Assembly: GCF_000003815.2 (NCBI RefSeq)
Contig: NC_049985.1
Span: 25,464,212 to 25,528,211 of the forward strand
Origin: Branchiostoma floridae
Lineage: Eukaryota > Chordata > Leptocardii > Amphioxiformes > Branchiostomatidae
Length of the DNA: 64,000 nt
Direction of reading: 5' to 3'
Below the pieces are notes generated by a model. The model was not told the DNA's origin and did no database searches. It saw only the letters and a list, made by a program, of their open reading frames with translations. The position numbers and the translations under genes were made by a program. This document shows, piece by piece, positions 1 through 64,000 of the stretch (its first letter is position 1; each line of letters starts with the position of its first letter).

Positions 1-1750
1 CAGAAACCCCCTCTACCCAACCTCTGCTTGGTGAATAGTCTTTTTAGGAGTTTCTGTCGGCCCGGGGTTTCTATCTTGTCAACTTTTCTAGGTAGTAGGG
101 GTGTTGAGTTATGCTGTGCTCCGGTTTGTTTTAGAGGACGTCTTTATTATTGTCAAAATCTCTATTTCAGCCTCTTGCTAGGCAATTCATCTCAAAACGC
201 AAGTCATCTCAAAACACAAAACAAGCCAAAGACTAACCTCTGCTTTGAATGATGGTACTTACTAATCATGTGGGGCAGACATGTATATAGCTGTGGGGTA
301 TAAAGAATCTGTTGTCTGAATCTTGGCCTAAATCACCGGAAAGACTGGCATGACTCTACACGGGTCACTTAGCTTTTCAAACCAATACTTGCGGCAGAGC
401 CAGATTTTACACGTTAATGATGACTTTAAGGTGAAGGTAAGCCGGACGAGCTCAGACTGAGGATGAACCATGCGGAAGCATTCGTTACAGGGGTGACGCA
501 ACAGTTAGCCTAGAGCACACGGTGAGAGAGCAAATAAAAACCAGGCTTAAAACCATTGAAAAGCCTTTCTTGATGGGATTTTATGTCAAATCTGGGAATT
601 TTGGGAGTGGCTGCGGTAGGAAAGACACCATACTTGTGGAATCAGTTGTAAAAAAAATGACATTTCGCCATCTCGGGGGTTTTCATGGTATCATCGCAAG
701 ATAGCTGTTTTGAGCTTTACGGACCAGTCCAAGGGCTCTGATTAGGGGGGGGGGGGTCTAGCTCCTAACCAGACGTATAGAAATTCTTGCAAATGCAATG
801 GATGAGAGTTGACAGTGTGGGCTAGCCTGTGAGGGTAAGTTTGTATGGCTTGAAGTTTTGAATCTTGAGATAAATACATTTGTTTCCTCAACTTCTCCGT
901 AGGATTACATGTATTACTGGGGATAATTGTAACTGTATATTTGCCCCTACATACAAGTGCAATGCGGCTTGGATAACCTTTATTCGCAATGTAAATTCTA
1001 AGTACTGGTAATAGAGGAGAACGGACAGTGGCGAATGAAATGTCCCTTATCTTCAACTTGCAAATACGGTACGTTAGACTCTTAGATATGGTAGATGACG
1101 AAAAACAATTTATTCCAAACTGTCCCGTAACAATAACAAGAAAGAAGAGACTAGGCCTGTTTATAAAGAAGCCACATAATTCTATTCTAGTCTCTCCACG
1201 TTTACAGGCAGAAAGAAAACTACACTTCTATCAACTTTAGTTATAGAACCCACACATCACAAAAAAAGTAGAGATTTTTGTCTTCTAGTAGTTCTACTGT
1301 CTCAAAAAAAGTCTAGACCCAATAAGTCACACTAGACTATCGCTTACTATACCGTTTACCATTATTTGTCTGTCATTTTTTGTCACTTGTAATTAGTCCT
1401 CGGGCAAGAATTGACAATTAACTTATCATCAAACTTATTATTTGATTTATAATTAAACTTATCAGGGGAGGAGAAACGTTCTGCTTCAGCAGGTCGATAG
1501 AAACGATCAAACCTGTCTGTAGAACGCGCTATCTGCAAACAAATAAATCAAGACCATGACATATCCAGGGCTAAAGATTAAAAGAAAAAAAATACATTAT
1601 GCTGCAGTGCCCAGGTCAACCGCCAGGAGGCCTCAAATTTACCTCGATCGTTAGGTCAACAACACCTACCCACGTACCAAATATCACCACAATCGCTCAA
1701 AACCTTCTTGTGAGATCGCGGACACACAAACGGTCCCAAATCTATACCTA
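1..1750. other. No gene seen
   Basis: I find no exon with a recognisable protein family here. Positions 15-30 and 225-245 carry fragments resembling the CAAGCAGAGGTTAG end of the 9-bp-TSD MITEs at 34907 and 44733. A poly-G tract lies at about 746-757. The missing first exons of the downstream protease (signal peptide, IVGG-type activation site) were looked for and not found. Confidence 0.5.
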
Positions 1751-1754
1751 ACAT

Positions 1755-1931
1755 TAGTTCACCTATATCCGTAGGGTAACCTATATCCGTTGTATACAAA
1801 AATAGGGTATTTGGGGATCGTTAAGTCACAGTGCAACATTTGAAACCCACGTCGTTGACCTGAAATCTTTAAATACACAGGGGTTTTTTTAAACAACGAA
1901 TCTAGGTTACCCCGCGGATTAAGGTGAACTA
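1755..1931. mobile_element. Palindromic MITE, TAGTTCACC ends (copy 1)
   Basis: The left end TAGTTCACCTATATCCG and the AACCTATATCCGTTG that follows return in inverse orientation near 1900-1931, ending GGTGAACTA. A second near-complete copy is at 2514-2719, with an inner palindrome around AAGTCGACAGACGG. Half copies lie near 2226-2262, 2378-2415 and 3075-3112. All cluster around the first visible protease exon, one starting about 10 bp past its splice donor. No transposase is present, so they are non-autonomous. Confidence 0.75.
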
Positions 1932-2080
1932 GCGTTACATTTTTATAGAGTTGATGAGTGGCTATCCATGTAGGAAAAAGATACTGTTTTTGCTGGTTCT
2001 TCTACTTCTTTCTTCTCCTTCTTCTGTCATTTTTGGTGACGCCTCAGTGGCGAGCCTAATGGTACAGTATTGTTTGCAAG

Positions 2081-5000
2081 AATTGGATGTTCCCGTGGAT
2101 GGTGAGCCTGAAGAACCTCAGGCCAGAGAACCTACACCTGAAGCACTACTGTGGGGGAACCCTGTACAACAACCAGTGGGTCATCACCGCAGCACACTGC
2201 GTGCACGAGGATTATGGGTAACACAGTAGTTCACCTTTATCCGCGGACTAACCTATATCCGTTGTTTTTAAAAACAAACGTTGTTCTTAAACGAATGATT
2301 CAATAAGTAATCTGGCAATGGCGTATGTTACCAAATACTATAGTATCTTCTCCGAGTGTTAGAGAGTATATAACGCTACTTCACCTTTATTTGTGGGTTA
2401 ACCTATATCCGTTGTTTTAAAAAACACGAAAACGAATGATTCAACAAATCATTTGGCAATGACATATATTACTAGATATTTTCTCCTAGTGTTAGTTAGT
2501 AAGCATATAACGCTAGTTCACCTTTATCTGCGGGGTAACCTATATCCGTTGTTTTTCAAAACAGGTTATTTAGAGATATCAAGTCGACAGACGGTGAGAT
2601 ATTATGATGATAACTGTAATATTTTGAAAATTGAAACTGCTGTCCGTTGACTTGATAACCCTTAATACTCTGTTTTGAAACCATCGGATATAAGTTACCC
2701 CGCGCATAAAAGTGAAACTCTTTTTCTTCCTCTACTGTTTTGTGATGATGAAATAATGTGCGTAGCGTTAAAATAACTTTTTTCATAACAAACAAATACT
2801 GACAGAAAACGTACATTTGCATTACCATTGCAATCTTTTAAATGCCCCTTTGTGAAAATGCAGTTTGCTTTACCATATAATAAATCAGGACAAAAACACA
2901 CGTAAGCGAATCATTCAATGAATTATGTATCATATCTATTAGTAGAATTGTAAGATGTATTCTGTATTCTTTCTTTCTTTTTGTAGTTTATAGTTGACAA
3001 TACAAAAGTAACTGTACTTTTTGTCGTGTCAATAAAGCTTGTATCTTCTCCGAGTGTTTGAAAGCATATAACGCTAGTTCGCCTTTATCTGCGGGGTAAC
3101 CTATATCCATTGTTTCTAAAACCAGAGAGTGGTTCCAAATTACAATAGTTTTAAAATATTCCAATTAAAAACCACAGTCCGTCGACTTGATATCCCTGAA
3201 TACCCTGTTTTAATACATGTAACAATGGATATAGATTACTCGGATAACACTGCTAGTGCATCCTCCTACGCAGGGACATCCAACGGCGAAACCGTCTGCT
3301 TTCTCAACTGTCACTCTTAGTTCCTGTTGACGTCCCCCCAAACCAGCTGTCAGCCAATCAGAGATAGGCCTTTCAGTTTTGAAAAGGGGTCTCGCATATA
3401 TATTCTCATTAATATTTATAAGCAGGGCGGTCAGGAACTAAGGGTGACAGTTGAGAAAGCAGGGTACATCCAGACAGGCGGTTTCGCTGTTGGGTGTCCC
3501 TGCGTAGGGATGTGCTAGCATTATTCACATGTATGCGTATTTGTGATTGGTACACAGAGGAACCGATCCCAGCATGTGGCGAGTCCGTTGGACGTCGGTG
3601 GTAAGCTGGGAGGATGGCCGACAGGACCACAACGTCTCCCTGGTCATCCTTCACCCCGCTTATCACCTGTATTACGTGGGTTCCCAGGGTGTGACACACC
3701 ATGATGTGGCGCTGATCAAATTAGCCAGGTAGGTCACTGTCTATATTAGGGGTAGGTACGGTGTACCGGTACAAAACCTTTTTTCTTGTTGGACCGGTCC
3801 GAATATGAAAAGATTCAGTGGACCGGATGTTGGGCTGATTAGGAAATAGACACTACGGCAGGAAGTTTCTACAGTCAAACTTGGTCTAAGTTAACAGAGT
3901 TAGCGTTGTTTCCGTGAAGATAGGATATTCCACCAAACAGATTCCTATCTAGCGAAATGTACCATTGCTTTGGAGTATCAGCCATTCACAAACAATTAGG
4001 TCCGGTGTGACAGCGATCTCGCCCCCCCGTGATCTCGCCCCCCCGGGGGCAAAATCGCTAGCGATCTCGCCCCCCCGGGGCGAAATCACTAGCGATCTCG
4101 CCCTCCCCAGCTAGTGATCTCGCCCCCTACCTCGCCCCCCTTTAGCGATGTCGCCCCCCCCCCAAAAAAAAAAACAACGTTTACATGACATTTTAGAAGT
4201 TGATTGGTATAAATCACAAAATACAGTTTCAGAATGATATAAGTACACGAGTTTGATACATAACTCCATTCATAGTATCAATTATATTAACGTAATTACA
4301 TGGTAATAAGACAGTTGAACTTGTTTCAGACAAGGAGGGTTGGGTCCCTTGTAAATCCCATTATTGCATATACCTGAGTCTTGACATAAGATGTATCTCA
4401 TTGTTTTCACCTGTCCTCAAGCAACCTATATATCTCCAATACGTCGATGTAGGTTAGACATCCAGGTAATAAGATACGCCAAAAATAGTTACTCAAGCAA
4501 CTGCTTTCAAAACCATATCCAGTTGCTTGAGTAACTATTTTTGGCGTATCTCCAATATGAAGTTTCTACCATGAAGTGACCACAAAAGAACTATGTAATG
4601 TCTTTATTAATTATGCAAATATTAGGTATTAATCAGAATAACGCACATTTTGGTATATGCACCTGGCCAAGGGATATCTTCACCTCCAACATGACTGTTT
4701 TTCTAGTATTTAGGAACTGATGCATTTACACGTGTTTCTTAAGACTAGTACTTTACCAGTGTTTGTGTAGCATTTAGCAACAGCTATATCAACTTGCGCG
4801 TAGATAGTGTTTATAATGAGAAACTACTATTCACGTGTGTTTTTGTTAGTGCTTTGGAAATGTTTCCAGCACAAGAAAGAAAACACTGTGACATATTGAA
4901 AACATATAGCTGACGTATTCCGTACCATAGACGGTGTTGATTTATACGTTCGCAGTAGCACTGTTTTTATGCCACCTCAGCTGCAAAAATTGTCTTTTTC

Positions 5001-7216
5001 ATTTCAATGTCATGTTAGCACCGAACAATAAGTCAATATAGTATCGACTTTCGAGGTATGACATCTTACGGTACGGTAATAAGGTGCCATATAGGTACCA
5101 GGTAACACACCATATACGTTACTCCCCAGGTGCAGTATAGTACCAGGTAGCGCACCTGTAATATGTAGTAACCAGCTGCTCTTTGGGGGGGGGGGCGAAA
5201 ACGCGAAAACGGGGGGATACAAGCTGAGCCACGTCTGGGATGGCATTCTTGCTGCTGCAACGCCACCTACATCGGCTATAAGTAGCAGCAAGAAGTAGTT
5301 CCCGTCATTCCACCCTGATGATGGTGTCTGACAGACACCGAAACGTCGGAAGTAAGTTATTTTCTGGTTGTGCTAAAAGAACCTTACTATATGAATAATT
5401 GCCAACCTGATGAAGTTATTCACGGATGTCACATTCACACTGATTATCCTCCTACTGACATCACACTGGTCCTGTCCCTGTCCCTGAACTCACATTCACA
5501 CTGATTATCCTCCTACTGACTACACACTGGTCCTGTCCCTGGTGCTGAACTCACATTCACACTGATTATCCTCCTACTGACTTCACACTGGTCCTGTCCC
5601 TGGTGCTGAACTAACATTCACACTGATTATCCTCCTACTGACTTCACACTGGTCCTATCCCTGGTGCTGAACTCACATTCACACTGATTATCCTCCTACT
5701 GACTTCACACTGGTCCTGTCCCTGGCTCTGAACTCACATTCACACTGATTATCCTCCTACTGACTTCACACTGGTCCTATCCCTTGTGCTGAACTCACAT
5801 TCACACTGATTATCCTCCTACTGACTTCACACTGGTCCTATCCCTGGTGCTGAACTCACATTCACACTGATTATCCACCTACCAACTTCACACTGGTCCT
5901 GCCCCTGAACTCACATTCACACTGATTATCCTCCTACTGACTTCACACTGGTCCTGACCCTGAACTCACATTCACACTGATTATCCTCCTACTGACTTCA
6001 CACTGGTCCTGTCCTTGGTGCTGAACTCACATTCACACTGATTATCCACCTACCGACTTACCACTGGTCCTGCCCCTGAACTCACATTCACACTGATTAT
6101 CCTCCTACTGACTTCACACTGGTCCTGTCCCTGAACTTACGTTCATGCTGATTATCTCTCTTATGACTTCACACTAGTCCTGTCCTTGAAATTACATTAA
6201 TCTTAACATGCTCCCTATTTTACAAATGATACAACCCTCAAAGAAAACTAAGCTACTAGTATGTTTCATGGATTTATTTCACGTTTTTTCCCGATGATAT
6301 TTAGCCAAATCGGATATACTGAAGTGGGCGTACTCCCCCATACAAGACCCTGGGTACTGCAGCCAGGACAACGCCTGGGGATCTCTGATGGTGAGCAGTA
6401 TCCTGGTGTGTTCAGGATATGAGCATGGGCAGGACGACTCTTGTGACGTACGTTTTTGTTTTTCCATTTGACCATTCTTTCTTTACTTGCTCAATGTAAG
6501 GACAGTGTTGGCCACTGCTAGTCACTGAACTAAGTCGCCCCCTACTTGCAGAACATGTCTAAATGGATGTCACCACCAGTACTACACAGACGGACAAGGC
6601 ATGCTACAAAGCAGCTGTCGGAATGGGACCCGCACATGTTGATCTTACCAAAGGCTCACGTTCAGTCCTTTGGAGGCTGTCTGCAGTTCCAGGGCCCTAC
6701 GTTGTGGAACGATCTTTCTGTCGTTCAGACAATGGACAAAACAAGCAGCTTTTAAAAACGGACTGATACAGTAGTACTGTTGGCAGGACTCTCACTGTTA
6801 TCTTTTTCCTGAGTTATGTGTGTAGTTCCCAAGTATTGTATCTTGTCTGTTTCTACATGTGTCCAGGGACTCCTGAAAAGCAGGCTGAAGCCTGAGTGAT
6901 GTAAAATTGTGTTTGGAAAGAGAGTTCCATACTTTACTAGTCCGAGGAAAGAAGTTGTTGCTAAAGATTGACTTTGCTTGATCAAGTGCCATTTGGTTAA
7001 CCTTCATTGACGTAATGTTATATAGTCAATCCTGGTGTTTTGCAGGGCGATTCTGGTGGTCCGCTTATTTGCCCATCCCCTGACGGCAGCCGGTGGGAAC
7101 TGCAGGGCATTGTTAACTGGGGTATCAAGCCATGCGGTCAAACAAACAAGCCCGTCATGTACGCCCGAGTCACCGCCTTCAAGAGCTGGATTGAGCAGAC
7201 CATCCAGGCGAACTAG
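2081..7216 (+). CDS. Secreted S1-family serine protease (trypsin/elastase-like), incomplete
   Basis: Four exons join in phase where adjacent: 2081-2217, 3558-3728, then 6305-6447 and 7046-7216 (stop at 7214-7216). The first begins [10 protein letters not shown] and carries the catalytic His in ITAAHC. The second carries the catalytic Asp in HHDVALIKL. The third ends GQDDSCD and the fourth starts GDSGGPL, giving the catalytic Ser. Cysteines and the closing helix ([12 protein letters not shown]) fit the chymotrypsin fold. By chymotrypsin numbering residue 189 is Asp, as in trypsin, but residue 226 is Val rather than Gly, an elastase-like change that should narrow the S1 pocket. Not found: signal peptide, activation site, and an exon of roughly 50 residues between 3728 and 6305 (VTGWG region). 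It may be divergent, lost to repeats, or this is a pseudogene. Family certain; completeness doubtful. Confidence 0.85.
2514..2719. mobile_element. Palindromic MITE, TAGTTCACC ends (copy 2)
   Basis: Second long copy of the family at 1755-1931. It starts TAGTTCACCTTTATCTGCGG and ends with the degenerate inverse near 2695-2719. The interior holds an inverted pair at about 2578-2593 and 2641-2657 (ATATCAAGTCGACAG against its complement). It lies in the intron after the His exon. Confidence 0.65.
3251..3520. mobile_element. Fold-back MITE with ~75-bp terminal inverted repeats
   Basis: The first ~75 bases (TGCTAGTGCATCC...) reappear inverted at the right end (...GGGATGTGCTAGCA), including the stretch GTTGAGAAAGCAG. 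About 110 bp of AT-rich loop separates the arms. No coding capacity. It lies 38 bp upstream of the protease Asp exon. Confidence 0.8.
3741..3990. repeat. Dispersed repeat with GTACCGGTAC motif
   Basis: Contains GGGGTAGGTACGGTGTACCGGTAC and a tail mentioning 'gatattccaccaaacagattcc'. Inverse or partial relatives sit at 19010-19230 (gatattccacaaaatagattcc; gtaccagtacccacccc) and 23340-23465 (gaaccggtacccacccc). No coding signal. Confidence 0.55.
4011..4163. repeat. C-tract tandem repeat, AGCGATCTCGCCCCCC units
   Basis: About nine degenerate units pair GCGATCTCG with a run of five to ten C. The minus strand therefore has many runs of at least five G, and the plus strand could form an i-motif. 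It lies in a protease intron. Confidence 0.85.
4473..4550. repeat. Near-perfect 31-bp hairpin (TACTCAAGCAACTG family)
   Basis: GATACGCCAAAAATAGTTAC at 4473 is mirrored by its complement ending at 4550, with a 16-base loop. The core ACTCAAGCAACTG recurs as an inverted pair at 46407-46605 and as a single arm near 59353-59375, indicating a dispersed family. Confidence 0.8.
5268..5352 (+). mobile_element. Penelope-like element end with hammerhead-type core
   Basis: The block starts CGCCACCTACATCGGCTAT. At 5315-5321 it has CTGATGA, then a self-complementary GGTGTC/GACACC hairpin, then GAAAC at 5340-5344 followed by GTC. This is the order of the hammerhead ribozyme core (CUGANGA, stem II, GAAA, stem III). 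Such motifs are known from the terminal repeats of Penelope-like retroelements. A related copy, inverted, closes the window at 63923-64000. A downstream tail (TGCCAACCTGATGAAGTTAT, 5400) recurs at 25168. Assignment to Penelope is from recall. Confidence 0.6.
5408..6200. repeat. ~60-bp minisatellite, about 13 copies
   Basis: Units read ACTCACATTCACACTGATTA followed by TCCTCCTACTGACTTCACAC and a variable TGGTCCTGTCCCTG(GTGCTGA) tail. Full units are ~60 bp; several lack the tail and are ~45 bp. It occupies the interval where the missing protease exon would be expected. Confidence 0.9.
6546..6764 (+). mobile_element. Non-LTR retrotransposon ORF2 C-terminal fragment
   Basis: The reading frame contains [18 protein letters not shown] and TSSFKNGL. 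This resembles the closing block of CR1/L2-type reverse transcriptase proteins (SFxVxGPxLWNxLP...SLxxFKxxL). It lies in a protease intron and is a truncated scrap. Confidence 0.6.
6798..7007 (-). mobile_element. Non-LTR retrotransposon ORF2 C-terminal fragment, opposite strand
   Basis: The minus strand reads [17 protein letters not shown]. This is the characteristic 'SFFPRTIxxWNxLP' tail of non-LTR retrotransposon ORF2. It sits head-on to the fragment at 6546-6764, so two separate insertions occurred in this 600-bp intron. Confidence 0.7.
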
Positions 7217-7255
7217 AGTCTTGACAGTACACAATTCTGCGCCACCACAGAGCAA

Positions 7256-7261
7256 AATAAA
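7256..7261 (+). promoter_or_regulatory. Polyadenylation signal AATAAA of the protease gene
   Basis: AATAAA lies 40 bp after the stop codon, a normal position for a short animal 3' UTR. Confidence 0.6.
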
Positions 7262-7604
7262 GTGAAGCATCTTTAAAAGTTTGTCTGAGTACTACATTGA
7301 GTGAAAAAAGAAAGAAACAATTTTTTTAAACTTCTCATATATTACAGTACCAAACGACTTGATGTACAGTATTTCAATCTTTGTACAAGAATATCTACAA
7401 CCGTACAAGTAGTATTAACATTAAAAATAACTGTCAAGACTTTTATGTGGCGTGATGAGCTATATACAGTATATACCACCAGGTTTTACATTGTGTTTGT
7501 ATGCAATGTACACATCTATATGCAATATACACATTTCCACATGCACTGATTGCCTGTCACTTTGAGTTTTACTTGTACAGATCTCTATATACATAAGGTG
7601 CCCC

Positions 7605-8272
7605 TTTATGGTTCCGGTTCGGAGTTTTTTTTAGGATTTGGGGCCGATTTGACTGTCTCTGAGAAAAGCACTAGCGCTTCTCAAAACATCGTTTTTCGGA
7701 TAATTCAATGTTTCCGATAGAAAAGGGTGTGTTGTCGCTGACCGACAGACTCATTTGCCATTTTCTGTAGAAATGTTATTTTTGGTAAAAAACCATCAAA
7801 AATATAAGCTTTTCATCCAAAAATTGCTAATTTGGGGCCATTTTTTACAGGCCGCTACACGGAAAAAATGAATTTTCCTGGGATAATGACTGATATGGCA
7901 AGGAAGGTCAAGACTTCTTCTGTATACTGAGTAAAAAGGAAAAAAAGTTATCCGATACGTTTTCCGCGAGCTCTGATGGCGCTAAAACACCCAAAACGCA
8001 CATAGAACGCACGATCTGGGTAATCAGGCGACGAAACGCTTTACCGCTATCGCGCGCACTAATACCAGGAAGTGTTCGCCGAACAATCAAATCTCCGACA
8101 CCATAAAACCCTACGAACAACAAGCATTTGGAGAAGTATAAAAGATTATAGACTTCTAAAGCGATAGCTGAAAAATCTAGAGCCAAATCTATGGAGACAA
8201 CCTCTGATTTGCGTCTTATTCTTAGGGACTATTTAGATATTGGACACTTGAAATTCCGAACCGGAACCATAA
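7605..8272. mobile_element. Terminal-inverted-repeat element with 8-bp target duplication
   Basis: The ends are TTTATGGTTCCGGTTCGGA and, inverted, TCCGAACCGGAACCATAA. Both are flanked by GGTGCCCC (7597-7604 and 8273-8280), an 8-bp duplication as made by hAT-type transposases. The target resembles the GGTGCCCC of the 54-bp units that follow, so it probably inserted into that array. The minus-strand reading frame 7908-8186 shows no family I recognise. Confidence 0.75.
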
Positions 8273-8575
8273 GGTGCCCCCTCGTGAACCCTTCCCATGG
8301 TGCATCAGGAGGCCACCTGTAACCGAGGTGCCCCCTCGTGTACCCTTCCCATGGTACATCAGGAGGCCACCTGTAACCGTGCTGCCCCCTCGTGTACCCT
8401 TCCCATGGTGCATCAGGAGGCCACCTGTAACCGAGGTGCCCCCTGGTGTACCCTTCCCATGGTGCATCAGGAGGCCACCTGTAACCGAGGTGCCCCCTCG
8501 TGTACCCTTCCCATGGTGCATCAGGAGGCCACCTGTAACCGAGGTGCCCCCTCGTGTACCCTTCCCATGGTGCCC
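8273..8575. repeat. 54-bp tandem array derived from the TUBE1 last exon
   Basis: Six CTTCCCATGG landmarks lie 54 bp apart (8291, 8345, 8399, 8453, 8507, 8561). On the minus strand each unit repeats the end of the TUBE1 reading frame (TMGRVHEGAPRLQVAS and stop). Only the first unit is used as coding end; the others lie in the presumed 3' UTR. Because 54 is a multiple of three, spurious long frames open on both strands. Confidence 0.9.
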
Positions 8576-11500
8576 TCCAGCTGCTCATACTCCTTGACCA
8601 GGCCTGTGAGCGACTCCAGAGCCTGGGAGAACTGTGCTGCCTCCATGCCATCCACATTGGTGTAGTGGTGGAGATGGGCCTGAAATGTACATTTACATGT
8701 AATCAGATACATTACATACAAGAGGTACAAATGTAACAGGGAGCACTTTTCTGAATGGTCAAATGGTGGAAAGGTGCTCCTATTTTTTAAAACTGTTGAA
8801 GAAGTGGGTTTATATCCACTGGGTCTAGGGGACTGTATTGTGAGTTGTAGGGTCGTGTTCAGGATGTCTGGCCTTGGAGGTTCTCAGTTCCAATCCTGTG
8901 AAGCTTCATGTACCAAACTTCACAGGAATTTTACAGGACTGTCCTCCCTACACCCAGGTGTAAAAATAGGTACCTGACTCATGAAGTTGGGGAGGTTAAG
9001 TAAGTGGAAGGATACCCAACACCGTGCCCTAGCATTTACCCTTTGGCCTTAAATAAATGGCCATAGGGCTGCCTTTACCTTCCTACGTGGCGACAGAATC
9101 TACTGTACTGTACACTACATCACTCATTGCAACAAGAAAAGTATCAACATCTTTCCTTTTCTAACACTGTAAAGGCAGAAATGTTTGCAGTGGTTTTATG
9201 TTCACAGTATTTGTGAACACTTCACTGTAAGGGTCTGACTCCTCACCTTCCTCTTGTATAGTTTGTGGAACCTGTCCCTGAGGTTGGTGAAAGTGTGCCT
9301 GATGCAGGAGTTGTTAGCCAGGGCCAGCAGGGAGTAGGGTTGGCCTACAGGGGGTACAGAACACAGACCTGTCTTCCAGCCTTCCTGGTTCCAATGGATG
9401 AACTGTAGAGAAGGCTTCAACCTGAAAAATACATAAACACATTGACTACGATTGTAGAAAACAGTTCACAATTGGTCCTGTGACTCAAGAACTTTTAACT
9501 ACTACACCTTACATGGAATGTCTAATTGTAACGTCACTGTGATACTGTAAATGCAGAAACTTTCCTGGTGGTTTAATGTTCGCGGTTTTCACGGTGGCCA
9601 CTTCACCGCAAACTTAAAACCACAGCGAACATTTTCCAATGGCAGTAAGAGACTACAGTGCAAGGTGCTACGGCAAACTTAAAACCACTGTGAAAAGTTT
9701 TTTCCCGCTACCACAAAATTAAATCCCTGCAAACTTGAATAGATTTACAGTACTTGCTGTGATGTAACTAGAATATTAATTAGGTTTATCAATTATGCCA
9801 CCAAAAAATCAAGACCACAACACCTCGAGGTCAAGAGATACAAAACACAAAACCAGAAGTTCAGCTGCAGTACCAAGGTCACACAACAGTAGCCCAAATT
9901 GACTTTGATCTTTGTCTTCCCAACACATAGCCACATACCAAATGTCATTTAATACAATCCATCCTGAGGTTCTAGAGTTATGCTGATCACAAATATCTCG
10001 AAACACACACACACACACACACAAACGCCAAAAAATATACTGGGTCCCCTATTTTTCGTGGCGGTAACAATAACAGTTTGCTTTGAACAACTGGTAACAG
10101 CTCATTCTAAATTACTTCAAGCAGGATGCTACCTAACACCCACAGGCATCTGAGATCAAATGGCAAGCCAATTAAGTTAGCACGTCTTTGAGATGCAAAC
10201 TGAATCCTGCAAGACGAGCGTATGATGTCACTGTTGCCTCGGTAACATCAGAAGAGGCCATAGTTGCTATGACAACAGCTTCACCTTGAGGCCCAGCCAG
10301 CGCTGAGTCTCATAATTACCTTCCTGTTGTTATGCTTGTGGTGTGTTAAATTGATGAGAATATTCTATCATTGTAGCAGTTTTTCTAATGTATCTCTTGT
10401 CCAGGACAATTGGTGGCAAGTAGCTTTTCATGTCAAGACAAGGTGGGACAGGTTTGAGCCCCTTAACATTTAATTTTGGAACTGCAGGGGCATTTTTCTC
10501 AAAACATTCCAAGCTGGATAACTGAAGAAAGGAAAAACAGATTTCCATCAGTTTGGGCATGTAGATAGCTTTGGCAAAGACATAGACAAGGATATGCATA
10601 GTATGCAAATGAGGACTTCATTTGCATAATTTGCAGCTCATTTTGAACTATTTCAAGCAAGATGGTACATAACACCAACAGGTGGCGCAGAGATCAAATG
10701 GCAAGCCAATTAAGTTAGCACGTCTTTGAGATGTTAGCACGTCTTTGAGATGCAAACTAGATCCTGCAAGAGAAGCGTATGATGTCACTGTTGCCTCGGT
10801 AACATCAGAAGAGGCCGTGGTTGCTATGACAACAGCTTCACCTTGAGGCCCTGCCAGTGCTGAGTCTCTCCTCATAATTACCTTCCTGTTGTTGTGCTCG
10901 TGGTGTGTTAAATTTGGGCGTGCAGCCGGCTACAGCAGCTCAGGCCGTGCCTATCTTATACCTTAACCGTATTCATCAACAGGTTAGTGTGAAACTCTTT
11001 ATTTCAACATGTTATATAGAAGCATGGTGTACACATGTCATTTCTTTTAGTGTGCAACAGATGGGCAAAGGTCTTACTATATGGTTTGGTTATTGTTTTG
11101 GGTGCCATTTCTTTCTTTCCATTTCTTAACACCGGCAAATGTTCAGATCAAAGACAGGTATATGTCTCCTTGTCTAACAATTAGTCCTTTTCTTATGTAT
11201 CTAATATTTTCACCACTAGTGCACACCTTCCAATTAATAACTAGAGGGCTAAGCTATCAGGTATCATTTTTGGCTTACATGGAGTCTTGGAGTAATGAAC
11301 ATATGGAACATCACTCCTGCTAAGGAAAAGAGTAGGCCTGAAGTGCCCAGGTTCTTGTTGTTGTTCTTCCTTCCTTTCATCTATCATGGGTGTTTTTAGT
11401 AATGCTTGGTTCTGCATGCATGCTTGCATATGGTTGCCTATTACTGCAGTATGGAGGACTCTGTATTTGTGTGTATGTGTGTGTGTGTATTTGTGTTTGT

Positions 11501-14500
11501 GTGTGCATGTTTGTGTGTGCGCGTGCATGTGTGTGCGTTCGCATTTGTGTGTATGTATTGCGTGAATGTGTGTTTCCCTACACAATTCTTGAAAGGATGG
11601 CAATGAGCTCTAAAAATGAATCGCTGAAAAAGAAAATTATGTTTAAAACATTTTTCCAAGGACAAGGGTTTAGTCGCTTTAACAAAGCTTATGTGTAGCA
11701 AACCAGCTGCATATACTTTAAGCGGCGGCTGGTTATATTATATCTAACCACTTTATCACACCTGAGCCCTGTATATCTATATCAAAGCGTTGTTTTAAGT
11801 GATGTATTATCAATGTAGCGTATCCAATCCGATTAAAATCCCAATGGTTTTGCTCACTACAGTAGAGTGTTCTTTTCCTTTTTCGTTCAAAGTTGCTTAA
11901 AAAGATGTTTTAGTATTACTGACAATGATCTTTATTGCATATTCCTGCCTAACATGGGCTAAATGCATTGAGTTAGAAAAAATAAGCATACGTGAAACAG
12001 GTTACATCTTATATCATCTAATTCTAAAATCTACAGAGTCTCTTCTCTCTTTTTGAAACTTGTGTAAACAAATTACAAATCTTTTCCAGTACTAAGTTAA
12101 CTTTATGCATTGAAAAATCAAGCAACCACATCATGTCCCAGGGCTCTAGCCAGCTCGAATTTTTTTTTCGTCAGCCAATTCCCATATTGTCGCGAAAACA
12201 CTCTTCCAGGAGTTAGAAAGACTGAACTGAGACCTTGAAAAACAGGTTTTTAATGAGATTTTCGTATGCTAAAGAGCGCCGACACACTTTGTCAACAATA
12301 ATAACAATAGCAAAACAAACAGTGTGTGGCTTTTACGGCCGTGGACGGCGTCCCCAAGCCACCTGTAGCTTCCACCAAGGATTTTTGTACGTCAAGGTTG
12401 ACGGATTGGTTTTAGAATTTTTCCGTCACACACAGCAAATTTCCGTCAATTGACGGAAAAACAGACGCTGGCTAGAGCCCTGTTATGTCCATGCACAAAC
12501 AGACCGACACACACACAGGCTTAACTCTTCAAACAATGCCACATCATAAGGATTAGCTGACCATGATCGACTTTTCCCAATGCTGTTTTAGCACAGATAT
12601 TTTACTAAAAAACATGTTCCCATTTTTTCTAGCTCATAATTGTCAACAATGAGTGAGGACCAGAAGAAGATGTCCCCTCCTTCTGACACCGTCCCATCTG
12701 AGGATACCGTCCAGCTCAACCAAGGGGAGAAAAAGGTGCCATTGTTCGTGAGATTCAGCCCGTGGGAAACGCTCAAACACATCCTGGCCGTCCCGTTCTA
12801 CATCACCATACTTTTCTGTGCCAGCTACTACCCGGCAAGTACTGTAAAATTAAATGCATTTAAGTTCGCTGAGACTTAATTTCGCAGTAGCGGGAAAATG
12901 GACTTTTCACGGTGGATTTAATTACGCAATAGCACTATGCACTGAAGTCTCTTACTGTTTGCGGTGGTTTTAAATTCGCGGTGAAGCGGCCACCGCAAAA
13001 ACCACGAACATTAATCCACCGTGACAGTTTCTGCATTTACAATTATTAACAGTACCTCTTGTCACTTTTGCACCTACAGTCAAACCTGTATTAGCGGCCA
13101 CCTTTGCATGGCGACCACCTGGCCATGATTGCGGTCACTTTTTGTTGGTCCCTTGGATTTATTTTCCCATTGACCTATTATAAGCATTGAGAAAAAGTCT
13201 ATAGCGGCCACCTCTCCAAAGCGGCCACGGCCACGGCCACACGATTTCCAGTCCCGTATATACAGGAACACTGCATGCAGCGGCCGTATGTCACCCTGCG
13301 CCGGGTTTAAAATCGTAGTTTGCGAGGACTTGGAGTTCCCAACAGGGTTATTTTGGCAGTAGCAGAACGTACGCTGCCTTGAACCTAGAGCGCACGTCCT
13401 TTTCGGTAGATTTGACTTTGGCAGCGTCAGTTGAATTTTGAGACAATCAAGACAATGTTACTTGGTGAGAAAGATCAGTGGGTACTGAAATCATGTGGAA
13501 CTTATTGCTTGGGTTCTATAGTGGGTACATTTCTGAAGTCCCTTGAGTGGCCGCTATAGACAGGTTTGACTGTACTAGTAGTCTTTCAAAGAAAAACAGA
13601 AATTATATGTTGTCAATTTTGGTGCTATTCAGTGTTCTCAGCAGGATTTTTTCACAGCATAGGGGCATCTATTCTTAGTGCAAAAAAAGTCATGTGGTAA
13701 GCCATGCAAGCATGAACATTGTAAGGTCTTGGAATATCCTCCCCCTGAAATTTATTAGATCTACAACCCTCAGAAACACTATTGTTTGAGGCCCAAAATT
13801 TAGTCAAATAAAGACACCATTTTTTACCTTTGGAAAATAACAGAAAAGTCCCTTTGTTGGCTGAATCAAAGCACAGAGGCCCAAATCACAGCATCAAAGG
13901 AAATCAAATCACAGCGAGGGGCGCGCGGTTTACACGAGGCAAAAAAATAACTTGTCCTAAAAATGTCCTACAATATTTGACAGTGTGGCACCTGAAAAGG
14001 CCTGACAAGAACACTGCTATTGTTTTGCAAAATGCTGAATCAGGGTTGTAGCTAGCACCCGTCCTTCCATCCTTTGACAAAACTTTGCAGCTGGGGGCGG
14101 AAGACAATTTTGCCCATTCCGTCCTCTGTGAGCAAAATCTAATCCTCAAAATGCAGGAAATAGTGTTTCAGAGGGTCTAAAAAATTTTTGGGGGAGCATG
14201 CCCCTGGACCCCCCTAGGAACAATGCACCAAAGCCATTCAAAATCGAAGGGACAGAAATGATTTCTGGCTGGCTCCAACCCTGTGCTGAATCATTGTTTT
14301 CTGTCCCTTCAGTATCTTCAGCACTGCGGTATCTGGTTTGGGGCCCTGTGCGGTCTCATCACCACCATCGCCAACCTTGTGTACCAGATTTATGCGCTGT
14401 GGAAGTTCAAGGACTTCCACCTCCCAGTCGTCCAGAATTCCAACAAAGAAGACTAGGGAGGGCCGCGTTAGACATCAGAAACGCCCAGGCACAAATTAAA

Positions 14501-17500
14501 AGGCTAATCTCCAAGCAGATGCTACAATGGCACAAGATAGTACCAAACTGGCCAAAGAGTGTAGTAGTCAGTCAAAAGGTGTCGTGTAGGTTGCCATGTG
14601 TCGTGTAGGTTGCCATGTAGCGAAACACATTCCTAAGCCGGCTTCACTCCTCTGTCAGCTTTTGATGCTAATAATTCTTATGCTACCGTGGGATCTGCTT
14701 GGAGATTATCAAAAGGCGACATTGTCAAATGAAAACACGCCATTAACAGGTTCCTAGAACCCAAAGTAGAATTCTTTCCGTAACACATAGAAGTTATCTT
14801 AGACTATTGTTTGTCAGATAGAAAACAGATATATTATGTAGTGTTTTTCAAGATAGTTTTAAAAGATATGTCAGGAGGTTTTTAACCATCTATTTAACAT
14901 ATTTTTGTGAAAGAAAGAAGAAAACTTAAGATTGGAAAATCATGTAGTATCTAACAAAGACAGGGTAAACATGAGTGGCTGGTAACATTAGGATTCGTAG
15001 TGTATGTGTAACACTTGTGATATATTGCAACATCAGTGTCGATGCCTTTGTAACTGTCTTTAAGGTAAACAAGTGACCGTAGGTAACGTACTCTGTAACA
15101 TAGTTATAGTTTATGTCGGTTGTGTTGTTTTCTGTGGTGTATGCATGGTGTTTATATCGCATACAGAACACATCACATTGACTTATACCTCCAAAAGCTT
15201 AGTAAACTTAATACCTAACGGAACTATTACTGCCAAATGTAAACACAGCAAAATCAGCCTCTCAACTCAACAGCAAAATCAGCCTCTCAAAAGAACGACA
15301 CCAAATGAAAATAGCCACACACCTTCACAGTACATACATGAGAGCCACACCATCATATAAACAGCCGCAATAATGACGGCTTTGAACAACTGACAACATG
15401 ATGTGCACAAAACATGCAAATCACACAACATCTGCTTGACATTATTCAATTACCGCAAGGCCTTGACAACGCAGAACTGGACCAATAAACCGAAAGACGT
15501 ACATTTTGTATAGCCTCCATAGCAGGCTCTCTATGGGCTTTTTTGGCACTTTTGCTGGCATTTTCTTTTTGTACTGGGTCGCTGATTGCTGGCCTCTCTC
15601 ATAGCCGCCCATTTTAGAGCCTGCATGGAAACGGCGGTACAAAGTCATATTATAAAACGATTAGGGCAATTAACAAGGAGGTGCGAATTCCCTGCCTGCC
15701 GTGGACGGCTAATAAACTGCACGCATCTCCGCCGGACGCGGACAGAGGCGCGTGTCGCCCGAGTTGTAAAATGCTTGCTCACAGAGTTGTGAATTATTCC
15801 TAACGCATGTGTTAATAGGGCAGATGACAGGCTAATCCTTTTCTGATATGACTTTGTACCGCCATTTCCATGCAGGCTCTAAAATGGACGGCTATGAGAG
15901 AGGCCAGCAATCAGCAACCCAGTACAAAAAGAAAATGCCAGCCAAAGTGCCAAAAAAGCCCATAGAGAGCCTGCTATGGAGGCTACATTTTGTAGGGGTG
16001 ATTTCGGAAATTATTACATACTATTAGATTAATATAAAAACAGCTACCGCGAAAAAAAACAAAAACATGCATCATCTCTGTGCAGCGCAGAGGACCTGCC
16101 AAACTATATACAAATGCGACAACAAGAACATACAGATACAGATGAGAACGCGAGTTACAATTTGACAAAACTAAACAGAGCAATAATTAGCCTACATGTA
16201 CAATGTATACTTAGTGTCCACAATTCGTTAATCAAGGGTCAGGGTTGGACAAGTCCACTAGCCCTATTGTCCAGGGCAGGTGAAAGTTCTGATCGGGCAA
16301 GTGCATGTCCTACCCCACTTGCCCAATTGGGCAAGTAAGATTTTTCCATTGAGCAAGATTTTGATATACTTGTCACTTTTTACAGTCATGACATCAAGCA
16401 GTGGTCAACATACTTAGAAAAATAGAGGCAATAATAAGAATACCATTGCTGGATGTGAAAATGCAAATAAAAGTGACATTTGAATTTTGGGCAAGAGAAT
16501 AATTGCTTCATGCAAGTAAATTTTTTATGTCCTTGTCCGATAGGACAAGTAAATTTTAGAAAACTTGTTCAACCCAGAAGGGTATTCTTTTTATTGCTTG
16601 GACAAGCATAATGTGATGTGAACTGTTGTTTAAGTTTTAACGGTGTGGTTATAGCTTATACACAGATGTAGTGGAAAACAGTAAAAATGTGCAGTTAAAC
16701 TGTCGTTTTTTAGGTTGGCAGACAAGTTTACTTCAGTGCTGATGAGTATGAAAATACTTATACGAAAGTGCAATAAGTTAAGTATGACTGTTCGTAGATA
16801 TGGTCTCTTATATGAATAAAGTACAGTACAGGATTTGTGAAATACGTTTGCTGATCTGCATTTTTTTGTTTTCTTTATGTTAGACATCAGGGTTTAACTG
16901 AATCAGATTTGACTAAATTTATCGTGAAGGAGACATAATACTTCACTCCTTCAGTTTAGTGTTTCATCATATAGTTATACACAGTCTGGTGCAATGGTCG
17001 AATGGGTTGAGTGTTTGCCTTGCATTTGGTAGGTCTGAGTACAATTCCTGGCCAAGTCATACCAAGTGATTTGGTAAGCATTTTCTGCTTACCACTGAGC
17101 ACAAATGAGGAAGAGTAATGGGAGTTAAACACACATCACTAACCCCTGCTGTAGTAGCTTAGACTTAGGCCACAGACATGGAGATGGGTGCCACCCCTAA
17201 ATATCTATTACAGATGCACTTGTAAGCAACTTTCACTTTAAGACAATATACAGGGTAATGAACCTACAAAATCCAGTCCGAGTCCACAACTCAGTTCTGG
17301 AAGAGTTGGGGACTTCTAAACATCATAAAAAGAAGGAAGTTCCACTACTTCAGTCACAATCCATGAGCCCAACCCATACCAAAACCCTGTCATGACATGA
17401 GGTGACAGTCCATCTCAGAGGTAATAAAAACATTAATAAAGCACCCAGCGGTGCTCCTGCCCACTGATTGAGGAGCTATCACCATCCCAGCGACTCCTTT

Positions 17501-20500
17501 ATCCGAACCTTTTGAGACCAAGGAGGTTGAAAAAGGAATTAGGTATTCTTTTTCAACCTCCTTGTTGAGACATACAATGTACTACAATGTAAATACAACC
17601 AGACCTGCCTTCACCAAATGCACCCTTATCACTCGTACTTGCATACTCAACCTATGGAGCTTTAGCACAAAAACTGTCTAAGACTTATGTTCATCACCTC
17701 CAGTAAGACTGTAAGAGACTGTAATCGTGGCCATTTCAACAATGTTTTTATTGCAATACTTGTTTAAAGAGGGAAACAATGGCACTGTGGTCCCATACCC
17801 TGACCATGTGACCCCTTACTCTGGAGAACAGATCCTCTATCAAATTCTGATTGACCAGGGAAGCTATTGGGTGACATTTGGCCAGTTTTGTTCTGTTTGA
17901 AGAACAGGCAAAAATCAACGCCCGCACGGATGTCATCCACAGAATCAAGTCAGTGTGGCCTAACCGGAAGCACATTGTTTTCCTATGCCTAATAATATAT
18001 TGTAATGGAATATGCAAACGTTGTGTACGTTGGGTGCACCATCTCACAGTCAAACACCCTCAAAGCCGTACAGAAAAGAGCCATGAAGATCATCCACAGA
18101 AACAGGGATGCCTCCTGCACGACTACCCCCCTGCCAACTCTCCAGTCCAGGCGCGAAGACGCAGTAGTAACTCTCCTCAACCAGATGCGCTCCAGTGACC
18201 ATCCACTACACTACATGGTTACAGGTGACAGGCAATAGCGGACTGGGCGTACTCTGGGGAACAGCAACCACCTCAAACTGCTGGCCTGTCGTACTGAGAG
18301 ACTAAGAAAATCATTTCTATACAAGACAACAGCCCTGTACAACAAGACTCTGTAGACATTTCATTTCAGTAACAAGTGCCTCTTTTGTTTTTATATAAGA
18401 CTGTAACGCTGACTTGTATTATATGTAACTCTACTTTAAAATGAATCTTTTATGAGAAATCTTCTATGATAAAACTCTCAGGCGAACATACGTCCACTAT
18501 GTAATTTGGTTTGAAATTTCAGTCTTGTTTTAAACTGCGAAAACCAAATAAAGCTCTCATCTCAATTGGGGGAAAAAAAAAGCAGTGAAGTCACCTGTCA
18601 ATGTTCCTCCTGATGTCTGACACTGCCACGTTCCCCCGCACCATTAGTGCACAGGCCAGGTACAGGCTGTGTCTGGGGTCCGCACTGATCAGCTGGTACT
18701 CCTTTGTAAAGGCATCCGAGAACATCTGGTCTAGCCTGTGTAGGAAGATGGATAAGATAAAACTATTAAATGTTCATGGTAGTTTCATTTTACAGGTGGT
18801 TTTCACAGTGACCTCTTGTAAAACCATGATGCCACAAAAACTTTCTTTCCCAATTTCTACAGCAAAATGAAGTCCCCTGAAATAAATGTGTCAGTCTGCA
18901 TGGATGTTATGACCTCCTTGGGTACTGTAAAATGAATTTCTACCACATGTGTAAGGTCAAACGTACAGACTGAGGGGCAGTGAGCCTTGTTGACATGAGC
19001 TTCACGATAGGATTTTAACTACGGTGGGAGTCTGATATTCCACAAAATAGATTCCTTTGTAGCAAAATTGACCTGTCCATTGTTTTGAGCTTTGCCCTTT
19101 TACAAGTTTTCAGACAATCTGGTCCAGGTTCATGTCAAAAACTGGGCCTGATCCGCTGATCTGAACCATACCTGTACTTGAATTTTCTGTACCAGTACCC
19201 ACCCCTATTTTCCAACCTCGAAAAAAGCATGACAAAGATTAGGTCCCCTTTCCACTAGACGACGATCACACTGCGCTCTCACTGTGACCTAATTGACATG
19301 TGTAACCTTTGCTTTCACACTGGGTATATCATACAAAATGTAAAAGTGTGACTGAGAAGACAACAAAACACACAGAAAGTTTTAAAAGATTTTTTTCTTT
19401 TCTATATAATTCGTTGAGGGATAAGTCACATTTTATTAGGTGGCAGAGAGAGCGTGGCAAGATTGCCATCCTAGTGGAAAGTAGTCTAAGCGATTGGTGC
19501 AAATTAAAATATAGCTAGAATTGCTCAAAATATGGTAAAAGCATGAAACTTGGTATGATGAGTCCTGAGTATGTACTAAATATTTTCAAGGGTGGAGCCA
19601 ATTCAAATCAAAATGCATGTTTCTTAGCAACGGTTGCTAGGTAACCAATATTCCCAGCAAATAGCTACACTATTGACGTCTGCACTGTCATAATTCAAGT
19701 TACAATTCTAAATTTAAAAGGGGTTATTAGCGACAGCAAATCTTACTTCCTGAGAGGTAGGCTGACGTCTGCCAGGTGGTACAGAGGACTGAGGCTGGAC
19801 ACCAGGTAGTGCAGCTTGGGGAACGGCACCAGGTTCATGGTGATCTCGTTCAAGTCCACGTTCAGGGCACCCTCAAACCTGGAGGAGCTGGATTGGAGGG
19901 AAGGTACAGATCATAAGTACACAATGTAGATCTCAAATGTTCTACTGTAATGTACTGTGTATACAATGCCCACCTCTTGTCTGGTGCAAAAGAATAAACA
20001 ACATTACTATAGTCCCTGATCTCTGTCCTGGCTTTTGGACGTGCTTGCGCCATCTGATCGTAGCTTCAGGGTGGTTGAGAACTGACAAGAGGGTAAGACA
20101 ACAAAATGGAGGTTCTACCGAGATGAAAAATTCTGGGAATAACTCAGCAGATGACACGATCACAGCTTGTGAAGTGTGACAGAAGCGACAGTGAGAGAAA
20201 GGACGTCCACAGGGCCAACATTTTGCGCGGAAACTGTCACATGACGAGATTGTTGTTATAGTTTGTTGTTGATCCATTGTTGTTGACAATATGCGCTGTT
20301 ATGTCACCTGTATGTGCCCCTGAAAAATGCACTTAACACAACTTTCCTCTCTTCACTCAGATGGAGATGTAGGGCCGTCTCAGATAGGACATTAATTGGA
20401 GGACAGTAAAGAAACCACCACACTTATTGAAAACAGTGTAGTGGTCCTTCCTGATGTGAGAGGATACCTTACAGTCTGGTCTTAGGTTGACATCTTTAAA

Positions 20501-23500
20501 AGGTGATGATATGAAATGAAATGATAATGACACCAATCTTACCTTGTCAAGTTCAGCAGAAGGTTGGCTACGATGTTGTTCATCTTGTCAAACGGCTTCT
20601 CCTGACCTTTGATCCCGCCCGTGTCAGAGGTCACGGTGCTGCCACCTTTGACCTTGCTTGTCGAGGAGATCTTGCTAGTTTTACTGGCTGCCTGGTTCAC
20701 CATGTTAAAGATATCAACAAGGGACTGTGGAAACAAAAGGGAAATACATGATTGTACAATTATTGTATATGAGATCGAGTGGCGTGATTGGCAGCGTGTT
20801 TGGTTTGGGATCTACAACTCCCGGGTTCAAACTCGGCTGTGTCACGGATCTTGTGCCCTTGAGAAAGGCACTTAACACAGCTTTCCCCACTTCACTCAGG
20901 TGAAAATGAGTATAGTTACAGCTAGGGATGTCCCCGGATATATTAAATAGTGGTTCCGTGTCTGTATGTGATGGATTCTTTAACGTACTTACACCCCATG
21001 CAAGTACGTTAAAGAATTCACCACACCTTTCAAAAAAGAGTAGGGCAGGGGCATGCCCCCAGGTGTGCGATGGTGCGAATTCTTCAGTGAGTAGGTGGTT
21101 CACTTCAAATCACTCGGATGGTGGCCTGGTAAACCTCCATCTTATATCGGTCATACGGTCATCTACATGACTGTACATCATTCAGCCAGACTCACTAAAT
21201 GAAGATTCGTGTCTCTTTCCTCATTGAAAACCACAGTTCACTTTCAATTGTCAAGTTGTTCAGGTTCATGTACCTAAACTTCTGTTACCAATCGATTACT
21301 GTTTAAGTACCTGTACCTAATGTCACATTTAGATACACATCCCTAATAATTATAGACTTTACTGTGTACTTGCCTGGTTCTCTATGGGCAGCACACAGTC
21401 AGCGTGTTTAGTGAGCTGGTGCATGGCCAGAACACTGTTGTATGGGGAGGTGATACAAACTTTACTGTGTACTTGTACTTGTACTTGCCTGGTTCTCTAT
21501 GGGCAGCACACAGTCAGCATGTTCAGTGAGCTGGTGCATGGCCAGAACACTGTTGTATGGGGAGGTGATACAAACTTTACTGTGTACTTGCCTGGTTCTC
21601 TATAGGCAGCACACAGTCAGCATGTTCAGTGAGCTGGTGCATGGCCAGAACACTGTTGTATGGGGAGGTGATACAAACTTTACTATACATGTGTACTTGC
21701 CTGGTTCTCTATGGGCAGCACACAGTCAGCATGTTCAGTAAGCTGGTGCATGGCCAGAACACTGTTGTATGGGGAGGTGATACAAACTTTACTGTACATG
21801 TGTACTTGCCTGGTTCTCTATGGGCAGCACACAGTCAGCATGTTCAGTGAGCTGGTGCATGGCCAGAACACTGTTGTATGGGGAGGTGATACAAACTTTA
21901 CTGTACATGTGTACTTGCCTGGTTCTCTATGGGCAGCACACAGTCAGCATGTTCAGTGAGCTGGTGCATGGCCAGCACACTGTTGTACGGGGAGGTGATG
22001 ACATCATCTTCTGCTGATGGGTACACAGCCGTGGTGAATCTGCAGAAGGTAAAATGTAAAGAACATAGAAAAGTCACATTTCCAACAGGGGTGTCTAATA
22101 TTGATTTGATCCTCACGGAAATCCGATGATCCTCTACTAAGAAACACACAATCCATAGAAATTTTATGCAGTCCAAGAAATTAGTAAGGACCATTTTTTT
22201 CTTAGTAGTGGATCATATTTTTTCCTTAAGGAATCACATGTTTTTTAGTAATAGATTGTATGAATGCAATAAGGGTCGTATGTTTTCTGTAAGGATGTTT
22301 AAACTTGGACACCCCTGTGCAAGAGCATATAATCATGTTAGCCTTCCCATGGTCTAGCATAACAAACTGCTGCTCAGTTTTTCTTTATCTCAAACACCTT
22401 TGGGAATATGGTGACCAGCCCCTCCAGACCTGTCCTGCCACTCGCTACATTATGTAACCATGGGTGTCTGTAAAACCTCTAGTAACCATGGCCTTTAGCT
22501 TCTTTGCTCAGAGAAGAAGTGGAAGAAGAAACTGAGCAACAAAATTTTCCCTTTCATAAAGCCATAGTTGAATTATTTCAATACACTTCATAATATAACA
22601 TTGTATGATATTGCGTGACCTTCTGATATTTGACTGTATTTACCTACAAGAGTAAAAGCCCCAAAACGAAAAGCAAAACGAAGCTATCAATTCATTTAGT
22701 TTTTCAAACTATTAGTACACTAATCTCCTCATAATTTACACTGGGAAGAATAAGACCAGGAAGCCTTCCAAGAGAGTGAAAAATTGATACGATTCACAAA
22801 CACAGAAGACTGTTTGAGGGTGACCTTTGCTCTGTACTATCACCTTCCCTCACCTGTACACTTCAGGATACTCCTCTTCAAGAAGGTTCAATATGAAGGT
22901 CCCCACACCTGAGCCAGTACCTGTCACAAGGAGGAAAAATTAACCTGTGACTTAACAAAATCATTGCCATCATATAAAGATTATAAATTTTGAAATTTGT
23001 AAAATAACACCTCACTCACTCTGGACCCATGACTGTAGAGGTCGTAGGGGCTTCACGACAGCCACATACTGTCCTTACCCCCTAAAGTGTCTGTACCCCT
23101 TGTAAAATCCATCTCTTTGTTGTCCCTACTCCCTGTACATGATCATGTCTGTACTCTTTTTAGTGTCCATAACCCCCATAATGTCCTAAAAACTGTGCTG
23201 TCTGACCCTTTGCAGTGTCCATACCCAATGTTTGTACCCCCAGTAGTGTCCTTATCCTGAGCTATGTCTGTATCCCAAGTACGGTCAATACCCCAAGTAG
23301 CGTCTGTACGCCCAGCTGTGTATAGCCAAATGGACCACTGTTTTGTTCATTCACAAGTTTTCACAGATACATGTAATCAGGTCCAGGTTCAGGTTCGGAC
23401 CTAAACCTGATCCTTTGGACCTGGACCGGACATGAATTTTGCGAACCGGTACCCACCCCTTTTCACAGACTGAGATAGTTTGAAAGGTTGAGTCCTCACC

Positions 23501-26500
23501 TCCCCCCATGGAGTGCAGAGTAAAGAAACACTGCAGACAGTCACACATCTCTGCTGTTCTCCTGATGGCTTCAGAGATCTGCTCTCTGTACATACTACCG
23601 TACATCATGTGGCCCACAGCCCTGCAATATCAACAACACAGACATACAATGTACAAATTTAGTACCAGTAGAATTACACATGAATGTTATGTCAACATGT
23701 CAACAGGGCTCGAAACTCATTTTTTGGATCAGGAGCACTGGTGCACCCAACCTAAAAAAATTGGGTGCACCAAAAAAATATTAAGGTGCACCACATTAAA
23801 ATAATTCAAAAGTAGAATGTCAGGAAAAACCTAATTTTGATGAATACAAATTTCAGACATTTTACGATCTTTCTAACACCTGGATGTTAGGAATATGGTG
23901 TACAAGTAGTAGTAGTCCACATCGATATCTTTACACAAAAATATTTGTGTGCACCAGTGCACCCACAAAAAAAAATTGGGTGCACAGCTCCAATTTCAGG
24001 TGCACCAATGTGCACATGAAGTATTTTGAGCCCTGGTCAATCATGTAATATCTATAAATTGTTCATAAAAGAGTTTCATCAGGGGTATAAATCACCATGA
24101 TATCAGTTTTGTTATCATCATGCCAGCCTTACTTTTCTTCTCCACAAACATTTCGACAACCTGTCTGCTGTCTTTGTCAATGCAAAGTACATTTTATAAA
24201 CTGATAGTGATAGAAAACCTGACTGTCTTGTTGTGAAGTACAAATAAGAAGCTCCATCTTAAGATTGGAATTCCGTTTTTCCCATTTTGAAATGTGCTAA
24301 TATTTTCAATATAAAAGCACTTGGTGCAAAGTCTTTACATATGATTGACAAGTATGATGTACAGTTGTGAAATATGATAATAACTTTCATGAATATTCAT
24401 TTTGAAAATTTTCTTCCTGCAGGAATTCCTGCAGGAATTCCTGCAGGAAGCGTTTTTCCTGCAGGAATTCCTGCAGGAAGCGTTTTTCCTGCAGGAATGC
24501 TGCAGGCATTCCTGCAGAAATTCCTGCAGGAGAAAGGTAAATTCCTGCAGGAAGAATGTTTCCTGCAGGAATTTCTGCAGGAATGGCCTTGACAATGACA
24601 GGAAGCATTCTTTATGCATTTAATTTTGTTTTGAAACTGTTAAACAATGCATTAGATTTCATTAGATGTTTCAGACTTGACTTTAACTATGTATATAAAA
24701 CAGATATATAATGGAGGCATTTTTTATTGTTTTGTTTTCCTAGTTTTATTGACTGTTGCTGGAGATGCCTGGCATTAGAAATAACTGACCTATGAATGAA
24801 CTTCACTTCAAGAAAATGCATTTCCTTCAGTGGCTACTCATATTTTTCAGAAGTACAGAAGCTTGGGCATGGTTACTTCTTTCATTTTTTTCTTTAATTC
24901 TTTAACATCACCACTTAGGGTTTATTAGTATCTAAGCCAATTTGATTGTACATGTAGGTGCAAGTCAGGAACATAAACACAAAATTCATAAATTTCATGA
25001 CAGGCCTAAGCTTCCCTTAAAAGTATAAATTCAATTATTGTAAATTGCACATGTACTGTAAGGGTATCCCTAATAGGATAATCATTGGAGTCCATAAGAA
25101 AAGTACTGTACAATGAAAGTACAGTACTTTTAGTTACATGTTGTGTAAAAACCTTTATCCTATTATCAGTGCCAACCTGATGAAATTATTTTCGGAACTT
25201 CCAGTAACTATTTACTGAATTCTAAACTGTAGTAAATCAAATGATACATTCAGTTGGTGGAAAAGTAGATGACATGAACCGCCTTGTTTGCCATGCTGAT
25301 AGCTGGTGTTTGGGTTATAGAAACCAACCACTGGCGGCTTTATCTCATGATGCATCCCTCAGGGTAAAACATTGATCCTTTATTAGCATATAGCCAGGTG
25401 GCATTCACCAGTCATATTTTATGTTGGTTATGACACTGTAACACAATATTAGAAGTGTCCCGAGCCGGGTGCGTGGACACCTAGAAATTCATTAAACACT
25501 GGTGCTAAATGAATCTTATTTATTAGGTTTTTGATACCTACTGGACAGCTGTGTTTAATGAAGTTCTAAGTGCCCAATAGAAAATAATAATCAACCGTCA
25601 CCAGATCAGATCAGATCACAGAACATTGATCAATGAGAACAACACCCTGTCCTCATCTGGAACTCTTTACATGCTCTAAAATCCTTGAGATTGGGACAAA
25701 GGCCTTTTTATCACAAGAGTGTGATATTATCACCTCCCCTCCCCTTTCTCACCTATCTTTAGAGAAGTCATTATATAATCTCCTTTGCACCTACATGAAG
25801 GTGTTTAAAGCCAGCAACAACAATGCGTGTATTGATTTATAATGACAGGTAATTAGAGACTGAAGTGAATGGTAGCTGCCTTTTATTCAGTGCCTCCACT
25901 GGTGTATGGAACAGGTCAGTATTTATATATAACACTGCATAGAATACTAAAGTTTACCCAAAGAGGTTTAACTACCTTGTAGATCACCAAGGAGTTTAGA
26001 ATTCTCTGATCTCACTGACCTAACCTAGGTTTTACAGCAACCTTGGAATAGATATAATTTTTTACTATTTGCCTTTCAATTGGTAATCTTTTACTCTTGT
26101 CTTGGCTACCTTAGGTCTCTTGTTTAAGCAAGGGGCTTTTATCTTGGTTTCAGACAAAAAGTTCCTGATGATGGGTTTGAAGGCTGATACTGATAGCCAG
26201 AATAAAGCTACCATTCCAGAATGGCTATCAGTATCACATCAAAATATATACCACAGGCCTTCTACTCTTCAAAATCAACCAGGAAAGTTTGCCAACACGG
26301 AGGGTATTGATATGTAAAATTTGGGGTCCTGGAGTATCTTGCAAATACAAGCAATTTTTGTACTATAGAGCCAGGCGTTGAAAAGCAGAAAGGCCCACAA
26401 AATAACAACAAACTTTTTGATAACCAAACTTATTGATAACCTGGGCTTTATCTGGTCCAAAGAACCATTATCTTTTTGACTATTAATAAACTTGAAGCCC

Positions 26501-29500
26501 GCTATGAAGCTGTTTACCAGTATGATTCATTATAAGCCAGAAGGCCGACATAACCGCATTCCTCTGGAACAAAGAATTTGCCAATACTGTAACTTGAATA
26601 AGATAGAGGATGAGTGTCACTTTATTGTTTAGTGTACTTTATACAACAACAAAAGAAACGTCCTCTTTGAAAATATACAAGATATGTTCCCTATTTCCAA
26701 TACTTGAATACCACGGAAAAAAATTCATATTTCTCATGCAATTAGATCAACCATACATTATTGATTCCATCTGTACTTATATTTATAACTGTTTTAAGAG
26801 GTGAGAAGAAGTTGAACTTGTAAATACTGAAATGTATTAGTATTTGTAGAGGTGATAAGATACCTTTTTTTTAATCAAAATTGTACATTATCACTAGCGC
26901 TACAATCTGTACTTAGCTTGTTTGAGCACAAATGTACAATCAAGGTCATTGATTCATTATATAGAAACAACAGGCAAAAGTTTGTTCCAGAGATTATTTG
27001 TAGTTTCCAAATCCTATTACATGGGCCTGTATATAAGGCACTCACTTTCCTCTTTTTGGTAATTATGCACATTGTTATGCAGGTTCAAAGGAGGTCAGTT
27101 ATTGTTAAGGCATGCTTCCCAATTAGCAAGTTGAATTAGCAAGTCCCACAGGGACTGTCCCAAAGCACTGGATGGAAAGATTCAGAACACCTCCCTGAGA
27201 TCAAGGAGGTTGCTTCTTGCTGAGATATTTCTATACTGAACTGCTTTTGAGCCAGATTAGAACTAGAAGAACTTCAAAATTGCAGAAACCTGAAAATTCA
27301 CTTCTGGGATAGATTACAGGATTCGAATGGTTAAACCAGATCGGCAAATTAAGGAGTAATAAAAGCTCCTTGATCTCACCAACTTGATCTGGCCCTCTTT
27401 CAACCTCCTTGATCTGGCTCAACACTTTTGTTTTGAACTGCCAACTAATGGAAATCTTAGAATTCAGAAAAATGGTAAATTAGGTAGTGCTCTGCATTGC
27501 ACTTTAGCCAACCTCTCACTTTACATAATATAATATAATATTATATACCATTGAAGCTTGGATCCAGGTTACATCCAGGTATGTGACGTCATACTTTGTG
27601 GCGTCACCCAGGAAAATAAAAGTTTTTAGATAATAATCTTATATTTAGGCCATGTTTCTGAATCAAAAATTTTTTTGAAACAGGATGTGTTTGAAGGCAC
27701 TTGAAAGGCCATGAAAGAATGTAGCTTCTTACGGTTGCATAAGATAGTATTGTCAGCCTGCAAGATCCGCTTGGAGATTCTGATCATGATAGACAAAGAA
27801 GCACAGTGCAAATGACACAGTAGGGTTCGGAGGACACCAACTGACTAGTCTAATTAGTCTGTTCTGTCAACTTTTAGCTTGAGTGGTAAATGTGTTGGGT
27901 TCATGAGCTGGCGGGCCCAGGTTAAAATCCTGGGAGCCAGGCACAAATTTTTCTCTTGTGTTTCAGAAGTGTAAGGTTGTGAAGGACGTTGCACTTCTGT
28001 GAGGGCCTGCATGCCTTTTTCCGTTAAGTGTTACGAGCCATTTTAATTTACCGTTAATCGTTACCGACCCACTCTAATTCACCGTTAAGCGTTATCGGTA
28101 TATTCTTCGTGAAGCGTATTGGTCGTTTTAATTCCACGTTAATCGTTACTTGTTATCCCGAATTCACCGTTAAGCATTACCAAGAAATTCTTCGTAACAA
28201 GTTATACCCACGAAGTCAAATGCCAGATAGAGCCCCTGAAAATGCAGGAAATGGTGTTTCAAAGGGTCCAGATTTCAAAATTTCTCCGAGCCTCCCGGCC
28301 GCTTCGGGTAAAAATATGTTGCGGAAGCGTCGCCCCTCCCCCTCCCAAAAAACCTTTTCACTCAAACAGATTTCAGTGTCCAACTTAGCATAGTTTCCGG
28401 CAAAATTTTCTCATCGAATGCAGAAAATGAGGTTTCTCCAGACCTCCCTTGCAACGGCTTGCGGCTTTGGTGCTCACGACGACCTGGCGAAAACATGTTT
28501 CAGGGGCGTTGGCCCAAAAAATTTTCTCTTTAATAAAATGTCATTTGATTTACCTTCGTTGGCTAGCAAAATTTGTCCTTCAAAATGCAGTAAATGGCGT
28601 TTCAGACGGTCCAGACTTTTAAATTTCCCCGGACTTGTCTGGCAATTTCTCGTGCCGTCCGAGCTTGAAATGGTAAAAATATGTCGGAGGCCGGAGGTCA
28701 ATTGCTACAACCATGTGTAATTTTGATGAAAATTTCATTATTCTGTCAGCAAAATTTGCCGGAAAATGCAGGAAATAGCATTTCAGAGGGCCATGATTTT
28801 AAAAAATTTCCCAGGGAGCATACCCCCTACCCCCATACGATGCGTTGCGCCTTCAGCAATAGTCCCCCCCAGCCTACAAGAAACTGCTGTTGCCGCCTCT
28901 GGTGGGAGCACTGACCCAGGGAAGCAAACGTCATAGACACAGCAGACATTGTCCCTGTTTAATGACCCCTCCTAGGGCAGCAGCAATACTATAGGGCCGG
29001 CCGCTAGGAGCGCGATTTTAGTCAGGCTAGTAGCCTCCTTCACCGGCCTCTCTGGGAAGCTTGGCGTTTTTTTTTCGGTGGGGGGGGGGGGGGTCGATTT
29101 TTAATCGGGAATATTGCGGGAAAGGAATATATGCCGGGAAAGGAATTTACACCGGAAAGCTTGTACGGGCTAAATGAGTTCGGCTCCTTCACCGGCCTCT
29201 CTGGGAAGCTTGGCGATTTTTTTTTTGGGGGGGGGGGGGGGGCGAAAAAAAAGCGAACNNNNNNNNNNNNNNNNNNNNNNNNNNNNNNNNNNNNNNNNNN
29301 NNNNNNNNNNNNNNNNNNNNNNNNNNNNNNNNNNNNNNNNNNNNNNNNNNNNNNNNNNNNNNNNNNNNNNNNNNNNNNNNNNNNNNNNNNNNNNNNNNNN
29401 NNNNNNNNNNNNNNNNNNNNNNNNNNNNNNNNNNNNNTTCAAACCAGCAGCCGGATCACAAATCCAGTACGCTACCGCTGGCGCACAAAAAGCTCAGAGC

Positions 29501-32500
29501 TCCTTAGCAAGGACGGTAGGAACTACTTGAACCCACTGTTACACTAGTGGGGCAAAAGCAAACTTTTTTTGGGTCTTCATCCTGCACCAGGTTTTTTGGG
29601 AAGCAGTCATAGTCACTGTGCAACAGTGGTATCAAACGACCAAATGACCAACTTTGAAAGTAGCCCCCCCAACTAGAAGCAGTCCAGCTTTTATTTTCGA
29701 GCACTCGGGTCTGATTTTACCATGGTCATTACTGACAGAAGGGGGTCTGATAGCGAGCAGTTGTTTAATGTAACGCAGCTTGAAGGGCAAATTGAGCAAG
29801 GCACAGCTGGATTGGAAATTAGGCACAGAGGTGCTGACTTCATTCCATGATGCCTATATTAAACCTCCTTGGTTTGAGCAGTCTATTTATTACCTTTAGT
29901 TATTATAAGTGGAGTCCACAATTACCATCAAATTTTCACAAAACTTCAAGAAAAATTATTCATAGTTTACCTTTAAATTGACAAAGACAACCTTGATTTA
30001 CCCTTTAGGTTTAACCATTTCATATTTAAATAGATTAGTGTAAAAGTGAACTTAGGTTTCTGAAATTCTGTAATTCTTCAGTCTGTAATTTCTTGTAATA
30101 GTGTACCCCCAAGTTCCAGGATTCTTTCTGAAGGCCTTAGGTCCTCAGCACTACAGGTAGCCAGGATGTTTGGACCTGGGGAATAATTAGTCCTTTGATA
30201 ATTGATAATTGATAATTGGACACCAGCATCCTTTGCATATCTATAGAACAATAGCTGACCTTACTTTGAACCCGCATTACAATAGCGCATACTTACTTGA
30301 ATTTTCAACAAGAGGAAGCAAGCCCCTGGCTTTCTTAGGCCCAATTTTAAACTTTATGAAATATTCTCTGGAACAAAAATTCAAGTGTTAATCTTATGAT
30401 GGTCAAAATATGACCAACCAGATCAAACAAATCTCAAGTTCCTGACCAAGGAGCTTTCATTCTTTGCCACGTTCAACTTGGTACTGCGTTTACAAGATAT
30501 CATTGCATGCATGGAAGGAGCATTCGAATAGAGCAGTTTTCATTTGATGAAAACACCCATGTGTGAACAGCCGTAATGGCTCTGTCGGCACAACTGTTGA
30601 ACATGTCAAGGGCAACTTGGACCCCATTCAAATGAAAAAATACAAGTGAGTTAAATGAGGAATCCGATTAAAGCTTTCTGTTGGATTAAAAAATGCGTTC
30701 ACATTTAATCGGATTAAACTCAAACTTGCGACCACGACCACCCCGAGTCGGGCACACGTCGTGCTTCCAAAATGTTGCCAGACTACCTCATAATTTTGAA
30801 GGATTTAGTGACATTGATATTATATATGATAACTGTTGAGAAATTGGCTGGCTTTTGATGCGTCGACAGTCAACAAGAACATGGCGCTTGTGAGGTCATA
30901 CAGGTTGAACTGGGGGTAGAAATGTTGCGCGGGGTGTGATTATACTCTACATTTAACTGTAGTACAAAATGTAAATGTATATGTTGAAAAAGTTGCATGA
31001 ATAGGAGAAACTACTACTAAAACGTTTGTTGCATACTTTTTTGCCGGTGTGTAGCACTCCTATCTTAGTGTCATTGATTTAGATATGAATTATAAGGCCA
31101 TTCCTGCAGAAATTCCTGCAGGAAACATTCTTCCTGCAGGAATTTACCTTTCTCCTGCAAGAATTTCTGCAGGAATGCCTGCAGCATTCCTGCAGGAAAA
31201 ACGCTTCCTGCAGGAATTCCTGCAGGAAAAACGCTTCCTGCAGGAATTCCTGCAGGAATTCCTGCAGGAAGAAAATTTTCAAAATGAATATTCATGAAAG
31301 TTATTATCATATTTCACAACTGTGCATCATACTTGTCAATCATATGTAAAGACTTTGCACCAAGTGCTTTTATATTGAAAATATTAGCACATTTCAAAAT
31401 GGGAAAAACGGAATTCCAATCTTAAGATGGAGCTTCTTAAATGTAACTTATAATTCCATGGACAATTTGTTCTCAAACTACTGTAGTTGCATTCTTCTTT
31501 CTGCTGTGTGACAAACAAATAGTTTTCGTACAATTGTTGTGTGATAGAATTATATTTAATATATATAAAACAGGAGAGAACTAACCAGTTATTCCCACAT
31601 CCGGAGACGTCAGTAATGAGCTGCCTGTGGTCGAACACATCCCCCAGGGGTCCCTTCAGGATCTCACTCACCACACCCTCCTCCATGTCTACCAGAACTG
31701 CCTGCAATGTCACAATTATCATGATGTAAGAAATGACGGGGGAAATGCTATAAAGGTAGAAATATTCGCAGTGGTTTTATGTTCATGGTTTTTGCAGTGA
31801 CCACTTCACCACAAAATTTTTTTCTGTCTTCTCCCCACCCAGGGTTGTAGCCAGCCTGAAATCATGTTCCAATATCCTCTCGATTTTGAATCCTATTAAG
31901 CCCCAAGATGCGAGACATCGCGCCTTCGCTCCCCTGAACATTTTAGAAATGTAGACCCTCTGAAATGCTATTTCCTGCATTTTTAGGTGTAAATTTTGCT
32001 GGTAGACCAAGCTGTTCAACGGCATCTGTTTGGTGAAAAATAACACAAGGGAGACAGTTTTTTTTATAACTTTACATAACGATTTTTGTCCGTAAGAGAG
32101 GATGGAATAGGCAATTTTTTTTCCGTATCCAGCTGCAAAATTCCGACAAAAGACGGAAGGACGGGTGCTGCTTACAACCCTGTCCCCACCTACCCCCTTG
32201 TCTGAGAGCTTTATTACTACTCTTTATTACTACATTATGCAGTATCATGATATGTTGCAGGCACCTTTCGACGTGAAGATTCATGAATACTACCGAATTG
32301 GATGCACAAGTTGAAAACAGACACGATCTTTGAAAATCGAAAACATATTCGCCAAGACTTAGTGCTACGAACCCAGAGGGTAGATACAATTACATCAGTG
32401 ACAGTTGATCATGTCAACAATAACGAAAGCATTCTTTCCATCTGTAGCACCTTTGCTAGAACACAAATGTACAATGTCTGGTAAGTCTCCGGAATTTCTA

Positions 32501-35500
32501 TTACTGAACAGTATCTGACTCTAAGACTATTCATAACTCGAAACCACTGCGAACACTCCATTTTCTCCCTACCGCGAAATAAAATCCCCGCAAACTTTAA
32601 CACATTTTACAGTATCACTGATGAATAAGAAAACCACGGGTAGTCAATTTCCATTCATCGGTGTTCCACATAACTTGTATACCATATTTAGGCATAACAC
32701 ACTAGTTCTGCCTTCAGCTTTTTTTAGTCAGCCGCTGACAAAAGGGTATACAATGTAAATTTTCAACCTGTCATCTATCTGTATTTCACACTCAAACGCC
32801 CCTGATAACAATTAGGGGCTTAGAACAGCCAATGCAAAAGGTGTAGTGAATATTGCACATCTTTAACAGTGTATGTCTGTCACTCACTCACTGACAATAT
32901 GATGTTGAAAATACCAGTGCCTGATGCATTTCAGATTTACAATGCTTTGTTGGATCACTTTGGATGTTTGCAATTGGATTCTCCTTCAGTTTCTCCTGTT
33001 GATTTTTGTACAGATGAGCAGGCAAATGCCGAAACGGGACATGCCGGTGGGTTTGGCAACCTGTTTGCCTGACCTGCACATGACTTTTTATGGTGAAGGA
33101 GGGGTGTGCAATTCCTTCTCCACCCTCTTGTCTACTGGAGCACTAAGTCTCACAGGGACAGAACTGCATGCCACGTGTGAGACGGCCCCAGCAGATGCAG
33201 CTTTGTTAATCGGAGTTTTCGTCTCTTAGGAGGACTTCCGTCCAAGGATGTACGGGGTTCCTTCTACCCCTGACTCATGTATAAGTGGGTGTGTCATGCC
33301 CGAACATGGCCCCAAGACCTGCCAAGTACTCCCACAAAGGCCTGACACTGCCATCACTTCGGATGGATTGTATAAAATACCCTATCTACCAACTGAACCT
33401 TTTTCAGGAACATAAATGGAAACACAATATTTTGTTGTTTGGCCTTACCCTGGCTTTCAGGTTGCAGATTTTGTCCCTGCCCCGCCCCACCGGGATGTCC
33501 AGTGGTTCAGAGTACCTGGCATCCACATTCCTGAAGAAGCTGCTCAGAGGTTCATCAAATGTGCCACTCTGAAAGGATAGAAGAAAAGCAATAAGTACCA
33601 TCAACTCTAATAATTCCAGTATATGCCATCCCAGGGCCCGAAATACTTTTTTTCTGCATACCTGCACTAGACAAATTTTACCTGCACCACTCTGAATTTA
33701 TGAAGTATGGATCATACTAAAATTGTTCAGGAACCATTGCTATTTTTTCTTTTATACTCCATAGGTCACGTGGCAACAGTCAATGCAGCTAATAACAATC
33801 CAAATACACCTACATTATATAATTACATTTATGTATAAAACCCAGTACATGGACCAGTGCAGGTTAGGTGCAGGTAGACACCAGAAATACCTACACAGCT
33901 CCAACTTTACCTGCACTAACCTGCATAATTATGCAGGTGGTATTTCGAGCCCTGCATCATACCATGACATGAGAAATATCATGAATGTTATTTACAGAGA
34001 TCTACCAATGCAGCATCTAATTCAGTAATTTGGAGTAATTCAGATATTTAGGTGTTCAAGACAATCTTCAGAAGGCCTCTATAACTAGTATAAGGCCTTG
34101 AAAAAAACATTCAATAAATGTGTTTCTTGTTCGGCAGCTTTTTCTTGGGTAGGTTGGGAAACAGGAAACACAACTTTTTTTTCTTAGGCCTAACAATATT
34201 TTCAATCACATTATCATGGCACCCGGTGGAATTATGAGTTTTAAGTAGAAAGGCAACATTTTTAATTAGACAGGCAACATTTGTGAGAAAATTAGAAGGA
34301 AACGTTTACCTTCACATGGTCTAGTCTATTCTACATGTAAGTACTGCTCTATTCACTCTTGTTCTCAGTACTCAAATACAATGTTTATGACTGTGGATGG
34401 TGACCAGTCCCCATCCTGCCACCTCCTACATTGTGTAATGGAGCACCACAGGGTGTCTGTTACACCTCCAGTTATCATGGTGACCACCATTTGGTTGAGA
34501 TGGTCATTAACCATATTTGTTTAGGAAATAACTAAGAAGAAACAGAGCAAAAACAATATTTTTACTATATTATCTGTGAAGGGAAACATCATGATATTAA
34601 TAATGACATTAACATGCCGGTTACGATGACATTACTTCTTCATACTGTCTAGTGATGTCCTGATTTCATCCTTCCAAATCTAGGGGTATTGATGAGACAA
34701 AGTAACTGAAAATAAAAAACACACAGCTCACCTTATTTGTGCTGGCATGTTCTCTGAGAGCCAGGTCCCAGAAGCGACAACCAATCTGGAAAAGAAACAA
34801 CAGACTTACTTTTCCGATATCAAACAATTGTAACATTACAGCAATTTCCGTCAGTTACAAACACGTTTTCGTCTCAGGTGCTTTTTTCATCAGTTTGGAT
34901 CAATGTTACTTTCCAAGCAGAGGTTAGGCTCCGGCTGTTTTTTTAACGTTTTTTTTTAGTCGTTTTTATCGGGCTTTCTATTTTGTCATTTTTCTTGAAG
35001 TACGCCAGCCAGTTAGGTTTTGACACAGCAAGATAAAATACAAAATAGAAAGCCCGATAAAAACGACTAAAAAAACGTTAAGAAAATAGCCGGAGCCCAA
35101 CCTCTCCTTGCAGAGTAGATCAATGTAAGGTTTAATGAGTGTTAAAAGTCAATGAGTATAAAAGGAAGATTACATTTCAACACAAGAGATAATGAATTCC
35201 TGTGAAGTTGGCTAATAAGACATATTTACATATCTAATGAGCGAGTGCTACACTGTCAGTCATTTTTATTTAGGATTTCATATTTGACAATTATTACTTT
35301 ATGCCAGTTTTGCAGAATTGAGCATTTTTAGTCATACATGTATATCATATGGTACATTCTATAGTTATATTCCTTATTAGCTATGAGGTCATTGAACTCT
35401 AGATTTTGTTTTTCTTTTATAAAAACTTGCTGGCAGTTACCATGGCTAAGCTTGGGGCCACTAAGTCTTGTTTTTCTATTATGAAAACTGACATCAATTA

Positions 35501-38500
35501 CCATTTATCTAATATGTTTGCAGGAAGGGACAATGAGTTCTTGATTGGCTGACTGAGTACGTACTCCGGTTTTCCCGCATGTTGCTATGGCAAAAACCGC
35601 AGCCAAGCTACGGGGTTGTTGAGCAATGTGTTTCTTTTATGAAAACTACATGTCAGATCATTAGGTGGTTTGAGTAAAGGGACAAAGAGTTTAACTTAGT
35701 GATTGGTCTATATAAGATCTCAGTACTTCAGCATGATCACTCACTATGCCCACGGAGCGCGCCTGCTGCGGACGTTTCTGCAAATTTCTCGCTGTTTTCG
35801 ATATTGCAACAGGTGAGTAACTTGTAAGCTGTGGTTCTTTTCTGCTTTCTGCATGTCAGCAATTATGTTTAGTCTTTAGGATTTTTATGACTGTGAAGAA
35901 ACACTTGAATGGCTACAGCTTGTTCAATCTTACATGTAACCACGGTGTGATTGATTTTTTTTTTTTGCAGAGTAGACAACATGTAAATTAAAATGTAGAT
36001 TGAAATAAATACACACAGTCACACAGACACACATATTGACTGACATTCACTCACACATACACTCATTCACACACATACTCACACACACGCACACATGCAC
36101 AAACACATATACATACACACACACACACACACACACGGATGGATAGATTGATGACACTTTAAGGATGGAGTAGGGAGGGAGGGACTTAGGATGGATGCTG
36201 GATGATGAACACATGATTGACACCGCAACATACATGTCATTGATGCTAAACACCACACCCTTCGGACACACAAGCATTCTGTTAATGGTGTTTCAGTTGA
36301 CAAATCGTTTTAGCGACATCTTATTTGCATATACACACACACACGATTGTAGAGATGATTGACACAAGATTCTTTTACCTTTTTATTTCACACGCAAGGT
36401 TTTCTTCAAAGACAGTAAAATCATTAAAATCATTTCCATGCTCCACTACAGTAACTGTAACAGTAACCCTACATGGTGTCAAACGGGGCTGTTTTGTAAG
36501 CGTCGAAGTCGACCTACGACATCCGATCTTAGCCATGACAACTGCTGGAGAGTACATTCTCGTTGTCTCCAACGGAAGTAAGTTTCTGTTTCTGCCTTCA
36601 GTACACTGCATCTTGCTTCCACTGTCTTTAAGTTTCTTTCTTTCTGTGTGGAACACCACAGTGAAAAGCACAAGACAAAGAATGCAAATTACTTTCAAAG
36701 GTGCCCCAAATGATGTGCTGGCCTGTGAAGAACAGTTGGTTCTTTACTTTGAACTCTATTTGGTACATATACCGATTAGTTAAGGACATTACCATGATTT
36801 GTTTGTAAAGACGACTTACTTGATGACATGACATCTATTAAATATCTAGGTATAGTGAAGTTGGCAGCGAAATGTGCAAATTAGCGATTTTATGTTCGAA
36901 CTGTTACATTTTCTTCTGCTTCGTGTCTTCTCATGACCATTTTTTTAAGAGCGGGTTGGAATCCTACCCGTGGTGATAATCTAATTTCTTCCATTAGTCA
37001 TTAACCAATACGATAATCGTTGTTTTGCTTCATATCAAGTTGTAATGAGCGTGGCAACAGCATATTTTCACATTTCAATGAGAATGAGCCTGTTATTGTT
37101 AGGCGTAGGAAAAAATGTTGTGTTTCCTGTTTCCCGACCTACCCTAGAAAAACCTGCCGATGCTACACATTCTTATTGAGTTGGTAGTGAAGTCATATAC
37201 AAGTACATGGAAGTTTTCAGTTAGAATTTTTATTCAGCCTGCTTCCTATTCAAGTAAAAAAACATGCTTGTCCTATCTAATGAAGGATAAATGTATCCAC
37301 AGATTTGTAACCATTGGGCATTCTGCACAAAATTGAAGTTTGACATTGAAAATATAAGAGTCCTCATGCATTTCAGTTTTACTTTGTTAAACTGTATAAT
37401 AATTGACATTGACCAAAGTCGAAAAAAAAAGATTTAAAAAATTCAAAGAAGATAATCCCTACCTACCGACCCTAACTACTTTCAGGACCGAAACAGGAAA
37501 CACAAGGTTTTTTTCCTAGACCTAAGCACTTTTTTTCACACTGACATTTAAAACTATCAATTTTGCCCTACAGTCACCATTGTACTGACTGTCGTTGGTG
37601 GCCTCCTCACCATACTGACCATCTGGACACGTCCGGCCCTGCGAAGACTGGTCAACGTTCCCCTGGTCAGCCTCGGCTTTGCAGATATCCTTTTCGCCAC
37701 TTTCTTCTCCCCCTTATGGATCCACCAAATCCTTAACCCCCATTGGGAGCCCCCTCCAGCACTGTGCTGGCTTATGGGCTATGCCTCCCCTGTGCTGTGG
37801 GGGGCATCGCTGGCCCACATGTTGTGTATCGCCCTTCAGCGTTACTTCAAGATCTGTACCCACAGTACACGTCTGAATTCCCCGCCTACCCTCGTTGTCA
37901 TGCTCTTGCTCGCATGGTTGGTCCCCACGGTTTCATTCTTGCCTCTCTACATCATGGAGGAAGTCAAAGTTGACCCGAAGTTGAAACGGTGTGCGTTGGG
38001 AAATTCTGACAACCTCTGGGCAAAGATTCCCCCAGTCATTTTGAACCTAATCCTCCCTTACGTTGCAGCCCTCGCTTTTTACATCCTGATCCAAAACCAT
38101 GTGAGGAAGAGTAAGAAACGAGTCCAGGCTAGTGCACAAGGCCCTTCTGCCGGTTTGGCAGTGCAGTATGCACTACGGGAAATTGATGGCGCCAGTCCTT
38201 CTGAAAACACGGAAATCGTCAAGGTGACAAAGCCTTTAAGAAATCTGGAGGGTGTACAGTGGATGGGGGATGAAAATTCGTTATCAAGCCATTACGGACC
38301 AAAAGGCAATGATTGCATAGAGCCGGGTGAATCCAAAGGCAGCAACCTGGTCGCAACAGTGTCAGGGACAAGTAACCAAGACCAGGGCAAAAAATCCCCA
38401 TCAAGCGATGAGGTACAAAAAGATAATGACCACAATGAGCCATATAGAGCCAAAGACATCACCCTAAATGCTGATACAGTGTCAGATCGGGCAGACAGAA

Positions 38501-41500
38501 ATGAACACGTTGTCTCGGGTGGCAAGTCACAAAACAGTAGCGCTGCCGAAAGGCAGATCACCAAAATGATGATGATGCTCTTTGCTGTGTACACCCTATG
38601 CAATCTGCCTATCGTCCTCATGGCGATGTTCTCCAGTAAAGTCCCAGGCGAAGCCTTCACTGTCGGCCACTTGCTGGCCTCAGTGAGCGGCGCCCTAAAC
38701 CCGATCGTATACGGCGTCATGAACAGAAACATTCGCCAGGGGTACAAGCATATCTGGGACAGTATGCTCAACTTCATAACCTGAGTTTCTGTCAAAATGT
38801 TTGCCATTCTACTATTGGCGAAACAACACGGAAAATGACAGTGGCAAGGGTGAACTATTTGTGCCACAAAAATGGAAACATAAAATGACATTGAGTTTAA
38901 ATTCCTACAAATTGTAGTGGAGGAAAGTACATGTACTAGCCAAGGTAACAAAAGCAAGCAACCAAAATGCAGTAGATTTAAATTTGTGACTGTCAAAATT
39001 GTTTCACCAAAAACAAACGTCAATTTTAGCAATATAGGTTTATCACTCATCATTTCATGATGATGTAAAATCAAACTACACAATCATGTATATCTCGATT
39101 TTTTTAATTCACAATTGTTAGAAAGGATTAATTTTGTTCGTTCTAACATGACACCTGCCTGTCTGACAGTATTTCCATGGGCTAGTAGAATTGACTTTCT
39201 TTCATTTGTTTAGCAACCTCCCAGTCAGGTATGAGTTGAACCATCTACTAGTACAAAACATTTCATTCAAATTGTAGGCTATGACTTATGTCATATAGAG
39301 TTGTCATTTAGGGGGTCAAACTTGAAAGGCTTGTCTTTGAATTTGTAAATGTAGCACTAAATATCACAAAACACATGAAAATAATAGATACAACAGTGAA
39401 AACTACTACATAACAACTACTGAATTCTATTTCACTAATGCATGAAATTTAGGTGATCTGTATTTATTTAGTATGAGAGTTGTATTAAGTCCCTCTTAAC
39501 TGCTTAGAAAAATCATGGTACAGTAAAAATCATTTCTACCTTCAACAATAGAGTGGGTTGTTACCAGTACACCTGCATTAAATCAGCCACTTAAAAAACA
39601 CAGTCCTCAAACATTTCTAAGATGCTCAAAGTAATGAAGTGCTATCACCATGGTTCATCATGACGCATGGTGCTTTCTCTCTCTCCTTTGGTTACCAAGG
39701 AGACCGTTATTACTTCCTAGTGAGGAACGCAGGTGCGTCAATCATTCACAATACAGTACAAATGAAAAGCACACAGATTCTGCCTCTTCATTTTGATATC
39801 AATGGTCACCTTTTGACGATTAGATGTTTGACGAGGGTTAATGACCCCCTCTTCCTCCCCTACATGTAGGTAACTGTAATTATATAGTAACTTCACACTG
39901 AAACCGAATCAGCAGGCCTAGGAGTCAAGCAGAACCAGCCGGAATGAAGTACTTGCCAAATTCGTGCCACATTTGGTGGAAATTCCAAATGGACCTTAAA
40001 TCCCCTTCACACGAGAAGGAAGAGCCAAAAAGCCATCAGAATGAAAAATTCTTTTCTATTCCTGTGAATTCGTATTATGGAAATTCTCACTGCATTCCAG
40101 ATATTCCTTTGGCCACATTCTGACAGGATTCGAAATGGCTTGCCGCTTCGGTTCTCCATTGAATGATATAAGAATGTTTCGAATACTGTCGGAATGCTGT
40201 AGAATGCAGTCATACTGCAGTTAGAATTAGAATCCATTTTGAATGCCATTCGATATTTTTCCACTTCGAATGCACCAAGAGTTCTTTTAAAACATGTCAG
40301 GCTGTTCAATGTTTTATTTATTAAGGTTCTCGCGGGCAAACACACATTCACCCGAATTTTGACCTTATTACACACGTCAGGCTTACCAAAGCCACACAAA
40401 ACACATAATAACAATAGCTGCATACAAACAACGACTTGTAGATTCCAGTTAACATGTGTATAACATACATAATAGATTAAAATCAACATATTGGAAAACG
40501 GTACCGAGTTACAAGCAGTACAGGTAATAGCTAACAACAAGTGTTAATAGCACTACTGTGTAACCTTCTTGTTGTATAGACGGATGGCGCTATGGAGGAA
40601 GGACTTGCTGAGTCTCTTAGTACGAGGCTAAGGGGCTGTGGGTACTTGGCTGGGACTTATCAGAATAAATCTTCTTTGCATATTGAACATAAGTTCATTC
40701 AATACTGTACTTTGGATATAGGGCTTGACTTTGCCTTTTATAATCCTGAGGTCTAACAAGTTTGTAGTGACTACTTTATCCTTTAAACTTTGGATGTACA
40801 TGTACTTTGATTTCTTGTACATTGTTTGTAGAATACATTTTGTAAGCCCTTTAGAATTGTTGCAGATACTTGTTACCAAAACTTGCACCTTGTGCCATCT
40901 CTTGTTGTTCAGTAAACTTTGTAAAGTTCTAAAATAATTGTACATCTATGTTATCAATTATGTCAGAAACAATTGACTTGCTGGTTGTATATATCTTATT
41001 TCTTAATATGCTTTGTCATTTAGAACTGTTATGAAATATTTGTGGTCAAAACTTGTATCTCGTGCCAACTCTTGCACAGTTAAGTTTATCAATTTATAGA
41101 TATCATCAATTGTATCAGAAAGGATTGACTTGTTGGTCTTGTAATTGTGCAAACTTAGGCCACACCAATTTAATTTCTTGGTTCATGGATTTTTTCTTAA
41201 AAAATATGGAGCGAGAGGGCGAAATAAAAATAAAAATAAAAACTGTAAAATGGTTGGGGTAAAGGTAACGGCTTATCCAAAACATAAAGAAAAAAAGTTT
41301 TCAGCTTGAAAAAAGTACAAAAACACTATTATTGTACAGTAACAGCACCTGTACCCACACTTTAAGGAGCTTATAATATAAAGGCCAATTTGCTACACCA
41401 GAAAGTTGGTGAATTGTTTCATTAATGGTGAAAATTTGCTGAGTGGTAATTCTTATTTTTATTTTTTTTTTCCAAAAAATAGGAGCGAGCAAATCCGTGA

Positions 41501-43794
41501 ACCAAGAAGTTAAATTGGTGTGGCCTTATGAATGGGCGACATTCAAAACAATGGACCAATTTTCTACAATGACAATGTATTTTTTAGAGTATCTGACTCC
41601 CACTGGCATTTCAAAAGCCTGTCTTCAAGTCTGCAAGTTTGACTGTTACGTCTGTAGAACCTTATCAGTAGAAATGACTTAGTCTAAAAGAAAGTATGAG
41701 CTCTACCTAGCTCTACCTCACTGTTATTTTTTTTTAAACTTTAAGCGCCAAAATGTGTAGAACCCTGCCGATATAATTGTTGGTCATTTATAGTTGGTCC
41801 AAAATTTGATCCACTGATTTTTTTCAGGTACTAGTGCACCCTAGTCAGAAACGATTAGTTGGATGTATCTTCTTTTTTTTTTTTACATATTTGTCCATAG
41901 AATAGTCTTTTTGTAAGTCAATTAGAGTATATTTTCTTTGCAAGTTGATTACTTGTTGTCAAAACTTGTACCTTGTGCCAACACTTGAATGGTAAATTTC
42001 ATTCATTCATATATATTATCAATTGTATCAGAAAAAAATTGACCTCTTGGATGCATCTTACTCTCTTGCACATTGTATCATTGTACTAGTATGTAGAATA
42101 CATGTAACTTTGTAAGTCATTTAGGATTTCAATGAAATACTTGTTGTCATGACTTGTACTTGTGCCAAGTCTTGCATGGTAAAAATTATTTATCTAAATG
42201 TACTGTAAATGCATTTAAGTTTGCGGGGATCTAATTTCGCATTATCGGAAAAAGGAATGTTTGCGGTGGTTTTAAGTTTGCTGTAGCACCATGCACTGTA
42301 TATGTAGTCTCTTACTACTATGGAAAAATGTTCGCGGTGGTTTTAAGTTTGCGGTGAATTGCCAACGCAAAAAAAAACGAACATAAAACCACATTTCTGT
42401 ATTTACAGTATTATTATTGTCAATTACGATACAAACAAATAAACCTTTGAATGTATTCACCGGCTCCTTCATTTGTGTAGAATATACAAGTTTTGTCAGG
42501 CATACAGGGTCTATACAAACTTGTCAAAACTGGCACCTTGGCTTGTCAACTCTTGCACGTTCAAGTTTATTTATGCTTATCCATAGCAGAGCTCAAAATA
42601 CTTTTTCCTGCATACCTGCACTGGTGCAGTTAACCTTGAAAATTACCTGCACCAGACAAATTTTATCTGCACCATTCTGAATTTAGGAAGTATGGATCAT
42701 AAAAAAATTGTTCAGGAACTATTATTTTTTTCTTTTATACTTTATAGGGGGTAACATTCAATGCTGCTAACTACAATCCACATACACCTACATCATATGA
42801 CATTTATGTATAAAACCCAGTACATGCACCTATGCAGGTTAGGTGCAGGTAGACATCAGAAATACCTGGACAGCTCCAATCTTACCTGCACTAAAAAAAA
42901 AAAACCTGCATGTGCAGGTCATATTTTGAGCCCTGCATAGATGTAATTGATTATAACATAAGTCAATAAATGTTTAAATTTACTTTACCTTCTTGTTCAT
43001 TTATATATATTGTAAGCCATGTAGAATATTTTTGGAATACATTAATCTTTTGCAAACCTTCACGGGTGCCTGTGTGGCGCAACGGCTAGACTAGAGCGTT
43101 GGAATCAGAATCAGTAGGTCCTGAGTTCGATACTCGCCATGCCCCTGCCCCCATGACGGTGGAGTGATGCCCACCGAGCCTCACGGCTAATCTGTCTAAA
43201 GGTGCAAAAAACACCTACGGATTTGGTGCTGCCAGTGTGACAACATCTGCACACTTGCCACTAAGACCCATGAACTTTTCTTCTTTTTAAACCTTCACAA
43301 AGTTTATCAACTTAAGCCACAGCAAGTAAATTTTATGAATGAAATCAATTTGCATTTTATGGGTGACATCAGTGCACTTATTAATTCTAGTTTGAAAATC
43401 ATTAAGGACCTTATTTACATGATCACCAAGAAACGTTTATAATTCGTTAAATATTTCGAAAAGCCTAACATTATTTGGCGAAGGCAATTTAGGTCGTGAA
43501 AATGATTTTCTTTCGGTGTAAGGTAGCCAAGAGTTGCTACATGCTTACCTGGTTTCCGCATTGGCCAACTGTAAGAAAGAACAAGAAGCAAATTATGAGA
43601 AGAGACATTTTGCTGTTCATCCATGTCCGACAAAAAGCATGCAAAATACAGTAACAAGTGCAAATCTTTGAGCAATCTTTCAACCTCCTTGCTTCGAGCA
43701 AACCTTTCGTGGGGAAAAAGTTGCCCCCCTCCCCCTTAATTTTGGAACAACAACGATCATTTTACTGACCTTGAACCACTATGGACTGTGTCAT
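8521..43794 (-). CDS. TUBE1: Epsilon-tubulin, complete, 13 coding exons
   Basis: Exons in coding order: 43770-43794, 43549-43568 (20-bp micro-exon), 34732-34785, 33449-33568, 31586-31701, 23500-23621, 22854-22920, 21919-22039, 20543-20724, 19747-19887, 18595-18735, 9247-9421, 8521-8679. All phases agree and the total is 1443 bp (480 residues; human about 475). The start reads MTQSIVVQVGQCGNQIGCRF. The nucleotide-binding G-box MGGGTGSG spans exons 6-7, ITDVSG and NNIVANLLLNL are conserved, and LQFIHWNQEGWKTGLCSVPP matches the C-terminal half of epsilon- rather than alpha- or beta-tubulin. Epsilon-tubulin acts in centriole and basal-body triplet formation. The intron after exon 8 starts GC (CAG|GCAAGT). 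Two other genes lie inside its introns on the + strand. Exons 8 and 13 have generated tandem repeats. Identification is from recalled family sequence. Confidence 0.96.
8805..9080. mobile_element. SINE-like repeat
   Basis: Contains CAGTGGGTTTATATCCACTG, an imperfect promoter-like head and a TACACCCAGGTGTAAAAATAGGTACC block. Parts recur at 58600-58870 in mixed orientation. Lies between the last two TUBE1 exons. Confidence 0.4.
9545..9750. mobile_element. CTGTAAATGCA MITE (copy 1)
   Basis: Palindromic element of about 205 bp: CTGTAAATGCA at the left, degenerate ATTTACAG at the right, flanked by TA on both sides. It is rich in TTCGCGGTGG-type motifs. Further copies: 12842-13042, 42204-42408, 45057-45264, 61306-61517, a split copy 31750-32612, and half copies near 9169 and 62584. 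Non-coding; TA duplication suggests a Tc1/mariner-type mobiliser. Confidence 0.8.
10098..10911. repeat. Direct duplication of ~250 bp (10098-10350 and 10633-10911)
   Basis: Both blocks share GATCAAATGGCAAGCCAATT, GTTAGCACGTCTTTGAGAT (doubled in the second copy), two X-box-like palindromes and the end TTACCTTCCTGTTGTT. The 280-bp spacer does not match. Lies in the TUBE1 intron between exons 12 and 11. Confidence 0.8.
10233..10276. promoter_or_regulatory. Paired RFX X-box-like motifs, copy 1
   Basis: GTTGCCTCGGTAAC (10233-10246) and GTTGCTATGACAAC (10263-10276) both fit the RFX X-box form GTTGCY-N2-RRYAAC, with starts 30 bp apart. A TGATGTCA (CRE-like) lies just upstream. The pair recurs at 10790-10803 and 10820-10833 with the same spacing. 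RFX factors regulate many ciliary and centriolar genes, and the host gene is centriolar, but the pair sits in a late intron and may belong to a repeat. Confidence 0.4.
11467..11575. repeat. (GT)n-rich simple repeat
   Basis: Degenerate GTGTGT/GCGTGC tract; it explains the long frames on both strands here. Confidence 0.85.
12139..12482. mobile_element. hAT-like MITE, CAGGGCTCTAGCCAGC ends
   Basis: CAGGGCTCTAGCCAGC at the left mirrors GCTGGCTAGAGCCCTG at the right. Flanks TCATGTCC and TTATGTCC form an 8-bp target duplication with one mismatch, as for hAT elements. No transposase. It lies about 170 bp upstream of the start of the nested two-helix gene. Confidence 0.8.
12649..14456 (+). CDS. Small two-helix membrane protein, nested in a TUBE1 intron
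   Basis: Two exons, 12649-12834 and 14313-14456, give 109 residues. A polar, acidic N-terminus (MSEDQKKMSPPSDTVPSEDT) precedes helix 1 (ILAVPFYITILFCASYYP, residues ~43-62) and helix 2 (WFGALCGLITTIANLVYQIY, ~68-90); the tail is FHLPVVQNSNKED. I do not recognise the family and assign no function. Start: ATG at 12649, since the frame upstream has no earlier ATG and TTTTTTCTAG (12621-12630) looks like an acceptor ending a 5' UTR intron. The intron must start GC (CCG|GCAAGT) to keep helix 2 in frame; a GT donor four bases on destroys it. A MITE begins at intron position +8, and a hAT-like element ends 29 bp before exon 2. Confidence 0.7.
12842..13042. mobile_element. CTGTAAATGCA MITE (copy 2), at a splice donor
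   Basis: Same family as 9545-9750. The TA target bases are 12840-12841, just past the GC donor of the two-helix gene. Right end is degenerate (TGCATTTACAAT). Confidence 0.7.
13077..13572. mobile_element. TIR element, CAGTCAAACCTGT ends
   Basis: CAGTCAAACCTGTATTAGCG at the left mirrors CGCTATAGACAGGTTTGACTG at the right, with TA on both sides and repeated GCGGCCAC motifs inside. A TA-target, mariner-like non-autonomous element is the likeliest reading. Confidence 0.75.
14041..14283. mobile_element. hAT-like MITE, CAGGGTTGTAGC ends, exact 8-bp TSD
   Basis: Flanked by TGCTGAAT on both sides (14033-14040 and 14284-14291), an exact 8-bp duplication. Left end CAGGGTTGTAGC, right end CCAACCCTG. 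The interior AAATGCAGGAAATAGTGTTT also occurs in the element at 31840-32182 and the repeats at 28215-28860. It ends just upstream of exon 2 of the two-helix gene. Confidence 0.85.
15511..15984. mobile_element. Fold-back element with ~140-bp inverted arms
   Basis: 15511-15650 (TAGCCTCCATAGCAGGCTCT...) is mirrored at 15846-15984. The arms differ at only a few bases; about 195 bp of unique loop lies between. No coding signal. Confidence 0.85.
16240..16577. mobile_element. hAT-like MITE rich in GGACAAGT/ACTTGTCC
   Basis: Begins CAGGGTTGGACAAGTCC and ends GGACAAGT...ACTTGTTCAACCCAG, with internal GGGCAAGT repeats in both directions. No clean target duplication found. Confidence 0.55.
16985..17200 (+). 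mobile_element. tRNA-derived SINE-like element
   Basis: TGGTGCAATGGTCGAATGGG resembles a pol III A box and GGTCTGAGTACAATTCC a B box ~35 bp on. The tail (CACTGAGCACAAATGAGGA..., GGGAGTTAAACACAC) looks like a shared SINE body. Confidence 0.5.
17519..17564. repeat. Small inverted repeat, CAAGGAGGTTGAAAAAG
   Basis: 17-bp arms around a short loop. The CAACCTCCTTG motif also occurs singly near 27188, 27408, 29865 and 43681, so it marks a dispersed family. Confidence 0.7.
17996..18590 (+). mobile_element. Non-LTR retrotransposon 3' end (RT tail plus 3' UTR)
   Basis: Frames give MEYANVVYVGC, QKRAMKIIHRN and TPLPTLQSRRE, then after an in-frame stop CRTERLRKSFLYKTTALYN. These match the end of CR1/jockey-like reverse transcriptases (LEYASxVWGG, QKRALRxI, LPTLxSRR, RTxRLxxSFLYRxIxLYN). 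A TGTAACGCTGACTTGTATTA-type 3' UTR and AATAAAGCTCTCATCTCAAT tail follow, ending next to TUBE1 exon 11. Inactive. Confidence 0.75.
20778..20910 (+). mobile_element. tRNA-derived SINE
   Basis: GTGGCGTGATTGGCAGCGTG (A-box region) and CCCGGGTTCAAACTCGG (B box) lie ~30 bp apart, followed by the body GAGAAAGGCACTTAACACAG. Body fragments recur at 20316-20370 and 63258-63300. Confidence 0.6.
21371..22030. repeat. Tandem array of a TUBE1 exon fragment with its GC splice donor
   Basis: Copies of TGCCTGGTTCTCTATGGGCA start at 21371, 21486, 21589, 21698, 21807 and 21916, mostly 109 bp apart. The last is the true exon 8 (21919-22039). On the minus strand each unit encodes TSPYNSVLAMHQLTEHADCV...IENQ plus the GCAAGT donor, but lacks the exon's 5' third and its acceptor (TTCTGCAG). 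The junction lies within ATCACCTCCCC. Confidence 0.92.
23060..23320. repeat. Degenerate minisatellite, GTACCCCNAGTAGTGTCC
   Basis: Roughly 17-25-bp imperfect units of 'tctgtacccc...agtgtcc' type; no coding signal. A similar motif in the other orientation (GGGGTGTTGGAACATA) occurs at 53290-53540. Confidence 0.6.
23704..24035. mobile_element. hAT-like MITE with GGTGCACC palindromes
   Basis: CAGGGCTCGAAACTC at the left mirrors TTTTGAGCCCTG at the right. The interior repeats GGGTGCACC/GGTGCACC near both ends. Ends are hAT-like but I see no clean 8-bp duplication. Confidence 0.65.
24246..24590 (+). repeat. 345-bp element with CCTGCAGG/GAATTC palindrome array (copy 1)
   Basis: The right half is a run of TTCCTGCAGGAA units, each a palindrome built of SbfI-type and EcoRI-type sites. 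The left half is unique AT-rich sequence. An inverted copy of the same length is at 31094-31438 with only about two differences. Every frame through the array opens as a meaningless LQEF/AGIP repeat. Confidence 0.92.
26200..26780 (+). mobile_element. Decayed retroelement with zinc-knuckle-like C-terminal block
   Basis: Broken frames give HNRIPLEQRICQYC, KIEDECHFIV, CTLYNNKR and NVLFENIQ. This fits the RxPxxxRxCxxC...IEDExHFxxxCxxYxxxR block near the C-terminus of many non-LTR retrotransposon proteins. Several stops; an old remnant. Confidence 0.6.
28018..28195. repeat. Degenerate tandem repeat, CACCGTTAAGCGTTACCGA
   Basis: About five imperfect copies of CCGTTAAGCGTTA followed by a TTTTAATT spacer. 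Confidence 0.7.
28215..28860. repeat. Clustered fragments of the CAGGGTTGTAG hAT-like family
   Basis: AAAATGCAGGAAATGGTGTT-type blocks recur near 28239, 28415, 28590 and 28763, each followed by a phrase like TTTCAGAGGGTCCAGA. The same block lies inside the TSD-flanked elements at 14041 and 31840. Confidence 0.65.
29041..29258. repeat. Doubled CTTCACCGGCCTCTCTGGGA block with poly-G
   Basis: The block occurs at about 29038 and 29187, each copy ending in T and G runs; the second runs into the assembly gap. Confidence 0.6.
29259..29437. other. Assembly gap (N)
   Basis: 179 undetermined bases next to a poly-G tract, probably a sequencing failure. Lies in a TUBE1 intron. Confidence 0.99.
31094..31438 (-). 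repeat. 345-bp CCTGCAGG element (copy 2, inverted)
   Basis: Inverse of 24246-24590, about 6.5 kb away in the same TUBE1 intron; ~99% identical by eye. Confidence 0.92.
31750..32612. mobile_element. CTGTAAATGCA MITE split by later insertions
   Basis: The left half (GCAGTGGTTTTATGTTCATG..., 31755-31815) and right half (CCGCGAAATAAAATCCCCGC...TTTACAGTA, to 32612) together resemble one element of the 9545 family. Between them lies the younger hAT-like element 31840-32182 plus unassigned sequence. Confidence 0.6.
31840..32182. mobile_element. hAT-like MITE, CAGGGTTGTAGCC ends, exact 8-bp TSD
   Basis: Flanked by TCCCCACC on both sides (31832-31839 and 32183-32190). Ends CAGGGTTGTAGCC and GCTTACAACCCTG. 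Related to 14041-14283; it carries the inverse of the AAATGCAGGAAATAGC block. Confidence 0.88.
33632..33954. mobile_element. hAT-like MITE rich in ACCTGCAC (copy 1)
   Basis: CAGGGCCCGAAATAC at the left mirrors GTATTTCGAGCCCTG at the right; inverted CTGCATACCTGCAC motifs lie just inside. A close relative is at 42587-42935 (shared ...TTTAGGAAGTATGGATCATA). The left end lies about 64 bp from TUBE1 exon 4. Confidence 0.7.
34907..35117. mobile_element. MITE with TACTYTCCAAGCAG ends and exact 9-bp TSD (copy 1)
   Basis: Flanked by GATCAATGT on both sides (34898-34906 and 35118-35126). Inverted ends TACTTTCCAAGCAGAGGTTA and ...CCTCTCCTTGCAGAGTA; inside, GGCTCCGGCTG and CGTTTTTATCGGGCTTTCTA are mirrored, giving ~65-bp arms. 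Confidence 0.88.
35701..35812 (+). promoter_or_regulatory. Promoter with inverted CCAAT and TATA box plus candidate first exon
   Basis: GATTGG (35701-35706) is followed at once by TATATAAG (35709-35716). About 30 bp on an ATG (35746) opens MPTERACCGRFCKFLAVFDI and reaches a strong donor (ACAG|GTGAGT, 35812) in phase 1. That phase fits the GPCR exon at 37574, so this may be an alternative first coding exon of the receptor; it could instead begin another small gene. Confidence 0.5.
36010..36138. repeat. (CA)n-rich simple repeat
   Basis: ACACACAC and CACTCACACA tracts; they explain the cysteine/valine-rich frames on the minus strand. Confidence 0.9.
36535..38784 (+). CDS. Class A (rhodopsin-like) G protein-coupled receptor, nested in a TUBE1 intron
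   Basis: Exons 36535-36577 and 37574-38784, joined in phase 1, give 417 residues. Seven hydrophobic segments follow a very short N-terminus (MTTAGEYILVVSNG). Marks: TM2 SLGFADIL (Asp52 = 2.50); Cys79 before TM3 with a partner in LKRCALG; end of TM3 ALQRYFKI, with Gln in place of the usual Asp/Glu of DRY; TM4 AWLVPT; TM5 LILPYVAALAF; TM6 YTLCNLP in place of CWxP; TM7 NPIVY (390-394). The third intracellular loop is very long (~140 residues) and polar. The ligand is unknown; QRYFKICTHS recalls the melatonin-receptor/GPR84/moody group (inference). The exon 1 choice is the weakest part; see 35701-35812. Confidence 0.85.
38785..40550. other. No gene seen
   Basis: Probable receptor 3' UTR then AT-rich intronic sequence of TUBE1. 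The long minus-strand frame through 38292-39083 is a shadow of the receptor exon. Confidence 0.5.
40555..40950 (-). mobile_element. Possible retroelement remnant
   Basis: The minus strand reads RTKRLSKSFLHSAIRLYNKK after a long lysine-rich frame. It resembles the RTxRxxxSFLxxAIRLYN ending of reverse-transcriptase proteins. Weak evidence. Confidence 0.35.
40855..42560. repeat. Degenerate long tandem repeat, 'cttgt-caaaacttgtaccttgtgccaactcttg'
   Basis: The phrase ACTTGTACCTTGTGCCAACT recurs in altered form near 40877, 41045, 41955, 42143 and 42525, with TATCAATTGTATCAGAAA nearby, interrupted by MITEs. No coding signal. Confidence 0.6.
42204..42408. mobile_element. CTGTAAATGCA MITE (copy 3)
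   Basis: CTGTAAATGCATTTAAG at the left, CTGTATTTACAG at the right, TA on both sides; TTCGCGGTGG-type interior. TUBE1 intron. Confidence 0.85.
42587..42935. mobile_element. hAT-like MITE rich in ACCTGCAC (copy 2)
   Basis: CAGAGCTCAAAATAC and ATATTTTGAGCCCTG ends; body shared with 33632-33954. The left end has one change from CAGGGCTC. Confidence 0.7.
43064..43288 (+). mobile_element. tRNA-derived SINE with 10-bp TSD
   Basis: A box TGGCGCAACGG (43075-43085) and B box GAGTTCGATAC (43122-43132), then a body and a T-rich tail. AAACCTTCAC flanks both sides (43054-43063, 43289-43298), as in target-primed retrotransposition. Lies about 260 bp from TUBE1 exon 2. Confidence 0.85.
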
Positions 43795-44104
43795 GTAGCT
43801 GCTCTATGTTGCCAACAATAATCAAGGTTCAAGTCAGATTTCTTCAATTCGGTATCATTCCTCGTTCTAGTGGATTTTAAGGCCAAAATGCACATCGCTT
43901 GTCACAAAAGTTTAAAATTGGCGGCCATGTTTATCAAGCTGCATGTTGGGATGGGTCAGGTCAAAGGTTAATTTTTGGCGGGTGACTTCCGAATTCACGT
44001 GTACGTCTGTTTACGTCCTACCAAAAACCTCCCGCGAAGACAATGGGGGACAGGTGAAACAGAATTCACACCTGTTAGATATGAATATAAATAGCCGCTA
44101 TCTC

Positions 44105-44168
44105 ATTGGTCGAACCGATAATTAACATCGTCTCATTGGTCAACTACTAATTGACATTCTCTCATTGG
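44105..44168. promoter_or_regulatory. Three inverted CCAAT boxes, helically phased
   Basis: CTCATTGGT occurs with ATTGG at 44105-44109, 44135-44139 and 44164-44168, 30 and 29 bp apart (about three helical turns). CCAAT arrays bind NF-Y and are common in promoters. They lie 310-375 bp upstream of the TUBE1 ATG and upstream of the + strand homeobox gene, so a shared divergent promoter is likely (inference). Confidence 0.6.
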
Positions 44169-44229
44169 TTGAACTGCTAATAATTTGTGATTGACAGTCA
44201 GGACCAGTCTATTACATCAGGGCAAGCGA

Positions 44230-44329
44230 AGTCATACCGGGACACAAGTCGGCAGCACTCACAGTGAGCAGAATGACATTAACGTTACCCTGCCGATATA
44301 GGAGAAACTGACTCGCTACCACACAGAGG
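44230..44329 (+). promoter_or_regulatory. Candidate 5' UTR exon of the homeobox gene
   Basis: Non-coding stretch ending CACACAGAG|GTAAAC (donor about 44329). The first coding exon begins just after a good acceptor (TGTTCCAG|TGAAAATGG), so an upstream non-coding exon is expected; this is the best candidate. Confidence 0.35.
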
Positions 44330-44732
44330 TAAACCTATTTTATTTCCCGTCCTGAATGTGATGTTAACTGTCACGGAGGCCATTATATGTATTGGAAGCC
44401 ATACTTGACCGGTTTAATTGCTGAGCAAATATGCTCAATAATACACATGGTGTGGACAAATTTGTTCACGGCGAGTAGGAGTTCTCTGCCAAGACGAAGT
44501 TCTAACTTCTTGCCACAAAATTGAAGGGTAGTGTCAGCTTTCTAAATTCATGTGTGTTGCACACTGCATTCTGCTTTAAATAAGATAATTGAATCATAGA
44601 TTTTGTGCCACATTTATCATTTTATCATGCCCTACCTTATCATTCATTATCACTCCTCTCCGGTGAAATTTAATGGGTGGGAATATTTGTGGAGTAAAGA
44701 AAGAAAATTGTCATGTCTTTGGTGATGGTTGA

Positions 44733-44931
44733 TACTCTCCAAGCAGAGGTTAGGCTCCGGCTGTTTTTTAACGTTTTAGTAGTCGTTTTTATCAGGCTTT
44801 CTAGATTGTCATCTCATTGGCTGTGTCCGGCCTTTGACACAGCAAGATATTTACAAAATAGACAGCCCGATATCAACGAGTAAAAAAAAACGTTAAAAAA
44901 CAGACTGAGCCTAACCTCTGCTTGGAGAGTA
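44733..44931. mobile_element. MITE with TACTCTCCAAGCAG ends and exact 9-bp TSD (copy 2)
   Basis: Flanked by GATGGTTGA on both sides (44724-44732 and 44932-44940). Ends TACTCTCCAAGCAGAGGTTA and its inverse. Same family as 34907-35117. Confidence 0.9.
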
Positions 44932-45056
44932 GATGGTTGACACAAAAGACTTGTTCACAGTTCAGAGTACACCGTTATGCATGGCAAAATGACTTGTGGG
45001 TAATGTGTCAAAGGTGAAAGCCCCAAAGACAAAACACATCTGTACTTGCCACATTA

Positions 45057-45264
45057 CTGTAAATGCAGACATTTTTACGGTGGTTTAATGTTCGCGGTTT
45101 TTGCGATGGCCGCTTCACCACGAACTTAAAACCACCACGAACATTTTTCCATTGGCAGTAAGAGACTGCAGTGCATGGTGCTACCGCGAAATTAAAGCCA
45201 CCGCGAAAAGTCCCTTTTCCCGCTACTGCGAAATTAAATTCCCGTGAACTTAAATACATTTACA
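45057..45264. mobile_element. CTGTAAATGCA MITE (copy 4)
   Basis: TACTGTAAATGCAGACATTT at the left, ATACATTTACA at the right; internal TTCGCGG and its inverse. Confidence 0.8.
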
Positions 45265-45320
45265 ACTGATTATGCCAATCAAGGCAACGGTCAAGACGAA
45301 CCCACAATTCCTGTCAATCG

Positions 45321-45431
45321 TAGCCTGAGTACCATCCTTTGTGTGAATTGTAGTGACCGCTGGCTCAGTATCCTTTGACTTGCTAACAGTAACAAAGCAT
45401 GTGGTCACTATGTCAAATTATACTCAGGCTA
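45321..45431. mobile_element. Small fold-back element, TAGCCTGAGTA ends
   Basis: TAGCCTGAGTA at 45321 mirrors TACTCAGGCTA at 45421; GTAGTGACC and GGTCACTAT also pair inside. Confidence 0.65.
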
Positions 45432-45776
45432 CTGTCAACATGCATGCATAATCAGAAGTGTGAACAAGTTTCTATTGCTTGCACAGATGCTACCTTTTGT
45501 GGTAGCCATGGCTGAATATGTTTGTTTACTTTAAACATAATCTATTAGTATCATTGTTTTTTTCTTGTAACGGCAAACATTTGACACTTAAGTTTCCAAT
45601 TCCAAATTTCAAATTCAGGGGGTGTTCAGAAAAAAATCATAATTTGATTTGACAATGATTTGTACATAACAACTTTTAAGTTATTAAATGCAGGCTTCAG
45701 TAACCAATAATAAAACAATGTAGACACTAAGATTAGACCACTTCCCTGATAGGAAGACTTGTCTGTTCCAGTGAAA

Positions 45777-47918
45777 ATGGCTGGCAAAGAGTCAGAAGCT
45801 GATCTAGAAGAAGATGACAGTGACGAAAACCCCAGGTATGTCAATCAAGGCTAGACTTCCAGGTAACTGTATTTTCTAGATTACAGTATGCACCCCGATT
45901 AATGTGTGCACCCCTGATTTGAGGCAGGTAAGAGGCAAATCTGTTGGACTGAAACGTAAAATAGTACAAAACTCTTAAAAGTCTACTGATCTTGAACACA
46001 TTTTGAACCAGTGCTGTTGTCTTCTCTTTTCCCTGGATTATTTTGCATAACTCAAGGACTTTCATACAAATTTGTCTTTGCCTTAATTTGTAAAAATATT
46101 AATAATTTTACATGCTGACATTGTCTCTACAAGCTTGAGAACTGTCTTCCACAAGTTAAAAATTATATCACTAAGAGTCAGAGTAGAAGAAATGTTGTAT
46201 ATGGAGTATGTAAAGTTTTGTGCTCTTTCCTAGAACTGTAGCACCACCTTCCTCTATTTGATGTCCTTTCTCACTTATCCATGCTGTCATAGCCGTCAAG
46301 TAAAATTTGCACCCCAACTTTGGTAAGATCTTGCAGAACCTTTTTGGATTTTGAAAAGTGTGAACTCTTTTCGAGAAAATACAATGTATGCAATGTACAG
46401 TTTCAGTGTACAAAATGCAAAAGTTACTCAAGCAATCAGTTACATTGTGTAAGGAGATTTTTCAGACAGCATCCACTATCTATTGTCAGTTATTGGGAAA
46501 AATAGCAAGTATTATCACTGTGGAAAGATAGCGAATGCTGTTTGAAATGTCTGTTTACAAAGCTCATTCAGTTGCTTGAGTAATTTTTGCATTGTGCAAA
46601 ATCACAGGATTTCTCCAAAAGCAGCAAAGGAAAAGAACAGTAAAGTAGAGGTCATATCAAAGAGTTCAAGTAGGAAGCAGGAAGAGACAAGGATCCAGGT
46701 TTTGTCCAGAGCCTGTGATGAGAAAGAAAAATCAAATAAGCCAGAGTCCGAGAAAGCCCAGAAGGTGGCAGAAGATGAAAAGGTGAATACACCTTACGAG
46801 ACAAGGATTAGAGTAAAAAGACAGAAAATAATGAAAGAAGGAGTAGAAAAAAGCAGAACATCCCCAGCTTGCAAGGAGCAAGAGTTGATCATGGATACTT
46901 CTGAGGAAGAAGAAACCAAATGTGAGGAAGTCAACAAAGTTGGGATTGCAGATGGGGATGCTGAAGAGCAAGACAAAAACAAGAGACTAACTGATGATGT
47001 TGAGTGCCTGAGCTCCAGGGTAGGGGATGTTGGAAGAACATTGGAGTTAAAAGTGAGTAGTGACAGACAAGAGTCATCTGAAGCTGGCACGAGTGAAGAT
47101 CAGAAAAAGCAAAGTAATGCTGACATTAGAACAGAAAATGGACCAATGAGGATGAGGAAACAGAGCGTAAGAGATGCTGATGATGTAACAGAGAATGGAC
47201 CAATGAGGAGAAGAGAACTGAGTGTCAGACATGATGATGCTGTAACAGAGGATGGACCAATGAGGAGGAGGGAACTGAGTGTAAGAGATGATGATGATGT
47301 AACAGAGAATGAACCAATGAGGAGGAGGGAACTGAGTGTAAGAGATGCTGATGATGTAACAGAGAATGAACCAATGAGGAGGAGAGAACTGAGTGTCAGA
47401 CATGATGATGCTGTAACAGAGGATGGACCAATGAGGAGGAGGGAACTGAGTGTAAGAGATACTGATGATGTAACAGAGAATGGACCAGTGAGGATGAGGA
47501 AACAGAATTTAAGAGATGCTGAGGTTGTGACAGATGATGGACCAATCGCAAAGAGGATCAGGACAAGATTAGGTGCAGTAAGAGAGGCTGAGGAAGAGAC
47601 TGCAGAAGGAAGTGTAACCAGGGTGGGAGATGGAAGAGGAAACCAACAAGTCAAAGGTGAGTTTGGTAAAAAAATTCCTTGTCCTTTTCTGAGGTGGTAC
47701 TATATTTGTATGTTGAATGTCTGAGCTCATTTAGTTGGTATGTCCATCCCAGTTGGGGAAGGAGGTGATATGACTACAAGACCCCCATGGAGAGATGGCC
47801 GCCGCCGTCGGTGCAGAACCAAGTACTCCAAGGAACAGCTGATGGCCATGGAGGAGCTGTTCATGAAGAACAGGTGAGGCAGATTATTACCTTCAGGAAA
47901 AATGGAGGTGTTGTTTTT

Positions 47919-47954
<36 letters not shown>

Positions 47955-50900
47955 TGTTTCTGGATATTCATTGTCATCATAACAAATAAGAACCTCTGGA
48001 TGGTAATGATATTTGGAATTGGGATAGGGGTTGGGAAGACAAAAGTCAAGGTCAATTATGGGAACCCCTGGTGTGTGACCACCTGTTTTTGTGCCATGGT
48101 CCAGATATTTTGGTTGCAGATACCTTATGATGTAAGGAAAAGGTTGTTTAGGTTTTGGCCCCCTGCAGCTTTCTCTGGAACTGCAGGGGCATTTTTGTAA
48201 ACAAAAACATTTCAAGGGGGCTAACTAAAGGAACGACAAATTTCCCTGGGATTCAGTATGCAGGTAGTGGCACAAATATGTGCACAATGGCATGCAGATA
48301 ATGCAAATTGGGACTAATGTGCATGATTAATTAGTAAGGTCTGTAATTCTACAGACTGTTTTCCATAATTAGCAACTTTATGCATATAAAATTTATTAAT
48401 CGTGGCAGATAAAACATTACCAATGCAAATAGGAGATTTAGTCTACTTAAAATAATTGATGTGCCATAATTGATAGTGGTAACTGGTTCGTGCTTTTGCA
48501 ATGGATCACAGAAATGCAAATTCCATACTGGTTGCTGTGTAATGGAAAAGGGAGCCTTATTAACTATTGTTATTAGCTACGGCCGCGTGGCGCGTTGGTA
48601 CACCCGATCCCTCGATCTCGGAAGTTAAGCAACGCGACGGTCCGGACAGTGCTTGGATGGGAGACCAACCAAGGACGTCCGGATTGCTGTAGCCTCACGA
48701 AGCTTTCCACGAAATCGTCTTCCGGGAGGGACGTAAAACGGGGGTCCCGTGCTCGAGGAGGTGCCTCAACCACGTTAATCAGCCTCATTACTCATAATGG
48801 GTACCTACTGGCTGGCAAAATACACCTGGTGATTATTATTATTATGTTGCAATCAGGTACCCAGACATTGTTGAGCGAGAGGACTTGGCTGAAAGGATTG
48901 GGTTAACAGAGGACAGGATCCAGGTAAGCACACCATCATAGTAACTGTAGCTATAGAATTGATTTGAATCCATTTGTATGTAAAACATTCATTTAAGAGT
49001 CTGTCATACACTAAGCATCCAAAGATTTGACAGATCCTGCAACAAATTTCATAGATAAGGGACAATTTTTTTTAAGAATCTGAGTGTATGGTTATTGTAT
49101 AAATCACACTTTTACATATTGCATCATATTTCAATTATCAAACAGTGGATCACACAAATCTAGTTTTGGTCACTGTACATACAGAACTTTGCTCAAAAGA
49201 TCAGTTGCTCAGCGATCACCATCTTGTGAAAAGGTGACCTAAACATGTCATGTATGTTTTGTACTTTCGTTATAATGACAGGCATGTCTGTTCAACAGGT
49301 GTGGTTCCAGAACAGACGGTCTCGATGGCGCGCTCGTGAGAGAAAGATGCAGAAGGCAGCCGAGGGTGTGGCAGCCAGGTGTTCCCAGTCTGCTTCTAAC
49401 GCCGAGGTTCCCAGCGACAGCGCTGGTGCCACCTCTCAGCCTGCACGCCCCCTACCAGTTCTCATTATTCCTGCAGCTGGATTCCCCATGATGCAGCAAT
49501 ACTTCTCTGCCATGTCATCTGGTAATGTTACTGATGGTGCTAAAGATCACAGGTCTACAGGTACACAATCTGTATTGACACAACAGAAGTACACTGTTCT
49601 TACCTTTATGATTCAGGTCTACAAATGTCAAAGTTGTATATATTTGAACGCTTTTTTCTTGTCAGTACCTTTCCTTCAGCATGACTTCTAGCCCATGACG
49701 ATAAGAGATTGTGTGACACAGGCTACCTTTTCTTTGATGCAGGCATGCCCATGGTGCTGCAGTGTCCACCAGCTGATCATTCCCAGCATGCACAAGGGGC
49801 TGCCCCAACTACCTCTTCCAACTCTAGTGCTGAAGTTTCCAATATCACTACATCTTCAGCCACAAAACCAGCTAGCAATTCTACTACATCGTCCACAGTC
49901 ACAAGACCAAGGACTATCGCACCTAAGTTGGATCCACAGAAGCTACCATTCCCATACACCATCGGCTTTGCCTACTTTCCCTCACAAGGTGCTGGGACGA
50001 AGGGACTAGCCAACAGAGAGAACCAGACAGTCAGTGCAAGCTTGGTGATACCTGCTAACCAAGGTCAACTGGGAAGCGTTCAAGGTCATAGAGGTGGCGG
50101 GCCAGGTCCGACTCTCTCTCCCTTACTGCGAGCTGTAGAGTCTGAGCTTCAAGCGAAGAATGTCCCAGTGTCGGTGGCCCCTACCACTCCAAGAAATGTT
50201 GCAAAGAACAGGAACGCTTCAAAGGAGGCCTGCAGCAGCTCCATGCAGTTGAGAAGCAGGAGTGTCAGGCCGATTGCTCCGATGCCCACAGGAAGCAGAA
50301 CTACGCAGAGGAGGCACTCGACAGGGGCCAGATATCCCCTACCAGCTGACGATCCACAGGAACCGACTGTTGGAGATGGAATAGCTAGAAAAACTCAGGT
50401 AGAAAGCATGGTCATGAGTCAAAGTGTGACTCCACTCTCTGCCACAAGGCATAGAAGCAGCATCACTGGACAAAGGGAGGGATTTTCTCAGATTGACAAT
50501 CATCCTTCCACCAGCATGTTAACGTCCCTTGGAACAGGATTTACAAGGATCGACCACAGTGGTCGGATCCATGCCCAACACTCTCACGAGAGCAGTCCCG
50601 CGTCACCCGTTCCTTTCCAACCCATCCAGCGCAGAAGGTCCAGGACATTCTCAGAAGGAAGTGGGGGCTGCGTCCCAACCGGGTGTTTCCTGTCAAAAGC
50701 ATATGCACAGTCGAGGAGCGAAGGTGCTGGGGAAGCAGACAGCACCCTACTGACAGGTATGAGGAGACCTGCGTCCCTTCAAATCCCTCAGCCACAGAGA
50801 CAAGGTTCGTCATCCTCATGCAGGGTGAAGAAGATGTCTGACAACCAGGGGGTCATTCTGGAAGACCGCAGCTCGACAGAGATATTTCGTGTTCCACCGA

Positions 50901-53003
50901 GGCGTAGAGCAAACAGTCTGACCCAACCAGTGTTCAGACAGGACGCCACGCCGACTTTGAAAGCTCCAGCTATTCCTGTGAGTTATGGACAGTCTGTTGC
51001 AAGAGGGAGTAGGATGCCTCAAGCACTGTTTGAAGACATGCATTCTCCACCTCCTAGGGCAAGGGTTGCATCTCTAAGTGATATCCTACCTTGCACTAGA
51101 CAGAACAGAGACAAGCACACATCTGTATTCCAGAATGAGAGATCTGATGACCAGCCAATGCATAGTGTTCCCTCAGCTGCATCAACAGTCCCTCCGGTGT
51201 CTGATGTGATCTCCCTTGCCTTCCGAACAGTCAACAGCCCGGCACAAAGTGCTCCAAAATATGTAGGGAGCATTCCCCATGCCACTGTAACTAGGAACGA
51301 CATTTCAGGAAGACTTGAAACTGGTCCTATTGCTGCAAATAAACATAGCCCAAGACCACTGTTGCAAGGAAAAAGGGATGAGAGTGATGACATAGTTTTC
51401 ATGGGAAAAGTCAGTAGCCAAAACAAACCAGAGGTGGAGCAACAAGACAGCGTAGACAGAAACAATCCCAACTTTGTGGTACTGGAGAGCAGTGATGCTC
51501 CCCATGCAGTTTTAAACCATGAAGAGCTCACTTCTTGCACAGACATGGTGGAGAGAGGACACGACGGCAACAACAACCTGTCTCCCCTTCGGCAGATCAA
51601 AAATGTTGTTGACAGTATCGACAAGCCTGATGTTGTGACTGTTCACGAGACTGTACCTCCGCAAGACCACCAGCAACCCTACCCCAGCACCCAGCAAGAC
51701 GAACACGGGCATGTAAACACGTTCACAGGTCTTTTGGTTGGAGCGGACACAACGAGCGGTGGTGTGACCAATGACACCATTGCTGCGAGTGAGGTGAACG
51801 GCAGGAGGATGCCTGAGACGTGCGGGCAGGTTGTCTCTCAGGAACAGGTGCCAGCTGAAGCATGGATGGAGGAGAATCCTAACTCCTCCGCTAGTAGCAT
51901 CTATGAGACCCCCCGCACTGCTTCGTCAAGGTTCATACAAGTGCCGAATCAGCATCAACCATATACCTCTAGTCATACCAGCTGGAGGTCAGACACTCTG
52001 CCGAACAGGTCCGACGTCGTCCCGGTTGCATTTGCTCCGACAATGTCGCACGCTAACCAACAGTGCCTGTACACCGGCACAACCTCCTTTCAAAATCAGA
52101 GTCATCACGGTGCCACCGGTTCATACGGTCGTATGGTTCAGCCATGGGGTGGCGACCCTGCCCAAACACAGCAGCAAGGGGCCGGTAACATCACCATGAA
52201 CGCGTTATTCCTGTGGCAACAGAACATCAATCTTGCCCAGCAGGTGTCACTCACAAACATCCTGGCCAGACACAACCCCTTCCCTAAAACTCAGATGCTC
52301 CTCACCAACCCTCAGCCAGCCTCCATCCCAACAACCAATCACGTCTTAGGAACATCACACATGATGACTCCAACCAATGAGCAGAGCTCAACAGGAATGA
52401 CATCCCATCCTCCCACGGGGTTGGGAGCGACGCCCAGACCAGTAGGGGACTACTACACGTCTTCTAGCACCAAGCTCACGTATGTGAACAGCAACCGCAA
52501 CTGGTTCGGATTGAATGGCCAGGGACTGCCACCAACAGCTATACCTGGAGTACAGAGAATGGTGAGCGCATCCAACATATGACTAAGGTCACACCAATTC
52601 AATGCTAATTTCTTGAATTTATCAAGATATTGGTAGATTGCAATTAATAATATCAATATGAAAAAATGAGTCAAGTTTCAGGGAGTGATTAGTGCATGTT
52701 TTCACCCTTAAAAATTGAACAACTGTCATTTGAAGCACAAATAGACCAATCGCAGGTTGACAGTTAAATGCTCTGATTGTTCATCTATAAAGGCACCCAA
52801 TTTACAGTAATTGAGCAGAGACTAACAGTACATGTCAGTAATTACCAATGAATTGGTACTTGGCAGTACAATAATGCTTCAGCAAGACAGTAAATGCTGT
52901 CTGTAAAATGCCTTTAAAATTTTCTTACTTTTCGTTACAGAACAACCAAGGTATCCTGTCTGGGCAACTTTCAGCACAAGGGTTGCAGACTTTCCATAAG
53001 TGA
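45777..53003 (+). CDS. PRD-like class homeobox protein, very long (~1466 residues)
   Basis: Seven exons, all in phase: 45777-45835, 46608-47656, 47753-47873, 48857-48923, 49299-49521, 49743-52561, 52941-53003. The N-terminus is acidic (MAGKESEADLEEDDSDENP). Residues ~193-340 hold about eight copies of a 19-residue repeat (VTENGPMRRRELSVRDADD). The homeodomain is residues 387-446: RRRCRTKYSKEQL, NRYPDI, RIQVWFQNRRSRWR; Trp48, Phe49, Gln50, Asn51 and Arg53 are intact, Tyr replaces Phe8. Introns fall after positions 24 and 46; 46/47 is a recurrent PRD-class site. No paired domain is visible. The remaining ~1000 residues, mostly one exon, are Ser/Pro/Gln/Thr-rich. A sequence-specific DNA-binding regulator is expected. 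Exon 5 has a second in-phase donor at 49560 (+13 residues). I cannot name the orthologue; a lineage-specific amphioxus PRD gene is possible. Confidence 0.9.
46407..46605. repeat. Inverted pair of the TACTCAAGCAACTG family abutting a splice acceptor
   Basis: AATGCAAAAGTTACTCAAGC near 46417 is mirrored by TTGCTTGAGTAATTTTTGCA near 46572. The right arm runs to within a few bases of the acceptor of homeobox exon 2 (46607). Confidence 0.65.
47918..47952. repeat. (TG)n microsatellite
   Basis: About 16 TG units in homeobox intron 3. Confidence 0.95.
48576..48845 (+). mobile_element. 5S rRNA-headed SINE (SINE3-type)
   Basis: 48576-48694 is a near full-length 5S rRNA look-alike: GCTACGGCC start, CCCGATC, ATCTCGGAAGTTAAGC (A-box region), TGGATGGGAGACC (C box), GCTGTAGCCT end. 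A non-5S body follows (TTCCGGGAGGGACGTAAAAC, GGTCCCGTG) and an ATT-repeat tail. A 5S gene would end after the CT with a T run; the added body and tail mark a SINE. The pol III internal promoter looks intact. It lies in the intron splitting homeodomain positions 24/25, ending just before exon 4 (48857). Confidence 0.85.
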
Positions 53004-54530
53004 GATGACGTGTGGGAAATATTAGTCTTGGACTAAACTAAGTATTGTTTCCAAATTGAGGATTTGTTGCACATATCTTTTCTTACACTTAAAGAATTTT
53101 TCAACCATTACTCACTTGAGCTAAGTGCCTTTTCTAGCAAGCTACATGTATATCTTACAAGTACTTAAAGACCCTACAGAAAAATAAGTAACTATGAAAT
53201 TGTTGTTTATCTAGTTTCATTTACTGTTTATTCTCAGGGTCACCACAGTGTTAGGGTTGGACCTTCTTGTACTATGAAGGTGTCAAAACAATTGAGTGCC
53301 CATACATGCATACGGTGAGTGTTGGAACATAGGGGTGCCGGTACATTGAGGTTTCAGAACAAAGGGGTGTTGGAATATGGGGTGTTGTATATAGGAGCAC
53401 AATATAGGGGTTTTGGAACATTGATGTGTTGGTACATAACATAGGGGTGTCAGAACATAGGAGTGTCAAAATATTGGCTGGGTGTGTTGGAACTTGGAAC
53501 ATAGGGTTGTTGGTACGTATAGTGGTGTTGGAACATTTACCAGTCATGGCCTGATAACGAATATGACAAACCCTCACAAGAGGTGCATTATGCTTGTTTT
53601 CTATTGCTGCAGTTTTACGGTTGTAGTCAAATGACCTCAATTTTTGTTTGAGTTCTGTTCGTGCGACTCGCTTCCAATGTTCTGGAAGGACGTAAAGGGT
53701 TAAGTTAACCAGCAAACTTTTTGTTGCATTAAATTAGCAGCATTTGTTATGTTTTGTTTTGTTTGCCCCCAAAAGTTAGAGGGATATTGGACTTTGTTTA
53801 GATGTTGTTGCAAGATTATGATAAGATTTGGACGTGATCATGTTAATCAGGCAGTTTACCAATGATTTGTCTGATTATAACTTACAGATGGCCACAAAAT
53901 GAAAAGCGCCTCTGATAGGAATGAACATTATTTATCATCTTGATTTGAGATATTTTTCTATTTATTTTTTCAGTTATACATATGCCACTTGTTTCGTGGA
54001 CTTAACTTGAAAGTAACTGCATAAATTATAAATCATATAACTTTAACTAAGTATGCAATTGTTATGGATTATAAGCAGTTTATTGTAAAGTTTAAAGACT
54101 CAAAGTATATATATATTATAATATATTATGTATTATATTGTGTTGTGTTGTTAGTTCCAGATCTATATGAATTATATATTTTGCATCTAGGTGCAGATTA
54201 ATCATTGAAATTGTTTAAGCATGGAAGACAGAGTCTCTAATCAAAGACAATGAGTTTGTTACTTGAACTTTTGCTTCTTCAAGAATTGCATCTACATGCT
54301 AAAGGTAACAAAAAGCTCTAAGATGGATATTTATCACATATTGTTTGTTTTTTGAGTTAACAAACAAACAAACTTGCTTGCTGTACGGTAGGAACAAACT
54401 TTGGAGTCTCTCTCTAACCTCCTAGATTTGATTTATTGTATTCTTCATAGAGTTCAAATTGATTAATTTTGCAGTATGTATGACAAACCTACCAAGGATA
54501 GAATAAAGTTTTTCATTTCATAAAGTGAGG
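53004..54530 (+). other. Probable 3' UTR of the homeobox gene
   Basis: No exon-like frame. A minisatellite of GGGGTGTTGGAACATA-like units spans 53290-53540. The first convincing polyadenylation signal downstream is AATAAAGTTTTTCATTTCAT at 54502. Confidence 0.5.
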
Positions 54531-56900
54531 ACATGTATGTGTGAAGATATTGTAATTGTATGATTGTATATCAAGTGCCATTAATTTCAAAGGACTAGTA
54601 ATCCAAATCTAGTCTCTACCAGACTACAAGTGCTGGCCAAATTGTAATAGGCGAGTCTGGCCAAGTTATGAAAAAAGCCAGGTAGTAGTAGGAGTGAACT
54701 AGAAGTGAACTGACCGGCTATCAGATAGCTGGAAAGGCTGCAAAAATACTGACCGAAATCCCATATTTGGCCAAATTCTTTCTTTTTTCGTCCAGCTGAA
54801 ATGTCTGCTTGGAGACTAATTCGAACCCAGAATCTTTAAATTCTAATAATTTAAGTCACCAGCCCTGACAACTGTTGAAGACCACCCTAGCCTGCTTCTG
54901 AGAAGGTGAAAAAAAACACCTGAAAGCCAGCAATGGTCGTACAGTGTTTAAGACATGCTCAGCCCAGGACACAAACAAGTGCATTATCTCAGCTGGAGAT
55001 CAGTTGTGACGTCCTACCAGACGTAAGGACAAAGTAAATTTAGATACGGTGGCCCCATTGGAAAAATCAATAACAATAAAATCTTTATAGCGTTAACACT
55101 TGAAGCTTTTTCATATATCACACCAGTACACTATTATCTACCTGCAGATACATTAAAGTCAGAAAGAGTTATTTTTGGCTATTTTTTGGGGCTGCATTTC
55201 TTTTCTAATGGTACGCCCTTTCTTTGGGCTAATACCCTCCTACAAGCAGCCACAAGAAAAATAAGCCATCCGAAAAAGCAGTAGAAAAGAAGACAAACAA
55301 CAAAATTAACCCTGACTGATTTGAAGATACTAAAAGGGTCCACCTTGAATGGTCTGGAGAAAGAGACATTTGTGACTTTTAGAAGGAATGAAAATGGAAA
55401 GGAAGTGTGGAAATCTAGGAATGACTTTTGAAACAGCCAAAAGTACAAAATGTCTGCGCAATGTGTTCTGGCAATTGTTTACCTTACTTACATCGAAAAA
55501 TGATACAGTGTCGCATACCGAGAAAGTAGTTGGTTTCCTAGATTATGCAATGCAGGTATGATGATGATATAAACTGATTTGTGTATGACCTCTGCTTTCA
55601 TTCAGCCATATTTTCATTCTGTCATTTTGGGGTCACACAAATACACCTATTGACATGACCACAGTCATAAAGATGTTTTTGTTAGTAACGTAGACAGGTG
55701 TAATCTGGAGATGATAACAATCCCCATAACGGTGCACACACCAATTCTTCCGCGACAGGGGTCCGAGATAGTGCGCAACAAAAATGTGACGAAAGGGTCT
55801 CGAGGGTCCGTGTTTGAGATCAAATTTCTCATAATCTGCTGCGAAGTGGCATTTAATACTGGCATGGCTAAAAAGCGTAAGAAGTGATGTGTTTTTGGTG
55901 CAAATTGGTTTTTGGCCCGAGTGTCACGTCCTTGTATTTCTACGCGTTGGAAGTGATTCGCCCGTTGTCCCAGATTCCCCGTCCATATGCGGTCTGTGAG
56001 CCGTGTTGCTATGCCTCGCGCGTCGGGTTATTGTAAAAATCTCAGTGTTACAATTTTCTTTATTTTTTGCTTGATTAATCTTAGATGTATTCTCTTTCCG
56101 ACAATATCAGTCATTTTCATGACTAAAATATAGGTGATGGGTTTATTTCCACGTCAAAATACCCCTTTTTTTGCATACTTTTTTACGTGAAAAAAACTTT
56201 TCTCCCCCAAAAATTATGAAAAGTAGAGAGAGTGAAGAAACTGAAAACCGGCTGTTCTTATAGCTGGAGTGATACCCTTCATTCCCATATACGGCTTTTC
56301 TGCTTTAGATTTATTTTCTTGAAGAGACGACCTCTCGACTTGAGGGTGCCTCGATTTGAGACCCCAAATAAACTGGGGTGTGCACCGATAATTTTGTAAT
56401 GCAGAGACGACTCGGGTTTATTGTTTTCTGTCAAATTGAATGTTTCTTTCCTTCTTTTCATGCTCAATTTCATGCACTTTAAGTCTTAGTTAATCTTACT
56501 CATTATACTAATCCGATGTAGATTTTAATGAACACCTTTACCAGATGCTGTGATAACACAATAATTTTATGTGTTTTATGCATACATGAAAGGCATGTTG
56601 ATTTCAATAAAGTTAGATGTGATTTCAATAAAATAGACAAAACTGTGTGACCCGGCATGGATTTTGACCCAATAAAACTGAGAAATGACAAAACTGCACC
56701 ATCAGCATTTTATCTGGACTCTTCTGGGTAGGTGCGAGGAGGTTAAAGACCCCTTGGTGAGTGTGAAATACAAACACGACCCGTCCTTGTGCAAGCAAAC
56801 AAATCAGTGTGCGCCAATCAGTCAACACTAAGCTGGAGAAAACAATGGGGTATTAAATCATCAGGCCCCTTCTTGGAATAAATCAGTTTTGAAGCGTTCG
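54531..56900. other. Intergenic, nothing recognised
   Basis: AT-rich sequence with short frames only. The minus-strand frames at 55179-55448 and 55665-55865 have no family resemblance I can support. Confidence 0.5.
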
Positions 56901-56902
56901 GC

Positions 56903-56910
56903 TATATAAG
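56903..56910 (+). promoter_or_regulatory. TATA box of the HExxH protein gene
   Basis: TATATAAG lies 83 bp upstream of the ATG at 56993, leaving a 5' UTR of about 55-60 bases. Confidence 0.65.
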
Positions 56911-56992
56911 TCCGGTGTACGGTCAGCCGAGATCAAAAACAAGTTGTGGTCAGAACTCTGGGATTGTCCAATCTCCTGATCTGACCGTTACC

Positions 56993-59900
56993 ATGTACTG
57001 GTTTTTACAAGTCTGCCTTTTTGGTGCCATTTTGGGAGTGAGAAGTTTTCCTTCTTCAGCTATCAGTGAGGTAAGGGAGTCTTTGTGTTGTTACTCTACA
57101 AAGTGGTCAATTTATACATTTTTTTTTTGTATTTTATGTTTCTCATGCTATTCATGTCCAGGTCAATGTGGTAAGTAAAATTATTGATTGTGATGAATTA
57201 TCATGATTTTAAATTTGTCGGCAGATTTTCTTATATGGTATATCAAAATATTACCCTTGAATTACATATTATCATTCTTAAATATTGTAGTTAGTTTGGC
57301 TAAATCATACTTATAGCAGACAAGCTTCTACTTGTCAGGCCTTGCAAAGAAGGTCCAAATCAGCCAATGATCGTGGAAGCAAGAAATTGTGTAAGGCTAT
57401 AATGAAAGTAATAACTTAACTGTAGAGCTGATGAAGAAACATTTTTATCATGAAGCTCATCAAAGCATTATTCTCTGTATTCCAGACTGTAGAAGAAAAC
57501 CCTTGCATATTAGCATCTCCAGAAGGATGGAGTGAGCTGGAGGAATGTGACCCAACTGGGTGTGGAAATGGCACAAACGGATTACAGTGTGGGGGTAAGT
57601 TGCCAAACACATCCTTTGATACAGGCCGTCTTTCAATAGGTGTTACAGTAGTTTTCATGTTTTGCATTACTGGTATGTCCAGTTATCACCATGGATGTTG
57701 AAACAAGCATGCTTGTTTGGCAGTGTCTGGCAATGTCTGAAAACCTTTATTAGGTCGCCCTTTCCAAAGTCAACATTCATAAGTGCTAGGCTTCATAAAA
57801 TAAGTACATACATTTTACAATGGTTGGATTGAATAATAAACTGAGCCATTGTGGATTGGTGGCACCCAATAATAACTTCAGTACATTTTAGCATAAAAAC
57901 TGATCCCTTTTTTTTGTCACGCTATGTTGATTTGATTCATATGTGGATGACATACTTGGGAGCGTGCAACAAAGAAAACAAAGTTTGGTAAAAGAAGTTG
58001 CCTTCACTATGAAATCTAAGCGGTCAGGAAGGTTGAACAAATGCCTAGACACACAATTTATGGTTACCGTATACTAAAGAATAGATAGATTCGTCATTTT
58101 TTTTTTCTTTCACATCTTCTTCTTTGACATTGGCATTCACTTTTGCATTCCATGACATTAATATCCATTTTCCAATATCTTTGCAAATTTTGGAGGAGCT
58201 TTGTACAGGTCAGAATTGATGCACATTCAGGTAACATCCAAATTATGAAATCAACAAGGCCTTATTAAAAAATTCAAAGACAGTTACACTTATAATGATT
58301 ATGCGCTTAACTTTACAGCATTTACATAAGTGCCACCATCAACAATATGATGCAAAACTATAAGTAAGCTTAGATGAATGCAAAATAGTGTTGAAATCTG
58401 ATTAAAGTCATTTCATCCCATAGGTCCTGAGCGTGGTGTTTGCGGCTGTGGGAGCTGTATCTGTAACGTTGGCTGGATGGGACCAACCTGTGACTGCCGC
58501 GAAACTGACATCGACTGTTGGGTGCAGCCACCTCCTGTAAGTAACAGTGAATGAGAAACTAAGTATTACAAGGCACATGTAGGTAGGTAGTCCAATAGCC
58601 TTTTTTTAAAGCCGTAGGGCCAGTGGGTTTTAATCCACTGTGTTTAGGGCACGGTATTCGAAAGCAGAGTCCAACCCACTTCTTCCTCCACCTTTTACCT
58701 CCCCAACTGAAGTCAGGTACCCATTTTACACCTGGATGGAGTGAGGGAAAGTCGTGTAAAGTCCCTTTTCCACGAGCAGATGATGGCTAGCATAGCAGGA
58801 TTTGAACACAGGACCTCTGGCTTCTGTGTCAAACACCCTGCAGTTACGTATGTGCCACACAACCTCACCATTTTTATAAACTGCTCCTTGTATAAATCCT
58901 ACACAGGTGAAATCATTATGATGTTATTTAATGTGTACCAACCCGGTCATCCCCTTTTGTGACCAAAATCTGACAGATTACTCAACAAATTTCAATAACA
59001 TTTTTTTACATGTTGTGTGTTTTTCTGTCCTTTAAATCTTACATTATGATGTTATACACATCAAATTTTGGTTGCTGTACGGTTGTTCAATCATTACTGC
59101 CCAGTGGAAAGGGGGCTTTATGCAATCAAAGGTTTGCTCTTGGGCAATACTGTGGACAAAAAGCCATTTTTTCATCAGAAAAAGCATTTTAACCTTTTTC
59201 TGTATTTGATGGATGATGATATGACCAATCCCAGTACTGGCCCAGGGCACATATACAAAGGAAAGTTGTTAGGTGCTGAAATCAGCACCATGGACAGCAC
59301 TGCTTTGTGACAACAGCTACACTTATTGTCCTTTACACAAAAAAACAGTTACAGTGTACTCAAGCAACTGGATATGGTTTAGGAAATTGTCAAACGTTTC
59401 AGGTGGCATCCACCATGTTTTGTGAGATAGATGTTTGATTCAAGTTAGTTGATGTGAGAGCGTTAGTAGTAAGTCAGAACATAGTGCTGTCAGAAGGAAG
59501 GGCTTCTGGACATAGCACTGTAACCTGGTTGACTACCATTGCACCGCATGATCTAACATCTATCTTTATGATTGACAGGACCCCATTGGACAGGAGTCAG
59601 ACAATACTGATGCTGATTTAGACACACCAACCAACACTACCAACATCACTTCTCCTGCACCCTACCACCTCCTGGTGCAGCTGGAGGAAGATCTGGGTAT
59701 GTAACATAGAATAACATGCCTCATGTCATACCTGGGCTGCAATAAAGTTTGATACAAGTGTTCGGGTGATAACTTGCTGTATCATATGGGTTAATACTTT
59801 TATCACACGAGCTTCTATAGAACAAAATGGAGTGTGCAGAGCGTGCCATTGTCAACAATTCAAATATGGCCTCAGACAATGGAAATTGTCAAGGACACTA

Positions 59901-62900
59901 AATTTCTTAACTTCTGATACATTTTGCATTGAAACATGTACAAATGTATTTTCTTGGGTTGGTATGACATTTAAAAGATAACTGTCCCAGCCCTCCTGTA
60001 GGTCAGATCCAGCCAGGGGCAGCCAGGGTAGTAGTGGTACCTTGGTTGATACCATATAAACACCTTATATTCCATATGCATGTATAACACACCTTACCAA
60101 ACTTGATATCTCCATAGCATTGTAACACAGTTAACTGATTCAATGAGTTACATCAGGTCATTTCCTTGGTTTTGAGACATTTCAAGGTGAAAAAAATTAG
60201 CAAGAGGACATAGTTATAGCAGAAGGCTAGAAGGAAAACTTGTATCTAACTTCATTTAATCCCAGAAACTGTGTGTTCCAAGACATAAACCTGACTCTCA
60301 GGCCCTATTATCACCTTGTTTCTCTAGTTTGTTTTTCTTTATTCAAAGAAACAGCAGTTTTAACCTGTCTGGCCTAGTGCACATTTCTAACTTGTTTCTT
60401 TCTTTTATAATGATATTTCACGACCAACACTAGATCAGAGCACATATCATACAGTTTACAACAGATGTGATCTTATAGTAAAATCATCACCATGGACAGC
60501 ACCACAGAGTGTCTGTCTGTCTGTATCTATATAGCCGGTATAATCGTCCTTCGGTGTAACACACCAGCTTCGCAGGCATGCAGCACAGCAGCAGCTGGTT
60601 ATATTACACCAAAGAACCCCTCACACCTAACAGTGCTATCAGTCCTAGTGAAACGTCAAAACTTTTCCAACACTTCTAAGATAGCAAAATCAGTACCAGA
60701 CTTGTTGAAGAATAAAAAATGCAACAAAATCAAAAATTTGTGTTTCATTCTTTTTCAACCGCAGACCTTGAACCCCAGGGCCGTGTGAGGGGCCGCGGGC
60801 GGGCCTGGACCAGCTGGAACTGTGACAGGGTGACCGCGGTACCTTCCAATGTCCGCAGCTCCATGAGGCTTAGCTACTTCTACCAGGTACGTTCCAATGT
60901 GATGATTGTACCTAATTAAAGACCTTCTTACATCAAATTGGTGCATTGGGCAGGGCATACCCATCTCCATTTCTGTTGCCACACAGCAGGGGGATAGTCC
61001 ACAGGTTAAGTGGTCTGTGTTCAACAACCATTCTCTTTCCCAAATGCTGAGTGCTAAGCAGAGAAAGTAGCATGCTCTGTTTTTAAAGACTTTGCAAGCA
61101 ATGGCTTGGCTGGGGATCTTACTCGCAACATACATACCGACTGCAAGGCGAATACTCTACCCACTCTGTGCCATTACAGTTTGTCATGCCATGTGCCTTT
61201 GCCAAGAGCACAATGTCAACAGTGGAATGTCAGAAGATTCAAAACCAGCACCTCTGGGTTTTGAACCAAACTCCCTACCATTACGCCACACTAACACCAC
61301 AAATACTGTAAATGCTGTAAGTTCACGGGGATTTACTTTTGCGGTAGCGGGAAAATTAAGATTTCACTGTGGATTTAAGTTTGCAGTAGCACCATGCACT
61401 GTAGTCTCATACTATGAATATATTGGAAAATGTTTGCTATGGTTTTAAGTTTGTGGTGAAGTGGCCACCACAAAAACTGCGAACATAAAACCACTACTAA
61501 CATTTCTGCATTTACAGTAACTGTTTCAATGTGCCATTTGGCAATCCCCAGAAATATCTTCAATGCGTATGGTATCCCTGTCCTGAGCTCCAACCCGTGT
61601 GCCCGATGCGACCCTCCGCCGTGCCTGTTATGTGGTGCGGTTCCTGTTTGCAGATCGACGGGATGTCAGGGACAATTTCTTTGACCGTTATGGCAGACAT
61701 GCTCTCATGGCTGTGTCAGAGGTAATTCCTCAATTGTCTGCACTTTGTATCTTTTAATCAGAAAACAAGTAAGATTTAGGCAACATCACTTAAATTTCTT
61801 GTTTCTTGGATTTGAAAAACAGAACATTCAAAACTGGAGAAACAATGTTAAAACAGAATCCGAGATTTAGGTTAAACTTTATGTTTTAGCGCACTCCTCT
61901 AGTGAGTTTTTTATGAAATGAATACAATCACATTCAAGATTCTCTCCCTACATGTCCTCTGCTTTCATAACGTCCTCTTGTCCAAGAATCAAGGAGATTA
62001 TGTTTCTCCCTTGTCCAGCAAACAACTCACATTCCCGAGCATTCTTGGCTTGGTGCTAGTTGGAACCAGCGGGCACGTGGACTGGGAGCCACGGAGACAC
62101 ATCCCGTGTCTACTGGGGGCGAGGAGAATGCAGGGTGCTATGGGCGCGGTCGTGACAGGTAAAAGTTCAAGTGCAACCAATAGATCAAATAATAATCTTT
62201 GCAAGTTCATGCCCGTAGACTAAAGCTGTCCTGTAACTGCTGCACTACATATTTTTCTGTGTTAGATCCAAACTTTTGAATGTAATCAAGAAGTTGAAAG
62301 GGACAAAATCCTTTGCTCTCCTTTCATTGCATAGGGGTAGTGCCCATGGCCTTTGGGCCACACAGTAGGAGGCTAGTTTACTGGTAGTGAAGTGTGTTTT
62401 TAATGATGAAACTAAGTGTTGTTTAAACCTTTAGTAACCTTGAGAATACATCACATTTGTCCTTTGTTATTATTAAAGAGTTCAAGGTCTGAGGAGCTCA
62501 GGAGTATTTCGGTCATGACATTACACACATTTAAGTAGAGGTATTTTCAATATTCCATAATCATGTCTGTTAAGTGAAAATACTGTAAATGCAGAAATAT
62601 TCGCTGTGGCTTAATGTTTGCAGTTTTCGTGTTGGCCGCTTCCCCGCAAACTCAAAACATCAATCTTCTGTATACTTTTAGTAACTTTGGTAACTTTAAG
62701 CAACTGAACATCTTATCTTACTTGGATTATTAAGATGGGACTTAAATGTCTTCTGCACAGGTATCATGAAGAGGACATCTTCCTCCATGAGTCGGCGCAC
62801 GGTCTCCACGGACTAGGTGCGAGGTACGCCATCCCTGGGTGGCAGGCCAGGCTGCGGGCTGCCTTCAACAACGCTCGGGCGCGGGGGCTCTGGTACAACA

Positions 62901-63630
62901 CATACGCACAAACCACCATACAGGAATACTTTGCAGAAGGTGCAGTGGAATTTCTTACTAGACATTCTTTTCTGTTTAAGACAGTCTTTTTGAATCTATG
63001 ATATTTTTTAAACTCTTCATTTTGGGTGAGGACTTGCTAGTGTTGTGTAGGACTGACTCAGATGGCATGTGTCGGTAATATTGAATAATAGAAAAAATTG
63101 ATGATACTATATGATACTGTATCAAGTGGAACATTGTGAAATGTCATTTGTTCCCACAGTGGCATCAAATGGCCAAGTGGCTAGGCTAGAGTAGTACAGG
63201 GCACAAGGTTGAGAAGTTACAGGTTTTTTTATTCCTTTGCATTTGCTGTGATGTAGACAGTGTGTCCTTGGGAAAGGCACTAAACACGTCTTTCCTCACT
63301 CCACCCAGATTTAAAAATGGGTACTAGTATCTGATGTCTGTTGGGGACGTAAACTGTGGTAGAAGGAGAGGGATGTGCCCTTGGCACAGTAGATAACAAC
63401 ACAATGCAGTGTCCCTACAGCCTCGAAAGAGCTACCTTCAACATACCTTGAACGTTTTTACAGGGGTACAGAGTTTTTTCAACGTGGAGTCCTACCGTAA
63501 CCCTCCTGACGGGATCCACAACCATGTCAACACAAGGACCAAGCTGTACGGATACGACCCTACTCTATATGGACTCATCACGGAGTCTTCCCATGCAGGA
63601 CACTATTGTAGACCGCTGTTCCAACCTAGG
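56993..63630 (+). CDS. Secreted EGF-like/HExxH putative metallopeptidase, 3' end missing
   Basis: Exons: 56993-57070, 57486-57594, 58424-58536, 59579-59696, 60765-60886, 61552-61721, 62019-62158, 62761-62939, 63464-63630; about 398 residues before the gap. Residues 1-~20 are a signal peptide (MYWFLQVCLFGAILGVRS). Cys-rich residues ~31-95 include an EGF/I-EGF-like block (CGCGSCICNVGWMGPTCDC). A Thr/Asn linker with NTT/NIT sites follows. The rest is an enzyme-like domain: RACYVVRFLFADRRDVRDNF, FLHESAHGLHGLG (HExxH, 292-296), IQEYFAEGVQSFF (Glu338 or Glu342 a candidate third zinc ligand), HNHVNTRTKLYGYDPTLY. A zincin-like fold is inferred from the motif; substrate unknown. All exon phases fit except inside 61552-61721, where two extra bases break the frame. 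Confidence 0.8.
58600..58870. mobile_element. SINE-like repeat
   Basis: CAGTGGGTTTTAATCCACTG and GGTACCCATTTTACACCTGG blocks shared with 8805-9080; the right part reads like an inverted tRNA-type head (GGATTTGAACACAGGACC). Intronic. Confidence 0.45.
61095..61180 (-). mobile_element. Possible tRNA-derived SINE head
   Basis: The minus strand reads GGCACAGAGTGGGTAGAGTA then TTCGCCTTGCAGTCGGTATG, like a tRNA 5' half. Weak. Confidence 0.35.
61306..61517. mobile_element. CTGTAAATGCA MITE (copy 5)
   Basis: CTGTAAATGCTGTAAG at the left, TGCATTTACAG at the right, TA on both sides. It ends 34 bp before the frameshifted exon 61552-61721 and so forms much of the 3' splice-site region. Confidence 0.8.
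62584..62665. mobile_element. CTGTAAATGCA MITE, left half only
   Basis: CTGTAAATGCAGAAATATTC... to about CCGCAAACTCAAAAC; truncated about 95 bp before the HExxH exon. Confidence 0.65.
63160..63350 (+). mobile_element. SINE-like repeat
   Basis: GGCATCAAATGGCCAAGTGG (A-box-like) and the body GGGAAAGGCACTAAACACGT, shared with 20778-20910. Confidence 0.45.
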
Positions 63631-63649
63631 GTAAGACTGGCTAGACCAG

Positions 63650-63749
63650 NNNNNNNNNNNNNNNNNNNNNNNNNNNNNNNNNNNNNNNNNNNNNNNNNNN
63701 NNNNNNNNNNNNNNNNNNNNNNNNNNNNNNNNNNNNNNNNNNNNNNNNN
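63650..63749. other. Assembly gap (N)
   Basis: 100 undetermined bases just after the last visible exon of the HExxH gene. Confidence 0.99.
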
Positions 63750-63850
63750 AGTCTTTCATCAACGAATTGTCAAATCCCTAATGGTCCACATTTAAAAAAA
63801 GAAAGTCTTCTTTAAATTAGATGTAGAAACAATACACGACTTGTACATAT

Positions 63851-63854
<4 letters not shown>

Positions 63855-63888
<34 letters not shown>

Positions 63889-64000
63889 ATATGGTAGTTC
63901 TATAGCATTGTCCATTGATCGATGTCTCTCAGACACCTTCGTCAGAGCTTCTAACTGGAGTTCTGCTTCTCACCGCTATATGTAGCCGATGTAGGTGGCG
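63855..64000 (-). mobile_element. (TA)n and Penelope-like element end
   Basis: A (TA)~16 tract precedes an inverted relative of 5268-5352. Read on the minus strand it starts CGCCACCTACATCGGCTACA and reaches CTGACGA, GGTGTCTGAGAGACA, but GAAAC is lost (TCGATC), so the hammerhead-like core looks inactive. The window ends inside or at the edge of the element. Confidence 0.6.

What the first reader, a model, noticed from the sequence alone, without database searches (positions are those of the whole stretch)
21371..22039. TUBE1 exon 8 fragment and its GC splice donor repeated six times
Six ~109-bp units each carry the last ~75 bp of a tubulin coding exon plus the GCAAGT donor, but no exon 5' part or acceptor. 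Coding sequence has become a VNTR next to the functional exon. The spliceosome sees an array of equivalent GC donors after one acceptor, so alternative donor choice, exon extension or copy-number polymorphism is possible. 109 is not a multiple of three, so read-through would break the frame.
Basis: partly seen in the sequence, partly recalled or inferred. Interest (0 to 1): 0.72.

Follow-up and report, generated by a model that had tools for sequence, protein, structure and literature searches.

The report
Repeated splice-donor array in tubulin gene
The end of one tubulin exon, with its splice signal, is repeated six times in a row in what looks like a lancelet genome; this is a new example of a known lancelet oddity, and it offers a natural test of how a cell picks one splice site among identical ones.

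Summary
The array is real. On the minus strand a 13-exon, 480-residue tubulin gene (epsilon-tubulin by recall) can be modelled, 43794..8521. Exon 8 (22039..21919) ends in a GC donor; its last 81 bp (27 codons), the donor and a short intron piece recur head to tail, giving six identical CAG|GCAAGT donors after one acceptor. Five copies lie in intron 8. Only the exon-nearest donor keeps the protein; the other five each add six codons and then an in-frame stop. Tandem repeats across exon-intron boundaries are published in lancelets as "mirages" (PMC3087553, PMC3902484), and the host genome size (513.4 Mb) fits Branchiostoma floridae, so this is a new member of a known kind. I add breadth in the same genome: such arrays at homology-supported exons of MTMR6-like (2 donors), PDE2A-like (3 acceptors), FSIP1-like (13 donors), TMEM87A-like (15 identical donors) and dynein (12) genes. 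In these six cases only the site nearest the exon core avoids an early stop; two further, ambiguous arrays stay open. I infer that splicing takes the pair giving the shortest exon. No RNA data or second haplotype was available: donor use and length polymorphism are untested.

The parts
8521..43794 (-). modelled TUBE1 gene: 13 coding exons, 480 residues, 11 of 12 introns GT-AG and intron 8 GC-AG
   Evidence: junctions chosen by me for a continuous conserved frame, no RNA; Pfam Tubulin and Tubulin_C; the name epsilon is recalled
21919..22039 (-). exon 8, 121 bp, the working copy; its last 81 bp (21999..21919) are unit 1 of the array
21356..21999 (-). tandem array, six units
21917..21918 (-). donor D1 (GC), the only one that keeps the protein
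21810..21890 (-). unit 2, exonic look-alike; donor D2 at 21809
21701..21781 (-). unit 3, exonic look-alike; donor D3 at 21700
21592..21672 (-). unit 4, exonic look-alike; donor D4 at 21591
21489..21569 (-). unit 5, exonic look-alike; donor D5 at 21488
21374..21454 (-). unit 6, exonic look-alike with one amino-acid change (E to K); donor D6 at 21373
20725..21918 (-). intron 8 (GC-AG) when D1 is used; contains units 2-6
20543..20724 (-). exon 9, reads SLVDIF directly after ENQ of exon 8
8272..8573 (-). second array in the same gene: 54-bp units, 5.6 copies, repeating the last 16 codons plus the stop codon; only the first copy is coding

Best explanation
A lancelet-type 'mirage': a minisatellite born when a segment spanning the exon 8 / intron 8 boundary was duplicated in tandem, then expanded and partly homogenised to six units. 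The real exon is the first unit (it alone has the acceptor and the exon's first 40 bp); the other five sit in intron 8 as exon look-alikes. The gene works because the spliceosome pairs the single acceptor with the nearest donor (D1, shortest exon, exon definition) although all six donors are identical; transcripts spliced from D2-D6 carry an early stop and are expected to be destroyed by nonsense-mediated decay. Shown: anatomy, donor identity, frames and stops, similar arrays elsewhere in this genome. Inferred: D1 use in RNA, decay of the others, the duplication and expansion steps.
For: Six identical donors behind one acceptor; only D1 gives the 480-residue protein, D2-D6 stop at 221 residues; exon 9 continues the conserved frame from D1. 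Published lancelet mirages have this anatomy, on donor and acceptor sides, and RT-PCR suggested regular splicing (passages; also 9, 37). Same kind of array in this genome at an MTMR6-like donor and a PDE2A-like acceptor (2 of 24 arrays in an unselected sample) and at FSIP1-like, TMEM87A-like and dynein donors (3 of 9 places fetched from the list). In these six cases, counting TUBE1, moving one site away from the exon core brings an in-frame stop.
Against: No RNA evidence of any kind. Two further donor-motif arrays (L029, L032) stay long open in frame on read-through, so the stop rule does not hold for every such repeat, if those are mirages at all. FSIP1-like and dynein assignments rest on short exons just above the Pfam cut-offs (29.1 against 27; 27.8 against 25.8), with no PDB support for FSIP1.
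Confidence: 0.8

Rival explanations
1. Regulatory decoy array: the extra donors bind U1 snRNP and divert a share of transcripts to stop-containing forms, so that unit number sets TUBE1 output.
For: Donors D2-D6 are as strong as D1 by sequence, with the same upstream 81 bp except for scattered variants; each leads to a stop 88-524 nt before the end of the lengthened exon, a layout that would trigger nonsense-mediated decay.
Against: Published mirages did not disturb splicing in RT-PCR. Similar arrays occur in unrelated genes, and a second TUBE1 array repeats the stop codon region with no splice site involved, which fits indifferent repeat growth. No test of function was possible.
Confidence: 0.08
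2. Assembly artefact: the repeat number is wrong or the repeats come from merged haplotypes.
Against: Units differ by private substitutions and by 6-bp length steps in the intronic piece; the array lies in unbroken sequence with unique flanks and no N inside. Similar arrays occur at other loci of the same assembly.
Confidence: 0.05
3. The array is translated or makes extra cassette exons (exon extension, or mutually exclusive copies of exon 8).
For: The exonic part of units 2-6 keeps an open 27-codon frame, and each unit holds an AG after a weak pyrimidine stretch.
Against: No copy has the exon's acceptor or first 40 bp; read-through stops after six codons; the best AG in each unit has 67% pyrimidines in 18 nt against 83% at the real exon 9 acceptor.
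Confidence: 0.03

Closest known systems
'Mirage' minisatellites of amphioxus globin genes BflGb6 and BflGb9, and of Adh3 (PMC3087553, abstract and passages seen; the 2002 Adh paper is not held and is known here only through that citation)
   Same: [quoted passage not shown] authentic exon at the edge, copies in the intron; BflGb9 is on the donor side as here; units of 150-160 bp in globins, 109 bp here
   Different: Different gene; a GC donor rather than the usual GT; six donors identical from -3 to +6, whereas only many, not all, of the globin copies keep splice signals; no second haplotype or RNA here
Tandem repeats in lancelet PGBD5 (PMC3902484, passages seen)
   Same: 108-bp repeats whose first copy abuts a 5' splice site; repeat number differs between assemblies
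   Different: Three or six imperfect repeats there; six near-identical units here
Intron gain by tandem duplication, potato RdRp gene (PMC4974935, listing and start of abstract only)
   Same: Tandem duplication that includes coding sequence
   Different: There a new intron arose; here the copies lie inside an existing intron

Membership tests
amphioxus 'mirage' minisatellite | tandem direct repeats that span an exon-intron boundary | tested here: met
amphioxus 'mirage' minisatellite | authentic exon at one edge of the array, remaining copies in the intron | tested here: met
amphioxus 'mirage' minisatellite | units homogenised inside the cluster, edges left out | tested here: inconclusive
   U2-U5 differ by 0-2 sites, U1 and U6 by 2-3 from them; too few sites to be firm
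amphioxus 'mirage' minisatellite | does not disturb regular splicing | not testable with these tools
   no RNA data
amphioxus 'mirage' minisatellite | repeat number varies between haplotypes | not testable with these tools
   one haplotype in the assembly
amphioxus 'mirage' minisatellite | host is a lancelet | tested here: inconclusive
   genome of 513,431,437 bases in 431 contigs fits B. floridae by recall; no labelled sequence matched; the globin search did not complete
whole-exon tandem duplication (mutually exclusive exons) | each copy has its own acceptor and the full exon | tested here: not met
   acceptor and first 40 bp occur once
GC-AG intron | GC donor in otherwise strong consensus, AG acceptor, conserved frame across the junction | tested here: met
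   (AACCAG|GCAAGT ... CCACAG|TCC, ENQ|SLV); by sequence only

The most novel reading that the evidence does not exclude
In this genome exon-intron boundaries are recurrent seeds of minisatellites, so that hundreds or more genes carry 2-15 near-identical or identical splice donors (or acceptors) in a row, and splicing picks the exon-nearest one by a shortest-exon rule; the genome would be a ready-made series of splice-site competition experiments with equal sites at different numbers and spacings.
Probability: 0.3. Interest if true: 0.7.

Novelty: new member of a known kind. Interest (0 to 1): 0.45.

Why it matters
How the spliceosome chooses between equal donors is usually studied in built minigenes (recalled). 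Here nature offers arrays with 2, 6, 12, 13 and 15 near-identical or identical donors behind one acceptor, where only one choice yields protein. RNA-seq of one animal would show whether the nearest donor wins and how often errors occur, and length variation between animals would show how the error rate depends on number and spacing. Such arrays can also mislead gene annotation (PGBD5 in PMC3902484) and are a suggested route to new introns (PMC3087553).

Tried and rejected
Rejected: full exon duplication (no acceptor in the copies); usable exon extension (stops); a paralogue or processed copy elsewhere (one match reported in the genome). One search translated the units in a wrong frame (79-bp slices); its codon effects are replaced. 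Scripts failed and were mended.

Never answered: a globin search (PF00042) that would have tied this genome to the published mirages, and a second donor-triplet spacing (gaps 125-155). So the genome-wide excess rests on one spacing for GT donors and one for GC donors. One search is inflated by one dispersed ~51-bp repeat family: by my hand count, by eye, 43 of the 89 rows listed for C1 and all 11 listed for C2 belong to it; 46 rows at 10 places on C1 do not. Only the first 100 of 1,944 places were listed. I fetched 9 of these 10 places: exon ends supported by homology on the matched strand, 3 of 9 (L027, L028, L030); repeats open in frame, ambiguous, 2 of 9 (L029, L032); coding on the other strand, 2 of 9 (L033 by Pfam, L031 by open frame only); no coding seen, 2 of 9 (L034, L035). 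L027 and L028 were fetched first because the listed letters looked like exon ends. Of the 11 places with GC triplets I fetched two besides TUBE1 (L036, L037); neither gave a supported case. L014 (261-bp array with a donor-like motif) showed no coding sequence that I could recognise. Pfam with single exons of the PDE2A-like gene gave nothing above a cut-off; the joined exons matched PDE2A in the PDB. I did not test the other arrays of the sample by homology, so 2 of 24 is a lower bound.

Literature: ten searches. No genome-wide count of mirages appeared in their listings; most subscription papers are not held, and the 2002 Adh paper is not held (one search asked with a DOI recalled wrongly). 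PMC1877881 (passages) tests elements between competing 5' splice sites, not equal donors.

Full report
Observation. Tandem Repeats Finder reports 21356-21999, period 109, 5.9 copies, score 1122. Read on the minus strand, one acceptor (first exon base 22039) is followed by six donors CAG|GCAAGT at 21918, 21809, 21700, 21591, 21488 and 21373, spaced 109, 109, 109, 103 and 115. Each unit holds the last 81 bp of the exon, exactly 27 codons, and 18-30 bp that begin with the donor and end in AGTAAAGT, joined to the next unit by four more bases. The exon's first 40 bp and its acceptor are not repeated. Of the 13 exons of the gene, two (8 and 13) have partial copies elsewhere in the window at E up to 1e-3 and eleven do not.

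Gene. I modelled 13 coding exons from 43794 to 8521 with consistent phases and a 480-residue product; 11 of 12 introns are GT-AG and intron 8 is GC-AG. The junctions were chosen for a continuous conserved frame; there is no RNA support. Pfam finds Tubulin (E 1.2e-51) and Tubulin_C (E 7e-29). The best solved chains are beta-tubulins (60 of 173 shown). The name epsilon-tubulin is recalled from sequence features, not taken from a labelled hit.

Splicing consequence. I joined each donor in turn to exons 9-13. D1 gives the full protein. D2-D6 each read QASTHVQ* and stop at 221 residues, 88-524 nt before the end of the lengthened exon. D4 adds 327 nt, a multiple of three, and still stops. So the stop in the first intronic piece, not the frame of the unit, blocks read-through. 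The six donors are identical from -3 to +6, with a simple score of 8.77 (frequencies recalled from textbook values) against 3.95 for the next best GT or GC site up to exon 9. The exon would be 121, 230, 339, 448, 551 or 666 nt long.

Units. Six exonic sites vary among the six units; five are synonymous. If transitions fell evenly, five or more of six would have P 0.018; but two of these sites separate the coding unit from all others, and for the four sites private to intronic copies (three synonymous) P is 0.11. I draw no conclusion on selection. U2-U5 differ among themselves by 0-2 sites; U1 and U6, the edges, each differ from them by 2-3 (pairwise counts only).

Known class. [quoted passage not shown] floridae globin genes, called mirages after earlier work on Adh3: BflGb6 on the acceptor side (6 and 3 units in two haplotypes) and BflGb9 on the donor side, with RT-PCR suggesting regular splicing. 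Passages of PMC3902484 describe 108-bp repeats in lancelet PGBD5 whose first copy abuts a 5' splice site, with a count that differs between assemblies. The TUBE1 array has this anatomy.

Host. The window lies in a genome of 513,431,437 bases in 431 contigs. That this is the size of the B. floridae chromosome assembly is recalled. No labelled sequence was matched.

How common. Twenty fixed-spacing 10-kb stretches of contig C7 and five from C1-C5 hold 225,206 readable bases and 24 arrays with period of at least 20 and length of at least 100: 27 less the four in the window, plus one. At least two of 24 straddle boundaries of exons supported by homology. In L009 the last part of an MTMR6-like exon and its donor occur twice, 145 bp apart. 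In L012 the acceptor and first part of a PDE2A-like exon occur three times, 125 bp apart, the real exon last. Two in 225 kb scales to about 4,600 per genome with a Poisson range of about 550-16,500; this is a rough guess from two events.

Donor triplets. Three AGGTRAGT with gaps of 90-120 occur 1,944 times (900 forward, 1,044 reverse) against 72 (50 and 22) for the pattern read backwards; single AGGTRAGT and its reversal are about equally common in my sample (22 and 21). Much of the excess is one dispersed repeat family; on C1, 46 of 89 listed rows, at 10 places, lie outside it (hand count). Of the nine places fetched, three are exon ends supported by homology: FSIP1-like with 13 donors at exact 61-bp pitch (11 CAG|GTGAGT and 2 CAG|GTGAGC; Pfam E 6.9e-7, no PDB match), TMEM87A-like with 15 identical TAG|GTAAGT at exact 59-bp pitch (PDB E 2.1e-21), and a dynein AAA_7 exon with 12 donor motifs (Pfam E 2.2e-6). 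The other six are ambiguous, coding on the other strand, or without coding sequence seen. GC triplets occur 20 times at 11 places against 5 for the control, and 4 of the 20 are the TUBE1 array.

Rule. In the six homology-supported cases, counting TUBE1, using the next site outward from the exon core brings an in-frame stop: TUBE1, PDE2A-like, MTMR6-like, FSIP1-like, TMEM87A-like and dynein. For the five donor arrays the site that keeps the frame is the most upstream donor, for the one acceptor array the most downstream acceptor. Both are the choice that makes the exon shortest, not the intron shortest. If these genes are functional, which I assume from conserved coding sequence, exon definition predicts this and intron-length minimising does not. 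Against it, two ambiguous arrays (L029, L032) stay long open on read-through. Donor use is inferred, not observed.

Verdict. Confirmed observation; a new member of a known lancelet class, with added evidence that the class is common in this genome and reaches 15 identical donors. The regulatory reading stays open but unlikely.

Noticed in passing
8272-8573 (minus): Second array in TUBE1: 54-bp units, 5.6 copies, repeat the last 16 codons plus the stop codon of the gene; only the first copy is coding.
   Followed up: partly
L027 503-1333 (C1, about 23.136 Mb): FSIP1-like exon end followed by 12 further copies: 13 strong GT donors at exact 61-bp pitch.
   Followed up: partly
L028, minus strand (C1, about 29.309 Mb): TMEM87A-like exon end: 15 identical TAG|GTAAGT donors at exact 59-bp pitch.
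   Followed up: partly
L030 (C1, about 230 kb): Dynein AAA_7 exon with 12 donor motifs; the 43-bp unit seems to join two separate pieces of the exon (by eye).
   Followed up: partly
L012 1099-1475: Acceptor-side array in a PDE2A-like gene, three copies 125 bp apart, real exon last.
   Followed up: partly
L009 2617-2892 (minus): Donor-side duplication in an MTMR6-like gene, two copies 145 bp apart.
   Followed up: partly
L029 and L032: Donor-motif arrays with units of mostly 36 and 39 bp whose read-through stays long open in frame, so they may be coding repeats or exon-extending donors.
   Followed up: partly
G000 C1 and C2, for example C1:29239707-29241421: Dispersed ~51-bp tandem repeat family whose unit holds both donor-like and acceptor-like sequence, in places laid out as inverted arms; perhaps a foldback element (listing).
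   Followed up: no
24414-24531 and 31153-31270: Two palindromic TTCCTGCAGGAA arrays in inverted orientation near the two ends of TUBE1 intron 5; perhaps the ends of a mobile element.
   Followed up: no
37552-38781 (+): Open frame of a rhodopsin-family receptor (7tm_1, E 7.5e-33) inside TUBE1 intron 2 on the other strand.
   Followed up: no
47130-47546 (+): 57-bp array (a multiple of three) inside a 392-codon open frame, no Pfam match.
   Followed up: no
48575-48695 (+): 5S rRNA-like sequence, 51.4 bits against a cut-off of 38.
   Followed up: no
49230-49688 (+): Open frame with VWFQNRRSRWRARER, like a homeodomain recognition helix (recalled resemblance; no Pfam match at E 0.001).
   Followed up: no
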